64,000 nucleotides of DNA, taken from an uncultured Clostridia bacterium (GTDB lineage: Bacteria; Bacillota; Clostridia; Christensenellales; Pumilibacteraceae). Both the position numbers and the translations under genes were made by a program. The notes beneath the pieces were generated by a model that did no database searches, was not told where the DNA came from, and was given only the letters and a program-made list of their open reading frames with translations. Where the stretch lies: NCBI GenBank assembly GCA_947066105.1, contig CAMSYM010000001.1:124001-188000 (forward strand), given 5' to 3'. Shown piece after piece: positions 1-64,000 of the stretch. Numbering within the stretch: position 1 is the first letter of the stretch; each line of letters opens with the position of its first letter.

Positions 1-1
1 C

Positions 2-1654
2 ATTGACGCCGTAACCGAAGTAATCGATTACGTTCAGCCCGAACCGGTAGGCGTGCTTAAAGGCGTTGAGAACGAGGGATATACTAACGGTAAAGTTTCC
101 TTCACTTGGAATGACGAGGCGAAAGTGGAACTCAAAAAAGACGGCGACGTTATCGAGTACAAATCGGGTACCGAACTTAAAGATGACGGTAAATACGAGC
201 TTACGTTCGAGAATTTCGACGGCTTCAAGAAAGTATATATCTTTACTATCGATACGATTGCTCCCGAAGTTATCGTAAAAAGCGTAAGCGGCAATACTGC
301 GAGGGTTATGAGTAGCGATACGGTGGTGCTCTTTACCGAAGCGGGAGCGACGGGTAAAATATACAAAAACGGTACGGCACTCGGCGATTATGTTTCGGGT
401 GCGCTTATCAAAGACAGCGCGAAATATTCCGTAGTCGTAACCGACCTTGCTCTTAATAAGACCGAAGTTGAATTTGAGATCGATAAGTTTGTTGACTTTG
501 AAATCGATATAAACGATAAAGGGCTTTCCAATGCCGTAACGATAAAGGGAAACGAGCCTTTGGAAGTAACGCTCAATAAAGACGGTGAGATTATCGAGTA
601 CGCTATCGGCGATACCATTACGGAGCCCGGTGAGTACACTGTGGATCTTTCGGATGAGTCTTACAATCACGTAAGCTTATCGTTTACAATCGTAAAACCG
701 AATGCGACGGTGTTCGAGCATAACTTTGACGAGATGCCCGGATTCGAAAAGGTTCTTGTGAACGGCGAAGATACCAGACTCAATTACGGTACGCTTTTGC
801 TGGATAAAGACGGCGACTACGAAGTGAGCGTTGTGGCAAACGGAGCGGAGTACAAATTCGGTATTACGATTGATACCACTGCGCCTAAGCTTATGCTGAG
901 CGGCGTGGAAGACGGACAAACGACCAATTCCGACGTTTCGATTATGTGGTCGGACGAAGACGTAAAATCCGTTGTGTTTAAGCTTAACGGCGGGCAAGCG
1001 TTGACCGTAGAAAACGGTATGGTGTTCAGTGATGAGGGCGAGTACGAGATAATCGCGCAGGACGCTCTTTGCAATACATCCAAAGTTTCTTTTATCATCG
1101 ATAAAACGCTCGACTATGAAGTACAATTCGGCGGCGAGAAGGTTGAGAATAGCGATAGAACCAATAAGGAGGTTGCACTGTTCAATCATGAAGAACTCCA
1201 TATATCCGTATGTAAGGATGGGGAGAGGATCGTTTATGAATTCGGGCAGGCAATCACCCAAGAGGGGCTATACGACGTCAAGATATTCGACGATATCGGC
1301 AACGAAGTCGAGTTTGCGATAACCGTAGATAAAACCGCGCCCACTATCGTGTTAAACGGTGTGGAAGACGGCGGAGTTGGACACGGCGACGTAACGATAA
1401 CCGAGATCAGCGAAATCGGAACGGTGGAGGTGTTTAAGGACGGCGAGCAAATCGAGTACAATCTCGGTGATGTGCTTGATGATTACGCGAGCTACGAGGT
1501 GAAAGTGAAAGACGACCTCGGAAACGAGCGCAGTTACAGCTTTACCTTGAAGTACAAAATGCCGGGACTCTTGGTTGCAGCCATTGTAATCGGTAGCGTA
1601 GCCATCGTCGGAGTCGGCGTGTTCTTTATACTCAAGAAGAAAAAAAGTAATTAA
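2..1654 (+). CDS. Ig-like repeat cell-surface protein, 5'-truncated by window edge
   Basis: The frame is open from base 2 with no start codon in a good context, so the gene begins upstream of the window. About 550 residues are visible. They consist of roughly 85-90-residue beta-rich units that recur with phrases such as IDTTAPKLMLSGVEDG and VDKTAPTIVLNGVEDG, followed by EVTLNKDGEIIEY or VEVFKDGEQIEYNLGD. This is the pattern of bacterial Ig-like repeats in surface adhesins. The C-terminus has one hydrophobic segment (LLVAAIVIGSVAIVGVGVFF) followed by LKKKKSN, a membrane anchor with a positively charged cytoplasmic stop. There is no LPXTG motif. The protein is probably exported and membrane-anchored with its repeats outside. 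It lies 5' of a signal peptidase gene, but a separate promoter follows, so they are not clearly one operon. Ligand unknown. Confidence 0.8.
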   Translation: MDAVTEVIDYVQPEPVGVLKGVENEGYTNGKVSFTWNDEAKVELKKDGDVIEYKSGTELKDDGKYELTFENFDGFKKVYIFTIDTIAPEVIVKSVSGNTARVMSSDTVVLFTEAGATGKIYKNGTALGDYVSGALIKDSAKYSVVVTDLALNKTEVEFEIDKFVDFEIDINDKGLSNAVTIKGNEPLEVTLNKDGEIIEYAIGDTITEPGEYTVDLSDESYNHVSLSFTIVKPNATVFEHNFDEMPGFEKVLVNGEDTRLNYGTLLLDKDGDYEVSVVANGAEYKFGITIDTTAPKLMLSGVEDGQTTNSDVSIMWSDEDVKSVVFKLNGGQALTVENGMVFSDEGEYEIIAQDALCNTSKVSFIIDKTLDYEVQFGGEKVENSDRTNKEVALFNHEELHISVCKDGERIVYEFGQAITQEGLYDVKIFDDIGNEVEFAITVDKTAPTIVLNGVEDGGVGHGDVTITEISEIGTVEVFKDGEQIEYNLGDVLDDYASYEVKVKDDLGNERSYSFTLKYKMPGLLVAAIVIGSVAIVGVGVFFILKKKKSN

Positions 1655-1794
1655 ATAACAGCAATGAAAGCAGGCGTAGCCCTTGGTGAAAAGCAGTTGA
1701 GCGGCGTTTTTTTCCGTAAGACTGATTTGAAAGTCTAAAAATATTTCCATAGGAAAAATATTTTACAAAATCGTAAAAAAGTTTTCCAAAAGGC

Positions 1795-1823
1795 TTGACA
1801 AGTGTGATATTATATGTTATATT
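1795..1823 (+). promoter_or_regulatory. Sigma-A promoter for the leader RNA and DUF3268 gene
   Basis: TTGACA at 1795-1800, a 17-bp spacer and TATATT at 1818-1823. Transcription would start near 1830, about 185 bases before the next start codon, leaving a long structured leader. Confidence 0.75.
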
Positions 1824-1830
1824 ATACTTG

Positions 1831-1996
1831 CATCAAGGGTTTGCGCCCAGGCTTTCGGTACATCGGACGATATCCCGGTGTCAGACCTATCCCGAGGGGA
1901 TAGGGAACCGTTACGGATTCAGCGCAATGAGCTGTCCATAATGGCGCACTCTGAGAAAAGACAAGCCGGAGGTCTAACACACCTTCGGCTTTTTGT
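1831..1996 (+). ncRNA. Structured leader RNA ending in a terminator (possible DUF3268 RNA motif)
   Basis: This transcribed leader lies between the promoter at 1795 and the start codon at 2016. It contains a clear hairpin CTATCCC-gag-GGGATAG near 1888-1905 and a distant pairing of TGCGCC near 1845 with GGCGCA near 1943. It ends in an intrinsic terminator at 1963-1994. Promoter, compact fold and terminator directly before a ribosome binding site suggest a cis-regulatory RNA or a small RNA. From memory, a conserved motif called DUF3268 RNA was described upstream of DUF3268 genes, and the gene downstream here is of that family. I cannot check the covariance model, so the identity is inferred from position. 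Confidence 0.5.
1963..1994 (+). terminator. Intrinsic terminator inside the leader of the DUF3268 gene
   Basis: An 11-bp stem pairs AAGCCGGAGGT (1963-1973) with ACCTTCGGCTT (1981-1991) and is followed by T-rich sequence. It sits only 22 bases before the start codon at 2016, so it can act as an attenuator. Confidence 0.75.
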
Positions 1997-2015
1997 CAGA
2001 GTGAATGGAGTAAAT

Positions 2016-2462
2016 ATGAAAAAGAAAAGCAAAAACAAAGGATATAATTACAGTTTGATGCGGTGTCCGTATTGCGGGGCGCCGGTTAAGTTCGTCAGTG
2101 CAGACGGAATTTATAAAGAGAACAAAAATCAGACGATGTTATACGTCTGTTCCAACTATCCAAAATGCGACGCATACGTCAGGGCTCATCCGGGAACGAA
2201 TATTCCCGTAGGGACTATGGCAAATCAAAAGTTAAGATTGCTGCGCGAAACTGCGCATACCTATTTTGATAGACTACATAAGTCGGGTATTATGACAAAA
2301 GAAGAGGCGTATTATTGGCTTGCCAATCTAATTCAGGCGCCGCTCAGCCAAGCGCATATCGGATACCTTGGCGAGTATTACTGTAAACGTGTTATGGAGG
2401 AGAGTATGAATCTTCTCAATTCTCCGAGATTTAATAAAAAGAAAAGGAAAAATTTAATATGA
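2016..2462 (+). CDS. DUF3268-family zinc-finger protein
   Basis: A 148-residue protein. The start at 2016 is chosen because TGGAG lies just upstream and because the earlier in-frame codons fall inside the terminator and leader. Near the N-terminus it has a zinc-ribbon pattern CPYCGA...YVCSNYPKCDAYV, followed by H-P-G-TN-PVGTMANQKLRLLR and AHTYFDRLHKSGIM-EEAYYWL. This order of zinc ribbon, PxG(T)xA, LRxxR and helical AHxxFD is the signature I know for DUF3268, a small family common on phages and integrative elements with no established biochemical role. The stop overlaps the next start (ATGA at 2459), so it is translationally coupled to the signal peptidase. Confidence 0.75.
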   Translation: MKKKSKNKGYNYSLMRCPYCGAPVKFVSADGIYKENKNQTMLYVCSNYPKCDAYVRAHPGTNIPVGTMANQKLRLLRETAHTYFDRLHKSGIMTKEEAYYWLANLIQAPLSQAHIGYLGEYYCKRVMEESMNLLNSPRFNKKKRKNLI

Positions 2463-2881
2463 AAACAAGTCTTGTAAAGACGAAGAAAACCGGTATGAAA
2501 TGGTTGCTCCTGTTCATACCGGTCTTTTTTGTTATATCGATTATAGTGTTGTTTAAGTTTGTATTCTTTATAGGGTACGTTCCTTCCGCATCGATGGAGC
2601 CGACGCTCAAAACCGATAGCTTGATATTCGGCACAAGAGTTTACGGTGATGTCGAAGTGGGGGAAATTGTAATCTTTCGACACGAAGGAAGCTTGCTTGT
2701 AAAACGGGTTGCCGCCAAAGGAGGCGATGATTTCGAAATAGACGGCGTAACATATTACGTTCCCGACGGATATTACTTTATGCTTGGCGACAATAGAGAT
2801 AATTCCTTCGACTCGCGGTTCTGGGATGATCCGTATATTTCCGATGCGGCGATTGTTGCCAAACTTCTTTTACCGAAATGA
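2459..2881 (+). CDS. Type I signal peptidase (S26 family)
   Basis: A 140-residue enzyme that would cleave signal peptides of exported proteins on the outer face of the membrane. A single N-terminal membrane helix covers about residues 13-38. It is followed by the catalytic serine box PSASMEPT (Ser45), the lysine box LVKRVAAKGGD (Lys82) and the C-terminal GDNRDNSFDSR box (about 110-120). All S26 landmarks are present and the length fits short Gram-positive SipS/SipW-like enzymes. It overlaps the DUF3268 stop by four bases. Its substrates may include the surface proteins encoded in this window (1-1654, 20324-26374), but that is inference. An alternative start at Met13 would remove basic N-terminal residues. 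Confidence 0.85.
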   Translation: MKTSLVKTKKTGMKWLLLFIPVFFVISIIVLFKFVFFIGYVPSASMEPTLKTDSLIFGTRVYGDVEVGEIVIFRHEGSLLVKRVAAKGGDDFEIDGVTYYVPDGYYFMLGDNRDNSFDSRFWDDPYISDAAIVAKLLLPK

Positions 2882-2908
2882 CGAGGATTTAATATTTAGC
2901 AGAATTGG

Positions 2909-3307
2909 TTAATGACCATGTTTGTTTCCCTTTTTATTGATCAAACCGCTGCAATTCTCAATCAAATAATATTCAAGCGAAAAGTGTTCAAAAGCAATAA
3001 AATCAAGAGTTTGCATGTATTGCTGTACCTGTTCTCTCGTCCAATTTCTTTCTCGTATCATTTTTTTTGCTAAACATGAATTGCTTGGATGGGCGTTGCG
3101 ATGAATATAAAGTCTATCTTTGACTTTAAATGTTTGTGGATAGGCACTTCCTATGTATATAACATCATTATTCTTCAAGAGAGCATAAACACCATTAAAA
3201 TCAGCTTTACTTATATCGCTGTTTGATGACAATTGACCTTCGACGATTTTAGTTACATGCTGATTAAGGACATCTTTAAACTTAGTTTTAAACTCTTCTC
3301 TGTTCAT
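2909..3307 (-). CDS. GIY-YIG nuclease-fold protein
   Basis: 132 residues on the minus strand, 12 bases downstream of the XRE repressor gene and convergent with the signal peptidase gene. The GIY-YIG core is visible: FNGVYAL (about 38-43), VIYIGSA (49-55), a basic segment KVKDRLYIHR with Arg65, and an acidic YYLIEN near 113-118 followed by INKKGN. GIY-YIG nucleases cut DNA through a single metal at this site. A standalone domain of this size paired with a repressor could be a small endonuclease acting on phage or element DNA, or a DNA-binding relic. I see no second DNA-binding domain. The spacing suggests co-transcription with the repressor. Confidence 0.65.
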   Translation of the reverse strand: MNREEFKTKFKDVLNQHVTKIVEGQLSSNSDISKADFNGVYALLKNNDVIYIGSAYPQTFKVKDRLYIHRNAHPSNSCLAKKMIRERNWTREQVQQYMQTLDFIAFEHFSLEYYLIENCSGLINKKGNKHGH

Positions 3308-3319
3308 ATAGTACCTTTT

Positions 3320-3901
3320 TTACTTTTCGAAAGCGAGCCACTGAAAACCGTAGGTATCGAAGAAGAATCGATTTCCCGTACTGTTCTCAACGTAGCCGTT
3401 CTTTACATGATAGTAACCGCGTAGTTGCTGTCGCAATTGCTGATCGGTAGAAATCGGTTCGACCAAGACTTCGTCGAACGCATTCAACTTGTTTTTGGAA
3501 ATGGGTTTCGTAGGAGCGGGGGATTGCGCAAATATGTCTGGAGCCAAATAAAGTACTGCGTCCGAAAGCGGCGCATTACCGTTTACACAGCAAAGGCGGT
3601 GGTTAATATTATCCACGATACACCAGCCGAGTTCGTTGTGCCAGACAGGTCTTCCGTGGAGAGCGGGAAGTGCATCTTTTGAAATCGGTGTGGAGCTATC
3701 CAGGTCGGGCGCAATGCGACCGAGCAGGTAATCTACCGACACCTCATATAAATCGGACATTGCCTCGAGATTTTCAAGGGTAGGATTTTTCGAGCCGCGT
3801 TCCCAAGCGCTTAACGTCGGTTGACCGACGCCGAGTTTTTCGGCGCAATCTATTAACTTAAATCCTTTCAGAAGCCGCGCTTCCTTAAAACGTCTATTCA
3901 T
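3320..3901 (-). CDS. XRE-family transcriptional regulator, probably leaderless mRNA
   Basis: A 193-residue protein starting at MNRRFKEARLLKG. Residues 1-62 form a Cro/CI helix-turn-helix: EKLGVGQPTLSAWERGSKNPTLENL...YEVSVDYLLGR. The C-terminal about 120 residues have no recognised peptidase motif. The frame is open 16 codons further upstream, but the start at 3901 is chosen because a perfect promoter (TTGAAA-17 bp-TATAAT, minus strand, 3936-3908) places transcription start at or next to the A of this ATG. That implies a leaderless message, as for lambda cI. It faces a divergent plus-strand promoter at 3968-3996, which it may repress. It is followed by the GIY-YIG gene. Confidence 0.8.
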   Translation of the reverse strand: MNRRFKEARLLKGFKLIDCAEKLGVGQPTLSAWERGSKNPTLENLEAMSDLYEVSVDYLLGRIAPDLDSSTPISKDALPALHGRPVWHNELGWCIVDNINHRLCCVNGNAPLSDAVLYLAPDIFAQSPAPTKPISKNKLNAFDEVLVEPISTDQQLRQQLRGYYHVKNGYVENSTGNRFFFDTYGFQWLAFEK

Positions 3902-3907
3902 AAATCT

Positions 3908-3936
3908 ATTATACTCTGTTTCGACAAAAATTTCAA
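3908..3936 (-). promoter_or_regulatory. Promoter of the XRE repressor gene
   Basis: On the minus strand TTGAAA (3936-3931), a 17-bp spacer, then TATAAT (3913-3908). Six bases separate the -10 hexamer from the start codon at 3901, so no ribosome binding site fits in the message. Confidence 0.75.
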
Positions 3937-3967
3937 GCACAGGAGCCAACTATTTGCGTTAAACTGC

Positions 3968-3996
3968 TTGTAAAACAAATCCTAATATGCTATAAT
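3968..3996 (+). promoter_or_regulatory. Divergent promoter for the 4.2-7.9 kb gene group
   Basis: TTGTAA (3968-3973), 17 bp, TATAAT (3991-3996). It lies back to back with the repressor promoter, the usual arrangement of a phage/ICE control switch. Confidence 0.7.
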
Positions 3997-4051
3997 CTAA
4001 TCATAAAGTATCAGTAAATCTTACGAGATTATAGTTTATCAGATTTGAACA

Positions 4052-4081
4052 GTATCCGACGAATCATCGGGTACTTTTTTT
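4052..4081 (+). terminator. First leader terminator, upstream of the 4230 gene
   Basis: Stem GTATCCGA (4052-4059) with TCGGGTAC (4067-4074) followed by seven T. It is about 50 bases after the predicted transcription start. The motif AGTTTATCAGA at 4033-4043 precedes it and recurs before two other leader terminators. Confidence 0.7.
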
Positions 4082-4103
4082 CTTTTGTCAAGCGACAATA
4101 ATG

Positions 4104-4135
4104 CGCTCATTCACGGGATAGAATGGGCGTTTTTT
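4104..4135 (+). terminator. Second, tandem leader terminator
   Basis: Stem CGCTCATTC (4104-4112) with GAATGGGCG (4121-4129) followed by six T. A further short palindrome GCGGGA-tc-TCCCGC follows near 4144-4157. Two terminators in series between promoter and gene suggest regulated readthrough. Confidence 0.7.
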
Positions 4136-4229
4136 ATATATTAGCGGGATCTCCCGCCTAAACTTATTTATCGGGAAACTATTCTCGTCAACATATACGA
4201 ATAAATCATAAAAGGAGTAACGACATGAA

Positions 4230-4586
4230 ATGGACTTGTATGTAAAAGCAATCACAAATGTACCCGATTTAACCATTGACTATATAGAAGTCAAGCTAAA
4301 ATCGGGGAAGACAGTGTCCCTTAACTGGGATAGAAGTTATGTATCACAATTTGAATCCGATAACTCGATAGGTATTAGCGCCGAATATTGCGGTCTGTGC
4401 TTCGATGAAGATCCTGCCGGAGATTTAAGCGAGTTGGAAGATTTGAGTGTTACGTCGATTGGGCTTTACGCAGAGAACTATGCATTTGCCGATATCCAAA
4501 TAACCGAAATGGAATTTGTCGATGGTGAAGAAACGTTGACCTTCGAGAATGCATTTAAGGCAGAGGCGGTGAACTGCGATGGATGA
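4230..4586 (+). CDS. Conserved element protein of unknown function
   Basis: 118 residues beginning MDLYVKAITNV, acidic and rich in beta-type sequence (TIDYIEVKLKSGKTVSLNWD, TSIGLYAENYAFADIQITEMEF). I do not recognise a family. The AAAGGAG at 4211-4217 is about 12 bases upstream. A closer ATG at 4225 in another frame reads only MKWTCM before a stop, so the real start competes with a six-codon mini-ORF. It is the first gene after the tandem leader terminators and overlaps the next gene by eight bases. Probably cytoplasmic, as there is no signal or membrane segment. Confidence 0.55.
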   Translation: MDLYVKAITNVPDLTIDYIEVKLKSGKTVSLNWDRSYVSQFESDNSIGISAEYCGLCFDEDPAGDLSELEDLSVTSIGLYAENYAFADIQITEMEFVDGEETLTFENAFKAEAVNCDG

Positions 4587-5019
4587 GTCTAACAATCAAA
4601 CTCCGTGGAAATTGGTAATTGCCAATTGTCTTGCGGAAGTATTAACGTCCGACGTGTCGAACAAAACAAAAGAACTCAGGATATCAGCTTTGAATACGAT
4701 AAGAGCGCAAGTGCTTGCGTATCAGGGGCTTGGGATAATCCAACGGCTTTTAACGGCAATAGCGGAGAAGAAGTGCAAGTTTCTTTTGGAAATTACTTCT
4801 AAGACCGAAATGGAAAAAATGCTGAAGCCTCATTGTCCAACATACAATGGAAACGAGTTTGTCACAGATACATATCATATCCCGGAAGAAGAGCTGATTT
4901 GTTGGAGTCAGACATCTCTCGCAGCCCCGCTTAACAGTGCGGGCTTCAAAAGATATATGGAAGTCTTTAAATTGGTTTTACCTGATTTGTATCCGTTAAT
5001 CGGTGTCGGAGGTGTCTGA
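4579..5019 (+). CDS. Conserved element protein of unknown function
   Basis: 146 residues, starting inside the end of the previous gene (eight-base overlap) and abutting the next gene exactly, so the three are translationally linked. The N-terminal half is predicted helical (WKLVIANCLAEVLTSD, LRISALNTIRAQVLAYQ). The C-terminal half contains FLLEITSKTEMEKML and a hydrophobic ending LVLPDLYPLIGVGGV. There are no catalytic motifs, zinc ligands or membrane helices I can name. Confidence 0.55.
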   Translation: MDESNNQTPWKLVIANCLAEVLTSDVSNKTKELRISALNTIRAQVLAYQGLGIIQRLLTAIAEKKCKFLLEITSKTEMEKMLKPHCPTYNGNEFVTDTYHIPEEELICWSQTSLAAPLNSAGFKRYMEVFKLVLPDLYPLIGVGGV

Positions 5020-5418
5020 ATGGATATTCTCATCGATAGAATGGAGAACATAAATTTGGATGAAATCACCTTTAGCAGCGTCAGAAAAATGTACGGCACG
5101 GGACGCGCTTTTACCTTTAAGAATTCTCAAGGCGGTAAGAAAACGCACTACCGTAACGGTTGTATGACCGCTATCGGAGATATCGAGAAATCGGTGTGGC
5201 AGCAAGCGGTTCGTGAACTCATTTTAAGAGCGAACGAAACTGAATTGTTCCAAAATCTGAAGTGCTGGCTGAAGGATTCCAAAATGATATTTCGAGATGA
5301 AAAAGAGTTGGAGGACTACGCATTGGACTTACACGCGGCGCGGATATTCGATCGTACCGAGTGGGTTGGATATGTGGACTTCAATACTAAATTCCGTCCC
5401 GAGATTTTACATAAATAA
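5020..5418 (+). CDS. Conserved element protein of unknown function
   Basis: 132 residues, starting one base after the preceding stop. It has a basic, aromatic central stretch (AFTFKNSQGGKKTHYRNGCMTAIGDIEKSVWQQAVRELILRA) and a helical acidic C-terminal half. No family recognised. It closes a tight three-gene cluster behind the promoter at 3968. A hairpin at 5482-5511 follows before the next gene. Confidence 0.55.
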   Translation: MDILIDRMENINLDEITFSSVRKMYGTGRAFTFKNSQGGKKTHYRNGCMTAIGDIEKSVWQQAVRELILRANETELFQNLKCWLKDSKMIFRDEKELEDYALDLHAARIFDRTEWVGYVDFNTKFRPEILHK

Positions 5419-5481
5419 TAATCAAAAAAGGAGATGGCACTTAGGTGCGAATTATCAGCGGGATGAAATATCCCCAAACAG

Positions 5482-5511
5482 TTGCGGAGCTCATTAGTTT
5501 GGGCTCCGCAA
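5482..5511 (+). promoter_or_regulatory. Intercistronic GC-rich hairpin
   Basis: TTGCGGAGC (5482-5490) pairs perfectly with GCTCCGCAA (5503-5511). No T tract follows, so it is more likely an RNA processing or stability element than a terminator. Similar hairpins recur at 43429, 45190, 55375 and 56493. Confidence 0.55.
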
Positions 5512-5537
5512 TAATGCTATTTTTACAGAGGTTAATC

Positions 5538-6023
5538 ATGAACAAAGAAAAACAAGAAAGATTTTACAAGGTTGCCGAGGCGAGAACGAATAAAATTATC
5601 AAGGGTATTCAGACGCTTTCAAAATGTTCCAAACTCAATTGCTATGAGTATACGGAGCAGCAGGTTGCCAGGATATTCAAGATTCTACAGGAGGAACTCG
5701 ACAAGGCAAAAAAACTGTTCGAGAACAAAGGGCAAACCAGAGTGCTGGGCGATTATTGTTTGAGTCCCGAACCTTATACCGATTTACATCTTCCCAACGG
5801 AGATATGCTCAGAGCAATTGCATACGACGATCCGGATTTCCCCACAATCAATATTCAACTGTTTGAGGGGGATAACGATCCCGTTACGATTTGCTTTGCT
5901 GAGTTTAATCCCGAAAGGGACAGCGGACCACAGGTTTGCATCGGCGTATACAACAGCGAGGTAGAAGATACGGTATATTACGAACAATATCATCCGGACG
6001 AGGCGAAAGATGAAGAGAGTTAA
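5538..6023 (+). CDS. Conserved ICE-type helical protein of unknown function
   Basis: 161 residues starting MNKEKQERFYKVAEARTNKI. The start at 5538 is chosen because AGAGG precedes it and earlier in-frame codons fall within the 5482-5511 hairpin. Residues about 1-75 are a long charged helix or coiled coil (ARIFKILQEELDKAKKLFENK). The rest is beta-rich and acidic (YDDPDFPTINIQLFEGDNDPVTICFAEFNPE). I have seen close relatives of this N-terminus in Firmicutes integrative elements, always uncharacterised. It overlaps the next gene by 14 bases. Confidence 0.6.
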   Translation: MNKEKQERFYKVAEARTNKIIKGIQTLSKCSKLNCYEYTEQQVARIFKILQEELDKAKKLFENKGQTRVLGDYCLSPEPYTDLHLPNGDMLRAIAYDDPDFPTINIQLFEGDNDPVTICFAEFNPERDSGPQVCIGVYNSEVEDTVYYEQYHPDEAKDEES

Positions 6024-6438
6024 TTGGATAATACATCTTGTTGCCAACGGAGTCCGTTGCGGCGAATGCGGTGAGGCGGAAAACGGCTTTTTGCCGAATA
6101 TGTGCGACGCACATACACACGGTATGGATAAGTACGGACATCAAGAGTTCCAGATGGTCCTTATGATTGGTCCCGAATTGATATGCTACATCCTTAACGA
6201 ATTGGGATTGCGCGTGCAGGCGGGCGAAAGATTTAAGGACGGGGAATCTGTATCCGAAATTATTAAGGATTTTGATATCCGCCTTAAAGAAGAGGAGTCC
6301 GATGGAAAAAAGCTGCTACGTGTGATTTTGCCCGATGCACAAGGTTGCTTCCCAGAAGACGCCCAATGCGCCGAGTATTACAACCAGCAGCATTATCCAA
6401 TGAGAATGCTTTATCCTAATCGCAGTATTGTAAATTAG
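6010..6438 (+). CDS. DUF4262-like protein
   Basis: 142 residues. The central part, TKGM-like HGMDKYGHQEFQM-VLMIGPELICYILNELG followed by VQAGERFKDGE, matches the arrangement I know from DUF4262 proteins: a GHPEl segment, a helix ending in LN-L, then V.xGERf.dG. Function of that family is not established. The N-terminal segment has CGECGEAENGF and could bind metal. Translationally coupled to the preceding gene by overlap. Identification is by pattern only. Confidence 0.5.
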   Translation: MKRVNWIIHLVANGVRCGECGEAENGFLPNMCDAHTHGMDKYGHQEFQMVLMIGPELICYILNELGLRVQAGERFKDGESVSEIIKDFDIRLKEEESDGKKLLRVILPDAQGCFPEDAQCAEYYNQQHYPMRMLYPNRSIVN

Positions 6439-6567
6439 AAAACCAAATAATACGGGTTTTCTGCCGGTATAAAAAACAGGAATGTAACAATGGCAGTAAG
6501 ATACAAAATGTTTCCCGTAAATTTAACTATACTTCACGCGGAAAGGCGTGATACAAGGAGAAATAAA

Positions 6568-7284
6568 ATGGATAACAGATTAAAATCATTAATCGATAAT
6601 CTCGATAAAATCAAAATCGGTTTGGACAATACGTTCAAATTCAATTGCACGATGTGCGGAAAGTGTTGCAAAAACAGGGAAGATATCCTGCTTACACCGA
6701 GGGACTTATTTCTATTGGCAAAGCACTTGGATATCCTTATTGGGGAATTCATAAAAAAATATTGTGAAGCATATATCGGCGGCTCATCGAGAATTCCTAT
6801 CATAAGGTTGCTACCGACAGGGATTGATAAAAGATGTCCGTTTCTAAGAGGCACTCGCTGCAGTGTCAATTCGGTAAAGCCGGTTGTATGCGCACTGTTC
6901 CCACTGGGACGTTGTTTGACTATTGATTCCTCAAAGAATAGGACCGAGTTTACGGTGAGCGATGTTGTCTATATCAATCAGGATCCGCATTGCGGAGATA
7001 ACCGTAAAACTCATACTGTAAGAGAGTGGTTGGAAACTTCGAACGTGCCCGTTAAAGATGAGTTCTTTGTTAAATGGAACAGCATAATCTCACAAGTCGG
7101 TATTACCGTTCATGAGGTCGAAAAGAAGGCCGACGATGAGAGAATGAACAGGTTTTTCGATTTGCTCTTCGGACTTCTGTATGTGGCATACGATTTCAAA
7201 GAGGATTTTTTGACTCAGTTTGACAGGAATGCTAAATTTGCGCTTGAGCTGACGCGACGTTTAAAGGAGGAGTATGATGGCTGA
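6568..7284 (+). CDS. YkgJ-family cysteine cluster protein
   Basis: 238 residues. The start at 6568 has an ideal CAAGGAG upstream, and earlier in-frame codons lack one. The N-terminal FNCTMCGKCCKN gives the CxxCGxCC cluster. It is followed by RCPFLRGTRCSVNSVKPVVCALFPLGR, the second half of the YkgJ signature (C-P-F-L, C-x-V, KPxxCxxFP). These proteins bind zinc or an iron-sulfur cluster and are of unknown function. The C-terminal about 100 residues are helical. It overlaps the next gene by about 10 bases, implying coupled translation. Confidence 0.8.
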   Translation: MDNRLKSLIDNLDKIKIGLDNTFKFNCTMCGKCCKNREDILLTPRDLFLLAKHLDILIGEFIKKYCEAYIGGSSRIPIIRLLPTGIDKRCPFLRGTRCSVNSVKPVVCALFPLGRCLTIDSSKNRTEFTVSDVVYINQDPHCGDNRKTHTVREWLETSNVPVKDEFFVKWNSIISQVGITVHEVEKKADDERMNRFFDLLFGLLYVAYDFKEDFLTQFDRNAKFALELTRRLKEEYDG

Positions 7285-7921
7285 AGAATATAACAAGACG
7301 CAAATCGTGCGCAAGGATGCACGCAATTGTTTCGTTGAAAGCCTGAATGACTCTTTCGGAATAGGGAAGGTGCATTTCAATTTTGCAACCTATGACCTAA
7401 ACAAACCCAAAGGGCAAAGGCAGACAAACAATATTGGTATCTATCTTGCGGTGGACGAGTTCTTGGAACTGTGTCGGAAGCTCGAATGCGGCGAATTGAA
7501 GTTTATCGCCAGTAACAAAAAGAAAACCGGCGACTCAACTCCGATTTATCAAAGTCTCGGCGGAACGTCTGCGGATAGACTGAAAGCAATGGGACGTGCA
7601 AGACAGGACGGCAAGAGTTTGTCGAGAACTATGCAGCTTACTTGCGGAAACAACGGTTTTCTGCTGATTGCAGACAGTGGACCGGGCGAGACGGACAGCA
7701 GGGGGCTTATAGTTCCCAAGTTTGGAAATAAGCCCGAAAATCATGTCGTGGTAAGTATGACCTTTGAAGTGCTGAGCGAACTTTTGCTTATAACGAAGGC
7801 TCACTACAATGCTTGGCTTTGCGCATTCTATATGTCACAGCCGACAGCGGCAAAAGGGAACGGAAAACCTACACAGAACCAACCACCTGTTTCGGATATT
7901 GATCCGAACGAACTATTCTAA
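7274..7921 (+). CDS. Conserved element protein with SSB-like acidic C-terminal tip
   Basis: 215 residues beginning MMAEEYNKTQIVRKD, with AAAGGAGG immediately upstream. The N-terminal half is beta-rich (GKVHFNFATYDLNKP, NNIGIYLAVDEFLELCRKL). A basic centre follows (ASNKKKTGD, GRARQDGKSLSRTMQLTCG), then a long helix, then a disordered Gln/Pro/Asn tail ending PVSDIDPNELF. The tail, an acidic patch ending in a hydrophobic Phe, recalls SSB C-termini and could dock replication proteins. That and the basic core make nucleic-acid binding plausible but unproven. No family recognised. A strong terminator follows at 7928. Confidence 0.55.
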   Translation: MMAEEYNKTQIVRKDARNCFVESLNDSFGIGKVHFNFATYDLNKPKGQRQTNNIGIYLAVDEFLELCRKLECGELKFIASNKKKTGDSTPIYQSLGGTSADRLKAMGRARQDGKSLSRTMQLTCGNNGFLLIADSGPGETDSRGLIVPKFGNKPENHVVVSMTFEVLSELLLITKAHYNAWLCAFYMSQPTAAKGNGKPTQNQPPVSDIDPNELF

Positions 7922-7927
7922 AAGCGA

Positions 7928-7956
7928 AGGCGTTGTCATTATGGCAACGCCTTTTC
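7928..7956 (+). terminator. Intrinsic terminator before the integrase gene
   Basis: AAGGCGTTG (7928-7936) pairs with CAACGCCTT (7946-7954), followed by TTCTATT. It ends the 4.2-7.9 kb gene group. Confidence 0.75.
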
Positions 7957-8022
7957 TATTGCGCCAAACACTTAGGCTTTGGCACCAAAAGTTATATAAT
8001 TATTTAATAGGAGGTATTTCAC

Positions 8023-8961
8023 ATGAAATACAAAGAGTGGCTACAAGAGTGGCTTAAGAACTATGTAAAGATTTCCGCCAAACAGAGAACGGTATCAAGG
8101 TATACGGAAATTTCAAATGACCACTTGATACCTTCGCTCGGAGAATACGAGTTGCAGTCTTTATCGCCGATGATATTGCAAAAATACATAAGCGAATTGC
8201 TGGAATGCGGAAACCTGAAGACCGGCTATGGGTTATCTTCAAGCTCGGTAAATTCCATAATAACCGTTATTCAAAGCTCGCTCAACGTAGCGTTTAATTT
8301 GGGGTTCATGACGGAAAGAGTGGGCGATAAATTAAAGCGTCCCAAAGCAAATGAAAAAAGTGTAGAATGCTTTTCCGTTGAGGAACAGCGTGTAATCGAA
8401 AAGGCCGTGTTATCCGATAACCGCAGGCATATGTTTGGTGTCTTTTTGTGTTTGTACAGCGGACTCAGAATCGGTGAGCTGTTGGCCCTTGAATGGAGCG
8501 ATATCGATTTCGTAAATTGTACGCTGTCGGTCACGAAAACCTGTTTCGACGGAAAGGATGCAAATGGTGTGTTCGGCAGAATAACCGACAAGCCGAAAAC
8601 CCAATCGTCCTGTCGTATTGTGCCGCTCCCGAAACAAATTATGCCATTGCTTAAAGAGGTAAAGAAAAGCAGCGAATATTTTTTTGTTATATCAAAAGGG
8701 GAGACCGGCTTGTTGGTTCGAACGTATCAGCGTAATTTTAAGTCGCTTCTCAAACGCTTGAACATTGCGCCGCGTGGGTTTCATGCGTTACGCCACACCT
8801 TCGCAACTAGGGCAATTGAATGTGGAATGGATGTTAAAACTCTTTCGGAAATACTTGGGCATAAAAATCCAACTGTCACGTTGAATCGCTATGCACATTC
8901 TCTAATGGAGCACAAAAAGGATATGATGAATCGGCTTGGTAAACTATGTGGTTTGTCGTAA
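8023..8961 (+). CDS. int: Tyrosine recombinase / integrase
   Basis: 312 residues with AGGAGG upstream of the ATG at 8023. The N-terminal about 105 residues form a SAM-like core-binding domain (TVSRYTEISNDHLIPSLGEYEL). The catalytic domain shows Arg149 (SGLRIGELLALEW), Lys near 192, H254-x-x-R257 (HALRHTFATRA), H280 (ILGH) and the nucleophile Tyr290 (LNRYAHS). All catalytic residues are present, so it should be active. It lacks the AP2-like arm-binding domain of Tn916 integrases. It would catalyse site-specific integration or excision. The 455-base region after it contains paired repeats and could hold attachment sequences, but no att core is identifiable without the other junction. Confidence 0.9.
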   Translation: MKYKEWLQEWLKNYVKISAKQRTVSRYTEISNDHLIPSLGEYELQSLSPMILQKYISELLECGNLKTGYGLSSSSVNSIITVIQSSLNVAFNLGFMTERVGDKLKRPKANEKSVECFSVEEQRVIEKAVLSDNRRHMFGVFLCLYSGLRIGELLALEWSDIDFVNCTLSVTKTCFDGKDANGVFGRITDKPKTQSSCRIVPLPKQIMPLLKEVKKSSEYFFVISKGETGLLVRTYQRNFKSLLKRLNIAPRGFHALRHTFATRAIECGMDVKTLSEILGHKNPTVTLNRYAHSLMEHKKDMMNRLGKLCGLS

Positions 8962-9032
8962 AATAAATGACAAGATTTCGTGCGATAATGCTGTATCATA
9001 TATACATAGGAGGTGGGGTTGACAAAGATGAA

Positions 9033-9062
9033 AGTGTCGCCTAATAAAATAATAGATGTCAT
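9033..9062 (+). repeat. Degenerate 30-bp direct repeat, copy 1
   Basis: AGTGTCGCCTA followed by an A/T stretch and GATGTCAT. It shares its first 11 bases exactly with the copy at 9201-9230. An inverted relative (CAGGCGTCATCTAT) lies near 9082-9096. It overlaps a TTGACA-17-TAATAA promoter-like sequence at 9019-9047. It could be a regulator or recombinase binding site. Confidence 0.45.
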
Positions 9063-9161
9063 TTGGGGGTGTTTCGTTTTTTCAGGCGTCATCTATATGA
9101 AATAAACATGACAGTTCAATTGAAAATCTTGCTTTTTTTCTAAAAAAGGGGGATTAACTCC

Positions 9162-9190
9162 TTGCGATTTCGTGTCGAATATTATATAAT
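9162..9190 (+). promoter_or_regulatory. Promoter of the LoaP-led operon
   Basis: TTGCGA (9162-9167), 17 bp, TATAAT (9185-9190). Transcription would start near 9197, giving a leader of about 220 bases before the loaP start at 9416. The rest of the 8961-9416 gap holds only short repeats and hairpins, with no gene that I can support. Confidence 0.7.
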
Positions 9191-9200
9191 AAATGTGTAT

Positions 9201-9230
9201 AGTGTCGCCTATTATTTTATTTGACGACAT
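9201..9230 (+). repeat. Degenerate 30-bp direct repeat, copy 2
   Basis: AGTGTCGCCTA, an A/T stretch, then GACGACAT. It lies at the predicted transcription start of the LoaP operon, so it is well placed as an operator. Confidence 0.45.
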
Positions 9231-9341
9231 TGTATAGGTAAACATCGTCATCTATTGATAGATATTACTTTAAGAAATCGATTGAAATACTTGTAGCTTA
9301 GGGCTCGGTACGTAGGGTGGTGGACATAGGATTATTCGGTA

Positions 9342-9361
9342 GTACAAATGTTTATTTGTAC
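9342..9361 (+). promoter_or_regulatory. Hairpin in the leader of the LoaP operon
   Basis: GTACAAAT (9342-9349), loop GTTT, ATTTGTAC (9354-9361): a perfect 8-bp stem 55 bases before loaP. LoaP proteins are known to recognise a hairpin in the leader of their target operon. Whether this one is recognised is inference. Confidence 0.45.
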
Positions 9362-9415
9362 GAAAGGGCGAAGCATACTCATTTTCGTGACTGTCGGCTT
9401 ATTTTGGAGGCAATT

Positions 9416-9976
9416 ATGAGGGAACCTTATTGGTGGTATGTACTATATGTTAAATCAAATACCGAGCATAGAGCATTGAGGAGTTTTCAGAAGTCTATGC
9501 TCAAAAAGACTTTACCGTATGAGATTGAAACATTTTGCCCGGAATCCGAGAAATTCTATAAGGGTAAGCACCTGCGTACATTAGGCAAGACATATATAAG
9601 GCGTCCGATGTTTCCAGGATACATATTCGTGGAAACCAACATGCTAGAAGATGAGTTTAGAGCTCATTCGTTTGATATCATATACAATTCGACAGATATA
9701 ATTCGGTTGTTGCGTAACGGTAATGATGGTAGCATAGCACTTCGGCAGGATGAACGCGAACGACTTGAATATCTATTTAAAGGACGACGGTGTATCGAAC
9801 ATTCTATTGGTTATATTGAAGGCGACCAAATTGTTGTGACAGGCGGTCCGTTGGTTGGATTGGAAAGCATAATCAAGAAAATTAATCGTCATCATAGAAC
9901 AGCACAAATTGAAGTCGATATGTTCGGACAAAAGCAAACGGTAGATGTGCCGTTAGAAATAATATCAAAACAATAA
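9416..9976 (+). CDS. loaP: LoaP-type NusG paralogue (processive antiterminator)
   Basis: 186 residues starting MREPYWWYVLYVKSNTEHRA. The start is set by TTGGAGG upstream at 9416. The N-terminal NGN domain has WYVLYVKS, then the RRPMFPGYIFVETNML segment. The C-terminal KOW domain is EGDQIVVTGGPLVGLESIIKKINRHHRTAQIEVDMFG, followed by VDVPLEI. This matches LoaP, a specialised NusG paralogue that travels with RNA polymerase and lets it pass terminators in long operons for exopolysaccharides or secondary metabolites. Here it is the first gene of a 17.7-kb co-directional operon, the position expected for a LoaP acting on its own transcript. It is distinct from housekeeping NusG by its missing acidic N-terminus and its KOW details. 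Confidence 0.85.
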   Translation: MREPYWWYVLYVKSNTEHRALRSFQKSMLKKTLPYEIETFCPESEKFYKGKHLRTLGKTYIRRPMFPGYIFVETNMLEDEFRAHSFDIIYNSTDIIRLLRNGNDGSIALRQDERERLEYLFKGRRCIEHSIGYIEGDQIVVTGGPLVGLESIIKKINRHHRTAQIEVDMFGQKQTVDVPLEIISKQ

Positions 9977-9998
9977 AACAATACAGGGAGATTGGTTT

Positions 9999-10637
9999 AT
10001 GGCAAGAACAGGTAAAAAAGTTACCAGAGTAGAAAAACAAGCAATTTATGAGATTAACGTCGTAAAATCGTGCCGTGAGAATTATCTTGAAAAGCTTGAG
10101 GAACTACAGAGGAAAATCGACGAAACCGAAGTGCAGTTAAAGCTTCTATTGGAGCGCGGAAAACTGTCTACGGATGCGAGCGAGAAGAAAGCTCTTGCGC
10201 GTGAAATAAAGAAAATCAGAGACAATCTTGAAATAATGAAAGACGATATCGGATGTTTTCAAGATAATGTGGATATGTTTGATGAACTCATTACACTTCT
10301 TGATTCGTTCTTTATGCATGAGCGCTTCAAATATATAGTCAAGAAAATACCGGAAAAGAAATTGCCAGCTATGGTAAAAGATCCTGATAGAAGGGAAGAG
10401 GTAAACGACTTACTGTTATCGTTATTGGAAGACTTTAATACGGCATGGCAAAAATATTTGCACGGTATGAAAAAACGTAAGGAGAAACGTGCGCATATTC
10501 AAACCGTTAAAGAAGAATTCCGCGAAAGGAATGACACGCAGGATAGAGAACTCGATGCAATAATGGCCGAATTCGAATCGTCTGATGAGGATGAGAGCTC
10601 GTCTGCAGAAACAAAGAAAACCAACAAAAACAATTAA
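9999..10637 (+). CDS. Coiled-coil protein resembling ESCRT-III/Snf7, first of a pair
   Basis: 212 residues. A basic N-terminus (MARTGKKVTRVEKQ) is followed by a long helical hairpin: helix 1 about 30-57 (YLEKLEELQRKIDETEVQLKLLL), helix 2 about 63-105. Shorter helices follow, then an acidic C-terminal helix DRELDAIMAEFESSDEDE (about 183-200). The layout of basic N-terminus, two-helix hairpin and acidic C-terminal motif is that of ESCRT-III filament subunits, whose C-terminal helix binds MIT domains. Three downstream proteins start with MIT-like domains. Sequence identity to any ESCRT-III is low by eye, so this is an architectural call. A generic coiled-coil adaptor is the alternative. Confidence 0.5.
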   Translation: MARTGKKVTRVEKQAIYEINVVKSCRENYLEKLEELQRKIDETEVQLKLLLERGKLSTDASEKKALAREIKKIRDNLEIMKDDIGCFQDNVDMFDELITLLDSFFMHERFKYIVKKIPEKKLPAMVKDPDRREEVNDLLLSLLEDFNTAWQKYLHGMKKRKEKRAHIQTVKEEFRERNDTQDRELDAIMAEFESSDEDESSSAETKKTNKNN

Positions 10638-10663
10638 AAATATTTATATGGAGGACATAGATC

Positions 10664-11299
10664 ATGGCTAAAATCAGTAAAGAACTCAAGCAAGAACAGC
10701 AAATTGCGGAAGGACTTGCTACCATTAAGGAAGCAAGAGAGTCCGTAGATGCACTTGCGGCGCAGTATAACGATTGGATTGACCAAGCGGCTGAACTTGG
10801 TGAGGATGAATATTCCGATCAGCTTATTGCAGAGCAAGTGGAGCTCGAAATGTTTTCCGGGGATTTGCAATTTATCGAAGTGCAAATTCGCAAAAATGCC
10901 GTGAGCGCACGTGCGCTTGGAAGGTTAAAAGCCTTGAACGACGTTGTGAGTTCTTGCAAGAACTTGGGCAAAGGGTTGGACCTGAAAAAGATCGGCAAAC
11001 AATTGGCAGGATTAAAAACATCGCTTGACAGTTCCAAAACATCTCTTAGAGATTTGCGTAGCGAATTGTCGGCAACTAAAGATCCTGTTTATACCGATTT
11101 ATTCGGAAAGAAAACCAAAGAAGATCCCAAAGTTGCGGCTAAGATTGCGGCTAAAAAACAAGAACGTGAGGCGCGTCTTGTGATAAAGACGGAAGGGAAA
11201 AAAGTTGCCCCGGTAGATTCCGGTGTGGGCGCAGATACGTCGGCTTCGGATATCGATGCAATCACTGCGATGATAGACGAAGAGCGTAAAAAGAAATAA
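10664..11299 (+). CDS. Coiled-coil protein resembling ESCRT-III/Snf7, second of a pair
   Basis: 211 residues with GGAGGA upstream. The protein is almost all helical. A long first segment is about 1-60 (KISKELKQEQQIAEGLATIKEARESVDALAAQYND). A second runs about 70-115. A third (LAGLKTSLDSSKTSLRDLRSEL) precedes a basic linker rich in Lys/Ala (KVAAKIAAKKQEREARL). The C-terminus SASDIDAITAMIDEERKKK shares the [LI]DAIxA helix with the preceding protein. This suggests two related filament subunits with MIT-interacting tails, recruiting the MIT-like enzymes encoded next. It stops 12 bases before the Vps4-like gene. No signal peptide or membrane segment, so a cytoplasmic, peripheral membrane role is plausible. 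Confidence 0.5.
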   Translation: MAKISKELKQEQQIAEGLATIKEARESVDALAAQYNDWIDQAAELGEDEYSDQLIAEQVELEMFSGDLQFIEVQIRKNAVSARALGRLKALNDVVSSCKNLGKGLDLKKIGKQLAGLKTSLDSSKTSLRDLRSELSATKDPVYTDLFGKKTKEDPKVAAKIAAKKQEREARLVIKTEGKKVAPVDSGVGADTSASDIDAITAMIDEERKKK

Positions 11300-11311
11300 T
11301 AGGTGAATAAT

Positions 11312-12703
11312 ATGCCTGATACAATTATGGATTCTTTTAAAGAGTTCGTTTTGCTGTACAATCAGTATCGCCAAAATGATGATACTAGTGCAGCTTTGCG
11401 CATGGCACGAGAGATAGATAAAATCGCAAAGTCTCAGTGTGCTCGAAACGACATACCGAAACAAATTAAAGATTTCTATTTAACGAGTGCCGCCCCTGTC
11501 AGAGAATGGCTCGCCGAAGTTAAACTCACGGCAGGCGCGAAGAAGAAAAATATGGGCAACGACAGCGAAGATAAAATTAAATCTACGGATTGGTTTGGCG
11601 CTGACGTGCCAAAGCTGACGATGCGAGATGTGGCGGGACTTAACGAACTTCGTAACGAATTTCTTGTAAATATATTCGCTCCGATTTCCCCGAAATATTC
11701 CCCGATATATCAAAAATATCGTAAGGACGTAGGTTTACAAATACTTATGTATGGACCTCCGGGATGCGGCAAAACTCATATTGTCAAGTGTCTTGCCGGA
11801 TCGCTCGGGTGTAAAATTGCTGTTGTTCAAATCAAAGACGTAATGGCAAACCTCGTCGGTGACGGAGCTAAAATTATAGCCGAAATATTCGAACAAGCAA
11901 AGGAGTATGATAAGTGCATTATCTTCTTTGACGAGATCGATGCGATAGCCGCAAGCAGAGAGGACGATGAGAGTCGTCACACAAAAGAGCAATTAACTAC
12001 GCTTTTGACTAATATGGACGGATTTACTTCGGCAACGAAACCGGGGCAAATCCGTATTATTATTGCGGCGACTAACAGACCTTGGGTGCTTGACAGTGCT
12101 GTTAAACGCGGCGGAAGATTTGAAACGCAGATTTATGTGCCACTGCCTGATTATGACGCTCGCATAAAACTAATAGAACTCGCACTCGGTAAAGATGAAA
12201 AAATTAAGGGGAGAGTCAACGTTCCTTGTGCGGAAGATGTAACTGTAGAATGGCTTGCCGAAAAACTTGACGGTTACGCAGGAGCAGACATTAAAGCAAT
12301 ATGTAAGCAAATTATTAATCGTCCGCTTCGCCGCGAAATCGAGCATTTACGTGATAACGATGCACGGATGAGTGATTGCATAACAAGAGCCGATTGCGAA
12401 GAAGTTATCGGTAAGTACATAAACGCCATTACGGACGAGATGTTATTCTTTTACGATGCATATACGGCGAATATGGATATCGGTGAATATCTTGAACTTT
12501 ATGAGCCGAAGGCGCGAGCAGAAAGAGAAGCGGGCAAAACGTTGCCTCCGCACGTTGTTCGTTGGTTGAAGCGTTTTGATGATGTCGAGGCGGAAAAGCT
12601 CACTAAAAAATCGAGTAACGAAGAAGGCAAAGTTGACAAGGTTGAAAAACTTATTACCGTTTTGTCTGAAATTAACAATACGTTGAAAGAACTGAAAAAT
12701 TAG
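11312..12703 (+). CDS. Vps4-like AAA ATPase with N-terminal MIT-like domain
   Basis: 463 residues; the start at 11312 follows AGGTGA. Residues about 1-75 form a three-helix MIT-like bundle (MDSFKEFVLLYNQYRQND, SAALRMAREIDKIAK, IPKQIKDFYLTSAAPVREWL). A linker leads to a classical AAA module: Walker A GPPGCGKT (148-155), Walker B IIFFDEID (203-210), sensor 1 in AATNRPWVLDSAVKRGGRF (about 252-270) with the paired arginines, then IYVPLPDYDAR. The phrase PWVLDSA..R plus YxPLP is typical of the Vps4/katanin branch and unlike FtsH or ClpX. An alpha-helical C-terminus of about 80 residues follows. It would hydrolyse ATP to pull on substrates such as the coiled-coil proteins encoded upstream. Proteasome-type or CDC48-type ATPases are alternatives. 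Confidence 0.75.
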   Translation: MPDTIMDSFKEFVLLYNQYRQNDDTSAALRMAREIDKIAKSQCARNDIPKQIKDFYLTSAAPVREWLAEVKLTAGAKKKNMGNDSEDKIKSTDWFGADVPKLTMRDVAGLNELRNEFLVNIFAPISPKYSPIYQKYRKDVGLQILMYGPPGCGKTHIVKCLAGSLGCKIAVVQIKDVMANLVGDGAKIIAEIFEQAKEYDKCIIFFDEIDAIAASREDDESRHTKEQLTTLLTNMDGFTSATKPGQIRIIIAATNRPWVLDSAVKRGGRFETQIYVPLPDYDARIKLIELALGKDEKIKGRVNVPCAEDVTVEWLAEKLDGYAGADIKAICKQIINRPLRREIEHLRDNDARMSDCITRADCEEVIGKYINAITDEMLFFYDAYTANMDIGEYLELYEPKARAEREAGKTLPPHVVRWLKRFDDVEAEKLTKKSSNEEGKVDKVEKLITVLSEINNTLKELKN

Positions 12704-12704
12704 T

Positions 12705-13670
12705 ATGGGACCTTCCGATTTATACGCACAATTTGATACGGCTTATAAAAATGCCAAACTTTTAGCAAAGCAAAATGAAGCTCTTCTGGCACGCGATTAT
12801 ATTATCACATGTATGGAAATATTGGGCGAGCTTTATAAAACGGCAGATAGCATAATGGAGCGTGCGAAATTGTATGCGCATATTCGCGATTTTAAGAAAA
12901 TCTCGGCATTAATATTTGAAGAGGGAATTTCTGCCGGAGTAAAGACTTGGTTCGGGATATCGGAAATCGGCGAAAACGGTAGAGCAAAAGTCGAGAATCC
13001 TTCACGGATTGAAAAAACTATGGAAGACAATTCAATCAATTGGGCTGCCGATATTTTTGCAAAGAACAGTCCTTCCGTAGTCATTGTTACAGCAAAATCT
13101 GGGTCTATTATATCCAATGGAACGGGTTTTGTTATTTCGGAAAAAGGATATTTGCTGACGAATGATCATGTCGTATTTGATGAAAGTCGATGTGAGTATT
13201 ACAAAAAAATTTCTATTAGTGCTTATGGATGTAAGGATAGTATTCCTATAGAGATTATCAGTTCCGATAAAAAAAGCGATGTGGCTCTATGTCGCTTTGA
13301 TAATAATTTGGCGGGAAATATTCCTGCAGTGAAACGAATACCCGACTATTCGAAATTATTATCTGGGTATGCTGTTGTTGTGATAGGTAATGGGCTTTCT
13401 ATGGGGCTCGCCCCTCTTACTGGTACAGTAAAACTACCACATGACGATGCAGATAATCTTGTTACTACGGTTCCTTCTAATCATGGGGATTCCGGTGGAC
13501 CTGTGTTTAACAGCAAAGGGGAATGCGTTGGGATAAACAAATCCATAACCGTATCGGTAACGCGAGGCACAAATACGGTAGAGGCACAGGGTATTACGAA
13601 TGCTACGCCTATGGATAAGATCGAAGAACTACTTAACAAATGGTGTAAGCAAAATGCAATCGAACTTTAA
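12705..13670 (+). CDS. MIT-like domain fused to trypsin-like serine protease
   Basis: 321 residues, starting one base after the Vps4-like stop. Residues about 4-75 form three helices (YAQFDTAYKNAKLLAKQNE, ARDYIITCMEILGELYKTADS, MERAKLYAHIRDFKKI) resembling the N-termini of the neighbouring ATPases. Residues about 113-300 are a DegP/trypsin-fold protease with the complete triad: His155 (LTNDHVV), Asp192 (KSDVALC), Ser263 (NHGDSGGPVF). There is no signal peptide, membrane anchor or PDZ domain, so the protease is predicted to work in the cytoplasm, unusual for this family. The MIT-like domain probably brings it to the same partners as the ATPase. Proteolytic switching of a system component is a reasonable guess. 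Confidence 0.75.
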   Translation: MGPSDLYAQFDTAYKNAKLLAKQNEALLARDYIITCMEILGELYKTADSIMERAKLYAHIRDFKKISALIFEEGISAGVKTWFGISEIGENGRAKVENPSRIEKTMEDNSINWAADIFAKNSPSVVIVTAKSGSIISNGTGFVISEKGYLLTNDHVVFDESRCEYYKKISISAYGCKDSIPIEIISSDKKSDVALCRFDNNLAGNIPAVKRIPDYSKLLSGYAVVVIGNGLSMGLAPLTGTVKLPHDDADNLVTTVPSNHGDSGGPVFNSKGECVGINKSITVSVTRGTNTVEAQGITNATPMDKIEELLNKWCKQNAIEL

Positions 13671-13686
13671 TGAGGTTATATAAATT

Positions 13687-15264
13687 ATGACGATTGAAGA
13701 ATTGAGAACATATTTTAGAACGGCAAAAGATTTTGCTAAGATTGGGAATCCCGCAAACATCCCGGTAGTTACGGCAAGTATCGCGGCAATTTCGGATTAC
13801 ATAAAAGAAGTATATAAAACAGCTTCGGCTCTCGATAGGGCAAAATGCAGGCTACAATTTGAAAGCTTTGATGCGATAATCGAAATTATTAAATCGAGTG
13901 GGCTTGCAGACAAGCGGGTACTTGCCTTTTTCGGTCTCGCGCCTTCTTCAGCGGCAGCTCCGTCATTTTCAGACATTATGAGTGGAAAATACGGAGAAGC
14001 TCAGAGTACACCCACACCTCAACCGACGGTAACAGAAAAACCTAAAATTTCGGAAGGAGGTGCGTCAATTCCGCAACCAGCCGCTCCGAAAAAAGCCACA
14101 CCGAGAGCTGATGAAACTACACCGGTTGTACCTGTAGGTGTTGTTGGAGTAGGTAATGGCGGCGGCGAGGATAAACCTATATTTACCCCCGATGAATTGC
14201 GAGGTTTTATAGGACAACAACATATCGTAAAACCGATATTGAAGGAAATAGCCATTGCGAAGAATAAAGGATTAAGACATTTAGATAATATCTTGTTGTT
14301 CGGAAATCCGGGACTCGGCAAAACCACGCTTATGAAGCTTATTGCTAAGGAGCTTGGCGTGCGTTTTGAAATTCTCGATTGCTCACAGTTCCGCAATAGT
14401 CAGCAATCTCTTAAGGCATTACAAAATTTCCTGATTCGTGTTGCTCGTGAATGCGAGCCTGTTGTAATAGCTCTGGACGAGATACATATGCTTACTGAAG
14501 AGTTGCAGTCGAGTTTGCTGACATTACTCAACGACAGAGTGTATGTTTCTCCGCCCGATGTAAGCGGGAATATTAAACGTATTCCAATTGAAGAATTTAC
14601 GTTCATTGGTGCTACGACAAATGACGAGGACGTAATTCCGACGATTAAGAACCGCTGTTTACGTCTTACGTTCCAAATGGTAGATTACACGCCGGAAGAG
14701 CTCAAGCGTATTTATAAGAATAAAATAGCATCTAAAGGTTTGACAATAACCGACGAAGCACTTGATACATGTATTCCTCGCAGTCGCGGTGCAATTCGAT
14801 ACGTTAATTCGATTGTAGATGGGCTTGATAGCGCTCTTTACAATGACAATGGTGAACGCATATCAACGCATATCGATTTGAATGTTGCGCTGGGATATTT
14901 CAAAGAAAAGGGAATAGATCCAATTGGTCTCACCGATAAAGACCTTGAAATTCTGCACGTACTCAATGATTATACGGGCGATGCAATGGGCGCTGATGTC
15001 CTTGCGGCGCGTGTTGGGCTTGAAACCAAAAAGTACGCATCCGAATACGAAAAATACTTGATAAAAATCGGATTTATAAATGTGTCAGGCAAAGGTAGAG
15101 CTTTGACTGAGCGGGCTATTAAATATCTATCTGGCAGTGGAAGCGGAGCAAAGGCATCGGGTGCAAGTATTGTGCCGCCTATTGAGTCAACTGATGCAGG
15201 AGATGACGATTCAACTGATGAGACTGTGCCGAAAGATATCGTTGATGATTTATTTAGTGATTGA
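13687..15264 (+). CDS. MIT-like domain fused to RuvB-like AAA+ ATPase
   Basis: 525 residues. Residues about 1-72 are helical and resemble the protease N-terminus; both contain Y-K-T-A then R-A-K (EVYKTASALDRAK versus ELYKTADSIMERAK). A Pro/Ala/Thr-rich linker of about 80 residues follows. The AAA+ core has FIGQQHIVKPILKEI, Walker A GNPGLGKT (206-213), Walker B ALDEIH (about 262-267) and sensor 1 GATTNDEDV. The C-terminal winged helix (GLTDKDLEILHVLNDYTGDAMGA...IGFINVSGKGRALTERA) matches that of RuvB, the Holliday-junction motor. RuvB itself is about 340 residues with no such N-terminus and pairs with RuvA, absent here. It is therefore a RuvB paralogue redeployed in this system rather than a repair gene. 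Confidence 0.75.
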   Translation: MTIEELRTYFRTAKDFAKIGNPANIPVVTASIAAISDYIKEVYKTASALDRAKCRLQFESFDAIIEIIKSSGLADKRVLAFFGLAPSSAAAPSFSDIMSGKYGEAQSTPTPQPTVTEKPKISEGGASIPQPAAPKKATPRADETTPVVPVGVVGVGNGGGEDKPIFTPDELRGFIGQQHIVKPILKEIAIAKNKGLRHLDNILLFGNPGLGKTTLMKLIAKELGVRFEILDCSQFRNSQQSLKALQNFLIRVARECEPVVIALDEIHMLTEELQSSLLTLLNDRVYVSPPDVSGNIKRIPIEEFTFIGATTNDEDVIPTIKNRCLRLTFQMVDYTPEELKRIYKNKIASKGLTITDEALDTCIPRSRGAIRYVNSIVDGLDSALYNDNGERISTHIDLNVALGYFKEKGIDPIGLTDKDLEILHVLNDYTGDAMGADVLAARVGLETKKYASEYEKYLIKIGFINVSGKGRALTERAIKYLSGSGSGAKASGASIVPPIESTDAGDDDSTDETVPKDIVDDLFSD

Positions 15265-15265
15265 T

Positions 15266-15994
15266 ATGAAAACGATAAAGACAAAAAAGCAGCTTTTGGC
15301 TGCTATTCAAAATTGCTGTGACGGTAAACATATCAAGGATGACGATAAGCAATCTGTTTTTGACACAAACACTAGGCTTATTTCATCTATGTTGAGCGTG
15401 CTACCTGATAACTATTCATTTCCTGAATGGGATTGCTTAATTTTCGATAATTCCTTTGAAGACTTTATCATAGTAAGTAGTCTAAGTGATTTAAAAATCC
15501 GATTGGCACTAATGTTTAGCTTAATAAGTGAAGAGGCGAAAAGATATAAGAGTGTGGTAAATGATGAAAAAAATCGAAGAAGTCAAGTTGAAGCATTTGA
15601 AAATCAACGCAATGAGCTAAAAATATCGCGTAAAGAAGCAATTAGGAAAAGGTCAAAAATAAAAAACATTATTTTTTGGGCAACATTGATTATAGTTGTT
15701 GGTGTTGTTATTGGTACTGCAATCTGTGCAATTATTCAATGGGTTCAAATGAGCAATGGGAACATCGCCGAGCCCAAATGGGACATGATAGCATTAGCTG
15801 GTATTTTGGATGCGGCAGTAGGTGTTATCGGATTTGGTATCGAACGAGTTACAGATCATATGTCTTCCAAAGAGATACAGGATATAGACAAACGGGAAGA
15901 AGAGATGTATAAAAAAATATCTGATAATTTATTTATTCAAAACAATAGTGATGGCGCATCAGGATATCAGGATTGCACTGTTATAAATTTATGA
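15266..15994 (+). CDS. Two-helix membrane protein with GYQxCxVIN tail
   Basis: 242 residues; ATG at 15266 one base after the previous stop. The N-terminal about 100 residues are soluble and helical. A charged helix (SQVEAFENQRNELKISRKEAIRKRSK) precedes two membrane segments at about 133-158 and 173-193. A short cytoplasmic tail follows. Its last residues GASGYQDCTVINL resemble the start of the next protein (GSTGYQGCVVINI). The shared short motif at a C-terminus and an N-terminus of adjacent gene products suggests a docking strand or a common processing site. No known family. It may anchor the GTPase complex at the membrane. Confidence 0.55.
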   Translation: MKTIKTKKQLLAAIQNCCDGKHIKDDDKQSVFDTNTRLISSMLSVLPDNYSFPEWDCLIFDNSFEDFIIVSSLSDLKIRLALMFSLISEEAKRYKSVVNDEKNRRSQVEAFENQRNELKISRKEAIRKRSKIKNIIFWATLIIVVGVVIGTAICAIIQWVQMSNGNIAEPKWDMIALAGILDAAVGVIGFGIERVTDHMSSKEIQDIDKREEEMYKKISDNLFIQNNSDGASGYQDCTVINL

Positions 15995-16008
15995 ACGGAG
16001 GCGGAAAT

Positions 16009-18555
16009 ATGCAAGAGCCCCAAAATCAATTTGGACAAAAGAACGAGAAAGGTAGTACTGGGTATCAAGGATGTGTTGTAATTAATATAAACGGTAACCG
16101 CTATACGGCTACAAGCAATGTTTTTACCGCGCTGTCAGATATACTATCAATACAATTAAAGAATGCAAGTGAATCATGTTCCAAAATTTTTATACAGCAA
16201 TCAGTTTCTGAAGAGGTTTTGATAAAAGAAATAAATGAAAAAATTTCAAATATTTTTCAGTTATCGTTGGACTTAAGTGATCCATTTCATAGATTGAAAC
16301 TTGAAGGGAAAGTCGAATTTTTTCATTTGATTTCAAAATCAAAGAGCAAATCTGATTCTAACAAAAAAAAGAATGATGTAAGCACAGGCGCAACAACAGA
16401 AATTGATAATATCACTGAAAAAATTAAGAATTCGTTAAGAGCATATAACCCACAATTGGTCGATGATAATAAAATAAAGGAAGATTTGAAATCCTTAATT
16501 GGAGTAGAGGAAGTTCTAGATCCATTTGATTTTGATTTTGAAACAGTATATAAAAAAGTTTTAAAAATTGCATCAGACAATGCAAATAAAGGGTATTATG
16601 CAATAATAGAGTGCCTTAAAACGCTTGAAATACAATTGGAACAATATAAAAGGCAATCAAAAATTAATTTTTTTGAGGACGATCCTCTTACCCCATTGGA
16701 TATGGAGTTTAAATTTGCTATTTATGATGAGAATGGGAGAAATATGTCATATGGGAAAGAGCAAAAGGGCGGATTTGAATTTTTTATTGAGCGTGGAGGT
16801 TCGCAGGGATACTACGATATTTGTTGTGTTATTCATGATTGGAACAATGCATTGGTGGATTCAAAAGATATTAGGGAAGAAAGTGATGACGTGATTCTAT
16901 CTCCCGACAATACGATTAATATTATTCCGACATCTCCGATTATCAAACAAGAGCAATTACGAAATTTTCAAGTTAGTGGTGATGTATTTTTTGAGTATTA
17001 TAAACTTGCTAGATATCGAAAGTACGCAATTAATTCGAATTGTGAAAAAAATAGTTTTTATGGATATCAAGAATACACAAAAAATGGTGGTAAAATAATA
17101 ATAAAGTCAGGTGTTAGAAACTATTTTGAGAAAGGTGAAATAGTATTATCAGGATGTCGCGACACACAACACCCCAGTGAAATAAAATATACGTTTTATG
17201 TTAGTTTGAGAGAAAACAGTCAAGCGTTTACAAATCAAAATACAAGTAACAACAACAATGGAGATATAACAAGTAAACAGAAAATAGTATTAGATAGAAA
17301 CCTAAGATGTCCGTATTGTGCACAAGAATTAGGAATTAAACGTTGGCAAAAACGAAAAAGATATTGCAATGGAGGAAAGACACAAATAGAAAAAGGTATT
17401 GCGTGTAAGAATAACCACTATCTTGATAAAAATTTTTTTGATGCCAGCGATAATGTGTCTGCAGAATTCTGTTTTGGTATGGATTATCAACCTGGTGAGC
17501 CAGAGTGCCCCCTATTTTTGCCTGAGAATTATGCTAAAAATGTTAGTGGGGTAGTATCATTAATAGGCAAGGCTGGTAGTGGGAAATCAGTATTTATTTC
17601 GAACTTTTTCGGTATGACAAATAAAGATATGAAAGGGAATATAAATTGGAATAGCACGATTGGTCCATTTATTAGCAATAGTAGTTGCTCCTTTTATATG
17701 CCAAATGATGACTGGGAAAAAGCACAAAAAAAATTTTTTAAGGATGATAGTAGTGGAACCGCTTATTCGGACTATTTATCGGTTCTTTATGAAAATGGAC
17801 CTAAACGTTCGCCTGAAAATAAAAATTCTGCACTAATTCATTTGCCATTTATTTTGGAAATGCGCAATATTAATAACGGTGTTACTAGTTATATGTCTTT
17901 CTTTGACTGCCCAGGAGAGTATATCTATAACCAACCAGATAAAGACACGCCGGCATTGTTTAAATTTCAGTCTGATCCGAATGCTGCTTTACATCCTGTA
18001 TCTAATTCAGATGCGTATATCTTGTTTATTGACCCTACGGACAGCAATGACGCTACAGATAAAATAGACGGTCGAATTGAAAATGCAACTCATATAGTGG
18101 ATGAATTAAAAAAGGCTATTGGTGATGTTGAATGTAAACAGAGAGTCGTAGCAGTGGTTTTTAGTAAATTTGATGTATGGTTAAGTCAGCTTACAGAGAA
18201 ACGAAATCAAAATGTTGATGAGTTCTTGTCTATAGTACGTTGTTCTGCTCCTGTAGAAGGTAAAAACAGGGTTGATTACCAGGGGTCAAAGACACAAACT
18301 TATATTGATGCGTGTTCCAATGCGATAAGGACTTACCTGTATAGCGCAGATGGGATAGCGTTTGATGCATTAGAGAAATCATTAAATGGTTTTGGTTCGC
18401 ACAAATATTTCTTGGCTTCCGCATTAGGGAGAGCTGGTGCCCTTCGGTTTAATGGTACAGGTAAGACACCTTCGATTCTATATCAAACGAAGTCTAATTA
18501 TAATGTTGATGTAGTAGCGCTTTGGTTGGCGGTGCAGCTCGGCATAATTAAATGA
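16009..18555 (+). CDS. Large GTPase with zinc ribbon, TRAFAC-like, of a GAP1-type system
   Basis: 848 residues; start at 16009 after CGGAGG. An N-terminal GYQGCVVININ strand and a helical region are followed by a beta-rich domain (about 225-330). A zinc ribbon starts CPYCAQELG (Cys434/437) with a second half CKNNH. The C-terminal GTPase domain has P-loop GKAGSGKS (520-527), G3-like FFDCPGE with Asp633, and G4-like SKFD (719-722). These are GTP-binding signatures, although SKFD differs from the usual [NT]KxD. Large GTPases encoded next to a GAP1-like protein are known from predicted NTP-dependent conflict systems. The next gene looks like such a partner. Probably a GTP-gated sensor or switch at the membrane. 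The coding sequence is notably AT-rich. Confidence 0.65.
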   Translation: MQEPQNQFGQKNEKGSTGYQGCVVININGNRYTATSNVFTALSDILSIQLKNASESCSKIFIQQSVSEEVLIKEINEKISNIFQLSLDLSDPFHRLKLEGKVEFFHLISKSKSKSDSNKKKNDVSTGATTEIDNITEKIKNSLRAYNPQLVDDNKIKEDLKSLIGVEEVLDPFDFDFETVYKKVLKIASDNANKGYYAIIECLKTLEIQLEQYKRQSKINFFEDDPLTPLDMEFKFAIYDENGRNMSYGKEQKGGFEFFIERGGSQGYYDICCVIHDWNNALVDSKDIREESDDVILSPDNTINIIPTSPIIKQEQLRNFQVSGDVFFEYYKLARYRKYAINSNCEKNSFYGYQEYTKNGGKIIIKSGVRNYFEKGEIVLSGCRDTQHPSEIKYTFYVSLRENSQAFTNQNTSNNNNGDITSKQKIVLDRNLRCPYCAQELGIKRWQKRKRYCNGGKTQIEKGIACKNNHYLDKNFFDASDNVSAEFCFGMDYQPGEPECPLFLPENYAKNVSGVVSLIGKAGSGKSVFISNFFGMTNKDMKGNINWNSTIGPFISNSSCSFYMPNDDWEKAQKKFFKDDSSGTAYSDYLSVLYENGPKRSPENKNSALIHLPFILEMRNINNGVTSYMSFFDCPGEYIYNQPDKDTPALFKFQSDPNAALHPVSNSDAYILFIDPTDSNDATDKIDGRIENATHIVDELKKAIGDVECKQRVVAVVFSKFDVWLSQLTEKRNQNVDEFLSIVRCSAPVEGKNRVDYQGSKTQTYIDACSNAIRTYLYSADGIAFDALEKSLNGFGSHKYFLASALGRAGALRFNGTGKTPSILYQTKSNYNVDVVALWLAVQLGIIK

Positions 18556-18565
18556 GAGGTATTTT

Positions 18566-20308
18566 ATGATAATTAGATCCGCTTATTATAGTATATATTC
18601 TAATGAGCAATGGGGATATAAAGATGCGATAGGCAGCAGTTCAATTGATAGGAAACTCATGGAAACCTATATGCAGAAGGTTTTATATGGCGGATTTTAT
18701 TTTAATCCTACATCACATGATATTTTTATCTCTTCGGGAGTAGTACCAAGAAAGGGTGAAACGCCATCTATAAAACTGGATTCAGACGATCTAATTATTG
18801 GTGACGAAGCGGATGGCAATCCAATAGAGTATTATGGGAAGAATTATATTGTTGATTTTATATACTCTAATAACGATGAATTTATCAATTCTTTACAAGA
18901 TGATATGAAACCCATCGGAAAATATATTCGTGATGGCAAGGCAGTTCAAAAACAAGCAATCCTGTATGACAATAAAGAGTTATTACGCTATATTTTTGAT
19001 GCAAAACTAACTAACATTGTATGTGCTATTGTTGATGCAATTTTAAGTGGGAAATCAGTAGTGTTATATGGTCAAATACAAGATAGAAAAGACTTGCTTA
19101 ATATTTTGTTCTACTCGTTACGGTGTTTACCTCCAAAATTAGCTAATTCAATAATAATTAATACAAACATAAAAAATGGAAACATTGAAAAAGAACAATT
19201 TATAGGTTATATGACAAACTGTATGAATGCTGATGGCGTAGATTTCATCAGTATTTCGGATTGTGAAAAAGCTGAATATAAACCAAGTCATTTCTATACT
19301 ATGTATTTAGAATGGCTAATTGGTATTAAAGGAGTCATAAATTTTGATGAAACATGTTTCTCAGGTGAACATGAAATTGAAAAACAATTAAATGTTATGG
19401 CTATCAATAATTTAGAGCTCGAAAGTGAAAAAGGTAGTGGAAAGGTGAGAATCGAGCAACTGCAAGCGATCGTTAAGCTAATGAGCAATAATGATATTCT
19501 CAGCATTATAGAAGAGCAGAATCTGACGGATGCGAGACGTGCGTTACTTGAGAAATGTATAAGAGAAATTGATTCACTGAAATATATATATATCTGCAAT
19601 GCTACGCAATTACACGAAAATATTGATAGCGCCAAATTTATAATGAATGAATCGACAACCGCAGTTACTATTACAGATTTTTTAGAGATTGAGAAATTTT
19701 ATAAAGAGTATTCATTAGAAATTAAAGCTTTGGAATTTGTTAAAACTGCTTTTTTACAATGCGTGTCAAAGGTTAAAGAATATGATGAAAAAGTATTTGA
19801 ATTAGTATACCGGTTAAAAATCTATCTAAATGTCGATATGGGCGAAATGGGTTTTGTTTTTGTTGACAAAACACATAGCAAGTACAACGAATTAGATAGA
19901 ATTAAAGAGGGTGAAAGCAATCTAAACGTAAAAACAAATGAGAGCATTATAAATATTAACAAGCGTCAAACGGCAAAGTGGTTTTTTCAGAGTTCTTCAT
20001 TTGCGAGCGCAGTCTCTCTAATTATACCAATTCTCATTGGTGCAATGCTTATTTCTGTTCCAGAGAAAGTTTGGAAATATTTTGCGGTCATAATGAACGT
20101 TAATACTTGGTATGTAATGCCCGTAGTTTTAATTGTTGCACTCGCATTGGCGTTTGCGTTTTATTTAATTCCATATTTCATTATGCGAAAAAATACGGTC
20201 CATCTTAATGGTTTTTCTAATATTGACTCTACTGGGGTAAGTTGCATATGCATGTTGGCAGTATTGATTCCCATTATAATATTTGTTGTGTTTTCTGCAA
20301 CCGTATAG
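18566..20308 (+). CDS. GAP1-like GTPase-associated membrane protein
   Basis: 580 residues. The N-terminus (AYYSIYSNEQWGYKDAIGSSSIDRKL) and the segment at about 160-215 (ILSGKSVVLYGQIQDRKDLLNILFYSLRCLPPKLANSIIINTN, split here for length) follow the pattern I associate with GAP1-N/M proteins: a Gln/Tyr-rich start, then a loop with LP-x-x-A/R before a beta strand. A helical middle follows. Three hydrophobic segments near the C-terminus (about 470-495, 505-535, 550-578) anchor it in the membrane. It would pair with the GTPase encoded 10 bases upstream. No Walker or GTPase motifs of its own. The GAP1 assignment is by pattern and context. Confidence 0.5.
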   Translation: MIIRSAYYSIYSNEQWGYKDAIGSSSIDRKLMETYMQKVLYGGFYFNPTSHDIFISSGVVPRKGETPSIKLDSDDLIIGDEADGNPIEYYGKNYIVDFIYSNNDEFINSLQDDMKPIGKYIRDGKAVQKQAILYDNKELLRYIFDAKLTNIVCAIVDAILSGKSVVLYGQIQDRKDLLNILFYSLRCLPPKLANSIIINTNIKNGNIEKEQFIGYMTNCMNADGVDFISISDCEKAEYKPSHFYTMYLEWLIGIKGVINFDETCFSGEHEIEKQLNVMAINNLELESEKGSGKVRIEQLQAIVKLMSNNDILSIIEEQNLTDARRALLEKCIREIDSLKYIYICNATQLHENIDSAKFIMNESTTAVTITDFLEIEKFYKEYSLEIKALEFVKTAFLQCVSKVKEYDEKVFELVYRLKIYLNVDMGEMGFVFVDKTHSKYNELDRIKEGESNLNVKTNESIININKRQTAKWFFQSSSFASAVSLIIPILIGAMLISVPEKVWKYFAVIMNVNTWYVMPVVLIVALALAFAFYLIPYFIMRKNTVHLNGFSNIDSTGVSCICMLAVLIPIIIFVVFSATV

Positions 20309-20323
20309 CAAGGAGAAATAATT

Positions 20324-21364
20324 ATGAGAAAAAAGGGCGGTATTCGAATACGAAACCATTTTAGTAACTGGATAATTACAAGTGTTTGTTTGGTTTTTGG
20401 ACTTGTCTTTTCCGTACTTATTATCATGTCATTTAGTGCGTATGGGAACAAGAAAATCAATATATCTGATGCAGAATCTTTTGTTAGCGCAATTACCAAA
20501 AATTCTAATTCGGCCAATAGTGATGTGGAATATCATTTAACGAGGGATATTACGATAGATTCTACTTGGTTGGGTAAAATATATGCTGTTAAAAACCAGT
20601 CATTTGAAACTGGAGCATTTTTTTATGGGAAGTTGTATGGTCATGGCTATACCATAAAAATCAACGATGTGGTTACTGCTCCAATTTTCGAACAGATATG
20701 TGAAGATTCTCGAATAGAGGGAATAAATTTTAAATGCGATATAATGCAGGTTACAAATGGTGTCAATGAATTAGCATTTCTCGTGAGAGAAAATTATGGG
20801 ACAATTAATGATATATCTATCACTGGGATTGAACAAGATGTGATGTTGATAGACTTTAACAATGAGAGTCCTATAGCAGTTTCTTCGTTATGTGTACGAA
20901 ATCATGAGAATGGAGCAATAAATCATTGTGCTGTAAATGTTGCGATAAAAACCGCAAATACATTTTGTCAGGGGGAGAACAAACTGCTTGGCGGTAATAA
21001 ATGGAGTTGTTATTTTGGGGCTATTTCTGCATATTGCAAAGTGGGGGATAGAAATGATGATGTGGAACCCAAGGGTATAAATGGTGCAAGAGTTAGAGTA
21101 AATTTTGCAGAAAATTTTACGCCATTGCTCTTAAGAAGATATACCGTTAATAACGACGTAAACAGTTGTATTGGATACTTCGTTGGATATTGTAATGACT
21201 ATGAAAAAATAGGGAATGAAAGTTTTTATTTGATTGATGGGACATTTAAAGATAATGTTATTGATTATGTCAATCTTAAAGATAGGCTTTCTAATGAAAA
21301 AGACAAAGCTCCTGGCTGGGATCATTGGAGCGAAACTGACATATTTTTAGTCGATAAGTATTAA
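20324..21364 (+). CDS. Secreted/anchored beta-helix (GLUG-like) surface protein
   Basis: 346 residues. An N-terminal basic stretch and one membrane helix (about 13-38, WIITSVCLVFGLVFSVLIIMSF) are followed by an extracellular domain. It begins INISDAESFVSAITK, then YHLTRDITIDSTWLGKIY and FFYGKLYGHGYTIKIND. This order (DAESFxxAI, YxLTxDIxI, FxGxLxGxGYTI) is typical of right-handed beta-helix proteins with GLUG-type repeats in clostridial surface proteins. No catalytic residues are obvious. It lies directly before the giant InlB-repeat/Hint protein and shares its anchor style. The two may form a surface module of the operon. Confidence 0.6.
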   Translation: MRKKGGIRIRNHFSNWIITSVCLVFGLVFSVLIIMSFSAYGNKKINISDAESFVSAITKNSNSANSDVEYHLTRDITIDSTWLGKIYAVKNQSFETGAFFYGKLYGHGYTIKINDVVTAPIFEQICEDSRIEGINFKCDIMQVTNGVNELAFLVRENYGTINDISITGIEQDVMLIDFNNESPIAVSSLCVRNHENGAINHCAVNVAIKTANTFCQGENKLLGGNKWSCYFGAISAYCKVGDRNDDVEPKGINGARVRVNFAENFTPLLLRRYTVNNDVNSCIGYFVGYCNDYEKIGNESFYLIDGTFKDNVIDYVNLKDRLSNEKDKAPGWDHWSETDIFLVDKY

Positions 21365-21379
21365 TTTGCGAGGTTTATT

Positions 21380-24300
21380 ATGGAAACTCGAAAGAAGATA
21401 AAAATATTTACTTGGTTATTTGCATTAATTTCAATTGGCATTGCTGCAATCTTTGCAGTGATTTTTGGCTTGGTAGCTAAAGAGCGACAGACAGTCAATT
21501 CTGAATTAACGATACTGTCAGTTGGTGTCCCTAATTATTCTTACGCAGTCAATAATGATGATAGCGGATCTTTTGATATTTTTTTAACTGACAATTCAGG
21601 TAATCTCGTCAAACCTGAAAGTATAGATAGTTTCATTTGCGACAAAGCTTTTATTGCTAAAAACGGCGAAAGTAAGTCAGTTATAGTTAAGACTCGTGTA
21701 GACGCAAATGGTTCGATTCATTATAGTGTAGATAATGAGTATACAATTGAAGATGCCGTTAATAAGTTTGATATAGTTAAGTTAACTGTTGGTGTTACAT
21801 ATCAAGGTAAGTCTTACACCACGGATATTAATCTGCGTGTTACGGCTACTCCTAATTATAGCTTAAAATTTTATTATAATACTCAGGTTGGCGATTATAG
21901 GCAAGGCCCGTGCTCAGATCTTTTGATTGGGGCAGGAAATAAAATTGATTTGGCAGTATCAGACGCAAATGCAAATGGCGCGGATATAGATTTAGATACG
22001 AAAATTGTCGCAAAAGAGTTACTGAACAGTTACGAATTTGATGGTTGGTATATACTTGATTCAGATGGAAACTCCACGAGACGCAAGTTGGATCCAAATG
22101 ATTATTTTGATATAAGTGATTTGCATATCCAAGAAGAAAACGACGGGATAAAAAATGTAGCGGTAGTAGCACAATACAAGACTCAACTGTTATTAGACGA
22201 CGATATGGGAGAAAGAAGATATTTGGCGCTCAATGGTGGAGAGGGTTCTTTCGTATCAAACAAACAGAATGCTGCCGATATTTATTTTAATGAGCAATTT
22301 CCTATTAATCGCAGTTATCTGCCGAGAGAAAGTAGTAAAAATGGTTGGACCTTTGTTGACTGGTATTCTGAGCCGGCTGGAGAAATAATCGACTATTTGG
22401 ATGATTCCGGTAGATTTATTATGAAGAATCCGCATTTATATGCGAAATGGAAAGGGGATATTAAACTTGATACCATTTTTGAAACGATAGATTTTGGTTC
22501 CGAAAGTGCTGTAATTGATAGATCCGATGTTACAAATACCACGTTGATTATACCCAATGTTACTTATCGCAGTGATGTGATTTTGCCGACTTTGAACGAT
22601 GTTAAATATTCGCATGGTGGATCATTTGTTGGCTGGTACACGAGAAACGGCGAAAATGATGTGCCGGTTTCTGGTCACGAATTTGTTTTGAATACTGATA
22701 CAAGAATTTATGCAAAGGTTAATTTTGATATAGAATTGGATAATCAAGGGACTTCCGTCTCTGCAAAAAATGCAGTGATAGAGTATGGTTATAATGACGA
22801 ATCGCTTGGAACTATTGTTGGTAGCTTGCCGTATCCGCAAAATACAGTAGAAAATGGCTGGAAATTTGAAAAGTGGAATACAACATTTGACGGGACCGGT
22901 GATACAATAGAAGCTTTTTGGAATATTAATCCGTATGAGTTGTCGAATCCTAATAAGAGTGACTTAATTTTGTATGCTAAAAGATCTACGAATTTATATT
23001 TATATAGGCAGATAGATGTAAATGGATTAAGCACAGTTACTCCAGAAACTAAAACTATATATTACAATCGTGTTTTAACAGATGCTATAATACCTTCGTC
23101 ATTGCCAGATATTAATGGATGGCATTATAATGGTTACTACAAGGTTGATAATAAAGATCTTAGTACAAAAGTAATAACTTTAACCGATAGTGCGATTAAA
23201 GACACAGATGTTTATATCGGTCCAGGAGAATTGGAAATAGGGGCTAATTGGTCGGCTGATGTTTTGCTGAATACAATTTTTAAAGGGACTTTAAGACAAT
23301 CTGTTGTCTATAATCAAGCCCCTAACTTTCCTACAGAAATATCCTATGTGTATGGCAACGGTAGTAAAGTTGGTACATTTATGGGGTGGTATATTGATGG
23401 TAAAAAGATTGATAATTCTGTGGCCTTTCAGTATGCCTTAAATAATGAGATTTACGCTAAGGTAAAATTTCCATTAGAGTTAAATTACAGATTAATGGCT
23501 CCTTCTGATAAGACTTACTATATAATCTATGGTGATAATAAAGAAGATAGAAGTGGGGTTGGGGAACTTGAAACAAAATTACCTGAGGAGTTGGATAAAA
23601 AGTTTAATTGGTCTTTTGTAAATTGGAATACCGAGAATAATGGTAGCGGATCTTCAATTGTCGATACCTGGGAAATAAATCCATATGAGAATGTTTTGTC
23701 ATTATACGATAATTGGAGTATTGATTTAAATATATATAGGAAATTAGATGAACAAGGGCAATATAGCCGTGAAAAGCTTAAGGTAATTACGGTGAAGTAT
23801 GGTGCACATCCAGAAATTCCGACTACATTAGAGGCGGAGGGGTGGACGTATGAAGGTTGCTATAAGACCCTTGGCCATGATGATGCCAAAATTCTGACTA
23901 CTACTCCGTATATTTCGAGAGATGGGGAAACGGATTTATTTTGCCAATGGTCTCGAAAAATAACACTAAAGATAACTGATGTTTCAACGGATGAAAATAA
24001 AAATACGACAATTAAAGTTATTTACGATGTAATACCCACGGAATTGGCCGCCGTAAATCCGGAATATGATAAGGGTGGGCAGCTCTCAGGTTGGTATTCT
24101 TTGCCATATGGAAATGGTGAACAAGTGTTTACAGATAGTGCGTTTACCTTAACAAAATGTGACACACTGTATAATAAAATTATTTTTAGAATATCAATGG
24201 ATCCTTTTAATGGCTTAAATAAAGAGGATGTTAGTTATGGCGGATATGAAAATTATAGCGTCACTTACGGAAAAAGTTTACGGGAATCGGGGATACTTTC

Positions 24301-26374
24301 GTTTGTTTCACCGGCAAGTGCGAAATGGGATTTTAAATCATGGTATTTAATTCTAAATGGTAAGGAACAATCAATTACTGAAAGTTTAAATGTTGCTCTT
24401 ACAGGAAAAGATATAATTAGTAAGGTTACTACCAATGATGATAATAGTGCTATAAAAGTCTGTGCCAAATGGTCTTGTGAAGTAACGGCAAAAAATATGG
24501 TTGATGTTACTTCTGGCAAATTGAAGGATTGCGTTTTTACAGCCTATAATAATGAGACCGTTAATATTTCTCAAAGTGCATGGGGTGATTGGGCATTTGT
24601 TGGCTGGTATGAGGAAATGGACGCTACAGGAAATTGTAGTGGCGTAATTGATAATAACTACTTGGGAGTAGGACATACTGTTATTTATGGTAAGTGGACA
24701 TGTACATCGTATTTGAAATATAATAGCGATCATCCTGACGGAAATTTCAGTTTTATCTACGGAATTAATAGCAATTTGCCTCATAGGGGTGATGGTGTAA
24801 CAAATTTTGGATATAGGGGTGGATATACGGACTTTATAATTTGGAGTTCTAATCCTCTTGAAACCTATAAAACATACTTAACATCAGAAGATAAAGTTAA
24901 CGAAGCAACGCGGGACTATCCCAAAAATATGTTGTACCTTTATGCCGTGTGGCAACCTAAATCATATACTGTAAATTTTTATGATACTAATTTTTCGAAT
25001 GAGAAAGGAGATAAAATTGGTGATATTACCGTACAAACAGGCGAATACATTGGACTGGTTTCTACTCCCTCCTCTTTGAACCCGTTTAAGAAGTTTAGTG
25101 GTTACTTTTATAATAACGACACACAATACACCGATGCTAATGGATATGGATGCCGCCCGTGGGATATCTACGAGGTGTTTGGAGTTACTAGTTCTTCGGT
25201 TGATTTAGTGGCTAAATACAATTTTGATAGTTCCGAAATTACTCTTGATAAACAAGGTGGTGATGAAGGAACATCGAAAATCGTTGTTAGTATGAATTCT
25301 ACGCTTCAATCTTCAGTTAGCATTCCAATTAAGACTGGACATATCTTTAAGGGGTATTTTACTGAGATAAATGGCAATGGGGATTGCTATTATGATGAAT
25401 ATGGTAATTGTCGTTTGACAACAAGTTGGAATGGCAATACAAATACTCTATATGCTAAATGGGATAAGGATAAATATGTATTAACTATTAATCAAAATCA
25501 TGTATCGATTACTGTTCAAGCAGGTGATACAAGAATTTCAAGTGGTCAAGAAGTTGAATACGGAACTAAATTGAAAATAACCTATTCTGTAAATAATGGT
25601 TGGCATGATCCAATAGTTAACTGGGATGGTACAGGTATTAGTAGCGGTACTGAAAAAACAATGCCGGCGAAAGCTATTAGCATAACATCAAGTGCGACTG
25701 AAGATACGTGCGTTGCTACCGGGACGCTGATTACGCTTGCCGACGGAAGTCAGATCCCTGTAGAAGAGCTTGCCGGTGACGAAATGCTGTTAGTATGGAA
25801 TATATACACGGGTAACTTTGATATGGCACCTATACTCTTTATCGATAGCGACGACGAAACTACGTACGAAATAATAAATCTCTATTTCTCTGACGGGACA
25901 AGCGTCAAGGTAATTTCGGAACACGGCTTCTGGGACTATGACCTCAACAAGTGGGTGTTCCTCAGAAACGATGCGGCAAAATATATAGGTCACTGGTTCA
26001 ATAAACAGGGTTCTGACAAGGTTCAGCTCACTGATGTCGTTATAACCGAAGAGGTGACTACGTCGTGGAGCCCCGTTACGTTCGGGCACCTGTGCTACTA
26101 TGTAAACGGCATACTTTCTATGCCAGGTGCAACCGAAGGATTTATAAATATATTTGACGTAAATCCCGAGACGATGAAAGTTGATGAAGCTAAAATGACG
26201 GTCGAAATAGAGGAATACGGACTGTTTACTTATGAAGACTTTGCTGAATATATTCCTGAAGAAGTATTCTATGCATTTAATGGACAGTATTTGAAAGTCG
26301 CTATGGGTAAAGGCTTATTGACGTGGGATGATATCTATGCTCTCATAGATAGGTATCAGCAGTTCTGGCAGTAA
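21380..26374 (+). CDS. 1664-residue InlB B-repeat surface protein with C-terminal Hint domain
   Basis: An N-terminal membrane helix (about 8-33) is followed by about 1400 residues of InlB B-type (Listeria-Bacteroides) repeats. About 14 W/F-x-F-x-GW(Y/N) cores are visible, such as YEFDGWYILD, WTFVDWYSEP, GGSFVGWYTR, WAFVGWYEEM and HIFKGYFTEI, each followed by an LYAKW- or IYAKV-type strand. From Cys1444 a Hint (hedgehog/intein) domain begins: CVATGTLITLADGS, PVEELAGDE, then SEHGFWDYDL and GHLCYYVNG. A Hint domain at the C-terminus of a secreted protein usually self-cleaves, but here no large downstream toxin follows, only about 80 residues ending QQFWQ. The Hint segment has higher GC and different codon use from the repeats. 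Confidence 0.8.
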   Translation: METRKKIKIFTWLFALISIGIAAIFAVIFGLVAKERQTVNSELTILSVGVPNYSYAVNNDDSGSFDIFLTDNSGNLVKPESIDSFICDKAFIAKNGESKSVIVKTRVDANGSIHYSVDNEYTIEDAVNKFDIVKLTVGVTYQGKSYTTDINLRVTATPNYSLKFYYNTQVGDYRQGPCSDLLIGAGNKIDLAVSDANANGADIDLDTKIVAKELLNSYEFDGWYILDSDGNSTRRKLDPNDYFDISDLHIQEENDGIKNVAVVAQYKTQLLLDDDMGERRYLALNGGEGSFVSNKQNAADIYFNEQFPINRSYLPRESSKNGWTFVDWYSEPAGEIIDYLDDSGRFIMKNPHLYAKWKGDIKLDTIFETIDFGSESAVIDRSDVTNTTLIIPNVTYRSDVILPTLNDVKYSHGGSFVGWYTRNGENDVPVSGHEFVLNTDTRIYAKVNFDIELDNQGTSVSAKNAVIEYGYNDESLGTIVGSLPYPQNTVENGWKFEKWNTTFDGTGDTIEAFWNINPYELSNPNKSDLILYAKRSTNLYLYRQIDVNGLSTVTPETKTIYYNRVLTDAIIPSSLPDINGWHYNGYYKVDNKDLSTKVITLTDSAIKDTDVYIGPGELEIGANWSADVLLNTIFKGTLRQSVVYNQAPNFPTEISYVYGNGSKVGTFMGWYIDGKKIDNSVAFQYALNNEIYAKVKFPLELNYRLMAPSDKTYYIIYGDNKEDRSGVGELETKLPEELDKKFNWSFVNWNTENNGSGSSIVDTWEINPYENVLSLYDNWSIDLNIYRKLDEQGQYSREKLKVITVKYGAHPEIPTTLEAEGWTYEGCYKTLGHDDAKILTTTPYISRDGETDLFCQWSRKITLKITDVSTDENKNTTIKVIYDVIPTELAAVNPEYDKGGQLSGWYSLPYGNGEQVFTDSAFTLTKCDTLYNKIIFRISMDPFNGLNKEDVSYGGYENYSVTYGKSLRESGILSFVSPASAKWDFKSWYLILNGKEQSITESLNVALTGKDIISKVTTNDDNSAIKVCAKWSCEVTAKNMVDVTSGKLKDCVFTAYNNETVNISQSAWGDWAFVGWYEEMDATGNCSGVIDNNYLGVGHTVIYGKWTCTSYLKYNSDHPDGNFSFIYGINSNLPHRGDGVTNFGYRGGYTDFIIWSSNPLETYKTYLTSEDKVNEATRDYPKNMLYLYAVWQPKSYTVNFYDTNFSNEKGDKIGDITVQTGEYIGLVSTPSSLNPFKKFSGYFYNNDTQYTDANGYGCRPWDIYEVFGVTSSSVDLVAKYNFDSSEITLDKQGGDEGTSKIVVSMNSTLQSSVSIPIKTGHIFKGYFTEINGNGDCYYDEYGNCRLTTSWNGNTNTLYAKWDKDKYVLTINQNHVSITVQAGDTRISSGQEVEYGTKLKITYSVNNGWHDPIVNWDGTGISSGTEKTMPAKAISITSSATEDTCVATGTLITLADGSQIPVEELAGDEMLLVWNIYTGNFDMAPILFIDSDDETTYEIINLYFSDGTSVKVISEHGFWDYDLNKWVFLRNDAAKYIGHWFNKQGSDKVQLTDVVITEEVTTSWSPVTFGHLCYYVNGILSMPGATEGFINIFDVNPETMKVDEAKMTVEIEEYGLFTYEDFAEYIPEEVFYAFNGQYLKVAMGKGLLTWDDIYALIDRYQQFWQ

Positions 26375-26397
26375 AATTCAATTATAGGATATTTACT

Positions 26398-27108
26398 ATG
26401 AAAGAAAAAGAAACTCTGAAAAAATTATTTCAAAGAGAAGAATGTTGCTGTTTGGAAGATGATTCTGTATTCGAATCTGAGGCAAAACTTGCCCGCATAT
26501 TACAAGAAGCTCCATTAGACGACAATGATAAAGACAGTAAAGATTGTATTGACTCTATCAATGCTTTTATATCCGGTGACGATATTCAAAGACGCAAGAT
26601 TTTATCGTATTGTATAGATTTTATCGATCCGACTATCACGTTACAACAACCTAATGCGAGCGATGAGCAAACTAAACAGCATAAATTTTTAGAAGAAGAT
26701 GAACTTGTATCATTGTATAAGTTTGTTAAGCGGCATTCTGCTGACAAGTCCTTTGGCGAAATCGTGTACAAAGTAATTGATGAGCACGGTATGACTCCGC
26801 CGGAAGTATATAAAAATGTTTTGTTACGACGTCAAGATTTTTCACGTGTGACTGACCCTAAAGCAAAGAATGTAACGCGCCAAATTGCTTGGCAAATTAT
26901 TATTGGATTACATTGCTCTTTGGATGAGGCGGACGAAGTTTTATTTAGTGCAGGATTTATCCGTAGGAACAGCCGTTTGGATCTTACTATGGAGTTTTTT
27001 ATCCAGCAAAAGAATTATGACATTATGGCGATTAACGAAGTTTTAGATGAACTGGGCATAAAACCGTTCTCATGTTATAAACTGGTAAAGGACAAAGATA
27101 ATAAGTAG
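26398..27108 (+). CDS. HTH protein with the C-terminal domain often fused to macro domains
   Basis: 236 residues, last gene of the LoaP operon. The N-terminal half is acidic and Cys-rich at one point (REECCCLEDD). From about residue 105 it reads FGEIVYKVIDEHGMTPPEVYKNVLLRRQDFSRV, then TRQIAWQIIIGLHCSLDEADEVLFSAGF, then FFIQQKNYDIMAINEVLDELGIKPF (quoted in parts). I know this helical HTH-like domain from the C-termini of clostridial macro-domain proteins, where its role is unknown. Here it stands without a macro domain. It may be a regulator of the operon or an adaptor. A strong terminator follows 30 bases later. Confidence 0.55.
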   Translation: MKEKETLKKLFQREECCCLEDDSVFESEAKLARILQEAPLDDNDKDSKDCIDSINAFISGDDIQRRKILSYCIDFIDPTITLQQPNASDEQTKQHKFLEEDELVSLYKFVKRHSADKSFGEIVYKVIDEHGMTPPEVYKNVLLRRQDFSRVTDPKAKNVTRQIAWQIIIGLHCSLDEADEVLFSAGFIRRNSRLDLTMEFFIQQKNYDIMAINEVLDELGIKPFSCYKLVKDKDNK

Positions 27109-27138
27109 ATAGCTAAAGTAACATAATTCCTAAAAGGT

Positions 27139-27166
27139 GGCGAAGTTTTACTTCGTCATTTTTTTT
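27139..27166 (+). terminator. Terminator closing the LoaP operon
   Basis: GGCGAAGT (27139-27146) pairs with ACTTCGTC (27150-27157), followed by A and eight T. It is the first clear intrinsic terminator after the promoter at 9162, 17.9 kb upstream. Confidence 0.75.
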
Positions 27167-27227
27167 ATGACGGAAATTTTTTTGCGCTGTGATATACTGC
27201 ATGGGTAAACTGGCAAAGGAGGCAATT

Positions 27228-27659
27228 ATGAAACAGCACCATCAAATTAGTTTCGAAGAAGCAATGAAGGAAATCGATAAGAGGCGCAAGAGAGAAAAAC
27301 CGAAAGGTCTTCTGGATATTCTTCTTGACCAGGATAACAAAGATCCTATCGTTTTAACGGATGAGAAAGGGAAGCAGTTGGCTTTTGAACAGGTCGCTAT
27401 TATTCCGTATGACGTTGAAGGCGATAAAATCCTGTATGTGGTATTGAAGCCTATAACCAAGATAAAAGGTATAGCCGAAGACGAGGCCGTTGTATTCAAG
27501 GTGATTGAGGACGAGGTCGGAAATGCCGTTCTCTGCGTCGAGAATGACGAGATTGTCGCTATTGAGATATTCAATAAGTATTACGATATGCTTGAAGAAG
27601 CACGTAAAAATAACCCTAAAAAATCGACGAAAAAACGCAAAGGAGGCACATCAACATGA
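27228..27659 (+). CDS. DUF1292-family protein
   Basis: 143 residues from MKQHHQISFEEAMKEIDKR; the start follows AAAGGAGG at 27228. The central part (DPIVLTDEKGKQLAFEQVAIIPYDVEG, ILYVVLKPITKI, EDEAVVFKVIEDE) is the DUF1292 pattern, a small Firmicutes domain of unknown role. A basic tail KKSTKKRKGG ends the protein. It opens a second gene group with ClpP, an AAA-like protein and a VirD4-like ATPase, and overlaps the ClpP start by four bases. A TATACT -10 at 27193-27198 lies upstream, but its -35 is weak. Confidence 0.7.
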   Translation: MKQHHQISFEEAMKEIDKRRKREKPKGLLDILLDQDNKDPIVLTDEKGKQLAFEQVAIIPYDVEGDKILYVVLKPITKIKGIAEDEAVVFKVIEDEVGNAVLCVENDEIVAIEIFNKYYDMLEEARKNNPKKSTKKRKGGTST

Positions 27660-28219
27660 AAGAAGAATTTTCATCATTATATTCACTTAAGCGGAACACT
27701 ATCAATCTTTTCGGTGCGATTGACGATCGGATGGCGGAGCTTGTCATAGCTCAGCTACAGTATCTCGAAGATAAAGAAGTCGGCGAGATCATAATGCAGA
27801 TAAACAGTCCCGGCGGTAGTGTTTCGGCTGGGCTCGCAATCTACGATACGATGAACTACATAAAGGCGCGTATCGTAACGGTTGGAGTCGGTATGGCGGC
27901 CTCGATGGGCGCGTTCTTGCTTTCGGCAGGCAGTAAAGGATATCGTCGCGCAACGGAGAACACAGAGGTGCTTATCCACCAACCACTTGGCGGAGCACAA
28001 GGACAAGCCAGCGATATAATTATCGCGGCCAATCATATCAAGAGAACACGCGAAAATCTCAATCGTATTCTTTCCGAAAACACCGGCAAACCGATGCGTG
28101 TTATACAGAAAGATACGGACAGGGATTTTACAATGACGGCGCGACAAGCACTTGAATACGGACTTATCGATGAGGTTATTCCGTCGGTAAATAAAGCGAG
28201 AGGTGATATCAATGTGTAG
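27656..28219 (+). CDS. clpP-like: ClpP-family serine protease paralogue
   Basis: 187 residues. The ClpP core is intact: INSPGGSVSAGLAIYDTM, VGMAASMGAFLLSAG with the catalytic Ser83, LIHQPLGGAQGQASDI with His108, and DTDRDFTMTARQALEYGLIDEVI with the catalytic Asp (153-157 region). It is slightly shorter than chromosomal ClpP at its C-terminus. ClpP is a barrel protease that needs an AAA+ unfoldase to feed it. No ClpX or ClpA is encoded here. The next gene encodes an AAA-like protein without a Walker A motif. It is probably an element-specific paralogue degrading particular targets, possibly using the host unfoldases. The start overlaps the DUF1292 stop. Confidence 0.85.
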   Translation: MKEEFSSLYSLKRNTINLFGAIDDRMAELVIAQLQYLEDKEVGEIIMQINSPGGSVSAGLAIYDTMNYIKARIVTVGVGMAASMGAFLLSAGSKGYRRATENTEVLIHQPLGGAQGQASDIIIAANHIKRTRENLNRILSENTGKPMRVIQKDTDRDFTMTARQALEYGLIDEVIPSVNKARGDINV

Positions 28220-29825
28220 TTTTTCGGAAGAAATGTTTTTGCGCGACTTTTTTACATTCGACGCTGTCATCGGCAGATTTTGCGACAAGCAAGAACTTAT
28301 CAATTGTCTTGCCGAAGTTTACTACATAGACGACGAAAGATCAAAAGTGCTGTTCGCACTTGTCAACTCGAAAACGGTTCGCAACATAGTCTCTCTCAGA
28401 GACTATAAGCGTTATCGTAGGTTACGCCAATATGCTGAAGCGTGCAAGCTAAAGCCTGGGACTACCGAGACGGAAGACGATGTTTTGACGATTAAAGGCA
28501 AAGCACTGTACGCAACGAGTGATTGTGGTCTTATTGATGCAGGCAACAACACGAAAGCAATCGTATACGCCAACGTCGTTGACAAGGCTAATGCCGGTCA
28601 GGTTACTGCACTTCGTTTATACGGTGTTTTGCAGTGCGAAGGTATATTTTTCGAGAAGCAGCTGCACGACGGGTTGAAAAACTTAACGAGAGCTGCTCGC
28701 TGGAACAGTATTGAAAGCATTCTCGCATTGCTCAAATATGATTCTGCAAAAAGCAAGATTTATACCGATATGCTCTATACGCTTGCTACCGGAACGCCTT
28801 ACGAGGACATTTCGGTTAAGGTACAAAGCAAACATGGAATAAAAGCGCCGAAAAAAATTATGGAGTGTATTTTACTGTCAAAAGTGTTCGGACGCGGACA
28901 GGTTACTCCCAACGTCTATTTGCCCGTATACGCAAATCTTTTGTACAGTGAGATTATTTCGTTTAAGGATAAGGAAAAACTACTCCTTTCGGAAAGCAAA
29001 GAGACTGTTGCGTCCTATATCGACTTGCCGCTCAAGCTAACTATGCGTAAGTTTTCTTACGATGTCACCGCTATAACTGAGCTTTCAATTACAAGAGCGG
29101 CAGAGCAGAATGCAATTATTCAAAATGCACTCAACAGTGATATTCGGCATTTTGACTCGTTCAAGCCTTTGTGTCTGTGCTCTGACTCAAGATATATGCG
29201 TAACTACTATATGTCGGCAATTTCCAAACTTTACGGAGACGCACACGTGGAGATAATTTCGGTTGCAGACTTAAATCCCTGTGATTTCGAGCCGAATATG
29301 AATAATATCTTTATCCGTAGCTGCGACGAAGATAAGGGAAACGTTTTCATTATGTCTTTTGTCGGCGACATAACCGAAGCGGCGGTTAAGGAAGCATGCA
29401 ACTTCTTGCAAGGGGATAAGCGCAGTAAGATGCGTCTTATGCGTCCAAGCATAGAAATTGATCTTGGTGTCGTATTGCCGATTTGTTTCTGTGATAAAAG
29501 CAATGCGCAAATGCTTTCACGCTACTGTGATAAAATTGAAATCGCTACACCGAATCAAGAGGAACAAAAAGCATTTATTCGCGAGATTATCGCAACAAAG
29601 GAAGAACAGTACGGCATAAAAGGATTGAATGTTGAGGACGGTGTTATGAGTAAGTTGCTTTCGGTTTCAATCGATGCCGCAGAAACCGCACTGGACTTGG
29701 CTATTACTGCCAATAGGCACGGTGATCAGCAATTAACGCTCATTGAAGAGAACGCAAACAAATACATTAAAAAGCGCGAGACATCCCGTGGATTCGGATA
29801 CGGAGGTTGCAAAGATGATAATTGA
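28212..29825 (+). CDS. AAA+-like protein with a degenerate P-loop
   Basis: 537 residues; start at 28212 after GAGAGGTGAT, overlapping the ClpP end. The N-terminal about 260 residues are helical and include a Sel1/TPR-like stretch (TALRLYGVLQCEGIFFEKQLHDGL). From about residue 315 the order of segments looks like an AAA+ module: LCLCSDSRYMRNYYMSAISK sits where Walker A should be but lacks GxxxxGK[ST]. Then come NVFIMSFVGDI in the Walker B position, VVLPICFCDKSNAQML in the sensor 1 position, and a lid beginning IEIATPNQEEQKAFIREII. The module is therefore probably unable to hydrolyse ATP. A pseudo-unfoldase or adaptor for the neighbouring ClpP is an inference from gene order. Confidence 0.5.
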   Translation: MCSFSEEMFLRDFFTFDAVIGRFCDKQELINCLAEVYYIDDERSKVLFALVNSKTVRNIVSLRDYKRYRRLRQYAEACKLKPGTTETEDDVLTIKGKALYATSDCGLIDAGNNTKAIVYANVVDKANAGQVTALRLYGVLQCEGIFFEKQLHDGLKNLTRAARWNSIESILALLKYDSAKSKIYTDMLYTLATGTPYEDISVKVQSKHGIKAPKKIMECILLSKVFGRGQVTPNVYLPVYANLLYSEIISFKDKEKLLLSESKETVASYIDLPLKLTMRKFSYDVTAITELSITRAAEQNAIIQNALNSDIRHFDSFKPLCLCSDSRYMRNYYMSAISKLYGDAHVEIISVADLNPCDFEPNMNNIFIRSCDEDKGNVFIMSFVGDITEAAVKEACNFLQGDKRSKMRLMRPSIEIDLGVVLPICFCDKSNAQMLSRYCDKIEIATPNQEEQKAFIREIIATKEEQYGIKGLNVEDGVMSKLLSVSIDAAETALDLAITANRHGDQQLTLIEENANKYIKKRETSRGFGYGGCKDDN

Positions 29826-31500
29826 CGAAAAAATTCTCGACGGGTACGAAAGTGCAGAATTATATCGCTATGACGACACCTCTTGTGATTTTCCTTCGAC
29901 GTGCGCTTATGAAGACTTGCCCAATACTCCTGTCGGTGGGGTTCTTAAAGCCAATCGTTACGTTAACGGGAAGCTCATTCAGACCTACACTGCACAGGAG
30001 AATCATGTTGGCATTATCGCTGCTACAAGACAGGGAAAAACGACTTCAGGTGTTATTCCGATGGTTATTTCCAACGCACGAAAGAAAGTGAAGTGTAATA
30101 TGATTCTTTCTGATCCCAAGGGCGAAGTATATCAACATACTGCTGCTACGTTGAAGGCGGAAGGTTATAGAGTCATCATGCTTAATCTGCGTGATTATAG
30201 GCACTCAGAGTGCTGGAATCCGCTCACTCCATTGTATCGCAAATTCAAAAAAGCAATGTCTTTGAAAGATACGGTAGACATCGTTACGGAAAACGGACAA
30301 AAGTGTTATAGGTTTTTGGAGAATACCTACAACGATAAGCGGGAGCTTGACAGGGCAATCTCATTGGAACAGGCGGCGGCGCTTGACGATGTGTACAACG
30401 ACATTGACTTATTCGGCGCAATGATGGTTACTATTGAAGACAAGAGAGACCCTATGTGGGAGCGTGGAGCAAGAGAAATCTTCAAAGGTTTTTTGCACGC
30501 AATGCTCGAAGACTCACTTCTCGAGGTAAATCCGATTACCGAAGAAACGTTTTCGTTCAACACGATATTTACGGTATTTGCTTCGTTCGCAGGTGATGGA
30601 AGTGATTTTGATCACGGGTACTTCACAAATAGACCTAAGACGAGCAAAGCTTACTCCGCAGTCAAGGACTATCTTTTTATTTCTGCGGAGCGCACGCGAG
30701 ACAGCTATACCACGACATTTGCGCAAAAGATGAGCGAGTATATGAATATTGCTATTCGTCGTATTACCTCGTGCAACTCGTTTGAGGTTTCCGATCTCGG
30801 ACGCGCTGACCAGCCTATAGCGTTATTTCTCTGTTACCGCGATGAGCTTAAAACTCATTTTCAGCTAATATCACTTTTCGTGCAAGATGCTTATAAAGCG
30901 TTTATTGATCTTGCGGGTGAAAATATAGACCATAAACTTACTACACCGTTTTACTTTATTCTCGATGAGTTTGGTAATTTTCCCGAGCTTTACAACTTTG
31001 AGAATTTCATTTCTGCTTGCGCCGGAAGAAACATCTGGTTCGTTTTGGTGCTGCAATCCTATGCCCAGCTCAATGCTGTTTACGGGTATGATACTTCAAA
31101 AATTATTCTTGACAATCTTAATGTCAAAATCTTTTTCGGCAGCAATAACTGGACTACGATTTCCGAGTTTTCCGAAGGGTGCGGATTGCATACCAGGCTT
31201 TCACCCGAAAGCGCCTTGAACGGCGACAGCGAAGAAATCGAACACTATAAAATCGAAACAATCCCACTTGTTCCAAGAAGTATGTTGTGTAAGCTTAAAC
31301 CAGGGGAATGTATTGTCACTGAGGCGAATGCTCCTGTCTTGTTCTCGCGTCTTGAGCGCTACTATCTGTGTCCGGAGTACAATAGCTTGCCGCTCGCAAA
31401 CGAAAATGAATACATATGCTCGGTGAATCCTCTTGATCCGAAATACACGTATGTGTACAACGAGGGCAGCAGACGTCGCAGGACTATGTTTGACTTTTAG
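29815..31500 (+). CDS. VirD4/TraG-like ATPase without membrane anchor
   Basis: 561 residues; start at 29815 after GGAGGTTG, overlapping the preceding stop. It has GKLIQTYTAQENHVGIIAATRQGKTTSGVI (Walker A AATRQGKTTSG near 69-79), MILSDPKGEVYQHTA, and VIMLNLRDYRHSECWNPL. The Walker B region is PFYFILDEFGNFPEL, followed by SACAGRNIWFVLVLQSYAQL. These are hallmarks of type IV secretion coupling proteins (VirD4/TraG), hexameric DNA or protein pumps. The usual N-terminal membrane helices are absent, and no VirB4, VirB6 or relaxase is encoded in the window. It lies between a ClpP/AAA pair and an FtsK-gamma-like protein, suggesting a stand-alone motor. Confidence 0.8.
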   Translation: MIIDEKILDGYESAELYRYDDTSCDFPSTCAYEDLPNTPVGGVLKANRYVNGKLIQTYTAQENHVGIIAATRQGKTTSGVIPMVISNARKKVKCNMILSDPKGEVYQHTAATLKAEGYRVIMLNLRDYRHSECWNPLTPLYRKFKKAMSLKDTVDIVTENGQKCYRFLENTYNDKRELDRAISLEQAAALDDVYNDIDLFGAMMVTIEDKRDPMWERGAREIFKGFLHAMLEDSLLEVNPITEETFSFNTIFTVFASFAGDGSDFDHGYFTNRPKTSKAYSAVKDYLFISAERTRDSYTTTFAQKMSEYMNIAIRRITSCNSFEVSDLGRADQPIALFLCYRDELKTHFQLISLFVQDAYKAFIDLAGENIDHKLTTPFYFILDEFGNFPELYNFENFISACAGRNIWFVLVLQSYAQLNAVYGYDTSKIILDNLNVKIFFGSNNWTTISEFSEGCGLHTRLSPESALNGDSEEIEHYKIETIPLVPRSMLCKLKPGECIVTEANAPVLFSRLERYYLCPEYNSLPLANENEYICSVNPLDPKYTYVYNEGSRRRRTMFDF

Positions 31501-31510
31501 GAGAGCAAAT

Positions 31511-32554
31511 ATGGATATGGAAGAAATTAAAAAGTATATAGTCGAACATCGTAAATTTGAAATGCCGGACTTCCAAGAGCAATTTGTTTTATCGTATAGT
31601 GAAGCAAATAAGACATTGGAAGGACTAGAGAAAAGTGGCATAGTTAGATTTTGCGAAGGTTTTACTTACGAAACGGTGTCCGACTCAGTTGAGAAAAAAT
31701 CTGAAGCGGTGTATACTCCGAAAGATGAACAAGAAGCTTTTTTTCTCAAGGCACTTTGGGAATGTGTAAAGAGCGGATACGCTTCAACTTCTCTTATCCA
31801 ACGTCGTTTATCGTGCGGTTATGCTAGGGCGGCTCGTGCGATAGATTGGATGGAAGAAAATGATTATATCAGTTCGTCCCCAAACCATAAAGTAAAAATG
31901 AGTGTCGAAGAATACTGTATAAAATTCGGCAATACGGATATTGCACAAGAACAATCCGAAGATGAAGAGCGTGAACGCTTTATAGAAGAGCATCGTCGCG
32001 CTTTAATGGAACGATTGAGCCGTATGTCAGACGATGATGAGGACGACGAAAGCGACGACGAAGACGATGAAGAAGACGATGAAGAACGGGCACGTCGAGA
32101 GTATTTGGAAAGACGCAGAGCGGAATTGATTGAGCGTATGCGGCAGTCGTGTAATGATGACGATGGAGATGGCGACGCCGAAAGCGAAGATGATGAAGAA
32201 GCGGATGAGCGAGAAGATAATTCCATTGATCTAAGAGCTGTTCTGATTGAATGTTTGGAACGTGGTTTGCAAGACGTGTCGGATGACGATAAGTTTATTC
32301 TCGGTTTTGACGGAGAACCCAAATTTCAACTTAAGTTCGTGAATGGCGGCAGCTCTCTTAGGATTTCCGATGGTGGTAAAACACTTGAGCAGGTATCGCA
32401 AACGAAAAGAAAAATAAACAATGTTTTGAAAAGTTTTGAGCCCGTCAAGTTGGAGGATGATGAAATATCCATTACATTGGAGAATCCGTACGGCACTCTC
32501 ATGGCGTTGCTGACGCTCTATTCTGCGATTGACGCAGTCAAGAAGATGAAATAA
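31511..32554 (+). CDS. Free-standing FtsK-gamma-like winged-helix protein with acidic linker
   Basis: 347 residues from MDMEEIKKYIVEH, GGAGAG upstream. Two FtsK-gamma-like wHTH segments may be present. The first (residues about 1-50) is weak. The second (about 72-130) is strong: FFLKALWECVKSGYASTSLIQRRLSCGYARAARAIDWMEENDYISSSP (quoted in part) matches the gamma domain that reads KOPS sequences and orients the FtsK DNA pump. An Asp/Glu-rich low-complexity region (about 170-235) follows, then a C-terminal alpha/beta domain of unknown type. Located 10 bases after the VirD4-like ATPase, it could be the DNA-reading subunit of a split translocase. Minus-strand frames over the acidic region are poly-Ser artefacts. 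Confidence 0.7.
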   Translation: MDMEEIKKYIVEHRKFEMPDFQEQFVLSYSEANKTLEGLEKSGIVRFCEGFTYETVSDSVEKKSEAVYTPKDEQEAFFLKALWECVKSGYASTSLIQRRLSCGYARAARAIDWMEENDYISSSPNHKVKMSVEEYCIKFGNTDIAQEQSEDEERERFIEEHRRALMERLSRMSDDDEDDESDDEDDEEDDEERARREYLERRRAELIERMRQSCNDDDGDGDAESEDDEEADEREDNSIDLRAVLIECLERGLQDVSDDDKFILGFDGEPKFQLKFVNGGSSLRISDGGKTLEQVSQTKRKINNVLKSFEPVKLEDDEISITLENPYGTLMALLTLYSAIDAVKKMK

Positions 32555-32564
32555 GTGTGTTTGC

Positions 32565-32593
32565 TTGATAATAAAAAGCGAATTTGTTATAAT
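32565..32593 (+). promoter_or_regulatory. Promoter for the 32.7-37.0 kb gene group
   Basis: TTGATA (32565-32570), 17 bp, TATAAT (32588-32593). A leader of about 105 bases with a terminator at 32637-32664 follows. Confidence 0.7.
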
Positions 32594-32636
32594 ATCTATG
32601 CCATTCGTTTGTCAGCATGTATTTCATTGCGTGTTA

Positions 32637-32664
32637 AACGTCGCCTTAAAAATGACGGTTTTTT
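32637..32664 (+). terminator. Leader terminator-like hairpin before the metallopeptidase gene
   Basis: AACGTC (32637-32642) pairs with GACGGTT with one bulge, followed by six T. The stem is short, so this is a weaker candidate than the other leader terminators. Confidence 0.45.
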
Positions 32665-32703
32665 GATTGGCATATGCTAAACTGTTTTTGAAGGCGGTGA
32701 AGT

Positions 32704-33402
32704 ATGGTAGAATTCGACGGACAAGAAGTTCTTATAGAAAAAGACTTTTTTACACAAGGTATGCGTCTGATTGTGAATAGCGACGGGCGAGCTACCGTGA
32801 AAATCGGCTATAGATCAACGTTCATGGAGAACGAAATACAACAATTTATTGATAAGCATAAGCGATTCTTGCGTAATAGGCTCACACACTATTCGGGAGT
32901 TCAGTTGCCCGATTTCGAGGAGGGTGGCAAGGTAACGCTACTTGGAAAGGAATATTCCGTAGCACATGGGGATAGGAATTCAGCTTTTGCGATAGAAGGG
33001 GACACACTAAAAGTCCCCGATTATTTTTCACGTTGGGAATCGGAAAGATTTTTCGGCAACTTACTGCTCCCTCATGTCAGAGCGTTGACGGATCTTTACG
33101 CCGAAGAGTATGGATTGACTTGTTCTTATGTAGGACTTCATACTTGGCATACCGCGTGGGGTACGCATTTCGGTGATGATAATTCTATCAACTACAACAT
33201 TGCATTGGTGTTTGTTCCGGAGAAATGCATTGAATATGTGGTTGTTCACGAGCTGTGCCATTCTCGGCATTCAAACCACAGCGCAGCTTTCTGGGCCGAG
33301 GTGGAAAGGATATATCCACGCTATAGGGACGACAGGCAACTACTTAAAAACTATAGCATTAGGTGGTTATTCGAAAAGGCAAAATTAGGCAAGTGGAGCT
33401 GA
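32704..33402 (+). CDS. YgjP/SprT-like zinc metallopeptidase (M48-type, DUF45)
   Basis: 232 residues. The C-terminal domain contains the zinc-binding HELCHSRHSNHSAAFWAEVERIYP, split as HELCH (about 182-186) and the downstream HSNHSxxFW, which defines the YgjP-like family. The N-terminal half includes the usual basic beta segment (MRLIVNSDGRATVKIGYR, FIDKHKRFLRNRL). Members are cytoplasmic and are often carried near restriction-modification genes, though their substrates are uncertain. It opens a gene group after the promoter at 32565. Confidence 0.85.
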   Translation: MVEFDGQEVLIEKDFFTQGMRLIVNSDGRATVKIGYRSTFMENEIQQFIDKHKRFLRNRLTHYSGVQLPDFEEGGKVTLLGKEYSVAHGDRNSAFAIEGDTLKVPDYFSRWESERFFGNLLLPHVRALTDLYAEEYGLTCSYVGLHTWHTAWGTHFGDDNSINYNIALVFVPEKCIEYVVVHELCHSRHSNHSAAFWAEVERIYPRYRDDRQLLKNYSIRWLFEKAKLGKWS

Positions 33403-33423
33403 TAAGCTCCAAAAGGAGATACG

Positions 33424-34344
33424 ATGTACAAGATTAGTTTCAAGCAAGGTGATATCACGAAGTCTGAGTGCGAGTGTATTGTAAATGCCGCAAATAAGTC
33501 ACTCTTGGGTGGCGGTGGAGTTGACGGCGCAATACACCGTGCCGCAGGCCGTGAACTGTACGAAGAATGTAAAAAGCTCGGAGGTTGTAAAACTGGCGAG
33601 GCGAAAATCACGAAAGGATACAATTTGAATGCGAAATGGATCATTCATACTGTTGGACCGATATATTCTGGCGCAGAGGATGATTCGGTAATGCTTTCGA
33701 ATTGTTATACAAATTCGCTGAATTTGGCAAAAAAGAACGGTATCCATTCCATATCCTTCCCGGCAATCTCGACGGGTGCTTATGGGTACCCGCTTCGGGA
33801 ATCTATCTTTGTGGCTTTGAACAGTGTAATTGAGTGGTTGAATAACAATTCAGCGTACGATATTTCCGTAGAGTTTTGCTGCTTTGATGAAAATACATAT
33901 TCGTATTATCGTGGCATTTATGGCACAATGACAGTGTCTCGTGAGCAACAGAACAAAGAGTTTGCTGAGTTTATACGAAGAAATAACGTGCGCACCAAAG
34001 ATGCCATCGAAATGCATTTGGCGGATGAACCGTTCAACAAAATAAAGAATGGAGAAAAAACAATTGAAATTCGACTTTATGATGAAAAGCGACAAGCAAT
34101 AACTATCGGCTCTGATATTATTTTTTACAAAGGCGAAACAATAGATGAATGGATTACCGCAACTGTCATAGGGTTGTATCGGTTTGACAGCTTTAATGAT
34201 ATTTTCCAATCGAATTTATTTGTCAAAACCGGTTGCAATAATATGACACCACAGGTTGCGGCAGAAAGTATGTATAATTATTATACTAAAGAGCAAGAGC
34301 GGCAATATGGTGTATTGGCTATCGAAATAAAGAAGCGAGGTTGA
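33424..34344 (+). CDS. Macro domain fused to ASCH domain
   Basis: 306 residues, AAGGAG upstream. Residues 1-170 are a macro domain: QGDITKSECECIVNAANKSLLGGGGVDGAIHRAAG, then IHTVGP and ISFPAISTGAYGYP (quoted in parts). These bind ADP-ribose and, in the MacroD/YmdB type, remove it from proteins or hydrolyse O-acetyl-ADP-ribose. From about 195 an ASCH domain follows: EMHLADEPFNKIKNGEKTIEIR, LYDEKRQAITIGSDIIFY. ASCH domains bind RNA. The fusion suggests removal or sensing of ADP-ribose on RNA or RNA-associated targets. The neighbouring HAD and metallophosphoesterase genes fit a nucleic-acid end-repair theme. Confidence 0.85.
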   Translation: MYKISFKQGDITKSECECIVNAANKSLLGGGGVDGAIHRAAGRELYEECKKLGGCKTGEAKITKGYNLNAKWIIHTVGPIYSGAEDDSVMLSNCYTNSLNLAKKNGIHSISFPAISTGAYGYPLRESIFVALNSVIEWLNNNSAYDISVEFCCFDENTYSYYRGIYGTMTVSREQQNKEFAEFIRRNNVRTKDAIEMHLADEPFNKIKNGEKTIEIRLYDEKRQAITIGSDIIFYKGETIDEWITATVIGLYRFDSFNDIFQSNLFVKTGCNNMTPQVAAESMYNYYTKEQERQYGVLAIEIKKRG

Positions 34345-34351
34345 CAACAAG

Positions 34352-34648
34352 GTGATACCCAGAAAATGTCCTTATAAAACATATACAAGAGGTGGAATTA
34401 AATATGATCGCATAGAGCTTTCTCTTAAATACCTTTTGATACGCAGGAAACTCAATAAGGAAGTAGAAGCGGAATTAAATGAGTTTATTGAATACATGAG
34501 AAGCAAAGGGCGTCATGGATTTGGAATGTATTGCGGAAGCGGCCTTTGTCATGTGCGGTGGTCTATAAAGGCAAGAATATTAAAAGAAAAATATAATATC
34601 ACATGGCACAGTCCGGCAACACTTAATCCACGTGCTAAATTTGATTAA
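34352..34648 (+). CDS. Small basic protein of unknown function
   Basis: 98 residues from a GTG at 34352, eight bases after the macro/ASCH stop. It contains KYDRIELSLKYLLIRRKLNKEVEAELNEFIEYMRSKG and a GFGMYCGSGLCHVRW segment with two Cys and one His that could bind metal. No family recognised. The tight spacing places it in the same transcript as its neighbours. Its start is less certain because the ribosome binding site is weak. Confidence 0.5.
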   Translation: MIPRKCPYKTYTRGGIKYDRIELSLKYLLIRRKLNKEVEAELNEFIEYMRSKGRHGFGMYCGSGLCHVRWSIKARILKEKYNITWHSPATLNPRAKFD

Positions 34649-34662
34649 AACGCCCTCTTATT

Positions 34663-35145
34663 ATGAAGATAATATTTTTAGACATTGATGGTGTGTTGAA
34701 CTCTCGCGCCTATGATCGCAGAAGAGATCTTAATAGCCAAACGAATATTGATGAATCGCGTCTTTTGCTTCTGAAAGAAATTGTTGACATTACTGATGCA
34801 AAAATCGTTCTCAGTTCTACTTGGCGCCAGCACTGGGACAGGAACCCAGATGAGTGTGATGGCGATGGACGATATATCAATAAAACATTTGCAAAATATG
34901 GATTACATATCTATGACAAAACACCCGACCTTGGTATTCACGCACTTAGGAGGGATGAAATAATAAAATGGATAGACGCTGTGGGGGAAAACATTGAATC
35001 GTTTGTGGTAATAGATGATTATCGTTACGGTTGGGGAGAACTATCAGAACACTTCGTTAAAACCGATCCAAATTTCGGTTTGGGATTGGAAATAGAGCAA
35101 ACCCAAAAAGCAATATTAATACTGAACGGACATGACAGAAAATGA
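34663..35145 (+). CDS. HAD-superfamily phosphatase of the SAK RNA-repair type
   Basis: 160 residues. The HAD nucleophile motif is FLDIDGVLNSR (Asp at about 6 and 8). Motif II is KIVLSSTWRQHW, and the acidic motif IV is FVVIDDYRYGW. The combination DIDGVLN, LSSTWR, VIDD is typical of HAD domains in Swiss-Army-Knife RNA repair proteins, thought to process RNA ends. It overlaps the metallophosphoesterase start by four bases. In this cluster it would supply phosphatase activity. Confidence 0.75.
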   Translation: MKIIFLDIDGVLNSRAYDRRRDLNSQTNIDESRLLLLKEIVDITDAKIVLSSTWRQHWDRNPDECDGDGRYINKTFAKYGLHIYDKTPDLGIHALRRDEIIKWIDAVGENIESFVVIDDYRYGWGELSEHFVKTDPNFGLGLEIEQTQKAILILNGHDRK

Positions 35146-35828
35146 TTTATGTAACTGGTGATACGCACGGATTAACCGATTTTCACAAACTACATGTTTT
35201 TGCCGGAGAACATCCGGAGCTTACAAAAAACGACTACATTATTGTGGCTGGCGATTGCGGTGTATTATGGAGCAACGATACCTTGGTTGAAAGATTGAGG
35301 TATTATACTGACTTACCGTTTACTATCTTGTTTGTGGATGGAAACCATGAAAATTTCGATATGATAAATTCCTATCCTGTTGAAATATGGAACGGCGGTA
35401 AAGTTCATAAAATTAAACCTGATATTATTCACTTAATGCGTGGGCAAATATTCGAGTTGGAGGGTAAAAAATTATTTGCTTTCGGTGGGGCGACAAGTAT
35501 CGATAAATATATGCGCAGAGAGGGATTAAGCTGGTGGAAGCAGGAATTGCCTTCGTATGAAGAATTAGACGAGGGAATTGCAACCCTAAAACATCATGGC
35601 GGAAAAGTGGATTACATAATAACCCATTCTTGTAGCGAACGTGCGCTTGCTTATCCAGCAATGAGAGAAGTATCAAAATCAAAAATGGCATGTCCCGAAG
35701 TAGGTATGCTGTCTTATATAGAAGAAAACTTAGAGTTTAAGCATTGGTTTTTTGGTCATTACCATATTGATAAAAAGCTTGGCAGTAGGTATACTGTACT
35801 GTATCAAAATATTGTAAGTTTAGATTAA
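35142..35828 (+). CDS. Calcineurin-like metallophosphoesterase
   Basis: 228 residues. All metal motifs are visible: GDTHG (6-10), AGDCGVLW, VDGNHENFD, ITHS and FGHYHIDK. The family hydrolyses phosphomonoesters or diesters, including nucleic-acid ends and cyclic phosphates, using two metals. Its length and the GDCGVLW motif fit small phage/plasmid members. Translational coupling to the HAD gene (ATGA overlap) suggests joint action. Confidence 0.85.
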   Translation: MIYVTGDTHGLTDFHKLHVFAGEHPELTKNDYIIVAGDCGVLWSNDTLVERLRYYTDLPFTILFVDGNHENFDMINSYPVEIWNGGKVHKIKPDIIHLMRGQIFELEGKKLFAFGGATSIDKYMRREGLSWWKQELPSYEELDEGIATLKHHGGKVDYIITHSCSERALAYPAMREVSKSKMACPEVGMLSYIEENLEFKHWFFGHYHIDKKLGSRYTVLYQNIVSLD

Positions 35829-35862
35829 TCTTATAATACTCAACAATAAAAAGAATTACATT

Positions 35863-36300
35863 ATGGACAAACAAAACAAGATTCAACAAATAAAAAGTAT
35901 GCTTATAGATGTCTATGACGGAAGATTGTCAGATTCTGAACTGAATGAGTATTCCGCAGGGATTTATCGCACGTTTTTTGAGGAATGTGCTGAGTTGGAG
36001 TACATTATGAGTACGGTATTTGAATATGAATATGATTATGAAATAAGTGATGATGATTCACAGGTGAGCTATGTCTACGATGGTATCGTCAACCTTTTGG
36101 AAAATAATCAAAATACCGCGCGCCGCCTATATAATGAGTTTATGTTCAGGTATCATAATCTTGATGTTGTCTTTAAAATTTTGAATGAAAACAGTGAATG
36201 GTTATCTGATGAAGAAATAAAAGCAGTGAAAAGAAATGCATGGAGCATATTTGATAAGGATATGTTAAAAAGTATTGGTTGTGATTGGGAAAACATTTAG
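35863..36300 (+). CDS. Acidic protein of unknown function
   Basis: 145 residues, strongly acidic and helical, with a Tyr/Asp/Glu cluster (VFEYEYDYEISDDDSQ) in the middle. No motif or family recognised. There are 34 bases between the preceding stop and its start, and 18 bases to the next gene, so it belongs to the same group. It could be an immunity-type, DNA-mimic-like or regulatory protein, but nothing in the sequence decides this. Confidence 0.5.
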   Translation: MDKQNKIQQIKSMLIDVYDGRLSDSELNEYSAGIYRTFFEECAELEYIMSTVFEYEYDYEISDDDSQVSYVYDGIVNLLENNQNTARRLYNEFMFRYHNLDVVFKILNENSEWLSDEEIKAVKRNAWSIFDKDMLKSIGCDWENI

Positions 36301-36318
36301 TAAGGTCAGGAGTGTACT

Positions 36319-37008
36319 ATGGTAGACGACAAAGATGTACATAGGACAAAATATAATATTTCAATTATTGGCGATTCTATTTCAACGTATGCAGGTTACA
36401 ATCCATACAATTTCCCAGTATATTATAAAGACGATAGGGCATATGACAATGAAATCGAAAGTGTAGACGATACTTGGTGGAAGCAAGTAATAAATTATTT
36501 AGGTGGAGAGTTATGCGTCAATAATTCCTATTCAGGCAGTTTAGTTGCGGGAAGGTTTGAATCATCTGCTTGTTCAATTAAACGTTGCTCCATGCTACAC
36601 GGTGAAGCCGCACCAGATGTTATTCTTATTTACATAGGAACGAATGATCGTGGATTTGAGATTGATGTCGGCTTTGATGCACCGCAGGATATCCTGAAAT
36701 TTTACGGTGCATATCGTGCTATGTTAAGGCAATTAAAGACAAACTATCCTTATACCAAAATTATATGTGGCACATTATTGATGGGTAAATTGAAAGATTC
36801 GATTGATCTTTCTTATGATCGATTTATGAGAGTGGATGACCGATACAATAAAGCAATCAGATTGGCAGTAAAAGAGGAGGGCTGTTTGTTGGCGGATATT
36901 GCGTTTTCAGACGAGCGTTACGAAACCCTTGATTATTGTCATCCTACGAAAGCGGGTCATGCACTTATTTCAAGGCTATGGCTTGAATGTCTTAAATCGT
37001 TAATTTAG
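36319..37008 (+). CDS. SGNH/GDSL hydrolase
   Basis: 229 residues. Block I is ISIIGDSISTYAGYNP with the nucleophile Ser; block II Gly lies near NNSYSGSL; block III is IYIGTNDRGF; block V is DYCHPTKAGHALIS with catalytic Asp/His. These four blocks define the SGNH esterase/lipase fold. The N-terminus lacks a signal peptide, so the enzyme is probably cytoplasmic. The substrate (acyl ester, acetyl group) cannot be deduced. A macro-domain deacylase neighbour makes removal of acyl groups from nucleotides or sugars conceivable. Confidence 0.8.
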   Translation: MVDDKDVHRTKYNISIIGDSISTYAGYNPYNFPVYYKDDRAYDNEIESVDDTWWKQVINYLGGELCVNNSYSGSLVAGRFESSACSIKRCSMLHGEAAPDVILIYIGTNDRGFEIDVGFDAPQDILKFYGAYRAMLRQLKTNYPYTKIICGTLLMGKLKDSIDLSYDRFMRVDDRYNKAIRLAVKEEGCLLADIAFSDERYETLDYCHPTKAGHALISRLWLECLKSLI

Positions 37009-37039
37009 AACTATATTGGTAGTGAAAATTCTTTGCCTA

Positions 37040-37075
37040 TTTTACGCCTATTTCTTGCGTATAATCGGCGTAAAA
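37040..37075 (+). promoter_or_regulatory. Inverted-repeat operator candidate around a -10 box
   Basis: TTTTACGCC (37040-37048) and GGCGTAAAA (37067-37075) form a perfect 9-bp inverted repeat with an 18-base spacer that contains TATAAT (37060-37065). It looks like a dimeric repressor site over a promoter. Confidence 0.5.
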
Positions 37076-37136
37076 GTTGGCAGAGAAATGCCGATGACTT
37101 GCAAAAGAGAATATGCTATACTTGTAGCGTGAATAA

Positions 37137-37165
37137 GTGGGCTCAGTTCATGGGTCCGCTTTTTT
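37137..37165 (+). terminator. Leader terminator before the 37190 gene
   Basis: GTGGGCTC (37137-37144) pairs fully (with G-U pairs) with GGGTCCGC (37152-37159), followed by six T. It lies 15 bases after a TATACT -10 box (37117-37122) and 25 bases before the start codon at 37190. Confidence 0.65.
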
Positions 37166-37189
37166 CATACTAAAAATAGGAGTATAGAT

Positions 37190-37627
37190 ATGAAGCACAA
37201 ATTCAAACAGTTGGCATCGGTATTACAAAGGCAAATCCTCACAAGACTCATTCTTGGAGGATTTTTTATTTTACTCTTTGTAATACTTGTTTTCATCACC
37301 AAGGACGTTGTTCTTTCTCTGCCATGCATCATATTGGGCATATACCTTGCTATCAACGCGGGGACGGTTCTATATAACTGTCTTGCAGGCAAGGTTATTA
37401 CCGTAACCGGTAAATGTGTTGAGATAGAACACTCACGTATTTTTAAGCGAGTAAGATCTGTTTATATCCAAACAGAGGATAAGGAACTGAAGATTCCTAT
37501 TCGTAAGAAAATGCGTGGACTTACAATTGGGGTAACGATAAATATTTATATTCCCAAGAAAGCACAGATCTACGAGAAGGACGGCAAATTTGCCACAGGA
37601 ACGTTCTATGCAGTCGAAATGAAGTGA
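37190..37627 (+). CDS. Two-helix membrane protein of unknown function
   Basis: 145 residues, AGGAG upstream. There are two hydrophobic helices (about 19-37 and 40-64: LILGGFFILLFVILVFIT and VVLSLPCIILGIYLAINAG) and a cytoplasmic beta-rich domain (KVITVTGKCVEIEHSRIFKRVRSVYIQTEDKELKIPI) that looks like an OB- or SH3-like barrel. No family recognised. It stands alone between an attenuator-type leader and the leader of the ssb gene. Confidence 0.6.
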   Translation: MKHKFKQLASVLQRQILTRLILGGFFILLFVILVFITKDVVLSLPCIILGIYLAINAGTVLYNCLAGKVITVTGKCVEIEHSRIFKRVRSVYIQTEDKELKIPIRKKMRGLTIGVTINIYIPKKAQIYEKDGKFATGTFYAVEMK

Positions 37628-37695
37628 TGAGCTCAACTTTTCGATTGAAATAATCCATTCAGAAGCATTCGGATTAAATCCGTTTACTTACCATA

Positions 37696-37780
37696 TTAGT
37701 TTCAAGGTTTCTTTCGAAAAGCCACAGTTTATCAGAGTATACAGTGTCTATCAGACGTCGGTGCCGATAGGCACTTTTTT
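37696..37780 (+). promoter_or_regulatory. Conserved leader element with terminator, upstream of ssb
   Basis: Contains TTAGTTTCAAGG (37696-37707) and CACAGTTTATCAGA (37723-37736), then a terminator: GTGTCTATC (37744-37752) with GATAGGCAC (37766-37774) and six T. The first two blocks recur at 49112-49147 before another operon. Two more hairpins, CCCGAG-caa-CTCGGG and GCAGGG-aaaaa-CCCTGC, follow before the ribosome binding site. Confidence 0.6.
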
Positions 37781-37864
37781 AATGTCGGTTTCTTTCCCGA
37801 GCAACTCGGGTTGAAATAAATAAATTTTATTAAGCAGGGAAAAACCCTGCAAAGGAGTAACAGT

Positions 37865-38332
37865 ATGTTCAAAGTAGTAGCAACAAACGTAGTCGTTTCC
37901 AAAGGATACGGCGAAAACCCCGCGCTCAGTTTCTTCAATAACGGAGAGATTGTGCGCTTCCGCATCGGCCACAAGGTCTATGACAGCAAAGCGGAGGATA
38001 ACACCCGCTGGATGAACATGACCGTCAAGGCCTTCAACGGCGTGTGCGAGCGTATCAAGAAGATGAAAATCAAGGAAGGCTCGTACATCAACATTCTCGG
38101 CCATTTGGACGAGGACACCTGGACTGATACCGCAACCAACGAGAAGAAGAGTATGATGGTCGTCATTATCGACGATATCGAATACGCATCTTCGGGAAGC
38201 GGCAACGGTAAGAACAGCGACGAAAAGTCGGACAACGGCAGCAAACCTGCGGAAAAGAAGCAGAAGCCCGAGAGCTCGGAAAACTTCACCGGTTACGAGA
38301 GCTTCGGCGGCAACTCCTTCTTCGACGAGTAA
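37865..38332 (+). CDS. ssb: Single-stranded DNA-binding protein (OB fold)
   Basis: 155 residues, AAAGGAG upstream. The OB-fold part (about 1-105) has RFRIGHKVYDSKAEDNTRWMNMTVKAF, ERIKKMKIKEGSYINILGHLDEDTW and MMVVIIDDIEYA, the strand pattern of SSB with an aromatic strand 2. The Gly/Ser/Lys-rich tail is typical. The final residues GGNSFFDE are acidic but not the canonical DDDIPF tip, suggesting altered partner binding. It would protect ssDNA during plasmid or element replication and transfer. It stands behind a structured leader with terminator and is followed by its own terminator at 38360. Confidence 0.8.
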   Translation: MFKVVATNVVVSKGYGENPALSFFNNGEIVRFRIGHKVYDSKAEDNTRWMNMTVKAFNGVCERIKKMKIKEGSYINILGHLDEDTWTDTATNEKKSMMVVIIDDIEYASSGSGNGKNSDEKSDNGSKPAEKKQKPESSENFTGYESFGGNSFFDE

Positions 38333-38359
38333 AGCTACCAAAACAGTATCAAGCGAATA

Positions 38360-38399
38360 GGCGCACAAGAGTTAGAAATATCTCTTGTGCGCCTTTTTT
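38360..38399 (+). terminator. Terminator of the ssb transcript
   Basis: AGGCGCACAAGAG (about 38359-38371) pairs with CTCTTGTGCGCCT (38382-38394), followed by a T run. A 12-13 bp perfect stem. Confidence 0.85.
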
Positions 38400-38419
38400 G
38401 CGTTTAAGGAGAATTTCAA

Positions 38420-39142
38420 ATGAAGAAAACAAGGTATCAGAAAGTAAAGGACAGTCTCATTATTGTAGGTATCGCAACATTCCTTTTGTATATGTTCCGT
38501 TTATGGGTTCTTTTGATTCCTTCGGTCATCGCCACTGTCGTTCTTGCGGTAGTGCTGGTGCTGATGAAACGACATACTACTCCAGAAGAAAAGAGCGCAC
38601 CTCAAACAGTATCAGAGCAAGAGCCAAAAGAGGCAGACGTCATGAGCCTCGCTTATTCCGTAATACTCAAACGGATTAACGCGCTTGTGGCTGAATTCTC
38701 TCAGGATGCAAAATGGGTTTGGAAAGAACCCAATGCAAAACAACGTATCGCAGACGGTGAGGATGTGTCTATCATTCTCAACAAGGCAGGCGGTTACAAA
38801 GAAGCAAAAGTCATCATTAAAAATCTTTGCGTAACCGGACTTGAATTCGCAGTAGTCAAAGAAGCTCCTAAAACCGAAACGGTTCAATCGGAAGTAACGG
38901 AAGAACCGCAGGAAAGAGTAGAGAACTACGAACTTGCGGCATTCGAATGGGTGGAGGGACACATACTCGACCTTAATAATCGCTGCAATGATGAAATCGG
39001 TCTGGGGCATAGCGAGCTTGTTCTTTCGGCAGACGAACTGCCTGTAAAGGACAGTTGGTTGGACGTCTGCAACGAGCTTAAAAAGCAAGGACTTAAAAAA
39101 CTCGAACTGGTTCCTCAAGGGATCAAAATAATTTTAACTTAA
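38420..39142 (+). CDS. Membrane-anchored protein of unknown function
   Basis: 240 residues. A basic N-terminus (MKKTRYQKVKD) and two close hydrophobic segments (about 12-30 and 32-49) form a membrane hairpin. It is followed by a charged linker (TTPEEKSAPQTVSEQEPKE) and two soluble alpha/beta segments that end LVLSADELPVKDSWLDVCNELKKQGLKKLEL and a C-terminal beta strand. No family recognised. It precedes the MoxR/vWA pair by 15 bases and may anchor that machinery to the membrane (inference from position). Confidence 0.55.
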   Translation: MKKTRYQKVKDSLIIVGIATFLLYMFRLWVLLIPSVIATVVLAVVLVLMKRHTTPEEKSAPQTVSEQEPKEADVMSLAYSVILKRINALVAEFSQDAKWVWKEPNAKQRIADGEDVSIILNKAGGYKEAKVIIKNLCVTGLEFAVVKEAPKTETVQSEVTEEPQERVENYELAAFEWVEGHILDLNNRCNDEIGLGHSELVLSADELPVKDSWLDVCNELKKQGLKKLELVPQGIKIILT

Positions 39143-39157
39143 AGGAAGGACAAAACA

Positions 39158-41032
39158 ATGAGCAGTTATCTCAATAATATTTTCAATTTCGGACGTTCGC
39201 TTCCGGCTCCCTTTGACTCGTTGCCCAATAAAAAGGTGGCGGTTGCATCGAAGTATAGCGGCGGCGGAACACAAGCCACGTTAGTCGGCTCGGTATTAAA
39301 GGCGCTCAATGCCGTATGCGCGTGCTTGAACGGAAGCAGTGAGGGCGCAGTCGGAAAAATCGATCACAGAAGTGTGGCAGAGTACAAATCATCCAACAGC
39401 GCAACGGAGTACCACATCGTAGTATACGATAGTACGAACGGCAATTTAACCGGCAGCGTTTACGATAGTAATACCGAAAACGTAGAGGTATATATCGCCA
39501 ATTCCAAGGCAAGGGATGGTGCCGCCTTGTTTATGGCTATGTTTCCCAAGCTGATGGAAGACAGCGAGTTTGAAGAATACTTCGGCAAGTACCACGATGC
39601 ATACGATTCCGGTTTTACGGATATGGCGCAAGCCACCGAGTATGCAGGATACCTGTGCGACAATGTCTATCGTAGAATCAAGGACGAAACCAGCCCCGCA
39701 AACGTCAAAGTTAATCTCGATGCGGCGGGCAATCTTATGCGTATCACTCATACCCAATTGGATTCGGGCGCTTATACGCCTAAAGAGGTCGTGGCAGGTG
39801 AGTTTACCATATTCGCAAAGCTCGGTAAACCGAAAACGGTAGGGAAAGCCAAGAAGGTTATAGAACAATCGGACTTCGTGGGTAAATTCCCGCTGGGACC
39901 CAGAAAGCTCAATGCGCAGGAATGCTTGCTTGTGCCGAAACTTCCCAATTGGTACATTGTGCCTGAAGAAGTTTTGGATATTTGTAAGCATGCGCAGGGT
40001 ACGACCGGAAAGCCTATGCAGATGCGAAACTTTTTACTTCGCGGTCCGGCGGGTACCGGTAAAACCATGGGTGCAAAAGCGATTGCCGCAGGCTTGGGTT
40101 TACCTTATATGAAGTACACCTGTTCAGCAGGCACCGAAATCTACGACTTCATAGGACAGATTTTTCCCGATTCCGAAAACGCATTGGGAAATTCCGAGTT
40201 GGATATGGAGCGCGAGCAGCTCAAAAAGATGGGTGGCATTACCTATGCTAACGTTTCAAAGCTGATGGGTCTTCCCGATTTGGAGGATATGGATTACGAT
40301 CCCGCCAGTGTTTATCAGATGCTGACGGGGGTTGAAAATCTTTCCGCCACTTCGCAGGATTGTATGTCGGTCGTAATGGAACGGGTAACAGAGAAGGTGA
40401 AAGCGCTTTCAAAACGAAATGAGTCAGACGGTAGCAAGGGGCAGAGCTTCAGCTACATTGAAACGGACTTCATTAAAGCATTAAAGTACGGCTATGTTGT
40501 AGAGATACAGGAACCCACGACGATTATGCAGCCGGGCGTATTGGTAGGACTCAACTCGCTTTTGGAGCAGGATGGCAGTATCACGTTGCCTACCGGCGAA
40601 ATAATCGAGCGCCATCCGGACGCGGTTGTTATCGTTACGACCAACGTAACGTACGAAGGTTGTCGCGGAATGAATCAGTCTATCATCGACAGAATGAGTT
40701 TATTGCGGGATATCGACATGCCTTCGCCCGAGATTATGGCGGAACGTGCTATGAGCGTAACGGGTGAAACTGACGAATATAAAGTCTCGCAAATGGTTCA
40801 GGTAATCAATGATATGGCAGACTATTGCCGCAAAAACAGTATCGCAGACGGAAACGTCGGAATGCGTGGGCTTATAGACTGGATCTTAAGCTCGAATATA
40901 ACGGGCGATATATACAGCTCGGCGCTTTATACCGTAATCAGTAAGGCAACAGCCGACGAAGCGGATAGAGAGGCACTGGTGGCATCTGTATTGGAACCCA
41001 TATTTGCACCGAAACGCCGTAAGGCAAGTTAA
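39158..41032 (+). CDS. MoxR/CbbQ-like AAA+ ATPase
   Basis: 624 residues. The N-terminal about 260 residues are a domain of unknown type (beta-rich, with KVAVASKYSGGGTQATLVGSVLKAL). The AAA+ core has Walker A GPAGTGKT (296-303), TCSAGTEIYDFIGQIFPD, a conserved insertion, then EPTTIMQPGVLVGLNSLLEQDGSITLPTGE and the sensor 1 segment VVIVTTNVTYEGCRGMNQSIIDR. The sequence GEII-RHP-A-VIVTTN is typical of MoxR-type ATPases that work with vWA proteins. The next gene encodes such a partner 27 bases later. Such pairs remodel or load metal cofactors into client proteins. On mobile elements their client is unknown. Confidence 0.8.
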   Translation: MSSYLNNIFNFGRSLPAPFDSLPNKKVAVASKYSGGGTQATLVGSVLKALNAVCACLNGSSEGAVGKIDHRSVAEYKSSNSATEYHIVVYDSTNGNLTGSVYDSNTENVEVYIANSKARDGAALFMAMFPKLMEDSEFEEYFGKYHDAYDSGFTDMAQATEYAGYLCDNVYRRIKDETSPANVKVNLDAAGNLMRITHTQLDSGAYTPKEVVAGEFTIFAKLGKPKTVGKAKKVIEQSDFVGKFPLGPRKLNAQECLLVPKLPNWYIVPEEVLDICKHAQGTTGKPMQMRNFLLRGPAGTGKTMGAKAIAAGLGLPYMKYTCSAGTEIYDFIGQIFPDSENALGNSELDMEREQLKKMGGITYANVSKLMGLPDLEDMDYDPASVYQMLTGVENLSATSQDCMSVVMERVTEKVKALSKRNESDGSKGQSFSYIETDFIKALKYGYVVEIQEPTTIMQPGVLVGLNSLLEQDGSITLPTGEIIERHPDAVVIVTTNVTYEGCRGMNQSIIDRMSLLRDIDMPSPEIMAERAMSVTGETDEYKVSQMVQVINDMADYCRKNSIADGNVGMRGLIDWILSSNITGDIYSSALYTVISKATADEADREALVASVLEPIFAPKRRKAS

Positions 41033-41059
41033 AATCTTAAAAGGAGGTTATGACCCTCA

Positions 41060-43420
41060 ATGGCAAGGGTGAATCACAAATTAGTTAGGCAGCGTCTAAA
41101 TGAAAAACGCAGCAAAATATCCAACCGTCAATTCTTCACGTCGCGTGTATTAGCAGGCCACTACGAAGACATTGCGGCAGCGCAGACACGTCGGTATCAC
41201 TATAACCGGCGTGTCCGTGTTCAACTCTTTTGGCAACCGAAAAGCAGTGAAGTTGCTATGACCAACAACATGGTTATCAATATCAACGCCGGCAACAAAA
41301 TAGTTACGGACGTAAAGGGCAGAGTCGAGCAATACAACATCGTTACAGGGTTATTTGCGCACGAGCTCGGACACGTTCTATATACCGATTTTTTGGCAGC
41401 GCAAACGTACAGCAAGTATTTCTTGGACAATCGTTGGTATCCGTATCCGCCTGTATATCTTATAGGCAAGGACGCATTAAACGAGAGCGATTTATGGGAA
41501 TATGTCAAGGCAGATGAACGTAATCGCAAAGCGGTTTTGAAGCTTTTGCATACGATAGAAAACATCTTGGAAGACGGCTATATAGAAAACAGAATGATGG
41601 CTGAATTCCCGGGTGTTCTCGCATACGGCCTTGAATGCGTGCGTAAGGAGCATTTCGCCAAGATCGATACAGTTACCGACATGAAAGAAAAGGAAGCCGA
41701 TGGACAAGCTCATGTCTTTACAAGTCTAATGCAGGTACTGCTTTCTTACGCAAAGTTCGGTGAAATCAAATACGGCGATGAACCGTTCTCGGATATTCGC
41801 ATAAAAACGATTTTCGACTTGCTTCCCGAAATAGACACTGCCGTAGCAAGCAAATCTATCAAGGATAGGATGAACGTTTCCAATTTGTTTCTCATTCGCT
41901 GCTGGGAGTACGCCAAGGAGTATTGCGAGCTTTGTAAAGCGGCGCAAGAAGCAGCCAAAGATTGCGGTATCGAAGAAGAAATCGAATCGGTAGTTGCGGG
42001 TGCGCTAAACGGCAGTATGTCCGGTTTAAGCAATGAAGGCGAAGGTAACAGTATTCCCGTAAGCGGTGACAGCGGTAAGAGCAATGCTAAAACCGAGTCG
42101 AACCGCCAAAAGACCAGAGCTATTGCGGCAAGCGCAAAGCAGGACGAAGCCGAGAACGAAGAAAAAACTGACGAAGCCGAAGGACAGGGCGAATCCGAAA
42201 AACAACCCGAAGATGAAAATGAGTCTGAGGGAAAACAAAGCGGCAGCGAAGACCAAACGGATGAAAATCAGGATGACGGTGAAGCTCAATCGCAAGATGA
42301 CACGGACGAATCGCAGGACGGACTTCTTGCTCAAACGCTTAAACAAGGTAAGCAGGAAGTTCAAAGCGAAGAGCTCGGTAGAATGGCTTTGGAGCAGACC
42401 GATTCGGTTTACGAACCGAACTGTGAAGGTGAGATCGAATACGATGACGATTATCAGAGAGAAAACTACGACAGATCCGCATCGGATATCGACAGACTGA
42501 TTGAAAGTATGGCTGAGAAATCCGCTTGCGAAGAGTTGGAGAACGAGCGTCTTTCCGAGTTGAACGAGATGGCACAGAGCATATCCTACGGTGATATCCA
42601 TAGGGGTGTGCGCAAGAAAGTGCATCGTATTACTACGGTAGATGAAGAGCTTGTAGAATACTACAACGCAGTTTCGGCGCCGCTTATCGCTATTTCTAAG
42701 CAACTGCAAAAAAATCTATTAAGACAGTTAAAGGATATGCGGCTCGGCGGAAAACTTACCGGGCTCATGATGGGCAGGCGATTGGATTCACATTCGCTAC
42801 ACCGTAACGATGGGAAGGTGTTTTACAAGAACAATCTTCCGCAGGATGTTCCGCAGCTTGCAGTGGGGTTGCTACTTGACGAATCGGGTTCTATGAGCTC
42901 GGCGGACAGAGCAACCTACGCGAGAGCAGCGGCAATCATTCTGTATGATTTTTGCCAAAGTCTGGATATCCCAGTTACAGTTTACGGACACACGACGAGC
43001 TATGATTCGCAGTACAATTCCACAGTCGATTTGTATTCCTATGCCGAGTTCGACTCTATCGACAAGAATGATAAGTATCGGCTTATGGATATATCGGCAA
43101 GGGGCAGCAACCGCGATGGCGCAGCGTTAAGGTTCGTCGCTGAAAAGCTTGTAGCTCGTTCCGAAACAGTTAAAATTCTCATCTTGGTATCCGACGGTCA
43201 ACCCGCCGATTTTGGTTATGACGGTACTGCCGCCGAGGAAGATCTAAGAGGTATCAAGCAAGAGTATCAGCGCAAAGGTATTACGTTTGTTGCAGCCGCA
43301 ATCGGCAGCGATAAGGTAAATATCGAGAGGATTTACGGTGATTCTTTTTTGGATATTACCGATCTCAATCAATTGCCCGTAAAGTTGACTGCTGTCGTTA
43401 AGCGTCACATACGGACATAG
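41060..43420 (+). CDS. vWA-domain protein with HELGH metallopeptidase-like motif
   Basis: 786 residues, GGAGG upstream. The N-terminal domain contains FAHELGHVLYTDFLAA (HELGH, 101-105), an HExxH zinc-site pattern followed by a possible third ligand. A highly acidic, Gln/Glu/Asp-rich linker spans about 340-470. The C-terminal vWA domain has the MIDAS motif DESGSMS (Asp607), SARGSNRDGAALRF and ILVSDGQPAD. This CobT-like pairing with the MoxR ATPase next door suggests ATP-driven client remodelling. The HELGH motif raises the possibility that it is itself a protease. It is followed by a perfect 12-bp inverted repeat. Confidence 0.8.
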   Translation: MARVNHKLVRQRLNEKRSKISNRQFFTSRVLAGHYEDIAAAQTRRYHYNRRVRVQLFWQPKSSEVAMTNNMVININAGNKIVTDVKGRVEQYNIVTGLFAHELGHVLYTDFLAAQTYSKYFLDNRWYPYPPVYLIGKDALNESDLWEYVKADERNRKAVLKLLHTIENILEDGYIENRMMAEFPGVLAYGLECVRKEHFAKIDTVTDMKEKEADGQAHVFTSLMQVLLSYAKFGEIKYGDEPFSDIRIKTIFDLLPEIDTAVASKSIKDRMNVSNLFLIRCWEYAKEYCELCKAAQEAAKDCGIEEEIESVVAGALNGSMSGLSNEGEGNSIPVSGDSGKSNAKTESNRQKTRAIAASAKQDEAENEEKTDEAEGQGESEKQPEDENESEGKQSGSEDQTDENQDDGEAQSQDDTDESQDGLLAQTLKQGKQEVQSEELGRMALEQTDSVYEPNCEGEIEYDDDYQRENYDRSASDIDRLIESMAEKSACEELENERLSELNEMAQSISYGDIHRGVRKKVHRITTVDEELVEYYNAVSAPLIAISKQLQKNLLRQLKDMRLGGKLTGLMMGRRLDSHSLHRNDGKVFYKNNLPQDVPQLAVGLLLDESGSMSSADRATYARAAAIILYDFCQSLDIPVTVYGHTTSYDSQYNSTVDLYSYAEFDSIDKNDKYRLMDISARGSNRDGAALRFVAEKLVARSETVKILILVSDGQPADFGYDGTAAEEDLRGIKQEYQRKGITFVAAAIGSDKVNIERIYGDSFLDITDLNQLPVKLTAVVKRHIRT

Positions 43421-43428
43421 CATAAATA

Positions 43429-43460
43429 AGGCGGACAGTAAATTTTAATACTGTCCGCCT
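43429..43460 (+). promoter_or_regulatory. Intercistronic hairpin
   Basis: AGGCGGACAGTA (43429-43440) and TACTGTCCGCCT (43449-43460) form a perfect 12-bp inverted repeat. It is not followed by a T tract. Confidence 0.65.
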
Positions 43461-43495
43461 AATTACTATAAAAGAAAAACATAAAGGAGAAGTGT

Positions 43496-44626
43496 ATGCA
43501 CTTTATAACAACAGTAATAGTTCATCTTCCGCAAATATCGGAAGATGCTAAAACAGACAAAGAGGTCTTCGAATATATAGAAAGCCTCAAAGAACAACTT
43601 AAATGTGCGTCGGGAATAGGTTCTAATATCAGTCTTGAATGTCATATCAGAGAGCTTGGGAATTATACAAGCGCATTTGGACGTGCGGTAGTAGAGGCCG
43701 TGGGGGATTGTTTGGAACCTTATAGCGAGAACACCAAAGATCCGAAATATCTCGAATTCGAAGATATGACAGATGAGATTACCAAAACGTATAATTCCCG
43801 GACCGAGGATTATGTCCGAATGCCCAATGGTAACCTTGTCAGCACTTATGACTATGAATTCAGTAATAAGTTCGCTGTTAAGGATGGATTGGTCTACGAA
43901 AAAGATCGGGGACCATTGAAATCTCTTAAACGCACTAAACGCGCAAAGAAAATCAAATTCCTAAAGGACTTTCCGCTTTCTAAAGTATATAAAACATATG
44001 CAGAATTTGCTGAAAAATATTATGCGGCAGATTACAACAAAGAAACGCAGAGCTACGGGAGATACTTTACATTCAATTCTTTTTGGGATTGGTATCGTAT
44101 AGGTGGGCGTTGGCCGAAGACCTTTCTAGTGAAAGAGGATTGTGCCGAGTTCACCATAGGGAACATCGACAATGAAGAAGTACTTAAAGATGCCCCTGCA
44201 GGCTACAAGTGGACAAGCGCTGCTCGTAAGCGAGATATATGTTGGGATGCGATTGTATCTTACCGTAGACAAAAAGCGATAGAACTTTACACCAATTGCA
44301 AAGAATATTTTGCAAAAAACGAAGTACCCGGTGGTAGTGGGCTTCGCATCCAGGGGGATGGAGTTTATTCTTACATGAATGGCGCATATCTCAATGGCGA
44401 AACGCTGGAAGAGAATTTAAAGCGACGCGGGTATGTGGACGATACCAGTTATCTTACGATTCCATATTTCTATGTGGATTCGAATGCCGATGGCTGGTAC
44501 TCAGAAGACTGTGCTCCCTTGGAAGAAGGGCAAAATGCAGCACTCGGTTGGTTAAAGCAACTTAGAGAACTCTATGCGGATTTAGAAGACGATGCGGTAC
44601 TCGTATCGGTCGATGCCCATAGCTGA
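43496..44626 (+). CDS. Phage/ICE-type protein of unknown function
   Basis: 376 residues, AAAGGAG upstream. The protein contains a central aromatic-rich segment (YFTFNSFWDWYRIGGRWPKTFLV) that I recall from uncharacterised phage proteins. The N-terminus MHFITTVIVHLPQI and C-terminus DAVLVSVDAHS resemble those of the next gene product (MHYLHKILVNVAEL and WALVMFDYHN), suggesting a divergent duplication. No catalytic motif. Cytoplasmic. Confidence 0.6.
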   Translation: MHFITTVIVHLPQISEDAKTDKEVFEYIESLKEQLKCASGIGSNISLECHIRELGNYTSAFGRAVVEAVGDCLEPYSENTKDPKYLEFEDMTDEITKTYNSRTEDYVRMPNGNLVSTYDYEFSNKFAVKDGLVYEKDRGPLKSLKRTKRAKKIKFLKDFPLSKVYKTYAEFAEKYYAADYNKETQSYGRYFTFNSFWDWYRIGGRWPKTFLVKEDCAEFTIGNIDNEEVLKDAPAGYKWTSAARKRDICWDAIVSYRRQKAIELYTNCKEYFAKNEVPGGSGLRIQGDGVYSYMNGAYLNGETLEENLKRRGYVDDTSYLTIPYFYVDSNADGWYSEDCAPLEEGQNAALGWLKQLRELYADLEDDAVLVSVDAHS

Positions 44627-44635
44627 GGAGGCAAT

Positions 44636-45184
44636 ATGCATTACTTACATAAGATTTTAGTAAACGTTGCCGAACTCAAAGAACAGGAAGGACACAAGCC
44701 GAGTAAAGAGGATGTCAGATACTTCGCCGAGTCAAGCACAGAGGATTATTACATGCGCGCCTTCGATTGGCGCGAAACCGATTCTGCAGGCCGTTGGAAA
44801 GATGAATATCCTAAGCAAGTCTATTTTGCGAAAGATAATATCGGATGGTTTTTGCAAGAATTGGAGCGTGTGCTTGCTTCCCAAAAACATGAAATCGATT
44901 GCTGCTTAAAAGAAATCAGCAAGTATGGTGAAACGGATTTGAACAAAATCGCAAACGGACTTTGGAATATAACGGATATGTTTGATAAGACAAAGCCCGG
45001 ATACAACGATTTTACAGCGTACTATTTAAGCAAACTGGGTAAATTGTTGCACGGTGAGTATATCAGCGATTCAATGTTCTTTAATGCATCGGCTTGTACC
45101 GCACGGTTGTATCAAAACGACATCGAACAAATAAAAGCAGCACCTCAAGATTGGGCGCTTGTAATGTTCGATTATCATAACTGA
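44636..45184 (+). CDS. Shorter paralogue-like protein of unknown function
   Basis: 182 residues, GGAGG upstream. Both ends resemble the preceding 376-residue protein, but the middle, including the FWDWYRIGGRW segment, is missing or replaced by a helical part (IGWFLQELERVLASQKHEIDCCLKEISKYG). It is 9 bases from its neighbour. Probably an internal-deletion relative of the same family. Function unknown. Confidence 0.55.
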   Translation: MHYLHKILVNVAELKEQEGHKPSKEDVRYFAESSTEDYYMRAFDWRETDSAGRWKDEYPKQVYFAKDNIGWFLQELERVLASQKHEIDCCLKEISKYGETDLNKIANGLWNITDMFDKTKPGYNDFTAYYLSKLGKLLHGEYISDSMFFNASACTARLYQNDIEQIKAAPQDWALVMFDYHN

Positions 45185-45189
45185 CTTGA

Positions 45190-45210
45190 GGGCGGATTTT
45201 TATTCCGCCC
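45190..45210 (+). promoter_or_regulatory. Intercistronic hairpin
   Basis: GGGCGGA (45190-45196) and TCCGCCC (45204-45210). The sequence after it (TTACTATTATAAAAA) resembles that after the 43429 hairpin (TAATTACTATAAAAG), so the two leaders look related. Confidence 0.55.
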
Positions 45211-45244
45211 TTACTATTATAAAAATTTCACGGAGGATTAAAAA

Positions 45245-45919
45245 ATGCCAAATTGGTGTTCAACTTGCATCGTTTTCTATTCCGAAAATAAAGAACAGCT
45301 TGCCGCTTTTCATAAGCGCATGAAGGAAATTTACGAAGGCGATGCTACACAGGAAAACAGTTTCGGAAAAGGGTGGTTGGGAGATTTTGCCAACACTTTT
45401 TATCCGGAAATAGGCGCACTTAACATAGAGTGCAGAGGCTCTACCGATTATATACCGGAGATAGAGCATAAGGGGAATATAGATTGTTTCAGAATCTTGA
45501 CCATGACTGCTTGGACGGCAAAAATCGGTTTGTTCTACAAAATAACGCAAGACTTTTATCCCGACATTAAGATCGCATACGTTTCGGAAGAAGGCGGTTG
45601 CGAGTATTACTGTAAATGGGATGACGAAGGCTTGTTCTTCAAGGAAGATTATTATGTCGATGCTTGCTATCCCAATAAAGACGGGGAGGAAGAGTATATC
45701 GAAGAGCATGAGTTTTCTTCGATGGAGCAGGTATGGAAATGGCTGGATGAAACTATGCCCTTTAAAGTAAGACATTTCAGAGAAGAAGGCAAGCAGGAAA
45801 GAACGTGGCGCAATGCCATGACAAAGTATGTCGGCGAAGAGTCCGATGGCGACTATTTTTGCGTGATAGCTAAATATTACGAAATGCCGCCTTGGGAGTT
45901 TTCGTTCAAGTTTCAATAA
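45245..45919 (+). CDS. Api92/DUF1281-like protein with ferredoxin-like domain
   Basis: 224 residues, GGAGG upstream. It begins MPNWCSTCIVFYSENKEQLAAFHKRM, the MPNWCxN start that marks Api92/DUF1281-like phage proteins with a ferredoxin-like fold. A middle with DCFRILTMTAWTAKIGLFYKIT and an acidic WDDEGLFFKEDYY segment follows. The family occurs on phages, plasmids and ICEs without known function. Its N-terminal ferredoxin-like fold does not bind iron. No signal or membrane segment. Confidence 0.75.
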   Translation: MPNWCSTCIVFYSENKEQLAAFHKRMKEIYEGDATQENSFGKGWLGDFANTFYPEIGALNIECRGSTDYIPEIEHKGNIDCFRILTMTAWTAKIGLFYKITQDFYPDIKIAYVSEEGGCEYYCKWDDEGLFFKEDYYVDACYPNKDGEEEYIEEHEFSSMEQVWKWLDETMPFKVRHFREEGKQERTWRNAMTKYVGEESDGDYFCVIAKYYEMPPWEFSFKFQ

Positions 45920-45939
45920 AAACACAGGAGAAATAAAAT

Positions 45940-46620
45940 ATGATACTTAACAAAGAAGGTGATGTCTTTGAATATGAGGGCATCAAGTACACAGTCGGCG
46001 AGTTTATCTACGCCAACAAGAACAGTGACTACGAAGGGCTGTTCGGCGTCATAAAGGAAATCAGGGACGGCGATGATAAAGACACGGAGAATGAAACTCC
46101 GGATATCTATTGCGCTTTTGAAAATCCCGTAATCCCTTATGACGTCGAGAGAATCGAAAAGCACTTTTCCAAGCTTTATGGCGAAGAAAAGAAGCTCGAC
46201 GACATCGCCCTTGACGAAGTCATAATGGCTCCCGAACATATCTCGGTTGTACACGCCTGTCAAACTCAAACGGATGCGAAAAAAGTATTTCTTTTGCTTG
46301 AAGACTGGGCAACGGATGATGACGAAGGTATAAACATAGAAGCTTATGCCACGTCTGAAGAAGCGTTGCTCAATTTAAGGTTAAAAGTACGTGAGGAGTA
46401 TGAAAGCGGACTTGTAGCAATGTGGCTTAATAACGAAGCTACGGAAGACAGTGAGGAAAGTGACGACGAAGAGAGCGGAGATGAGGCGGATGAAGAGGAC
46501 GGTAAACTCGTTATCGAGTCTTACGCAGATTCCTTCGAAGCCTATGTCGGCGGTTTCTATAGCAGCAGTCATTATTCCGTATCTGTTCAAGAAAAGCGTG
46601 TTATAGGCGGTGGCTTATGA
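45940..46620 (+). CDS. Acidic protein of unknown function
   Basis: 226 residues, AGGAG upstream. The N-terminal beta-rich part (GDVFEYEGIKYTVGEFIYANKNSDYEGLFGVIKEI) is followed by a helical middle, an acidic low-complexity stretch (TEDSEESDDEESGDEADEEDG) and a beta C-terminus (SHYSVSVQEKRVI). The start resembles conserved ICE proteins I have seen only as hypotheticals. It overlaps the next gene by four bases (ATGA). Confidence 0.55.
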   Translation: MILNKEGDVFEYEGIKYTVGEFIYANKNSDYEGLFGVIKEIRDGDDKDTENETPDIYCAFENPVIPYDVERIEKHFSKLYGEEKKLDDIALDEVIMAPEHISVVHACQTQTDAKKVFLLLEDWATDDDEGINIEAYATSEEALLNLRLKVREEYESGLVAMWLNNEATEDSEESDDEESGDEADEEDGKLVIESYADSFEAYVGGFYSSSHYSVSVQEKRVIGGGL

Positions 46621-47054
46621 GCTTCCAAACATGGCATACATACGGTTACGGAATTTGTGTCTCGGACATCGTTTGCGAATCGGTAGAAAAATTAAACGCT
46701 CTCTTTCATAGGGCACCTGGGCTTGAAAAAGCAGTCAACGATTGGTTGAAAGATTGCGATATAGAAAAGCCTACTTGGGACGACTATATGGAATACGACG
46801 AGGATTTTAATCTCGGTCTTGCAACATTTCTGAAAGAAGTTATTCTGGAGTGCGAGGGCATAGAGCTAACGGCTTGTAACGATTTCGATGATAAGCTGTA
46901 CTTGCTTTATGAACCAACATATCCTTGGTACTTACCGAAAGATCAGGTATCTTTAACCGAGGAACGAATCAAAGAAATTATCTTAAAATATGTTCCGATT
47001 CTTACGGAGCAACAAATCGAAGTAGGGTATTACGAACCCGAGAATGGAGGTTAA
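46617..47054 (+). CDS. Conserved element protein of unknown function
   Basis: 145 residues from MSFQTWHTYGYGICVSDI, coupled to the previous gene by overlap. The C-terminal half has LYLLYEPTYPWYLP and ends in a helix and GYYEPENGG. Tryptophan- and tyrosine-rich. No family name or function known to me. Neighbours before and after are of the same kind, small acidic cytosolic proteins in one translationally coupled string. Confidence 0.55.
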   Translation: MSFQTWHTYGYGICVSDIVCESVEKLNALFHRAPGLEKAVNDWLKDCDIEKPTWDDYMEYDEDFNLGLATFLKEVILECEGIELTACNDFDDKLYLLYEPTYPWYLPKDQVSLTEERIKEIILKYVPILTEQQIEVGYYEPENGG

Positions 47055-47055
47055 A

Positions 47056-47637
47056 ATGAAATATCTAAAAACAAGATTACCCGCAGAGGTGGTCGTTGCC
47101 GATAAGTTCGTCGGCAATATCAGTTTTAAAGACGGGTTGGTGGATATCACCGACCCTTGTTACGAAAGTGATGTTTGGTGTGCGGCATTCGGTAAGAAAA
47201 TCAAGGCGGGTGAATATTCGGCCTACATTACCGTAATCGATTATCCGCATATGGTACAAGTAGAGAACGCTTTGGATGCTATGCAGTTAAAGGTAAAAGT
47301 CGGTGAAAAAGTCAAGCTAAGCGACAAGCGAATCATGTCCGTGAAAATTGTGCATAAAGACTTTGTCAATGCAAATAAGCGTTGGATTTTGCAGTCTTCG
47401 AACATAGGCGTTGATGCCGGATTGTGTGGTTTCTATAATCACAAGCCGGATTTTAAAGTCGATGATTTATGGGGACGTTTTTGCGATAGCTTGAAACACT
47501 TTGAGGATACTTACTGCGTATGCGACATAAAGCCGTACGGCATAACAGTTTCTTCGGGATTCGGTGATGGCTGTTACGGTTTGTTTGCACAGAAAGAGAA
47601 AGGCGAGATTGTTGCTTTGGAGTTGAGGTTTAGCTGA
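47056..47637 (+). CDS. DUF4241-like protein
   Basis: 193 residues; the ATG at 47056 has GGAGG six bases upstream, and an earlier in-frame ATG at 47044 has none. The protein has VDITDPCYESDVWC near the N-terminus and GITVSSGFGDGCYGLFAQKEKGEIVALELRF at the C-terminus (quoted in part). The pairing of a DP motif with a terminal GxGDGxY..... G.I.AL segment resembles DUF4241. Function unknown. It overlaps nothing but is one base from the next gene. Confidence 0.5.
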   Translation: MKYLKTRLPAEVVVADKFVGNISFKDGLVDITDPCYESDVWCAAFGKKIKAGEYSAYITVIDYPHMVQVENALDAMQLKVKVGEKVKLSDKRIMSVKIVHKDFVNANKRWILQSSNIGVDAGLCGFYNHKPDFKVDDLWGRFCDSLKHFEDTYCVCDIKPYGITVSSGFGDGCYGLFAQKEKGEIVALELRFS

Positions 47638-47638
47638 T

Positions 47639-48172
47639 ATGACACAGGAACAATACAAGAGAAAGTGCGATGCACTGTTTAATAAGGCGAAGAGCATAGG
47701 GGTGGAACTTAGCTTTCACCCCGAAAGCTTTAATCCTGACAGACTCAGCTGTCTTTGGTACGGCGGATACCTTGCTAATATTAAGATAACGGACACGCTG
47801 TCAGTAGAACTCGGTATCCACAGTGATGTTTATGCGGAACTGTCAGATAAGGACGGTCAGTTTCTCACTTACGTCAAAGACAAAGGGAATACGGGTCGTT
47901 TTTATGAGGAGATGAGTCCGTATCTGCAAAATGACCAGGAGCTTTTGGAAGCTTTAGACGACGGCAGACTTAAACTCGATAACAATAATTGGGTTGAGTA
48001 TGACGGAGTATATAAGGCAAAGGACGATACGATGGGCGTATTTATCGACCTTGGATTGGTAGTGGATAATATTCTTGACGATGATATCCTTACTGCCATA
48101 AACGAGGCGCTTGACCGCATAGACGATATCGTTCAGGAAATTAAAGCGGAAGGAGACATTGACGATGCGTAA
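47639..48172 (+). CDS. Conserved acidic protein of unknown function
   Basis: 177 residues, starting one base after the preceding stop. Beta-rich N-terminal part (GYLANIKITDTLSVELGIHSDVYAEL) and an acidic helical C-terminus (ILDDDILTAINEALDRIDDIVQEI). No motif recognised. It overlaps the methyltransferase start by eight bases. Confidence 0.5.
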   Translation: MTQEQYKRKCDALFNKAKSIGVELSFHPESFNPDRLSCLWYGGYLANIKITDTLSVELGIHSDVYAELSDKDGQFLTYVKDKGNTGRFYEEMSPYLQNDQELLEALDDGRLKLDNNNWVEYDGVYKAKDDTMGVFIDLGLVVDNILDDDILTAINEALDRIDDIVQEIKAEGDIDDA

Positions 48173-49079
48173 GTTGACTTCAATAGTTTCCTATCCAGAG
48201 CGGGGCGAAGGGGGCAATAACCGTTATCGCGGAAATTGCTCCCCCAAACTCATCGAGGATCTAATCGGATTCTTCAAACCACAGGAAATTTGCGATTATA
48301 TGTGCGGCAGCGGAACAACAAGGGATGCGGCGCAAAAGTGCGGAATCAAAAGTCATATTTACGACTTACATTCCGGCTTTGACCTTCTGAACTCGGAAAT
48401 ACGCGAAAGGCCGCAGTTCATATTTTGGCACCCACCTTATTGGGATATTATCAAGTATTCCGACGTTATGTACAAGGCATCCGAGGTGGAGAGCAAGTAC
48501 GGTTACGATCCGAGAAAATTCGATTTGTCCCGCATACAAGACTGGGATAAATTCGTAGAAGTAATGAACTATGCTATGATGAAGCAGTTTGCGGCTCTCG
48601 AAAAGGGCGGCAGAATGGCGGTGTTGATGGGCGATATAAAGAAGAAAGGCAAGCTGTATAGTATGCTTTCCGAAATTATTAAACCCGGCACGGCGGAAAA
48701 TATTCTTATCAAAGCGCAGTACAATTGCTTTTCGGACAACACCCAATACAGTGGTAGCTTCATACCGATTCTTCACGAATACGTGCTTATCGTTCGCAAA
48801 GATAATCCGTTGATGATTCCCATAATAACCACCAAGAAATTGGAATTGGATATTAGGGATATGCACGGTGCTACTTGGCGTGACATTGTGGCGGCGGTTT
48901 TGGAGGATGAGGGAAGAAGTGTTCCTTTGAGCGTTCTTTACGAAAAGATCGAGCCTTACAAAAAAGCAAGGCAAAATCAATGGTGGAAGGAAAAAGTCAG
49001 GCAAACGTTGCAGCTTTATCCCGAGCACTTCGAAAGCACGCAAAGGGGAATGTGGCAGTTAAAACGTGCGGTGGCGTAA
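48165..49079 (+). CDS. DNA methyltransferase with C-terminal HARE-HTH-like domain
   Basis: 304 residues from the ATG at 48165, with AAGGAG 9 bases upstream. The SAM-binding motif I is DYMCGSGTT (44-52), and the catalytic motif IV is FIFWHPPYWD (HPPY at 89-92), a variant of the DPPY/SPPY motif of amino-DNA methyltransferases. The order motif I before IV is beta-class-reversed or alpha/gamma-like. The C-terminal ATWRDIVAAVLEDEGRSVPLSVLYEKIE resembles a HARE-HTH winged helix used for target recognition. No restriction endonuclease lies beside it, so it is an orphan methylase, perhaps protecting or marking element DNA. Confidence 0.75.
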   Translation: MRKLTSIVSYPERGEGGNNRYRGNCSPKLIEDLIGFFKPQEICDYMCGSGTTRDAAQKCGIKSHIYDLHSGFDLLNSEIRERPQFIFWHPPYWDIIKYSDVMYKASEVESKYGYDPRKFDLSRIQDWDKFVEVMNYAMMKQFAALEKGGRMAVLMGDIKKKGKLYSMLSEIIKPGTAENILIKAQYNCFSDNTQYSGSFIPILHEYVLIVRKDNPLMIPIITTKKLELDIRDMHGATWRDIVAAVLEDEGRSVPLSVLYEKIEPYKKARQNQWWKEKVRQTLQLYPEHFESTQRGMWQLKRAVA

Positions 49080-49111
49080 AACTCATTTGCGCTATTCCGT
49101 TTTTCCATTTC

Positions 49112-49217
49112 AGTTTCACGGTTGCATTGCAATCACAGTTTATCAGATTCTAATAGTTTCAGACTTGATTTATTCAGGTATATAGCCGTCGGCTCATTTT
49201 ATGGGTTGGCGGCTTTT
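49112..49217 (+). promoter_or_regulatory. Conserved leader element with terminator, upstream of the 49275 operon
   Basis: Contains AGTTTCACGG (49112-49121) and CACAGTTTATCAGA (49134-49147), both also present in the ssb leader. A terminator follows: AGCCGTCGGCTC (49184-49195) pairs with GGGTTGGCGGCT (49203-49214, with G-U pairs) and then TTT. The start codon is 60 bases further on. Confidence 0.6.
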
Positions 49218-49274
49218 AATATATCGCGGCGGCGTATCCGTCAAAAAAATTTTTTATTCAAAGGAGCATTTATT

Positions 49275-50414
49275 ATGCAACAATGTCAGGACAATTTTCA
49301 TGAAACCTTCGGTTCCTTTTTGCAAATCTTGGATTGCCATCAGGAACAGGCAAAGAACAGCCAGTGGAAGCGCTGCTCGGTAAGAAGTCTCAGAATCCTT
49401 CCGTTGGATGAAGGGTCGCCTTTAGCCGACGATATCAGCGCTTTCGCGGAAGGAACAACCCAGGAAGCAATAGACGATACCGTTCTCGGTCTCGGACTTG
49501 CTATCCGCGTAGACGGCAAGCTGTATCCCGTAAGAGATACGGCTTACAAAAGCCTTTTAGACAGGGCTAAAATCAGTGGCTCGGTGCTGCCCAAGCTCAG
49601 CAGGAAAACACTTGCGGATGTTCTCAACGAATGTTTGCATATGTTCAGCTCGGATGCTTTGGTGCTTATCCGGGACGAAAAAGTATCGGCGGTACACTCC
49701 GGCGACGCAAGGGACTACTCCATACTTCCTATTGACGAACTGTTGACGGTTCTCAAAAAGAAGCTGGACGAACGTTTTCCCGGCGGCGAATACAAAGAGG
49801 GATACCGCGACCATTCCGTTACCAGCGCAACCTTTACTTTCCCGCGCCAAAGGGAAGAGCTTTTGGAAACGTACATAAAGCTCTTGGAAGCAAAGGGGCA
49901 AAAGACAATTGCGGATAGGCTCGTTCCGGGTATCAGGTTTATTACTTCGGATACGGGAGTAGCTTCCGCGAGAGTATCGGGCATGATAATGGGCAGACAA
50001 ATTCCCATTCGCATCGGCGATTGCATTGCGGTTGACCACAGATGTCAGAAAAAGGTCGAGGACTTCGAAATAGCACTTGACCAACTCTTTGCGCAGTTTT
50101 CGGACAACGTCAAAAAGTTGAACGAGCTTATGGAACTTGAATTGGAGTTTCCCGTAAACGCAATGACGCGGGTATGCAAAAAGCTTGCAATGCCCAAGAA
50201 GGCGGCAATCGAAGCAATTGCTATGTTCGAAATGGCAAACGGCGGAGCACCCGCAACGGCGCATGACGTGTTTATGGCGATGCAGGAAATCATGTTTATT
50301 CTCAAAACGCAAGATACGCCGAAAAGCAAAATGCTTGCAGTAGAAGAAAACATGGCCCGCGCCCTGTTTATGGATTGGAAATCTTTCGATCTTGCAAAGG
50401 GGGTGGACTACTGA
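49275..50414 (+). CDS. Conserved element protein of unknown function
   Basis: 379 residues from MQQCQDNFHETFGSFLQIL, AAAGGAG upstream. It is the first gene of an operon with a nuclease, helicase and primase. The composition is mixed alpha/beta. Features include VLIRDEKVSAVHSGDARDYSILP, a segment with FPRQREELLETYIKLLEAKG, and a C-terminal helical domain with NAMTRVCKKLAMPKKAAIEAI. Its position before a recombination module and its size recall phage/plasmid DUF932-like proteins, but I cannot support that from motifs. Its stop overlaps the next start (TGATG). Confidence 0.5.
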   Translation: MQQCQDNFHETFGSFLQILDCHQEQAKNSQWKRCSVRSLRILPLDEGSPLADDISAFAEGTTQEAIDDTVLGLGLAIRVDGKLYPVRDTAYKSLLDRAKISGSVLPKLSRKTLADVLNECLHMFSSDALVLIRDEKVSAVHSGDARDYSILPIDELLTVLKKKLDERFPGGEYKEGYRDHSVTSATFTFPRQREELLETYIKLLEAKGQKTIADRLVPGIRFITSDTGVASARVSGMIMGRQIPIRIGDCIAVDHRCQKKVEDFEIALDQLFAQFSDNVKKLNELMELELEFPVNAMTRVCKKLAMPKKAAIEAIAMFEMANGGAPATAHDVFMAMQEIMFILKTQDTPKSKMLAVEENMARALFMDWKSFDLAKGVDY

Positions 50415-51451
50415 TGTCGGCGCCTATTAAGCTTTGCGATACCGCAGGAATGGACAATGAACGTTGGCTGGAGTGCCGTATGCACGGACCGAAAGGTGAT
50501 ATCGAGTACACCGTCGGAGGAAGCGACGTGGCGACAATCTTCGGGCTTTCGCCCTGGACGACGCCGCTTGAACTCTGGATGATCAAAAAGGGAAAGATGA
50601 AACCGCCGGTAAAAGACAACGCATCACAACTTGAAATGGGACATTTGCTTGAACCGATAGCCGCTCACTTCTATGCTCAAAAAACAGGTAATATTGTTAC
50701 GGACGATACCTTTATGTATCAGCACGCCGACTTTCCGTATGCACTTGCAGACTTCGATAGAAGATTTGTAAGAAAGAGCGACGGCAAGCCCGGAATACTC
50801 GAATGTAAGAGTTGTTCGTATCATAAAGCCGACGGTTGGGCAAATGGAGCATACCCCATATATTACGAATTGCAGCTCAGGTATTATCTTGCGGTTGCGG
50901 ACGTGGATATAGGGGCGTTTGCGGCGCTTTGGGGGAACAATCCCGAAAACGACTTTGCTATGCCGGAAATCGTAAGAGACAAGGCAAAGGAAGACATGAT
51001 ATTCGAAAAACTCGACAGGTGGATATGGAGTTTAAAGAACGACGTACCGCCGACGATGGAGGATGTCAGTCCTAAGCTTGCGCTCGAATCTCTGGCAAAA
51101 ATTTACGGACCCAGTGTGGAAGGGCTTCCTACGATTGAGTTCTCGGGTAAGTATGAAACTTCACTCAGGAGAATAGCTCAGTTGCAGACAGAGCTCACAG
51201 AAAGAAATCAGGAAATCAAAAAAATTAACGAGGAGGTTGAAGCACACAGCGTGCGAATTGCCGAAATCATGAAGGAGCACGAGCACGGAGTTCTCGAAAC
51301 TACCCGCGATAAGATTCTCATCGATTTCGTTACAAGAAGAACCAGCCGACCCGATTCTACTGCACTCAAGAAGCATTACCCGTCCATCTATGACGAGGTG
51401 TTAAAGACTTCGGAGAGTCGTAAAATCAAGGTCAACATACAAGCTATTTAA
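50414..51451 (+). CDS. YqaJ-type (lambda exonuclease fold) recombination nuclease
   Basis: 345 residues, GGGGGTGG upstream, start overlapping the preceding stop. The YqaJ pattern is clear: YTVGGSDVATIFGLSPWTTPLELW, EMGHLLEP, ADFDRR, then GILECKSCSYHKADGW with the catalytic Glu-x-Lys, and YYELQLRYYLAV. These enzymes chew one strand of dsDNA ends to start strand annealing. A C-terminal coiled coil (RRIAQLQTELTERNQEIKKINEEVEAHS) follows. It belongs to the recombination module with RecD2 and the possible annealing protein at 54647. Confidence 0.85.
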   Translation: MSAPIKLCDTAGMDNERWLECRMHGPKGDIEYTVGGSDVATIFGLSPWTTPLELWMIKKGKMKPPVKDNASQLEMGHLLEPIAAHFYAQKTGNIVTDDTFMYQHADFPYALADFDRRFVRKSDGKPGILECKSCSYHKADGWANGAYPIYYELQLRYYLAVADVDIGAFAALWGNNPENDFAMPEIVRDKAKEDMIFEKLDRWIWSLKNDVPPTMEDVSPKLALESLAKIYGPSVEGLPTIEFSGKYETSLRRIAQLQTELTERNQEIKKINEEVEAHSVRIAEIMKEHEHGVLETTRDKILIDFVTRRTSRPDSTALKKHYPSIYDEVLKTSESRKIKVNIQAI

Positions 51452-51461
51452 GGAGATGGCT

Positions 51462-52028
51462 ATGAACGAAAATTATTTACAAGGCTTGGAGCTGTTTTTT
51501 TTGAGGCAGCTCCACAAGAATAAGGCGGACAAGGAGAGCGTTTACATATGCTCTCCGCTCCGCTCGGAAACAAGGTTAGGTACAGTTATCAATATGCAGG
51601 CGGCGAAAGCGTATCTCGTTTTTGCCATAGAGCATTTAGGCTATGCCGCAAGAGCGCCGCACGCATATCTTCCGACGGTATTAAACGACGAAATTCCCGC
51701 GCAACGTGTTATTGCTCTGCAATACGGGCTTAATGTCTTAGAACACAGTGATAAGATGTTTGTTTGCGGGAACAGGTTGAGCGCCGGAATGGTGGGAGAA
51801 ATCGTCTTTGCGGCCCAAAGAGGGAAGGAAATTTCCGTCTTCAATAAAACGATTTTCAACCAAGTAATGCAAGTGGTAATAAGCAACGGCGGCAGAGCGG
51901 AAAAGGTCAAGCTCGATGAGAGTAAACCCCTATTTTCTATGTCGCCCGAGCAGCTCGCTGTCAGCAGTTTTGCAGGCAGATTATTTGACGCGGAGGTCTT
52001 AAAATGTTATGTCAATTTGAACGGCTGA
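51462..52028 (+). CDS. DUF4406-like, nucleoside deoxyribosyltransferase-fold protein
   Basis: 188 residues; the ATG at 51462 has AGGAG at a good distance, while the ATG at 51456 is too close. Motifs: VYICSPLRSET, AAKAYLVFAIEHLGYAARAPHAYLP, LNDEIPAQRVIALQYGLNVL, FVCGNRLSAGMVGEIVFAAQRG. This is the DUF4406/DUF7768 pattern, related to nucleoside 2-deoxyribosyltransferases. Such phage proteins may act on nucleotides, but activity is unproven. It overlaps recD2 by 25 bases. Confidence 0.7.
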   Translation: MNENYLQGLELFFLRQLHKNKADKESVYICSPLRSETRLGTVINMQAAKAYLVFAIEHLGYAARAPHAYLPTVLNDEIPAQRVIALQYGLNVLEHSDKMFVCGNRLSAGMVGEIVFAAQRGKEISVFNKTIFNQVMQVVISNGGRAEKVKLDESKPLFSMSPEQLAVSSFAGRLFDAEVLKCYVNLNG

Positions 52029-54178
52029 TTTATCCGCCCAATGTCGCACAGCTACTTCCCAGTAGTTATATGGTAGCGGCGTATAAACCTTGCGAAAACG
52101 TAAGGGACGGGAGCGGAAACATCGTGTCGCAGGTGAAAGCGGTAGGGTACTGTTTGCCCATATCCGCCAAACTCAGATACGACATGAAGGGCCATTGGTC
52201 AAAGAGCTCGAAGCACGGTGTGCAATTTGAGGTCGAAACCTACGATGAGGTGGTTGTCCCGTCGAAAGACGGGATAATCGCTTATTTGTGTTCGGGGCAA
52301 ATCAAGGGAATTGGTCCGAAGATTGCGGAAAGGATTTATGCCGCTTTCGGAGATACGACCTTGGATGTTCTCGATAACGATCCCGAAAGACTACTTACCG
52401 TATCGGGCATCAGTCAGAATAAACTGAAAAAGATTTGCGAGTCGTATATTGCAAACCGTGGCGCAAGAGATGTGGTTGCATTTCTCGTGCCGTACGGCAT
52501 TACGGCAAACCGCGCAGTTCAGTTTTACAAAAAGTATCAGAACAAGACAATGGAAATCGTGAAGGAGCATCCGTACAGATTGTGCGAGATCCCCGGCATC
52601 GGTTTCTTAACGGCGGACAAAATCGCTTTGAGTATGGGGTTTGACAGATTATCGACCGATAGGGTTGATGAAGGAATGCTCTATACGTTAAGCGAGGCAG
52701 AGGGCAGAGGACACTTATGTATGGAAAAGCATGCTTTTGTTAAGGCGTGTTTGAAACTGTTGGATACTGAAGAACTAACCGAAGAAATGGTCGGTAACAG
52801 AGCAATGCGGTTAATCAATGACGGCAAGCTTATGACGTTTCAAGGTAATGTTTATAGGGCTTCGACGGCGGCGGCAGAAGCGTACCTTGCCTATCTTGTC
52901 GCACGACAAGTAAAGGTAAAACCCAAACATGTTATTTCCAGTCTGGATAAGATTTTGGACCAGGAAGAAACAAAACTCAATATCTGTATGGCAGAGGAAC
53001 AGCGATTGGCGGTGAAAACTGCACTTACCCAACGGCTTAGCGTTATTACGGGCGGTCCGGGTACAGGTAAAACGCTTATTCAGCACGCGATACTGGATAT
53101 TTACATGCAGCATAATCCTGATAAAAAGGTGTGCTGTTGTGCTCCGACCGGAAGAGCAGCAAGACGCATGGAGCAGTCAACGGGTTATCCCGCTTCGACT
53201 ATTCACAAAGCCTTGGGGCTTTATGCCGGCGATGACGGAACCTATGGTGAACCGCAATCCCTTGACGCCGATTTGGTACTTGTAGATGAAGTTTCCATGC
53301 TGGACATATACATTGCAGGCTACTTATTCGAAGCGTTAAAGGACGATGCACAAATCGTACTGATAGGCGATGCCGATCAGCTTCCTTCAGTCGGACCGGG
53401 CGCGGTTCTCAGCGAAATAATCGCAAGTGAATGTGTTCCGGTAGTAAGGCTGGACAAGGTGTTTCGTCAGAATGCTGGGAGCAGAATCGCTACAAACGCC
53501 AAGCTCATAAGACACGGTAATCTCGGTCTGGAATACGGAAGCGACTTTCAGTTTGTTGATTCGGGCGACATTGCGGAATCGGCTAAAATCGTTGCCGAAA
53601 CGTATATGCGCGAGATTGCCAAATATGGCGTGGACAACGTAGCGTTACTTGCACCGTATAGGCAGAAGACAGAAACGGGAGTTAACGCTCTCAATGAAGT
53701 AATACGGGATCTCGTCAACCCGCCGCATGGTTCGAAACCCGAAGTAAAATCGGGCAAAAGACTGTTTAGGCTTGGGGATAAGGTCATGCAGATTAAGAAT
53801 TTCGAAGACATCAACAACGGGGATATCGGATACGTCAAAGACATTAACACCGTCTATAATTCAACGTCGGTGCAAGTGGATTTCGGCGAGGGCAAGGTTA
53901 AATGGTACGAGTCCGATGATCTGAATATGCTCGACTTGGGGTATGCTTCTACAATTCATAAATCGCAGGGTTCCGAGTATTCGTCAGTTATCATCAATCT
54001 ACAATGCGCTCATTCCATAATGCTTACAAGGCCGCTTATTTATACTGCGATTACGAGAGGAAAGGAACGGGTCATTATTGTGGGTGAACGGCGTGCGCTT
54101 TGCATTGCCATCAACAGAAAAGACACGGAAAAGAGAGGAACATGTCTCGCCGTGCGCATCAAAAACAAATTAAAATAA
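52004..54178 (+). CDS. recD2: RecD2-like 5'-3' SF1 helicase
   Basis: 724 residues, GGAGG upstream. The N-terminal domain is OB-like, followed by helix-hairpin-helix segments (GQIKGIGPKIAERI, LTVSGISQNKL, CEIPGIGFLTADKI). The motor has motif I GGPGTGKT (350-357), motif II VDEVSMLD (428-429 DE), motif III IGDADQLPSVGPG, motif IV VALLAPYRQ and motif VI YTAITRGKERVIIVG. All SF1B motifs are present and the length fits RecD2. It unwinds DNA 5' to 3' and would supply repair or recombination for the element. It has no RecB/RecC partners, as usual for RecD2. Confidence 0.9.
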   Translation: MLCQFERLIYPPNVAQLLPSSYMVAAYKPCENVRDGSGNIVSQVKAVGYCLPISAKLRYDMKGHWSKSSKHGVQFEVETYDEVVVPSKDGIIAYLCSGQIKGIGPKIAERIYAAFGDTTLDVLDNDPERLLTVSGISQNKLKKICESYIANRGARDVVAFLVPYGITANRAVQFYKKYQNKTMEIVKEHPYRLCEIPGIGFLTADKIALSMGFDRLSTDRVDEGMLYTLSEAEGRGHLCMEKHAFVKACLKLLDTEELTEEMVGNRAMRLINDGKLMTFQGNVYRASTAAAEAYLAYLVARQVKVKPKHVISSLDKILDQEETKLNICMAEEQRLAVKTALTQRLSVITGGPGTGKTLIQHAILDIYMQHNPDKKVCCCAPTGRAARRMEQSTGYPASTIHKALGLYAGDDGTYGEPQSLDADLVLVDEVSMLDIYIAGYLFEALKDDAQIVLIGDADQLPSVGPGAVLSEIIASECVPVVRLDKVFRQNAGSRIATNAKLIRHGNLGLEYGSDFQFVDSGDIAESAKIVAETYMREIAKYGVDNVALLAPYRQKTETGVNALNEVIRDLVNPPHGSKPEVKSGKRLFRLGDKVMQIKNFEDINNGDIGYVKDINTVYNSTSVQVDFGEGKVKWYESDDLNMLDLGYASTIHKSQGSEYSSVIINLQCAHSIMLTRPLIYTAITRGKERVIIVGERRALCIAINRKDTEKRGTCLAVRIKNKLK

Positions 54179-54197
54179 ATTCAAGGAGAATTCAATT

Positions 54198-54644
54198 ATG
54201 AAACTTATCGACAAGTACATTTCAAACAAGAAAGCGTTGGAAGAAAAGATGGCTACCACTCAGTTGGATATTCAGCAGGTCGTGGAGCTGCAAGAACTCA
54301 ATTACCGCATCAACGTGCTCGATACGGTAAAGACTCTTTGCGTGACGGCACCCGTAAGCAAGGACGGGAAAGTTTTAAGTCATCACTATGCTTTGGCGAG
54401 CGCATATATCAGGTTCTTGCCCAAAGAAAGACAGTTCGGCAACAAGGCGGACGATGAACTTAAAAACAAGCGCGAGACCGCCAACGAAGCGTTGCAGCGT
54501 GTCATCGAAGACGGTTGCAAACGCTTTTCGAGTTTCAAAGCCGAAACGGAAGACACCTACAAGAAACTTCTTAACGAGTTCGTGAGCAACGTGCTTACTA
54601 TTTGGGTGCAGTACCGCAACACTTATGTAAAGGTAGGTGACTGA
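54198..54644 (+). CDS. Helical protein of unknown function
   Basis: 148 residues, AAGGAG upstream, nearly all alpha-helical and charged (KYISNKKALEEKMATTQLDIQQVVELQELNYRINVL). Between the helicase and the annealing-protein candidate, two bases before the latter's start. No family recognised. Might be a small accessory of the recombination module. Confidence 0.55.
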   Translation: MKLIDKYISNKKALEEKMATTQLDIQQVVELQELNYRINVLDTVKTLCVTAPVSKDGKVLSHHYALASAYIRFLPKERQFGNKADDELKNKRETANEALQRVIEDGCKRFSSFKAETEDTYKKLLNEFVSNVLTIWVQYRNTYVKVGD

Positions 54645-54646
54645 CA

Positions 54647-55363
54647 ATGTGCGAACAGACAAAGAAAGAATCGATGGCAAAAATCGAAACAATCAATCAA
54701 ATACAGGGATTCGAGCCTTCGCAGTTTGCTATCAAGCTTGCAGACCTTAGCGAGAACGGCGAAGAGCGTATGCGCCTTCCCGTAATGACGCAGCTAGCGT
54801 GGTTTCGTCTCAAATTTCCGATGGGCAAGATTTCCGTGGAAGTTAGTCCGTCGGGTGAACTGTTCGTTGCAAGAGCAAGAGTGTATGCGGATTACAAGGA
54901 TGCAGATAATTGCTTCCTTGCCGAAGCTACAGCATCTCGTGGCAAGTGCGAACAAAAGCCTTCCGTATCCCCCAGAGAATGGGCGCAAACGGCGGCAATA
55001 GGAATTGCACTTCGCAATGCAGGTTTCGGACTTCAATTCGCGATCGCAGGGGATGACTTCGAAGAAATCGCTCCCGATGAGCTCGGCGCGGATAACGCCG
55101 ATGCGCAAACCACCCAAGACGAAGAATACACTGTTGCCGAAGAAAAGAAAGAGGAAACCGCTGAGCTCACGCTTGAGGAGCGATACAAACGAGCACTCGG
55201 CATTCCTTGCCCTATAACAAAATATAAAGGTAAGACGCTTGGCGACCTTATCGTCGCAGACCCGGGCGCATTGAAATGGCTTGCTACCAAATACAGCAAA
55301 GAAGACGGAGTAAGGGCCGCCGCAAAAGCGATATGCGATTATTCATTGCAGTCTGCGGCCTAA
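54647..55363 (+). CDS. Putative single-strand annealing / recombination accessory protein
   Basis: 238 residues. The core (VEVSPSGELFVARARVYADYKDADNCFLAEATASR, then SPREWAQTAAIGIALRNAGFGLQF, in parts) has a beta sheet and a helix resembling Erf- or Rad52-like phage annealing proteins, in which A.T.AI.RALR precedes a glycine. A Glu-rich linker follows, and the C-terminal TKYKGKTLGDLIVADPGALKWLA resembles the small GKYKGxT...DxxYLxWL motif of exonuclease-associated domains. It stands between YqaJ/RecD2 and primase. The annealing role is inferred from these resemblances and the context. Confidence 0.45.
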   Translation: MCEQTKKESMAKIETINQIQGFEPSQFAIKLADLSENGEERMRLPVMTQLAWFRLKFPMGKISVEVSPSGELFVARARVYADYKDADNCFLAEATASRGKCEQKPSVSPREWAQTAAIGIALRNAGFGLQFAIAGDDFEEIAPDELGADNADAQTTQDEEYTVAEEKKEETAELTLEERYKRALGIPCPITKYKGKTLGDLIVADPGALKWLATKYSKEDGVRAAAKAICDYSLQSAA

Positions 55364-55374
55364 TGGTAAAAAAA

Positions 55375-55402
55375 TGCGGGGCGGCTCGGCAGCCGCTCCG
55401 CA
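55375..55402 (+). promoter_or_regulatory. Intercistronic GC-rich hairpin
   Basis: TGCGGGGCGGCT (55375-55386) pairs with AGCCGCTCCGCA (55391-55402) over a CGGC loop. No T tract. It sits between the annealing-protein and primase genes. Confidence 0.6.
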
Positions 55403-55422
55403 AATCATAAAGGAGGTGCCGA

Positions 55423-56487
55423 ATGGAATTGTTTCGTATGGCTGATGTTATATCGGTTTTGGAATTACCGCAGCCGCCGTGGGGACAAAGCTCGTACTAT
55501 GTGCAGTGCCCTTGTTGCGATGACAATAATCCGAGAAAAAAGCATTTGAATATCAATCTAAAAAAAGACGTATTCAGATGCCCGAAATGCGGAGTGTCGG
55601 GCGGTGTTTTGGATTTATATGCACTCGTTAGTGGTGTAGCCAGAGATAAGGCATACAAAGCATTGGCGGAAAGGCTCAATCCGACGGGTTCCAATTCTTA
55701 CGTAAGACCGAAACGCAAGCCTTTACCTAAGCAGACGTTTGTCGAAGAGTATCCTATGACGGATGTTGAGACACGACATGCAACATACAATGCACTACTT
55801 GCAAAGTTGTCGCTTGCAAACGACCATCGGCAAAACCTTATAAACAGGGGATTGACCGATGAAGACATAGAACGGCTCGGTTATAAGACAACGCCACTCA
55901 TAGGCTTGCCAATATTGGCAAAACAACTGAGAACAGAAGGGTACTATCTTTCTGGTGTCCCGGGATTTTATAAGACCGAAACGGACTCGTGGACGTTCAT
56001 ATCCGAAAAGCGCGGCATACTTATTCCCGTGCGTGATCCGAATGGGTTGATTCAAGGTTTGCAAGTTCGACTCGATGATGTTCAGCGGAGAAAGTTTCGC
56101 TGGGTTTCGAGTGCAGAGAAAAAAGACGGGTGTAGAGCCGATGGCTGGACGCACTTCGTCGGGGAAATGAGTTCTACGGTAATACTGACCGAAGGACCTA
56201 TGAAAGCCGATGTCATTAATGCATTATCCGGTCTGACGGTTATTGCCGTTCCCGGCGTGAACACACTAACGCAACTGAAACTCACTTTGGATGTTTTGAA
56301 GGCTAGAGGATTACAGAAGGTGATGACGGCCTTTGATATGGACTTTTCCTTGAACAAGAACGTTCAAATGGGTTTTAACAACTTACTGTCGTTGCTCAAC
56401 GATATGGAATTCAAATACGGAACTTACCTGTGGGATACGCAGTATAAGGGCTTGGACGACTATATTTGGGCACAGAAAAATAAATAA
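55423..56487 (+). CDS. CHC2/Toprim primase
   Basis: 354 residues, AAGGAGG upstream. A zinc finger opens the protein: VQCPCCDDNNPRKKHLNINLKKDVFRCPKCGVSGGVLDL (quoted in part; C29, C31/32, C53, C56), as in DnaG-type CHC2 primases. The C-terminal Toprim-like domain has VILTEGPMKADVINALSG, IAVPGVNTL and TAFDMDF (Glu, then DxD). The middle includes LIPVRDPNGLIQGLQVRLDD, common in phage/plasmid primases. It would make primers for replication of the element. It is shorter than chromosomal DnaG and lacks the helicase-binding C-domain. Confidence 0.85.
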   Translation: MELFRMADVISVLELPQPPWGQSSYYVQCPCCDDNNPRKKHLNINLKKDVFRCPKCGVSGGVLDLYALVSGVARDKAYKALAERLNPTGSNSYVRPKRKPLPKQTFVEEYPMTDVETRHATYNALLAKLSLANDHRQNLINRGLTDEDIERLGYKTTPLIGLPILAKQLRTEGYYLSGVPGFYKTETDSWTFISEKRGILIPVRDPNGLIQGLQVRLDDVQRRKFRWVSSAEKKDGCRADGWTHFVGEMSSTVILTEGPMKADVINALSGLTVIAVPGVNTLTQLKLTLDVLKARGLQKVMTAFDMDFSLNKNVQMGFNNLLSLLNDMEFKYGTYLWDTQYKGLDDYIWAQKNK

Positions 56488-56492
56488 CAAGG

Positions 56493-56521
56493 AGAGCGGA
56501 GTTTTAAAAGGACTCCGCTCT
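56493..56521 (+). promoter_or_regulatory. Intercistronic hairpin
   Basis: AGAGCGGAGT (56493-56502) pairs with ACTCCGCTCT (56512-56521), followed by AAAATTT. A relative of the hairpins at 5482 and 55375. Confidence 0.55.
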
Positions 56522-56550
56522 AAAATTTAAGGAGTATAAACGAAAGAAAT

Positions 56551-56835
56551 ATGATTACGAGTGGATTATATAAAGCTGAACGGCACGAGGGAATATTTGA
56601 TGACTATGAAGTAGTGATGACTGTAAAGGAAACACCCAAATCTTACTGCTTTACTTTGGAATCAATAGACAGCCGATACTGCGCTGATCACATCAGAACG
56701 TTGTTTTCGAAATCAAATCGCGTCGTTATAAGGAAAACAGGCAGTGGACACCCTATGTGCATTTGGAGCGATAAGGATTTTACGTTGTATCCATATCAGG
56801 CGGGGATACCATATTATTTTAAGCTAATTCAGTGA
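56551..56835 (+). CDS. Small protein of unknown function
   Basis: 94 residues, beta-rich: ITSGLYKAERHEGIFDDYEVVMTVKETPKSYCFTLE, ending WSDKDFTLYPYQAGIPYYFKLI (in parts). No family. The nearest AAGGAG (at 56530) is farther than usual from the ATG, so expression may be low. Short gene, moderate confidence. Confidence 0.45.
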   Translation: MITSGLYKAERHEGIFDDYEVVMTVKETPKSYCFTLESIDSRYCADHIRTLFSKSNRVVIRKTGSGHPMCIWSDKDFTLYPYQAGIPYYFKLIQ

Positions 56836-56888
56836 TTAATCGTAAATACTAAACTATAGAACAAAATAAAGGTGAAGACGGTGACAAG

Positions 56889-57311
56889 ATGACGGATAAA
56901 GAAAAGAAAGAGCATGATGACATTAAAATGGAAATCGAAGCGCGGAAAGAAGTTCTGAGAAAGATCGAGAATCCGTTCAAACGATTGCAGGCGCAGGCGG
57001 ATAAGAATGTGCAAAAGCGCAAAGACAAGATTGATGCTGCGAAAACTTATTCGAGCGTTGAAGAGGCGCGTGAGATGTGGGGCTATGACGCTATCACTGA
57101 AGACGAGCTTCATGATGTAGAACGTTTTTTTGAAGAAGGCGAGGACTTCATTGCTAATCAGATTTCACCGCAGGAATATGCGGTTCGAATATTGGGCGAG
57201 TTCATTTCGAGATTGCGGAGCGATATCCGCAGTTTCGAGTTTGAGCTTTTGCCACCGGAAGAGCAAGAGCGCATAAGACAGCAACACGCAGAATTGCGTA
57301 GAAGAAAATAG
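56889..57311 (+). CDS. Coiled-coil protein of unknown function
   Basis: 140 residues, almost entirely charged helices: DIKMEIEARKEVLRKIENPFKRLQAQADKNVQKRKDKID, then EMWGYDAITEDELHDVERFFEEGED, and a C-terminal EQERIRQQHAELRRRK (in parts). No membrane or catalytic motif. It ends the block before a terminator at 57316. The preceding ribosome binding site (AAAGGTGAAGACGGTGACAAG) is weak. Confidence 0.5.
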   Translation: MTDKEKKEHDDIKMEIEARKEVLRKIENPFKRLQAQADKNVQKRKDKIDAAKTYSSVEEAREMWGYDAITEDELHDVERFFEEGEDFIANQISPQEYAVRILGEFISRLRSDIRSFEFELLPPEEQERIRQQHAELRRRK

Positions 57312-57315
57312 AAGG

Positions 57316-57352
57316 AGTGGCGTTTGGCAGTTTGTCAGACGCCACTTTTTTT
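57316..57352 (+). terminator. Terminator after the 56889 gene
   Basis: AGTGGCGT (57316-57323) pairs with ACGCCACT (57339-57346), followed by a run of T. Marks the end of the 49-57 kb operon. Confidence 0.8.
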
Positions 57353-57419
57353 ATTTACGGAATTTTAAGTAATGTAGTATATAAAATTTCCAAAATGCGA
57401 TTAAAATAGCATTGTATTG

Positions 57420-57448
57420 TTGACAATATCGATAAAATGATGTAGAAT
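57420..57448 (+). promoter_or_regulatory. Promoter of the DUF4143 ATPase gene
   Basis: TTGACA (57420-57425), 17 bp, TAGAAT (57443-57448), followed within 10 bases by AGGAGG and the ATG at 57466. A stand-alone gene with a short leader. Confidence 0.75.
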
Positions 57449-57465
57449 ATGAGTAGGAGGTTGTC

Positions 57466-58713
57466 ATGTATATTAAAAGAACTGTTGAAAAAGCTATTAA
57501 AGAATGCGGGCTGTCTTTTTCGTGTATTGTTATTTACGGACCAAGGCAAGTAGGTAAGTCTACGACGGTTAATGAAATATTTGGAGATAAGTATAGGAAA
57601 GTTACCTTGGACGATACCGACGACAGGCTTTTGGCAGAGCAAAATCCGAAGCTTTTTTTGGAAAATTACGGATATCCCTTGATTATCGACGAAATTCAAA
57701 AAGTGCCTAAATTATTGGATGAGATAAAAAAAATAATCGATGAAAAACGCGAGCAATGGTTGAAGAATAATGAGCCAAGACAGCTCTTATATATCCTTAC
57801 CGGTTCAAATCGATTTGAACTGCAAGAGGGGATTGCCGACTCCTTGGCAGGCCGGTGTGGTGTTGTTGAAATGGCTTCTTTTACTATGGCGGAAAAATGC
57901 GGATATGAAAGTAATGTATTCAATCCTGACTTAAATGTTCTATACGGCATAGAACGAAGCGGACGCAAATATAAAACCCGCAAAGAAATTTTCGAGGATA
58001 TTTTTACGGGTGGTATGCCCGATATTTGTACCGGCGTTGCCAAGAGAGATATTTATTTCAAGGCATATATCAACACATATATTGAAAAAGATATCTTAAA
58101 GCTTATTGCCGTTTCGAGCGAATTGCAGTTTCGTAATTTTTTATCTGTGTTGGCATTACGCACGGCACAAGAATTGCATTACGATGAAATAGCGAACAGT
58201 GTAGGAATTGACGTGAGAACGTGCAAAAAATGGTTGTCTATATTACAAACGTCCGGTATCGTGTATCTTTTACAACCATATATGGCAAACGTTTCTAAAA
58301 GAATAATTAAATCGCCCAAAATATATTTTATGGATACGGGACTTTGTGCGTATCTTTGCAAGTGGCAGAGCGCGGAAATGCTTTCAGATTGTGCGATGAG
58401 CGGAGCCTTCTTTGAAACATTCGTAGTAAGTGAAATCGTAAAGAATTTACAGGCACATAATATCGAGGCAAAGGATTATTTGTATTATTACAGAGATATC
58501 GATCAAAAAGAAGTCGATTTACTTTACGTTACGGCAGACGCACTTTATCCAATAGAAATCAAAAAGAGTGTATCACCTGCAAAGCCGACTAAGAACTTTA
58601 GTGTTTTATCGAAATTTAACATGGAAATAAAAACGGGCTTGGTTATTGACACCTGTGATAAGATAAGACCGATTAACGAGAACGCATATAGTATTCCGGT
58701 ATATTTATTATAA
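57466..58713 (+). CDS. AAA_14/DUF4143 ATP-binding protein
   Basis: 415 residues. The N-terminal ATPase has IVIYGPRQVGKSTT (Walker A 25-32), YRKVTLDD, LIIDEIQKVPKLL (Walker B) and LYILTGSNRFEL (sensor), as in AAA_14. The C-terminal DUF4143 part includes a winged-helix (EIANSVGIDVRTCKKWLSILQTSGIVYLLQPY) and a nuclease-like end RDIDQKEVDLLY...YPIEIKKS (Asp, Glu-x-Lys), a restriction-endonuclease-like fold. Such proteins are common in Clostridia and Bacteroidetes, mostly uncharacterised. It has its own promoter and terminator (58768), so it is an independent unit. Confidence 0.85.
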   Translation: MYIKRTVEKAIKECGLSFSCIVIYGPRQVGKSTTVNEIFGDKYRKVTLDDTDDRLLAEQNPKLFLENYGYPLIIDEIQKVPKLLDEIKKIIDEKREQWLKNNEPRQLLYILTGSNRFELQEGIADSLAGRCGVVEMASFTMAEKCGYESNVFNPDLNVLYGIERSGRKYKTRKEIFEDIFTGGMPDICTGVAKRDIYFKAYINTYIEKDILKLIAVSSELQFRNFLSVLALRTAQELHYDEIANSVGIDVRTCKKWLSILQTSGIVYLLQPYMANVSKRIIKSPKIYFMDTGLCAYLCKWQSAEMLSDCAMSGAFFETFVVSEIVKNLQAHNIEAKDYLYYYRDIDQKEVDLLYVTADALYPIEIKKSVSPAKPTKNFSVLSKFNMEIKTGLVIDTCDKIRPINENAYSIPVYLL

Positions 58714-58767
58714 AACAGAAGGTTTTTATTGAAAACAACAAACTAATGGAAGCGTAAGCTGCAAATC

Positions 58768-58800
58768 TAAAAGGACGAACAAAATGTTTGTCCTTTTTTC
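58768..58800 (+). terminator. Terminator after the DUF4143 gene
   Basis: AAAAGGACGAACA and TGTTTGTCCTTTT form a stem of about 12 bp with an AAA loop, ending in six T (58768-58799). The rest of the gap 58713-59047 holds a short palindrome at 58967 and no gene. Confidence 0.85.
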
Positions 58801-58966
58801 TTTTCGCTAAAAGTCGTGGTTATTCGCCAGACAAAGCCAAAATATTTTGGCATAAAAGTTGTATCATTTGAATATGGACTCAATCACATAATTAACCAAA
58901 AAAATATAACAATTGGCAAAAGCTTCTTTTTAAGATGTATTAATAAGGACTAAAATTATTTAAGAA

Positions 58967-58992
58967 TTGGCCATGCCGAAAGGCATGGTCAT
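58967..58992 (+). promoter_or_regulatory. GNRA-capped hairpin upstream of the sigma-like gene
   Basis: TGGCCATGCC, loop GAAA, GGCATGGTCA. A 9-10 bp stem with a stable GAAA tetraloop, about 55 bases before the sigma-like start. It could be an RNA control element or an operator palindrome. Confidence 0.5.
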
Positions 58993-59046
58993 GTGTTTAT
59001 ACATAGGGAAATGGTTTGTTATTTCGGTATTGGCCCGGGAGGGACA

Positions 59047-59451
59047 ATGTCGAAAAAGCATATTTTGCAAACTGATGAGCTTCGCATACGATTTACAGCT
59101 TGGATTACCGTTGTAGTTCAGCGGGCAAAGATTGATTACATAAGGCAGCAAAGTAGACAGCCTAAATCTGTTCCGCTGGATTGTATTGCGGAAGATGAAA
59201 TTTGTTCGGATAATATTTTTAATAATGCCATAGAAAGCGCAGAGAGCTTTGAATTCGACGATGAAAATGTCGCAGTAGCCTTCTCTGCGCTTTCTTTAAT
59301 GCGTAAAAAAATATTGACCTTAATGTTTGTGCAAGGGAAAACTGCTGAACAGGTTGCTAAAATATTGGGACGCAGTTCAAAACATATTTTTAATGAAAAG
59401 TCTCTTGCGCTAAGGCAAATCAGAGAATATCTGGGGAGGAAACAGTCATGA
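59047..59451 (+). CDS. Tn916-like sigma-70-family small regulator
   Basis: 134 residues from MSKKHILQTDELRIRFTAW; start at 59047 has GGGAGGGACA upstream. The C-terminal HTH (SLMRKKILTLMFVQGKTAEQVAKILGRSSKHIFNEKSLALRQIREYL, in parts) is a sigma-70 region 4. The N-terminal half resembles region 2 remnants, as in the sigma-like Orf7 of Tn916-type elements. It overlaps the next gene by four bases, the same pairing (sigma-like then HTH_16) as in those elements. Probably controls excision or transfer genes. Confidence 0.8.
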   Translation: MSKKHILQTDELRIRFTAWITVVVQRAKIDYIRQQSRQPKSVPLDCIAEDEICSDNIFNNAIESAESFEFDDENVAVAFSALSLMRKKILTLMFVQGKTAEQVAKILGRSSKHIFNEKSLALRQIREYLGRKQS

Positions 59452-59636
59452 CGAGTAAAGAATTTGAGACTATGTTACAGCTGGCAGTCAACGGAGATAA
59501 TGATGCGATTATGGGTATCATTGAGTTATATGAACCATTAATCAATAACAATTCTATCATTGATGGTAAATTTGACGAGGATCTAAGGCAATTTATTTTG
59601 TTACGACTTGTAAGGAAAATCTGCAAGTTCAAATAA
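59448..59636 (+). CDS. HTH_16-type small regulatory protein
   Basis: 62 residues. MTSKEFETMLQLAVNGDNDAIMGIIELYEPLINNNSIIDGKFDEDLRQFILLRL (in parts) matches the short HTH_16 proteins (Tn916 Orf8-like) of conjugative transposons. It begins inside the end of the sigma-like gene. Between its stop and the next small gene at 59853 lies a 216-base AT-rich stretch where I see no gene, with a possible TTGACG -35 at 59793 but no good -10. Confidence 0.75.
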   Translation: MTSKEFETMLQLAVNGDNDAIMGIIELYEPLINNNSIIDGKFDEDLRQFILLRLVRKICKFK

Positions 59637-59852
59637 AATCTCGGGAACTATATGATTAACACGGCGTTTTTCTTTATGTAGGCACAAAGGTTGCTACGAT
59701 TGTCCTATAACATATTATTTGCTGTTTTCAAGGTGTAAAATCAAAGATTTTATGTGCTTTTGAAAATAAAGTCTGTAAGACTGAAACTGCTATTGACGGA
59801 CTTGCTGTTGTATGTTAAAACCAAAGTAGCAAATCAAAAAGGAGGTAGGATT

Positions 59853-59975
59853 GTGAATTATATCAAGATAAACAGTGTTGGTTTTTCTAACACTTCAATA
59901 GCAATATGTCACAGTATCCGATTAAAAATCCGGATAGATTTGCAAGAAAAAATCAGAGGTGAAAGATCAAGTTGA
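59853..59975 (+). CDS. Tiny conserved-position gene before the serine recombinase
   Basis: 40 residues from a GTG at 59853 that follows a perfect AAAGGAGG; reads MNYIKINSVGFSNTSIAIC and continues to RGERSS. Small proteins at this position, immediately before a SHOCT-like peptide and a serine recombinase, are usual in Tn-type elements, which together with the strong ribosome binding site supports it. Function unknown. It overlaps the next gene by 17 bases. Confidence 0.6.
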   Translation: MNYIKINSVGFSNTSIAICHSIRLKIRIDLQEKIRGERSS

Positions 59976-60117
59976 TTTAAGCGCTCAGGCGGATGTAAAA
60001 TATCTTGCCTTTTTGTTGTTGGAATCATTGTATTCGGCAGGGCAAATGAACGCTGAAATGTACGAGAGAATTTTACGGATGAAGAAAGACTACTTAAATT
60101 CGTTAAAGAAAAAATGA
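59959..60117 (+). CDS. 52-residue SHOCT-like protein upstream of the recombinase
   Basis: GTG start at 59959 after AGAGG. The sequence MKDQVDLSAQADVKYLAFL continues with LLESLYSAGQMNAEMYERIL. The phrase LYxxGxMxxEMYxRI is a SHOCT-like two-helix pattern (short helix, turn, helix). It ends 13 bases before the recombinase ATG, inside whose ribosome binding site (GAAGGAG) its stop lies, so the two are coupled. Many Clostridia serine-recombinase elements have such a peptide. Role unknown, perhaps a directionality factor. Confidence 0.6.
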   Translation: MKDQVDLSAQADVKYLAFLLLESLYSAGQMNAEMYERILRMKKDYLNSLKKK

Positions 60118-60130
60118 AGGAGACTTTAAG

Positions 60131-61927
60131 ATGGAATCAGAGAACAAATTCGGAGTGAAAGGACAAATGGCCGGCATAGCACCTAATAGCGTATTCCTAG
60201 ACAGAAATCGGGAAAGAGTGATCGTCTTTTACGGTAGGGTATCCACAGAGCATGAAGCACAGCTTTCTGCGTTGGAAAATCAGTTGCAGTGGTATGACGA
60301 CCAAGCAAGATATCATCCTAATTGGAATGTGTTGCGAAAATACATTGATGAGGGGATTACCGGAACACAGGCTAAGAAGCGTCCGTCGTTTTTACAAATG
60401 ATAGAAGACGCCAAGCAGAAGAAATTCGATCTTATCGTTACAAGAGAGGTCTGCCGTTTTGCACGTAACACAGTAGATACCCTTGTGATAACGCGAGAGC
60501 TCAAAAAATATGGCGTCGAAGTTTATTTCGTTGAAGACAACATCTGGACTATGGATGGCGATGGGGAACTCCGTTTGACGATTATGGCTACGCTTGCTCA
60601 AGAGGAAAGCCGAAAGACTTCGGAACGTGTTCTTGCCGGGCAAAAAATCAGTAGAGACAAAGGTGTGCTTTATGGTAGTGGTAATATCTTGGGGTATGAC
60701 CGTGTGGGAGGCACCTATGTTATCAATGAGGAACAAGCTGAGACGGTTCGAATGATTTTTAATATGTATCTCAAAGGTATGGGTTACACAAAAATTTGTC
60801 ATGAACTTATTCGCTTAAAACGTAAGGATGCCTCCGGATTGGTTCGATGGGAATGCACAAAGGTTTCAAGGATCATACATAATGCTACTTATAAGGGATA
60901 TCAAGGATATTTGAAATCTCATAGGAACAACTATCTTGAGCAGAAACCGATATCTAATCATGACGAAAGTACGTATCTTTATATAAAAGGTAAATTTGAA
61001 CCAATCGTATCTGAAGAAGTGTGGGATGAGTGTAAGCAAATAAGAGAGAGTAGACTGTCTAAGCGAAAAGTAAAGAGTAGCGGAGAAACTATTGTCGGTG
61101 GCTTTCAGCCTACCAAAGATTTGTGGGCAAGAAAACTTATTTGCAGATGCGGATACCATTTTCGTAAGGACAAATGGCATCACAATAAGAGCGGTCTTAC
61201 ATACGGCTATAAGTGTTATAACCAACTCAATTTCGGGAGTAAGCAGGTTAGAATTGATGCCGGTCTGGATGCCGACGACTATTGCGATGTAGGATGTATT
61301 GCTGATTGGAAACTTGATATGATGTTTGCGGCAGTTTTACGAACATTAAGGAAAGCAAAGGATGATGTAATTCATCAGGCATATACAATCTTTAATGAAA
61401 ACTGCAAGCGTGATTTCAACATTATAGATCGACAGATTGGCGAGATAGAAGGGATGATTGCGAAAGAAAAGAAGAAATTGGATAATTTAACCGACATGAG
61501 AATGAATGGCGAAGTGTCCAAAGACGAATTTCTTTCACATAAAGAAAGAATTTGCTCTAATATACTGAAACTCGAATTGAGACTCAATGATTTGCGTGGC
61601 AAGCTGATGGAAGAAGATAAAGAAGTTTTGCCGAAAATGACGTATGACCAGTTTGAAGCAATGGTTGAATTAAGCATAGATTTTACGAAACCGATTATGC
61701 AGTCGAGTGTAGCAGAACAACTGATTGAAAAAATATTAGTTAATACGGAACACGAATTTACATGGTATCTAAATCTCTTTCCGCACGATGATGAGGAACG
61801 CAAAGAATACAAAGAAGCAGCAGAACTTAAAATCGAATTTGATGAAGCAAGAGAATTTAGAGCCCAAAGAGGTGCCATGTTAAGGAAAAATCAATGGTGG
61901 GATTTGACAGTTCGTTTGATGATTTAG
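60131..61927 (+). CDS. Large serine recombinase
   Basis: 598 residues. The N-terminal catalytic domain has VIVFYGRVSTEHEAQLSALENQ with the nucleophile Ser38, FDLIVTREVCRFARNTVDTL and the AQEESRKTSERV helix. The recombinase domain follows (GNILGYDRVGGTYVINEEQAETVRMIFNMYLKGMGYTKI, in parts). A zinc ribbon (Cys at KLICRCGYHFRKD and YKCYNQL) and a coiled coil (about 430-500) complete the large serine integrase architecture. It would integrate or excise an element of DNA between attP and attB without needing supercoiling. Terminator follows at 61947. Downstream cargo may mark the right end of the element. Confidence 0.9.
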   Translation: MESENKFGVKGQMAGIAPNSVFLDRNRERVIVFYGRVSTEHEAQLSALENQLQWYDDQARYHPNWNVLRKYIDEGITGTQAKKRPSFLQMIEDAKQKKFDLIVTREVCRFARNTVDTLVITRELKKYGVEVYFVEDNIWTMDGDGELRLTIMATLAQEESRKTSERVLAGQKISRDKGVLYGSGNILGYDRVGGTYVINEEQAETVRMIFNMYLKGMGYTKICHELIRLKRKDASGLVRWECTKVSRIIHNATYKGYQGYLKSHRNNYLEQKPISNHDESTYLYIKGKFEPIVSEEVWDECKQIRESRLSKRKVKSSGETIVGGFQPTKDLWARKLICRCGYHFRKDKWHHNKSGLTYGYKCYNQLNFGSKQVRIDAGLDADDYCDVGCIADWKLDMMFAAVLRTLRKAKDDVIHQAYTIFNENCKRDFNIIDRQIGEIEGMIAKEKKKLDNLTDMRMNGEVSKDEFLSHKERICSNILKLELRLNDLRGKLMEEDKEVLPKMTYDQFEAMVELSIDFTKPIMQSSVAEQLIEKILVNTEHEFTWYLNLFPHDDEERKEYKEAAELKIEFDEAREFRAQRGAMLRKNQWWDLTVRLMI

Positions 61928-61946
61928 CGCCATATAATGTTTAATC

Positions 61947-61983
61947 AAAAAGCTCGTTTAGCAAGGAGGCTAAGCGGGCTTTT
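61947..61983 (+). terminator. Terminator after the serine recombinase gene
   Basis: AAAAGCTCGTTTAGC (61947-61961) pairs with GCTAAGCGGGCTTTT along 15 bp (with G-U pairs), ending in T. Strong. Confidence 0.85.
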
Positions 61984-62017
61984 AATCTGTTTTGACAATT
62001 AGATAATTTAAGAAGTC

Positions 62018-62046
62018 TTGACTATATGTTTCAGAAAGGGTATAAT
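62018..62046 (+). promoter_or_regulatory. Promoter of the RadC/DUF4365 cargo
   Basis: TTGACT (62018-62023), 17 bp, TATAAT (62041-62046). The message would start near 62053, with GGAGG at 62054-62058 and the ATG at 62065, so the leader is only about 12 bases. Confidence 0.75.
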
Positions 62047-62064
62047 CAATTATGGAGGATTAAT

Positions 62065-62631
62065 ATGGATTCAAAAGAATTTTTTGAGACTAACAAAGAA
62101 AAAATACGTGCAACCGCAGAATTTCTTTGTGCTCATGGTTCAACAAAAGATGCTGATGGCAAATTTGAAGAGATTAAACAACAGTATTTTAATTGTGAGG
62201 GTACCAATCATAAGCAAGTCATTAAAATAAATGATTCTGAATTAGATATTACGGCATGGCTGGATTCTATTAGACACGAAGAAATAGAAAATTTTGTTGT
62301 CATTGCGGTTATGGAATGTGGACATGGGGTTATATATAAGTCAAATGGAAACCAGTTCGGAAGCATGATGGATTTAAATGATCTTGATAAAGCAATAGTG
62401 CCATTAGTTGTCAAAGGAGCTAAGAATATAGGCCTTTATGTTGTTCATAATCATCCGTTTATTTATAATGCATCGCCTTCATGTGAGGACTTAAAGACTT
62501 GTGAAATACTAATTACAGAGTTTAATAGAATTGAGCATGAAGCAGGACTGATTAATAAGAGATGCCAAATTACATTGATTGATTTTGCGATTGTAACCGA
62601 TTATGATTACTGGTCGATAAAGCAATCGTAA
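62065..62631 (+). CDS. RadC/JAB-like (MPN+) metalloprotein
   Basis: 188 residues, ATG at 62065 after GGAGG. The C-terminal half has VVHNHPFIYNASPSCEDLKT: a JAMM-type zinc motif H128-x-H130...D142 (11 residues between, one more than RadC), followed by ITLIDFAIVTDYDYWSI, the RadC-like strand pattern. The N-terminal half is unrelated to RadC's. JAB proteins act as peptidases that cut isopeptide bonds, or are RadC-type proteins of unknown function on mobile elements. The neighbour DUF4365 suggests a defence-type cargo. The catalytic Glu was not located with confidence. Confidence 0.65.
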   Translation: MDSKEFFETNKEKIRATAEFLCAHGSTKDADGKFEEIKQQYFNCEGTNHKQVIKINDSELDITAWLDSIRHEEIENFVVIAVMECGHGVIYKSNGNQFGSMMDLNDLDKAIVPLVVKGAKNIGLYVVHNHPFIYNASPSCEDLKTCEILITEFNRIEHEAGLINKRCQITLIDFAIVTDYDYWSIKQS

Positions 62632-62686
62632 TTGTATTTCTAAAGTGATTATTATATTAAAATTAAATTTACTAAGCGAGGATATT

Positions 62687-63649
62687 ATGGCAAACTCAAA
62701 AGAAAGGATTGGAGTACTTCACTGCGGTGAAATTGCAGAAAGAAACAAGTGGTTGTTTCGAGATCAACCAACAAATGACATTGGCATTGATGCTCATATA
62801 GAGTTTATCGACTCATCAGGCAATCCGAAACGACTTCTTGCATTGCAAATAAAATCAGGGGCAAGTTGGTTCCAAGAGAAAAAAGATGATTGTGTTATTT
62901 TTCGTGATATTAACGAAAGGCAATATAATTACTGGACTATGAATTCTTTACCGTGTATAGTGGTTTTATATAATCCGGACGATGACACGTGTGTTTGGCA
63001 AAAACTTACCAATCAAACTATAGAAAGAACCAAAGGAGGAGAAGGGAAAGGTTTCTTCGTTAAGGTGCCTTTGAATCAAGTTTTCTTGGATGCTTCATCA
63101 AATGAAAAACTTCTTGCGTTTACAAATTTACCTGAACATATTATAAATTATAACTTCTTGTTGTCTCAGAAAAAATTTATGCAGATTATTCAAAATGGTG
63201 GAGTTGTTAAACTGCATTCATTTGAATGGGTAAATAAAAGTTGCGGAAGAGGTGATACCGAGTTAATAGTTGATGACGGAAATGGTGTTGAAAAATATGC
63301 GTATCCGTATTGGTTCCCTCATACTCCCTACACAATGGTTTTTCCAAGACTTTTCCCGTGGGCTGATTTTACTGCCGATGAGGATTTCTTTGAGGATGAA
63401 GACAAAGAATGTTGGCAGGATTATAACTGCTTTTATGATAAAGAGGAAGATAAGTGGTTAGTTATCGGAGACTCATTTGAAGAGTTTCGCAAAAAATTAA
63501 ATCCCATGCGAAGTATTAATCATTCGGGAGAAGTTGCGGAATATATGATGATACTTAGTTTGAATGATTTGGGTCGGGCATTTTTAGCTGTGGATGAATT
63601 TGTTTCAAAAAATCAACCGTATTCTGATGCGAGACCTGAGGAAGAATAG
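62687..63649 (+). CDS. DUF4365-family nuclease-like protein
   Basis: 320 residues from MANSKERIGVLHCGEIAERNKW. The N-terminal PD-(D/E)xK-like core has DIGIDAHIEFIDSSGNPKRLLALQIKSGASWF (in parts): Asp, then Gln-Ile-Lys in the E/QxK position, followed by QYNYWTMNSLPCIVVLY. This is the DUF4365 signature, found in predicted defence proteins. The C-terminal about 170 residues are acidic, with a Phe/Trp-rich acidic stretch (FFEDEDKECW). Co-transcribed with the JAB-like gene (about 55 bases apart). Probably a cargo defence gene. Confidence 0.75.
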   Translation: MANSKERIGVLHCGEIAERNKWLFRDQPTNDIGIDAHIEFIDSSGNPKRLLALQIKSGASWFQEKKDDCVIFRDINERQYNYWTMNSLPCIVVLYNPDDDTCVWQKLTNQTIERTKGGEGKGFFVKVPLNQVFLDASSNEKLLAFTNLPEHIINYNFLLSQKKFMQIIQNGGVVKLHSFEWVNKSCGRGDTELIVDDGNGVEKYAYPYWFPHTPYTMVFPRLFPWADFTADEDFFEDEDKECWQDYNCFYDKEEDKWLVIGDSFEEFRKKLNPMRSINHSGEVAEYMMILSLNDLGRAFLAVDEFVSKNQPYSDARPEEE

Positions 63650-63664
63650 GAGTCGAAATAATAT

Positions 63665-64000
63665 ATGAAAAAGATAAAGTTAAGTGAGTGTATAGACAGT
63701 CGGATTTCAAATGACGGTTATGAACTTGATCCGACCGAAAAATATGTAGTTGATATTGAATCGGAAATAGAATTCCAAGCTGCGATAATGATGTCTTTTC
63801 AGGTAATGGGACCGCCTCCCGCAATTAAGAATTACCACGCGTGGTTATTCGAAAACGGGTTTAATGTGGATGCTCCTAATCCGACAAATGAGTTTGTTGC
63901 GCCTTATTATGGAGTGAAGCCGCTCTGGAAAACAGCTTATTCTCAGGGCATTGTCATAAAAGCCGAGAATGATGATGACTATTTCATTGTTATGGAATGT
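63665..64000 (+). CDS. Unfinished gene of unknown function, 3'-truncated by window edge
   Basis: 112 codons are open from the ATG at 63665 to the window end, with AGGAGTC upstream, so the gene continues beyond. It starts MKKIKLSECIDSRISNDGYE and contains VDIESEIEFQAAIMMSFQVMGPPPAI and YHAWLFENGFNVDAPN (in parts). No family recognised. It follows the DUF4365 gene by 15 bases and so belongs to the cargo operon. Confidence 0.6.
   Translation, partial: MKKIKLSECIDSRISNDGYELDPTEKYVVDIESEIEFQAAIMMSFQVMGPPPAIKNYHAWLFENGFNVDAPNPTNEFVAPYYGVKPLWKTAYSQGIVIKAENDDDYFIVMEC

What the first reader, a model, noticed from the sequence alone, without database searches (positions are those of the whole stretch)
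9999..15264. ESCRT-like module on a bacterial mobile element: two filament-like coiled-coil proteins, a Vps4-like ATPase and two more MIT-like enzymes
Seen: two adjacent coiled-coil proteins with the ESCRT-III layout (basic N-terminus, helical hairpin, acidic C-terminal helix), then an AAA ATPase whose core (PWVLDSA, paired arginines, YVPLPD) is of the Vps4/katanin type and whose N-terminus is a three-helix MIT-like bundle. Two further enzymes in the same operon (serine protease, RuvB-like ATPase) start with similar bundles. Known: in eukaryotes and archaea Vps4 binds C-terminal helices of ESCRT-III through its MIT domain and takes filaments apart. Inference: this operon encodes a bacterial counterpart with proteolysis and a second motor on the same docking principle.
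Basis: partly seen in the sequence, partly recalled or inferred. Interest (0 to 1): 0.9.

Follow-up and report, generated by a model that had tools for sequence, protein, structure and literature searches.

The report
Bacterial ESCRT-like scaffold with docked enzymes
A five-gene cassette on mobile DNA in Clostridia and related bacteria appears to encode a look-alike of the ESCRT machinery, a filament-type protein plus three enzymes that carry ESCRT-type docking domains, set among genes that look like an immune or cell-death system.

Summary

Corrections: the AAA core is nearer Cdc48/PAN than Vps4; its pore loop lacks an aromatic in 33 of 35; hairpins are not basic; CC1's fold is untested; docking, filaments and membranes are inferred. 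New: variable sensor/effector genes follow, a small membrane protein's C-terminus matching the next protein's N-terminus (0 of 10,000 permutations), as in bacterial amyloid signalling. Best reading: an ESCRT-like docking scaffold in a conflict system.

The parts
9317..9976 (+). NusG-family protein directly upstream (possible operon-specific antiterminator of the LoaP kind; LoaP is recalled)
   Evidence: Pfam NusG E 4.7e-12; no relative in the other 34 loci by tblastn at 0.01, some of which have little upstream DNA
9999..10637 (+). CC1, helical protein; by eye a hairpin (no Pro or Gly in residues 10-53, one Gly in 60-117) and an acidic tail; fold not predicted
   Evidence: ORF; homologues in 31 of 34 related loci, two genes in five of them; 9 Pfam families at E <= 1, none over its cut-off
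10664..11299 (+). CC2, ESCRT-III-like helical hairpin protein
11252..11296 (+). CC2 C-terminal tail, candidate docking motif
   Evidence: BLOSUM column score 2.0-2.4 in blocks 191-210 against 0.8 and 1.0 in linker blocks 151-160 and 181-190; short low-confidence helix 197-207
11303..12703 (+). AAA ATPase of the classical clade with an N-terminal three-helix bundle
   Evidence: Pfam AAA; CDC48/PAN-type profile scores; present in 34 of 34 loci because it was the query
11303..11545 (+). MIT-fold N-terminal domain of the AAA ATPase
12705..13670 (+). HtrA/trypsin-like serine protease with MIT-fold N-terminus
   Evidence: Trypsin_2 1.3e-16; His155, Asp192, Ser263 kept in 32 of 32
12705..12956 (+). 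MIT-fold N-terminal domain of the protease, plus a short fourth helix
13687..15264 (+). RuvB-like AAA+ ATPase with the same N-terminal domain as the protease
   Evidence: RuvB_N and RuvB_C; N-terminal profile against the protease's: hhalign probability 99, E 4.2e-18; Walker A lysine and Walker B DE kept in 27 of 27
15266..15994 (+). small membrane protein, candidate effector (start chosen by eye inside ORF 15137-15994); its last 22 residues match the N-terminus of the next protein
   Evidence: hydropathy maximum 2.8; own-pair score 66, next best 33
15973..18555 (+). DO-GTPase2-like protein with the matching N-terminal motif (about 16024-16089), candidate switch or sensor
   Evidence: DO-GTPase2 E 5.2e-6, 26.7 bits, just under the 27-bit cut-off; pair test
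18566..20308 (+). protein after the DO-GTPase, in the position of a GAP1-type partner; no family match
   Evidence: only MXRA7_helical at E 0.18; counterparts in L028 and L030 match no Pfam family at 0.05

Best explanation
A mobile, five-gene ESCRT-like docking module inside a conflict-type operon. CC2 (and probably CC1) are helical-hairpin subunits that assemble into a scaffold. The exposed C-terminal tail of CC2 (and perhaps of CC1) recruits three enzymes through MIT-fold N-terminal domains: a Cdc48/PAN-like AAA ATPase that remodels or takes apart the scaffold, an HtrA/trypsin-like protease that cuts scaffold-bound clients, and a RuvB-like motor. The variable genes that follow (a small membrane protein with a short motif matched in its neighbour; DO-GTPase, LRR, Sel1, TIR-like, Hsp70-like or helicase proteins) are the sensors and effectors whose release or restraint the scaffold controls. 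Shown here: gene set, order and co-occurrence; kept active-site residues; shared protease/RuvB N-terminal domain; conserved CC2 tail; pairwise motif matching. Predicted: CC2 hairpin and the MIT folds. Inferred: polymerisation, tail-to-MIT docking, scaffold disassembly, client proteolysis, conflict function.
For: 34 related loci keep the order: CC1 in 31, CC2 in 33, protease in 31, RuvB-like in 26 of 34 (several contigs end early). Of 396 genomes of the order, the strong matches of CC2 and of the protease/RuvB N-terminal domain are the same 11. Structure: of the 30 of 50 listed rows that align to CC2 only, 19 are ESCRT-III, PspA or Vipp1, and the first 11 are all ESCRT-III; for the AAA N-terminus the three best natural chains are Vps4 MIT domains (4u7y and 2v6y by title, 2w2u by recall); for the protease N-terminus 18 of 50 rows are MIT domains (some by recall), at ranks 1, 2, 4 and 5 among others, rank 5 being Calpain-7, a eukaryotic MIT protease. 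Foldseek gives MITD1 and Vps4 MIT probability 1.00 for the protease bundle. Walker A kept in 35 of 35 AAA proteins, catalytic triad in 32 of 32 proteases, Walker lysine and DE in 27 of 27 RuvB-like proteins. CC2 tail more conserved than the linker before it. Neighbours: DO-GTPase2 (just below cut-off), LRR_5, Sel1, TIR_2 (below cut-off), HSP70, ResIII/DEAD. Motif pairing 57.3 against 25.9, 0 of 10,000 permutations. Mobile setting: tyrosine integrase, serine recombinase and conjugative coupling protein in the window.
Confidence: 0.5

Rival explanations
1. Not ESCRT at all: a AAA-unfoldase/protease conflict system (of the IetAS or NTPase-plus-trypsin sort) with helical adaptor proteins. The hairpin and three-helix bundles converge on common shapes, or the protease/RuvB bundle descends from another helical domain such as that of the GlyRS alpha subunit, and the tails are ordinary adaptor-type peptides.
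For: No sequence link to MIT, Snf7 or PspA; AAA matches PADLOC IetA models at 5.9e-40; GlyRS first in Foldseek for the protease bundle; designed bundles, 14-3-3 and TPR domains score close to MIT; hairpins not basic.
Against: ESCRT-III leads for CC2 and MIT leads among natural chains in the VIA lists for both bundles, two halves of one known docking pair in one operon; the same docking-type domain is fused to two unrelated enzymes; the CC2 tail is conserved at the extreme C-terminus. IetAS uses a subtilase (recalled), not a trypsin-type protease.
Confidence: 0.27
2. A membrane-remodelling or repair machine (PspA/Vipp1- or Cdv-like) that serves the mobile element or host envelope, for example during conjugation or after membrane damage by the neighbouring membrane protein.
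For: Fold match of CC2 to ESCRT-III, PspA and Vipp1; a conjugative coupling protein in the same window; a membrane protein next to the module in many loci.
Against: Hairpins carry no net positive charge on average worth the name; protease and RuvB-like motor are not parts of known prokaryotic membrane-fission systems (recalled); the neighbours scanned are of conflict type.
Confidence: 0.15
3. The AAA, protease and RuvB-like proteins act on nucleoprotein or DNA of an incoming element, CC1/CC2 being a coating filament and the RuvB-like winged helix binding DNA.
For: RuvB_N and RuvB_C domains with kept Walker residues; a ResIII/DEAD helicase downstream in L038.
Against: The other neighbours scanned are LRR, GTPase, Hsp70-like or unassigned proteins, no nuclease among them (20 proteins scanned of 369 non-module ORFs); no DNA-binding family in CC1 or CC2 at E <= 0.1.
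Confidence: 0.08

Closest known systems
Archaeal Cdv / eukaryotic ESCRT-III + Vps4 (PMC10936438, abstract and passages seen)
   Same: hairpin subunits with C-terminal tails, MIT-fold AAA ATPase encoded next to them
   Different: bacterial; AAA core nearer Cdc48/PAN, non-aromatic pore loop, no basic hairpin; protease and RuvB-like motor carry MIT-fold domains. [quoted passage not shown] the text treats PspA/Vipp1 as bacterial members of the ESCRT-III superfamily
Calpain-7 with ESCRT-III IST1 (PMC10586806, title and start of abstract in the listing)
   Same: a protease that works with an ESCRT-III protein; its MIT domains (recalled) rank fifth for the protease bundle
   Different: cysteine protease (recalled), eukaryotic, acts in abscission; here a trypsin-type serine protease in a five-gene operon
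PspA / Vipp1
   Same: bacterial ESCRT-III-fold proteins; PspA and Vipp1 rows are among the structural matches of CC2
   Different: no PspA profile match; PspA's AAA partner is PspF (recalled); no MIT-fold enzymes known to me
DO-GTPase / GAP1-N2 conflict systems (PMC7159879, passages and section 29)
   Same: DO-GTPase2-like protein, membrane proteins, Hsp70-like proteins in related loci
   Different: in the main text ESCRT, MIT domain and RuvB do not occur; GAP1 is not recognised here
Bacterial amyloid signalling sequences (BASS) with BELL effectors (PMC7889193, passages)
   Same: small membrane protein with a C-terminal motif matching the N-terminus of the adjacent protein
   Different: neighbours are LRR, Sel1 or GTPase proteins rather than NLRs; motif families not compared; amyloid formation untested

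Membership tests
ESCRT-III superfamily (CC2) | long alpha1-alpha2 hairpin followed by further helices | tested here: met
ESCRT-III superfamily (CC2) | sequence recognised by Snf7 or PspA profiles | tested here: not met
   4 Pfam families at E <= 1 for CC2, neither Snf7 nor PspA among them
ESCRT-III superfamily (CC1, CC2) | net basic hairpin core (feature recalled) | tested here: not met
   window residues 21-105: CC1 -5, CC2 -7; family means +0.9 (36 CC1) and -1.1 (34 CC2)
ESCRT-III superfamily (CC2) | C-terminal MIT-interacting motif after a flexible linker | tested here: inconclusive
   conserved C-terminal tail after a variable linker, low-confidence helix; not tested against a MIM profile
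ESCRT-III superfamily (CC1) | hairpin fold | not tested
ESCRT-III superfamily | polymerisation and membrane binding | not testable with these tools
   needs protein
MIT domain (AAA N-terminus) | three-helix MIT fold | tested here: met
MIT domain (protease N-terminus) | three-helix MIT fold | tested here: met
MIT domain (RuvB-like N-terminus) | three-helix MIT fold | not tested
   not modelled on its own; inferred from homology to the protease domain
MIT domain | recognised by Pfam MIT (PF04212) | tested here: not met
   absent from the families of 32 AAA N-termini (25 of 25 shown) and of 31 protease N-termini (25 of 27 shown); the genome search finds one weak hit, outside the module
MIT domain | binds ESCRT-III tails | not testable with these tools
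   no complex prediction available
Vps4/katanin clade AAA | core closest to Vps4/CdvC | tested here: not met
   CDC48 164, PAN 160.2, FtsH 154.5, CdvC 135.6 bits; p97 rows lead in PDB (60 of 250 shown)
Vps4/katanin clade AAA | aromatic in pore loop 1 (feature recalled) | tested here: not met
   aromatic (KYVG) only in L021 and L022; 33 of 35 have L, V or I
Vps4/katanin clade AAA | Vps4_C helix/beta domain | tested here: inconclusive
   not among the 25 of 29 Pfam families shown for the AAA
IetAS | AAA paired with a subtilase (recalled) | tested here: not met
   AAA hits IetA models, but the protease is trypsin-like
DO-GTPase/GAP1-N2 systems | DO-GTPase plus GAP1 | tested here: inconclusive
   DO-GTPase2 26.7 bits against a cut-off of 27; next protein has no family match
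BASS-type amyloid signalling | matching motif at effector C-terminus and neighbour N-terminus | tested here: met
   15 membrane-protein pairs, own mean 57.3 against 25.9, 0 of 10,000 permutations, own partner best in 8 of 15; 18 other pairs 25.0 against 21.4, 12 of 10,000
BASS-type amyloid signalling | amyloid formation | not testable with these tools
   needs peptide assays

The most novel reading that the evidence does not exclude
A bacterial ESCRT with its own tail-and-MIT code and built-in proteolysis: polymerising CC1/CC2 recruit an unfoldase, a protease and a second motor to one scaffold that gates amyloid-type membrane effectors, making it a mobile immune or cell-death machine with the same docking logic as eukaryotic and archaeal ESCRT-III, Vps4 and Calpain-7.
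Probability: 0.3. Interest if true: 0.93.

Novelty: new variant of a known kind. Interest (0 to 1): 0.8.

Why it matters
[quoted passage not shown] A bacterial set would show either transfer of the docking pair or its independent invention, and it would join ESCRT-type scaffolding to proteolysis and to conflict-type effectors in one small, mobile operon. It makes the question of what a minimal ESCRT-like scaffold can do outside membrane fission directly approachable in a laboratory bacterium.

Tried and rejected
Sequence routes to MIT: PF04212 over the own genome (one hit, 18.5 bits, on another contig, cut-off 30; the same loose search rang in 12 of 14 control genomes, over the cut-off in 2), Pfam on 32 AAA N-termini and 31 protease N-termini, PDB profile searches (TPR designs, inflated by repeats; 7 weak hits, none a MIT). 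All negative. No direct profile comparison with a MIT or Snf7 alignment was made, because none was in hand. The RuvB-like N-termini were not scanned on their own.

CC1 against CC2 by hhalign: no relation. A shared tail motif of CC1 and CC2, which looks good by eye in the window and L014: rejected over 31 loci.

Phage or plasmid origin: close-relative scans of viral contigs with CC2 and AAA found none. The AAA alignment brought 118 viral relatives, 80 kept, all 30-39% over the AAA core; I took them as generic AAA proteins without looking at their neighbours. CC2 of the window in plasmids, and CC2 of L027 in plasmids and phages, found nothing. CC2 in 398 genomes drawn over the phylum: the own genome and two weak partial hits.

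BFVD viral structures: nothing significant; a Snf7 family protein of an environmental Megaviridae sample at rank 4, E 0.48.

NusG as a general module part: only in the window by tblastn. Promoter scan upstream: 6 sites against 5.0 in shuffles.

A three-gene alignment from L018 was dropped because CC1 rows spilled into CC2 columns.

Rows left out: of 43 loci, nine (L048-L056) with partial or weak AAA matches were not used. N-terminal alignments hold 32 of 35 AAA (without L028, L034, L047), 31 of 32 protease (without L020) and 25 of 27 RuvB-like (without L042, L043) proteins, left out for doubtful starts. The CC1 alignment holds 35 of 37 hits (without the first hit of L017 and of L038). L038 was left out.

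Literature: nine searches. Searches looked for bacterial ESCRT, MIT or Vps4 systems; among the titles listed I saw none describing this module, and the six exact phrases occur in no held paper. The library lacks most subscription journals and all bioRxiv preprints.
Full report
Setting. The window is bases 124001-188000 of contig 1 of a 2.05 Mb, 28-contig genome. It carries mobile-element genes: a tyrosine integrase at 8023-8961, a conjugative coupling protein at 29743-31500 and a large serine recombinase at 60131-61927. The module lies at 9999-15264, just after a NusG-family gene.

The observation. Five co-directional ORFs are present as described. Pfam names the third (AAA), fourth (Trypsin_2) and fifth (RuvB_N, RuvB_C); CC1 and CC2 have no family over its cut-off.

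Conservation. CC2 was found in 7 of 151 genomes, the own one included, and in none of the 19 other genomes of the genus. A scan with the AAA alignment gave 43 loci, of which I kept 34 (L014-L047, 42-82% identity) and dropped nine with partial or weak AAA matches (L048-L056). They come mostly from MAGs labelled Clostridia, with some labelled Clostridiales, Oscillospiraceae, Mollicutes, Anaeroplasmataceae, Acholeplasmatales or Bacilli, and one labelled Alphaproteobacteria. CC1 is found in 31, CC2 in 33, the protease in 31 and the RuvB-like gene in 26 of the 34, in the same order; several contigs end before the last gene. In ten loci one to three other genes sit between protease and RuvB-like gene. 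In 396 genomes of the order, CC2 matches 12 and the protease/RuvB N-terminal domain 13; the 11 strong matches of each are the same genomes, and the remaining one and two are weak. This is partly circular, since some of these genomes gave the alignments, but no genome has one without the other at strong score. Across 398 genomes of the phylum only the own genome matches strongly, so the module is rare and patchy.

Protease and RuvB-like N-termini. Their profiles match each other (probability 99, E 4.2e-18) but not the AAA bundle (probability 9.6 and 1.0). The protease N-terminus folds with pLDDT 93.3 and pTM 0.81 as helices 3-22, 26-46, 50-73, 77-82. Eighteen of 50 VIA rows are MIT domains (katanin, Calpain-7 and 2w2u assigned by recall), at ranks 1, 2, 4 and 5 among others; an SRP chain, AIP TPR, Kusta0087/0088 and cytochrome b562-type bundles score nearly as high. 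In Foldseek the GlyRS alpha subunit ranks first (E 0.11, 27% identity) and MITD1 fourth (E 0.22, 16%, probability 1.00, rmsd 1.2 over 67 columns); GlyRS is not among the 50 VIA rows, but the window protein alone has a weak Pfam match to that family (E 0.18). So MIT is the best-supported single fold for both bundles, short of proof.

Tails. CC2 ends in a conserved stretch (window DIDAITAMIDEERKKK; other clade DIDYAGIVAEENKKK) after a variable linker. CC1 has an acidic tail in the window, but CC1 and CC2 tails do not share a motif over 31 loci.

Enzymes. Walker A and the RGGRF box are kept in 35 of 35 AAA proteins; pore loop 1 is non-aromatic in 33 of 35. Profile scores favour CDC48, PAN and FtsH over CdvC. 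The protease triad is kept in 32 of 32. In the RuvB-like proteins my first patterns matched 20 of 27 for each Walker motif; read in the alignment, the Walker A lysine and the Walker B DE are kept in 27 of 27.

What surrounds it. In the window the operon continues into a small membrane protein, a DO-GTPase2-like protein, two unassigned proteins and a 1664-aa repeat protein. I scanned 20 neighbours from related loci, of 369 non-module ORFs (window and 34 loci): BspA-type LRR_5 proteins with Sel1, TIR_2 (below cut-off) or zinc ribbons, Hsp70/actin-like proteins, a DO-GTPase2 (below cut-off), a GTPase and a ResIII/DEAD helicase; several matched nothing. Thirty-three small-to-large neighbour pairs were found; in the 15 with a membrane segment the small protein's C-terminus matches the N-terminus of the next large protein far better than chance: mean 57.3 against 25.9, 0 of 10,000 permutations, own partner best in 8 of 15. 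The 18 without one, module genes included, gave 25.0 against 21.4 (12 of 10,000), so a faint background exists. This layout is that of bacterial amyloid-signalling pairs (PMC7889193, passages) and fits the DO-GTPase conflict systems (PMC7159879, section 29). An integrase of one family lies in 7 of 35 loci, and at least one of the window's element clusters c3, c4, c6 (coupling protein) or c7 (ClpP-type) in 9 of 35.

Mechanism. I think the module works like ESCRT: a hairpin scaffold whose tail recruits MIT-fold enzymes. Because the hairpins are not basic and the cargo genes are of conflict type, I place its job at control of sensor/effector proteins rather than membrane fission. Docking and assembly are inferred. 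The chance that the ESCRT-like docking reading as a whole is right I put at 0.5, and the immune-gating version at 0.3.

Membership. It is not filed as a member of ESCRT-III/Vps4: sequence profiles, basic core and AAA clade were tested and not met. It remains a good candidate for something that works like it.

Noticed in passing
window 15266-15994 and 15973-18555; L027, L028, L033, L037, L039, L042, L044, L045, L046: C-terminus of a small membrane protein matches the N-terminus of the next, large protein (own score 50 or more in 10 of 15 pairs), with about seven different motifs by eye: candidate amyloid-type signalling pairs.
   Followed up: partly
window 9317-9976: NusG-family gene immediately before the long operon; no relative near the module in the other 34 loci.
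   Followed up: partly
window 21380-26374: 1664-aa repeat protein (Listeria-Bacteroides repeat match below cut-off) whose C-terminal part looks by eye like a HINT/intein-type domain.
   Followed up: no
window 39158-41032 and 41060-43420: Adjacent AAA (MoxR-like by eye) and CobT-type VWA proteins, another possible chaperone pair on the same element.
   Followed up: no
window 27656-28219: ClpP-type protease gene near the coupling protein; its cluster c7 occurs in 4 of 35 loci.
   Followed up: no
AAA pore loop 1 of the module: Aromatic residue kept only in L021 and L022 (KYVG); L, V or I in 33 of 35.
   Followed up: partly
L017, L027, L038, L043, L046: Two CC1-type hits in one locus; those of L017 and L038 are weak.
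   Followed up: no
window 15235-15261; L014 and L015 RuvB-like C-termini: RuvB-like proteins of the window, L014 and L015 end in a short acidic tail (DIVDDLFSD type) not seen by eye in the other 24.
   Followed up: no
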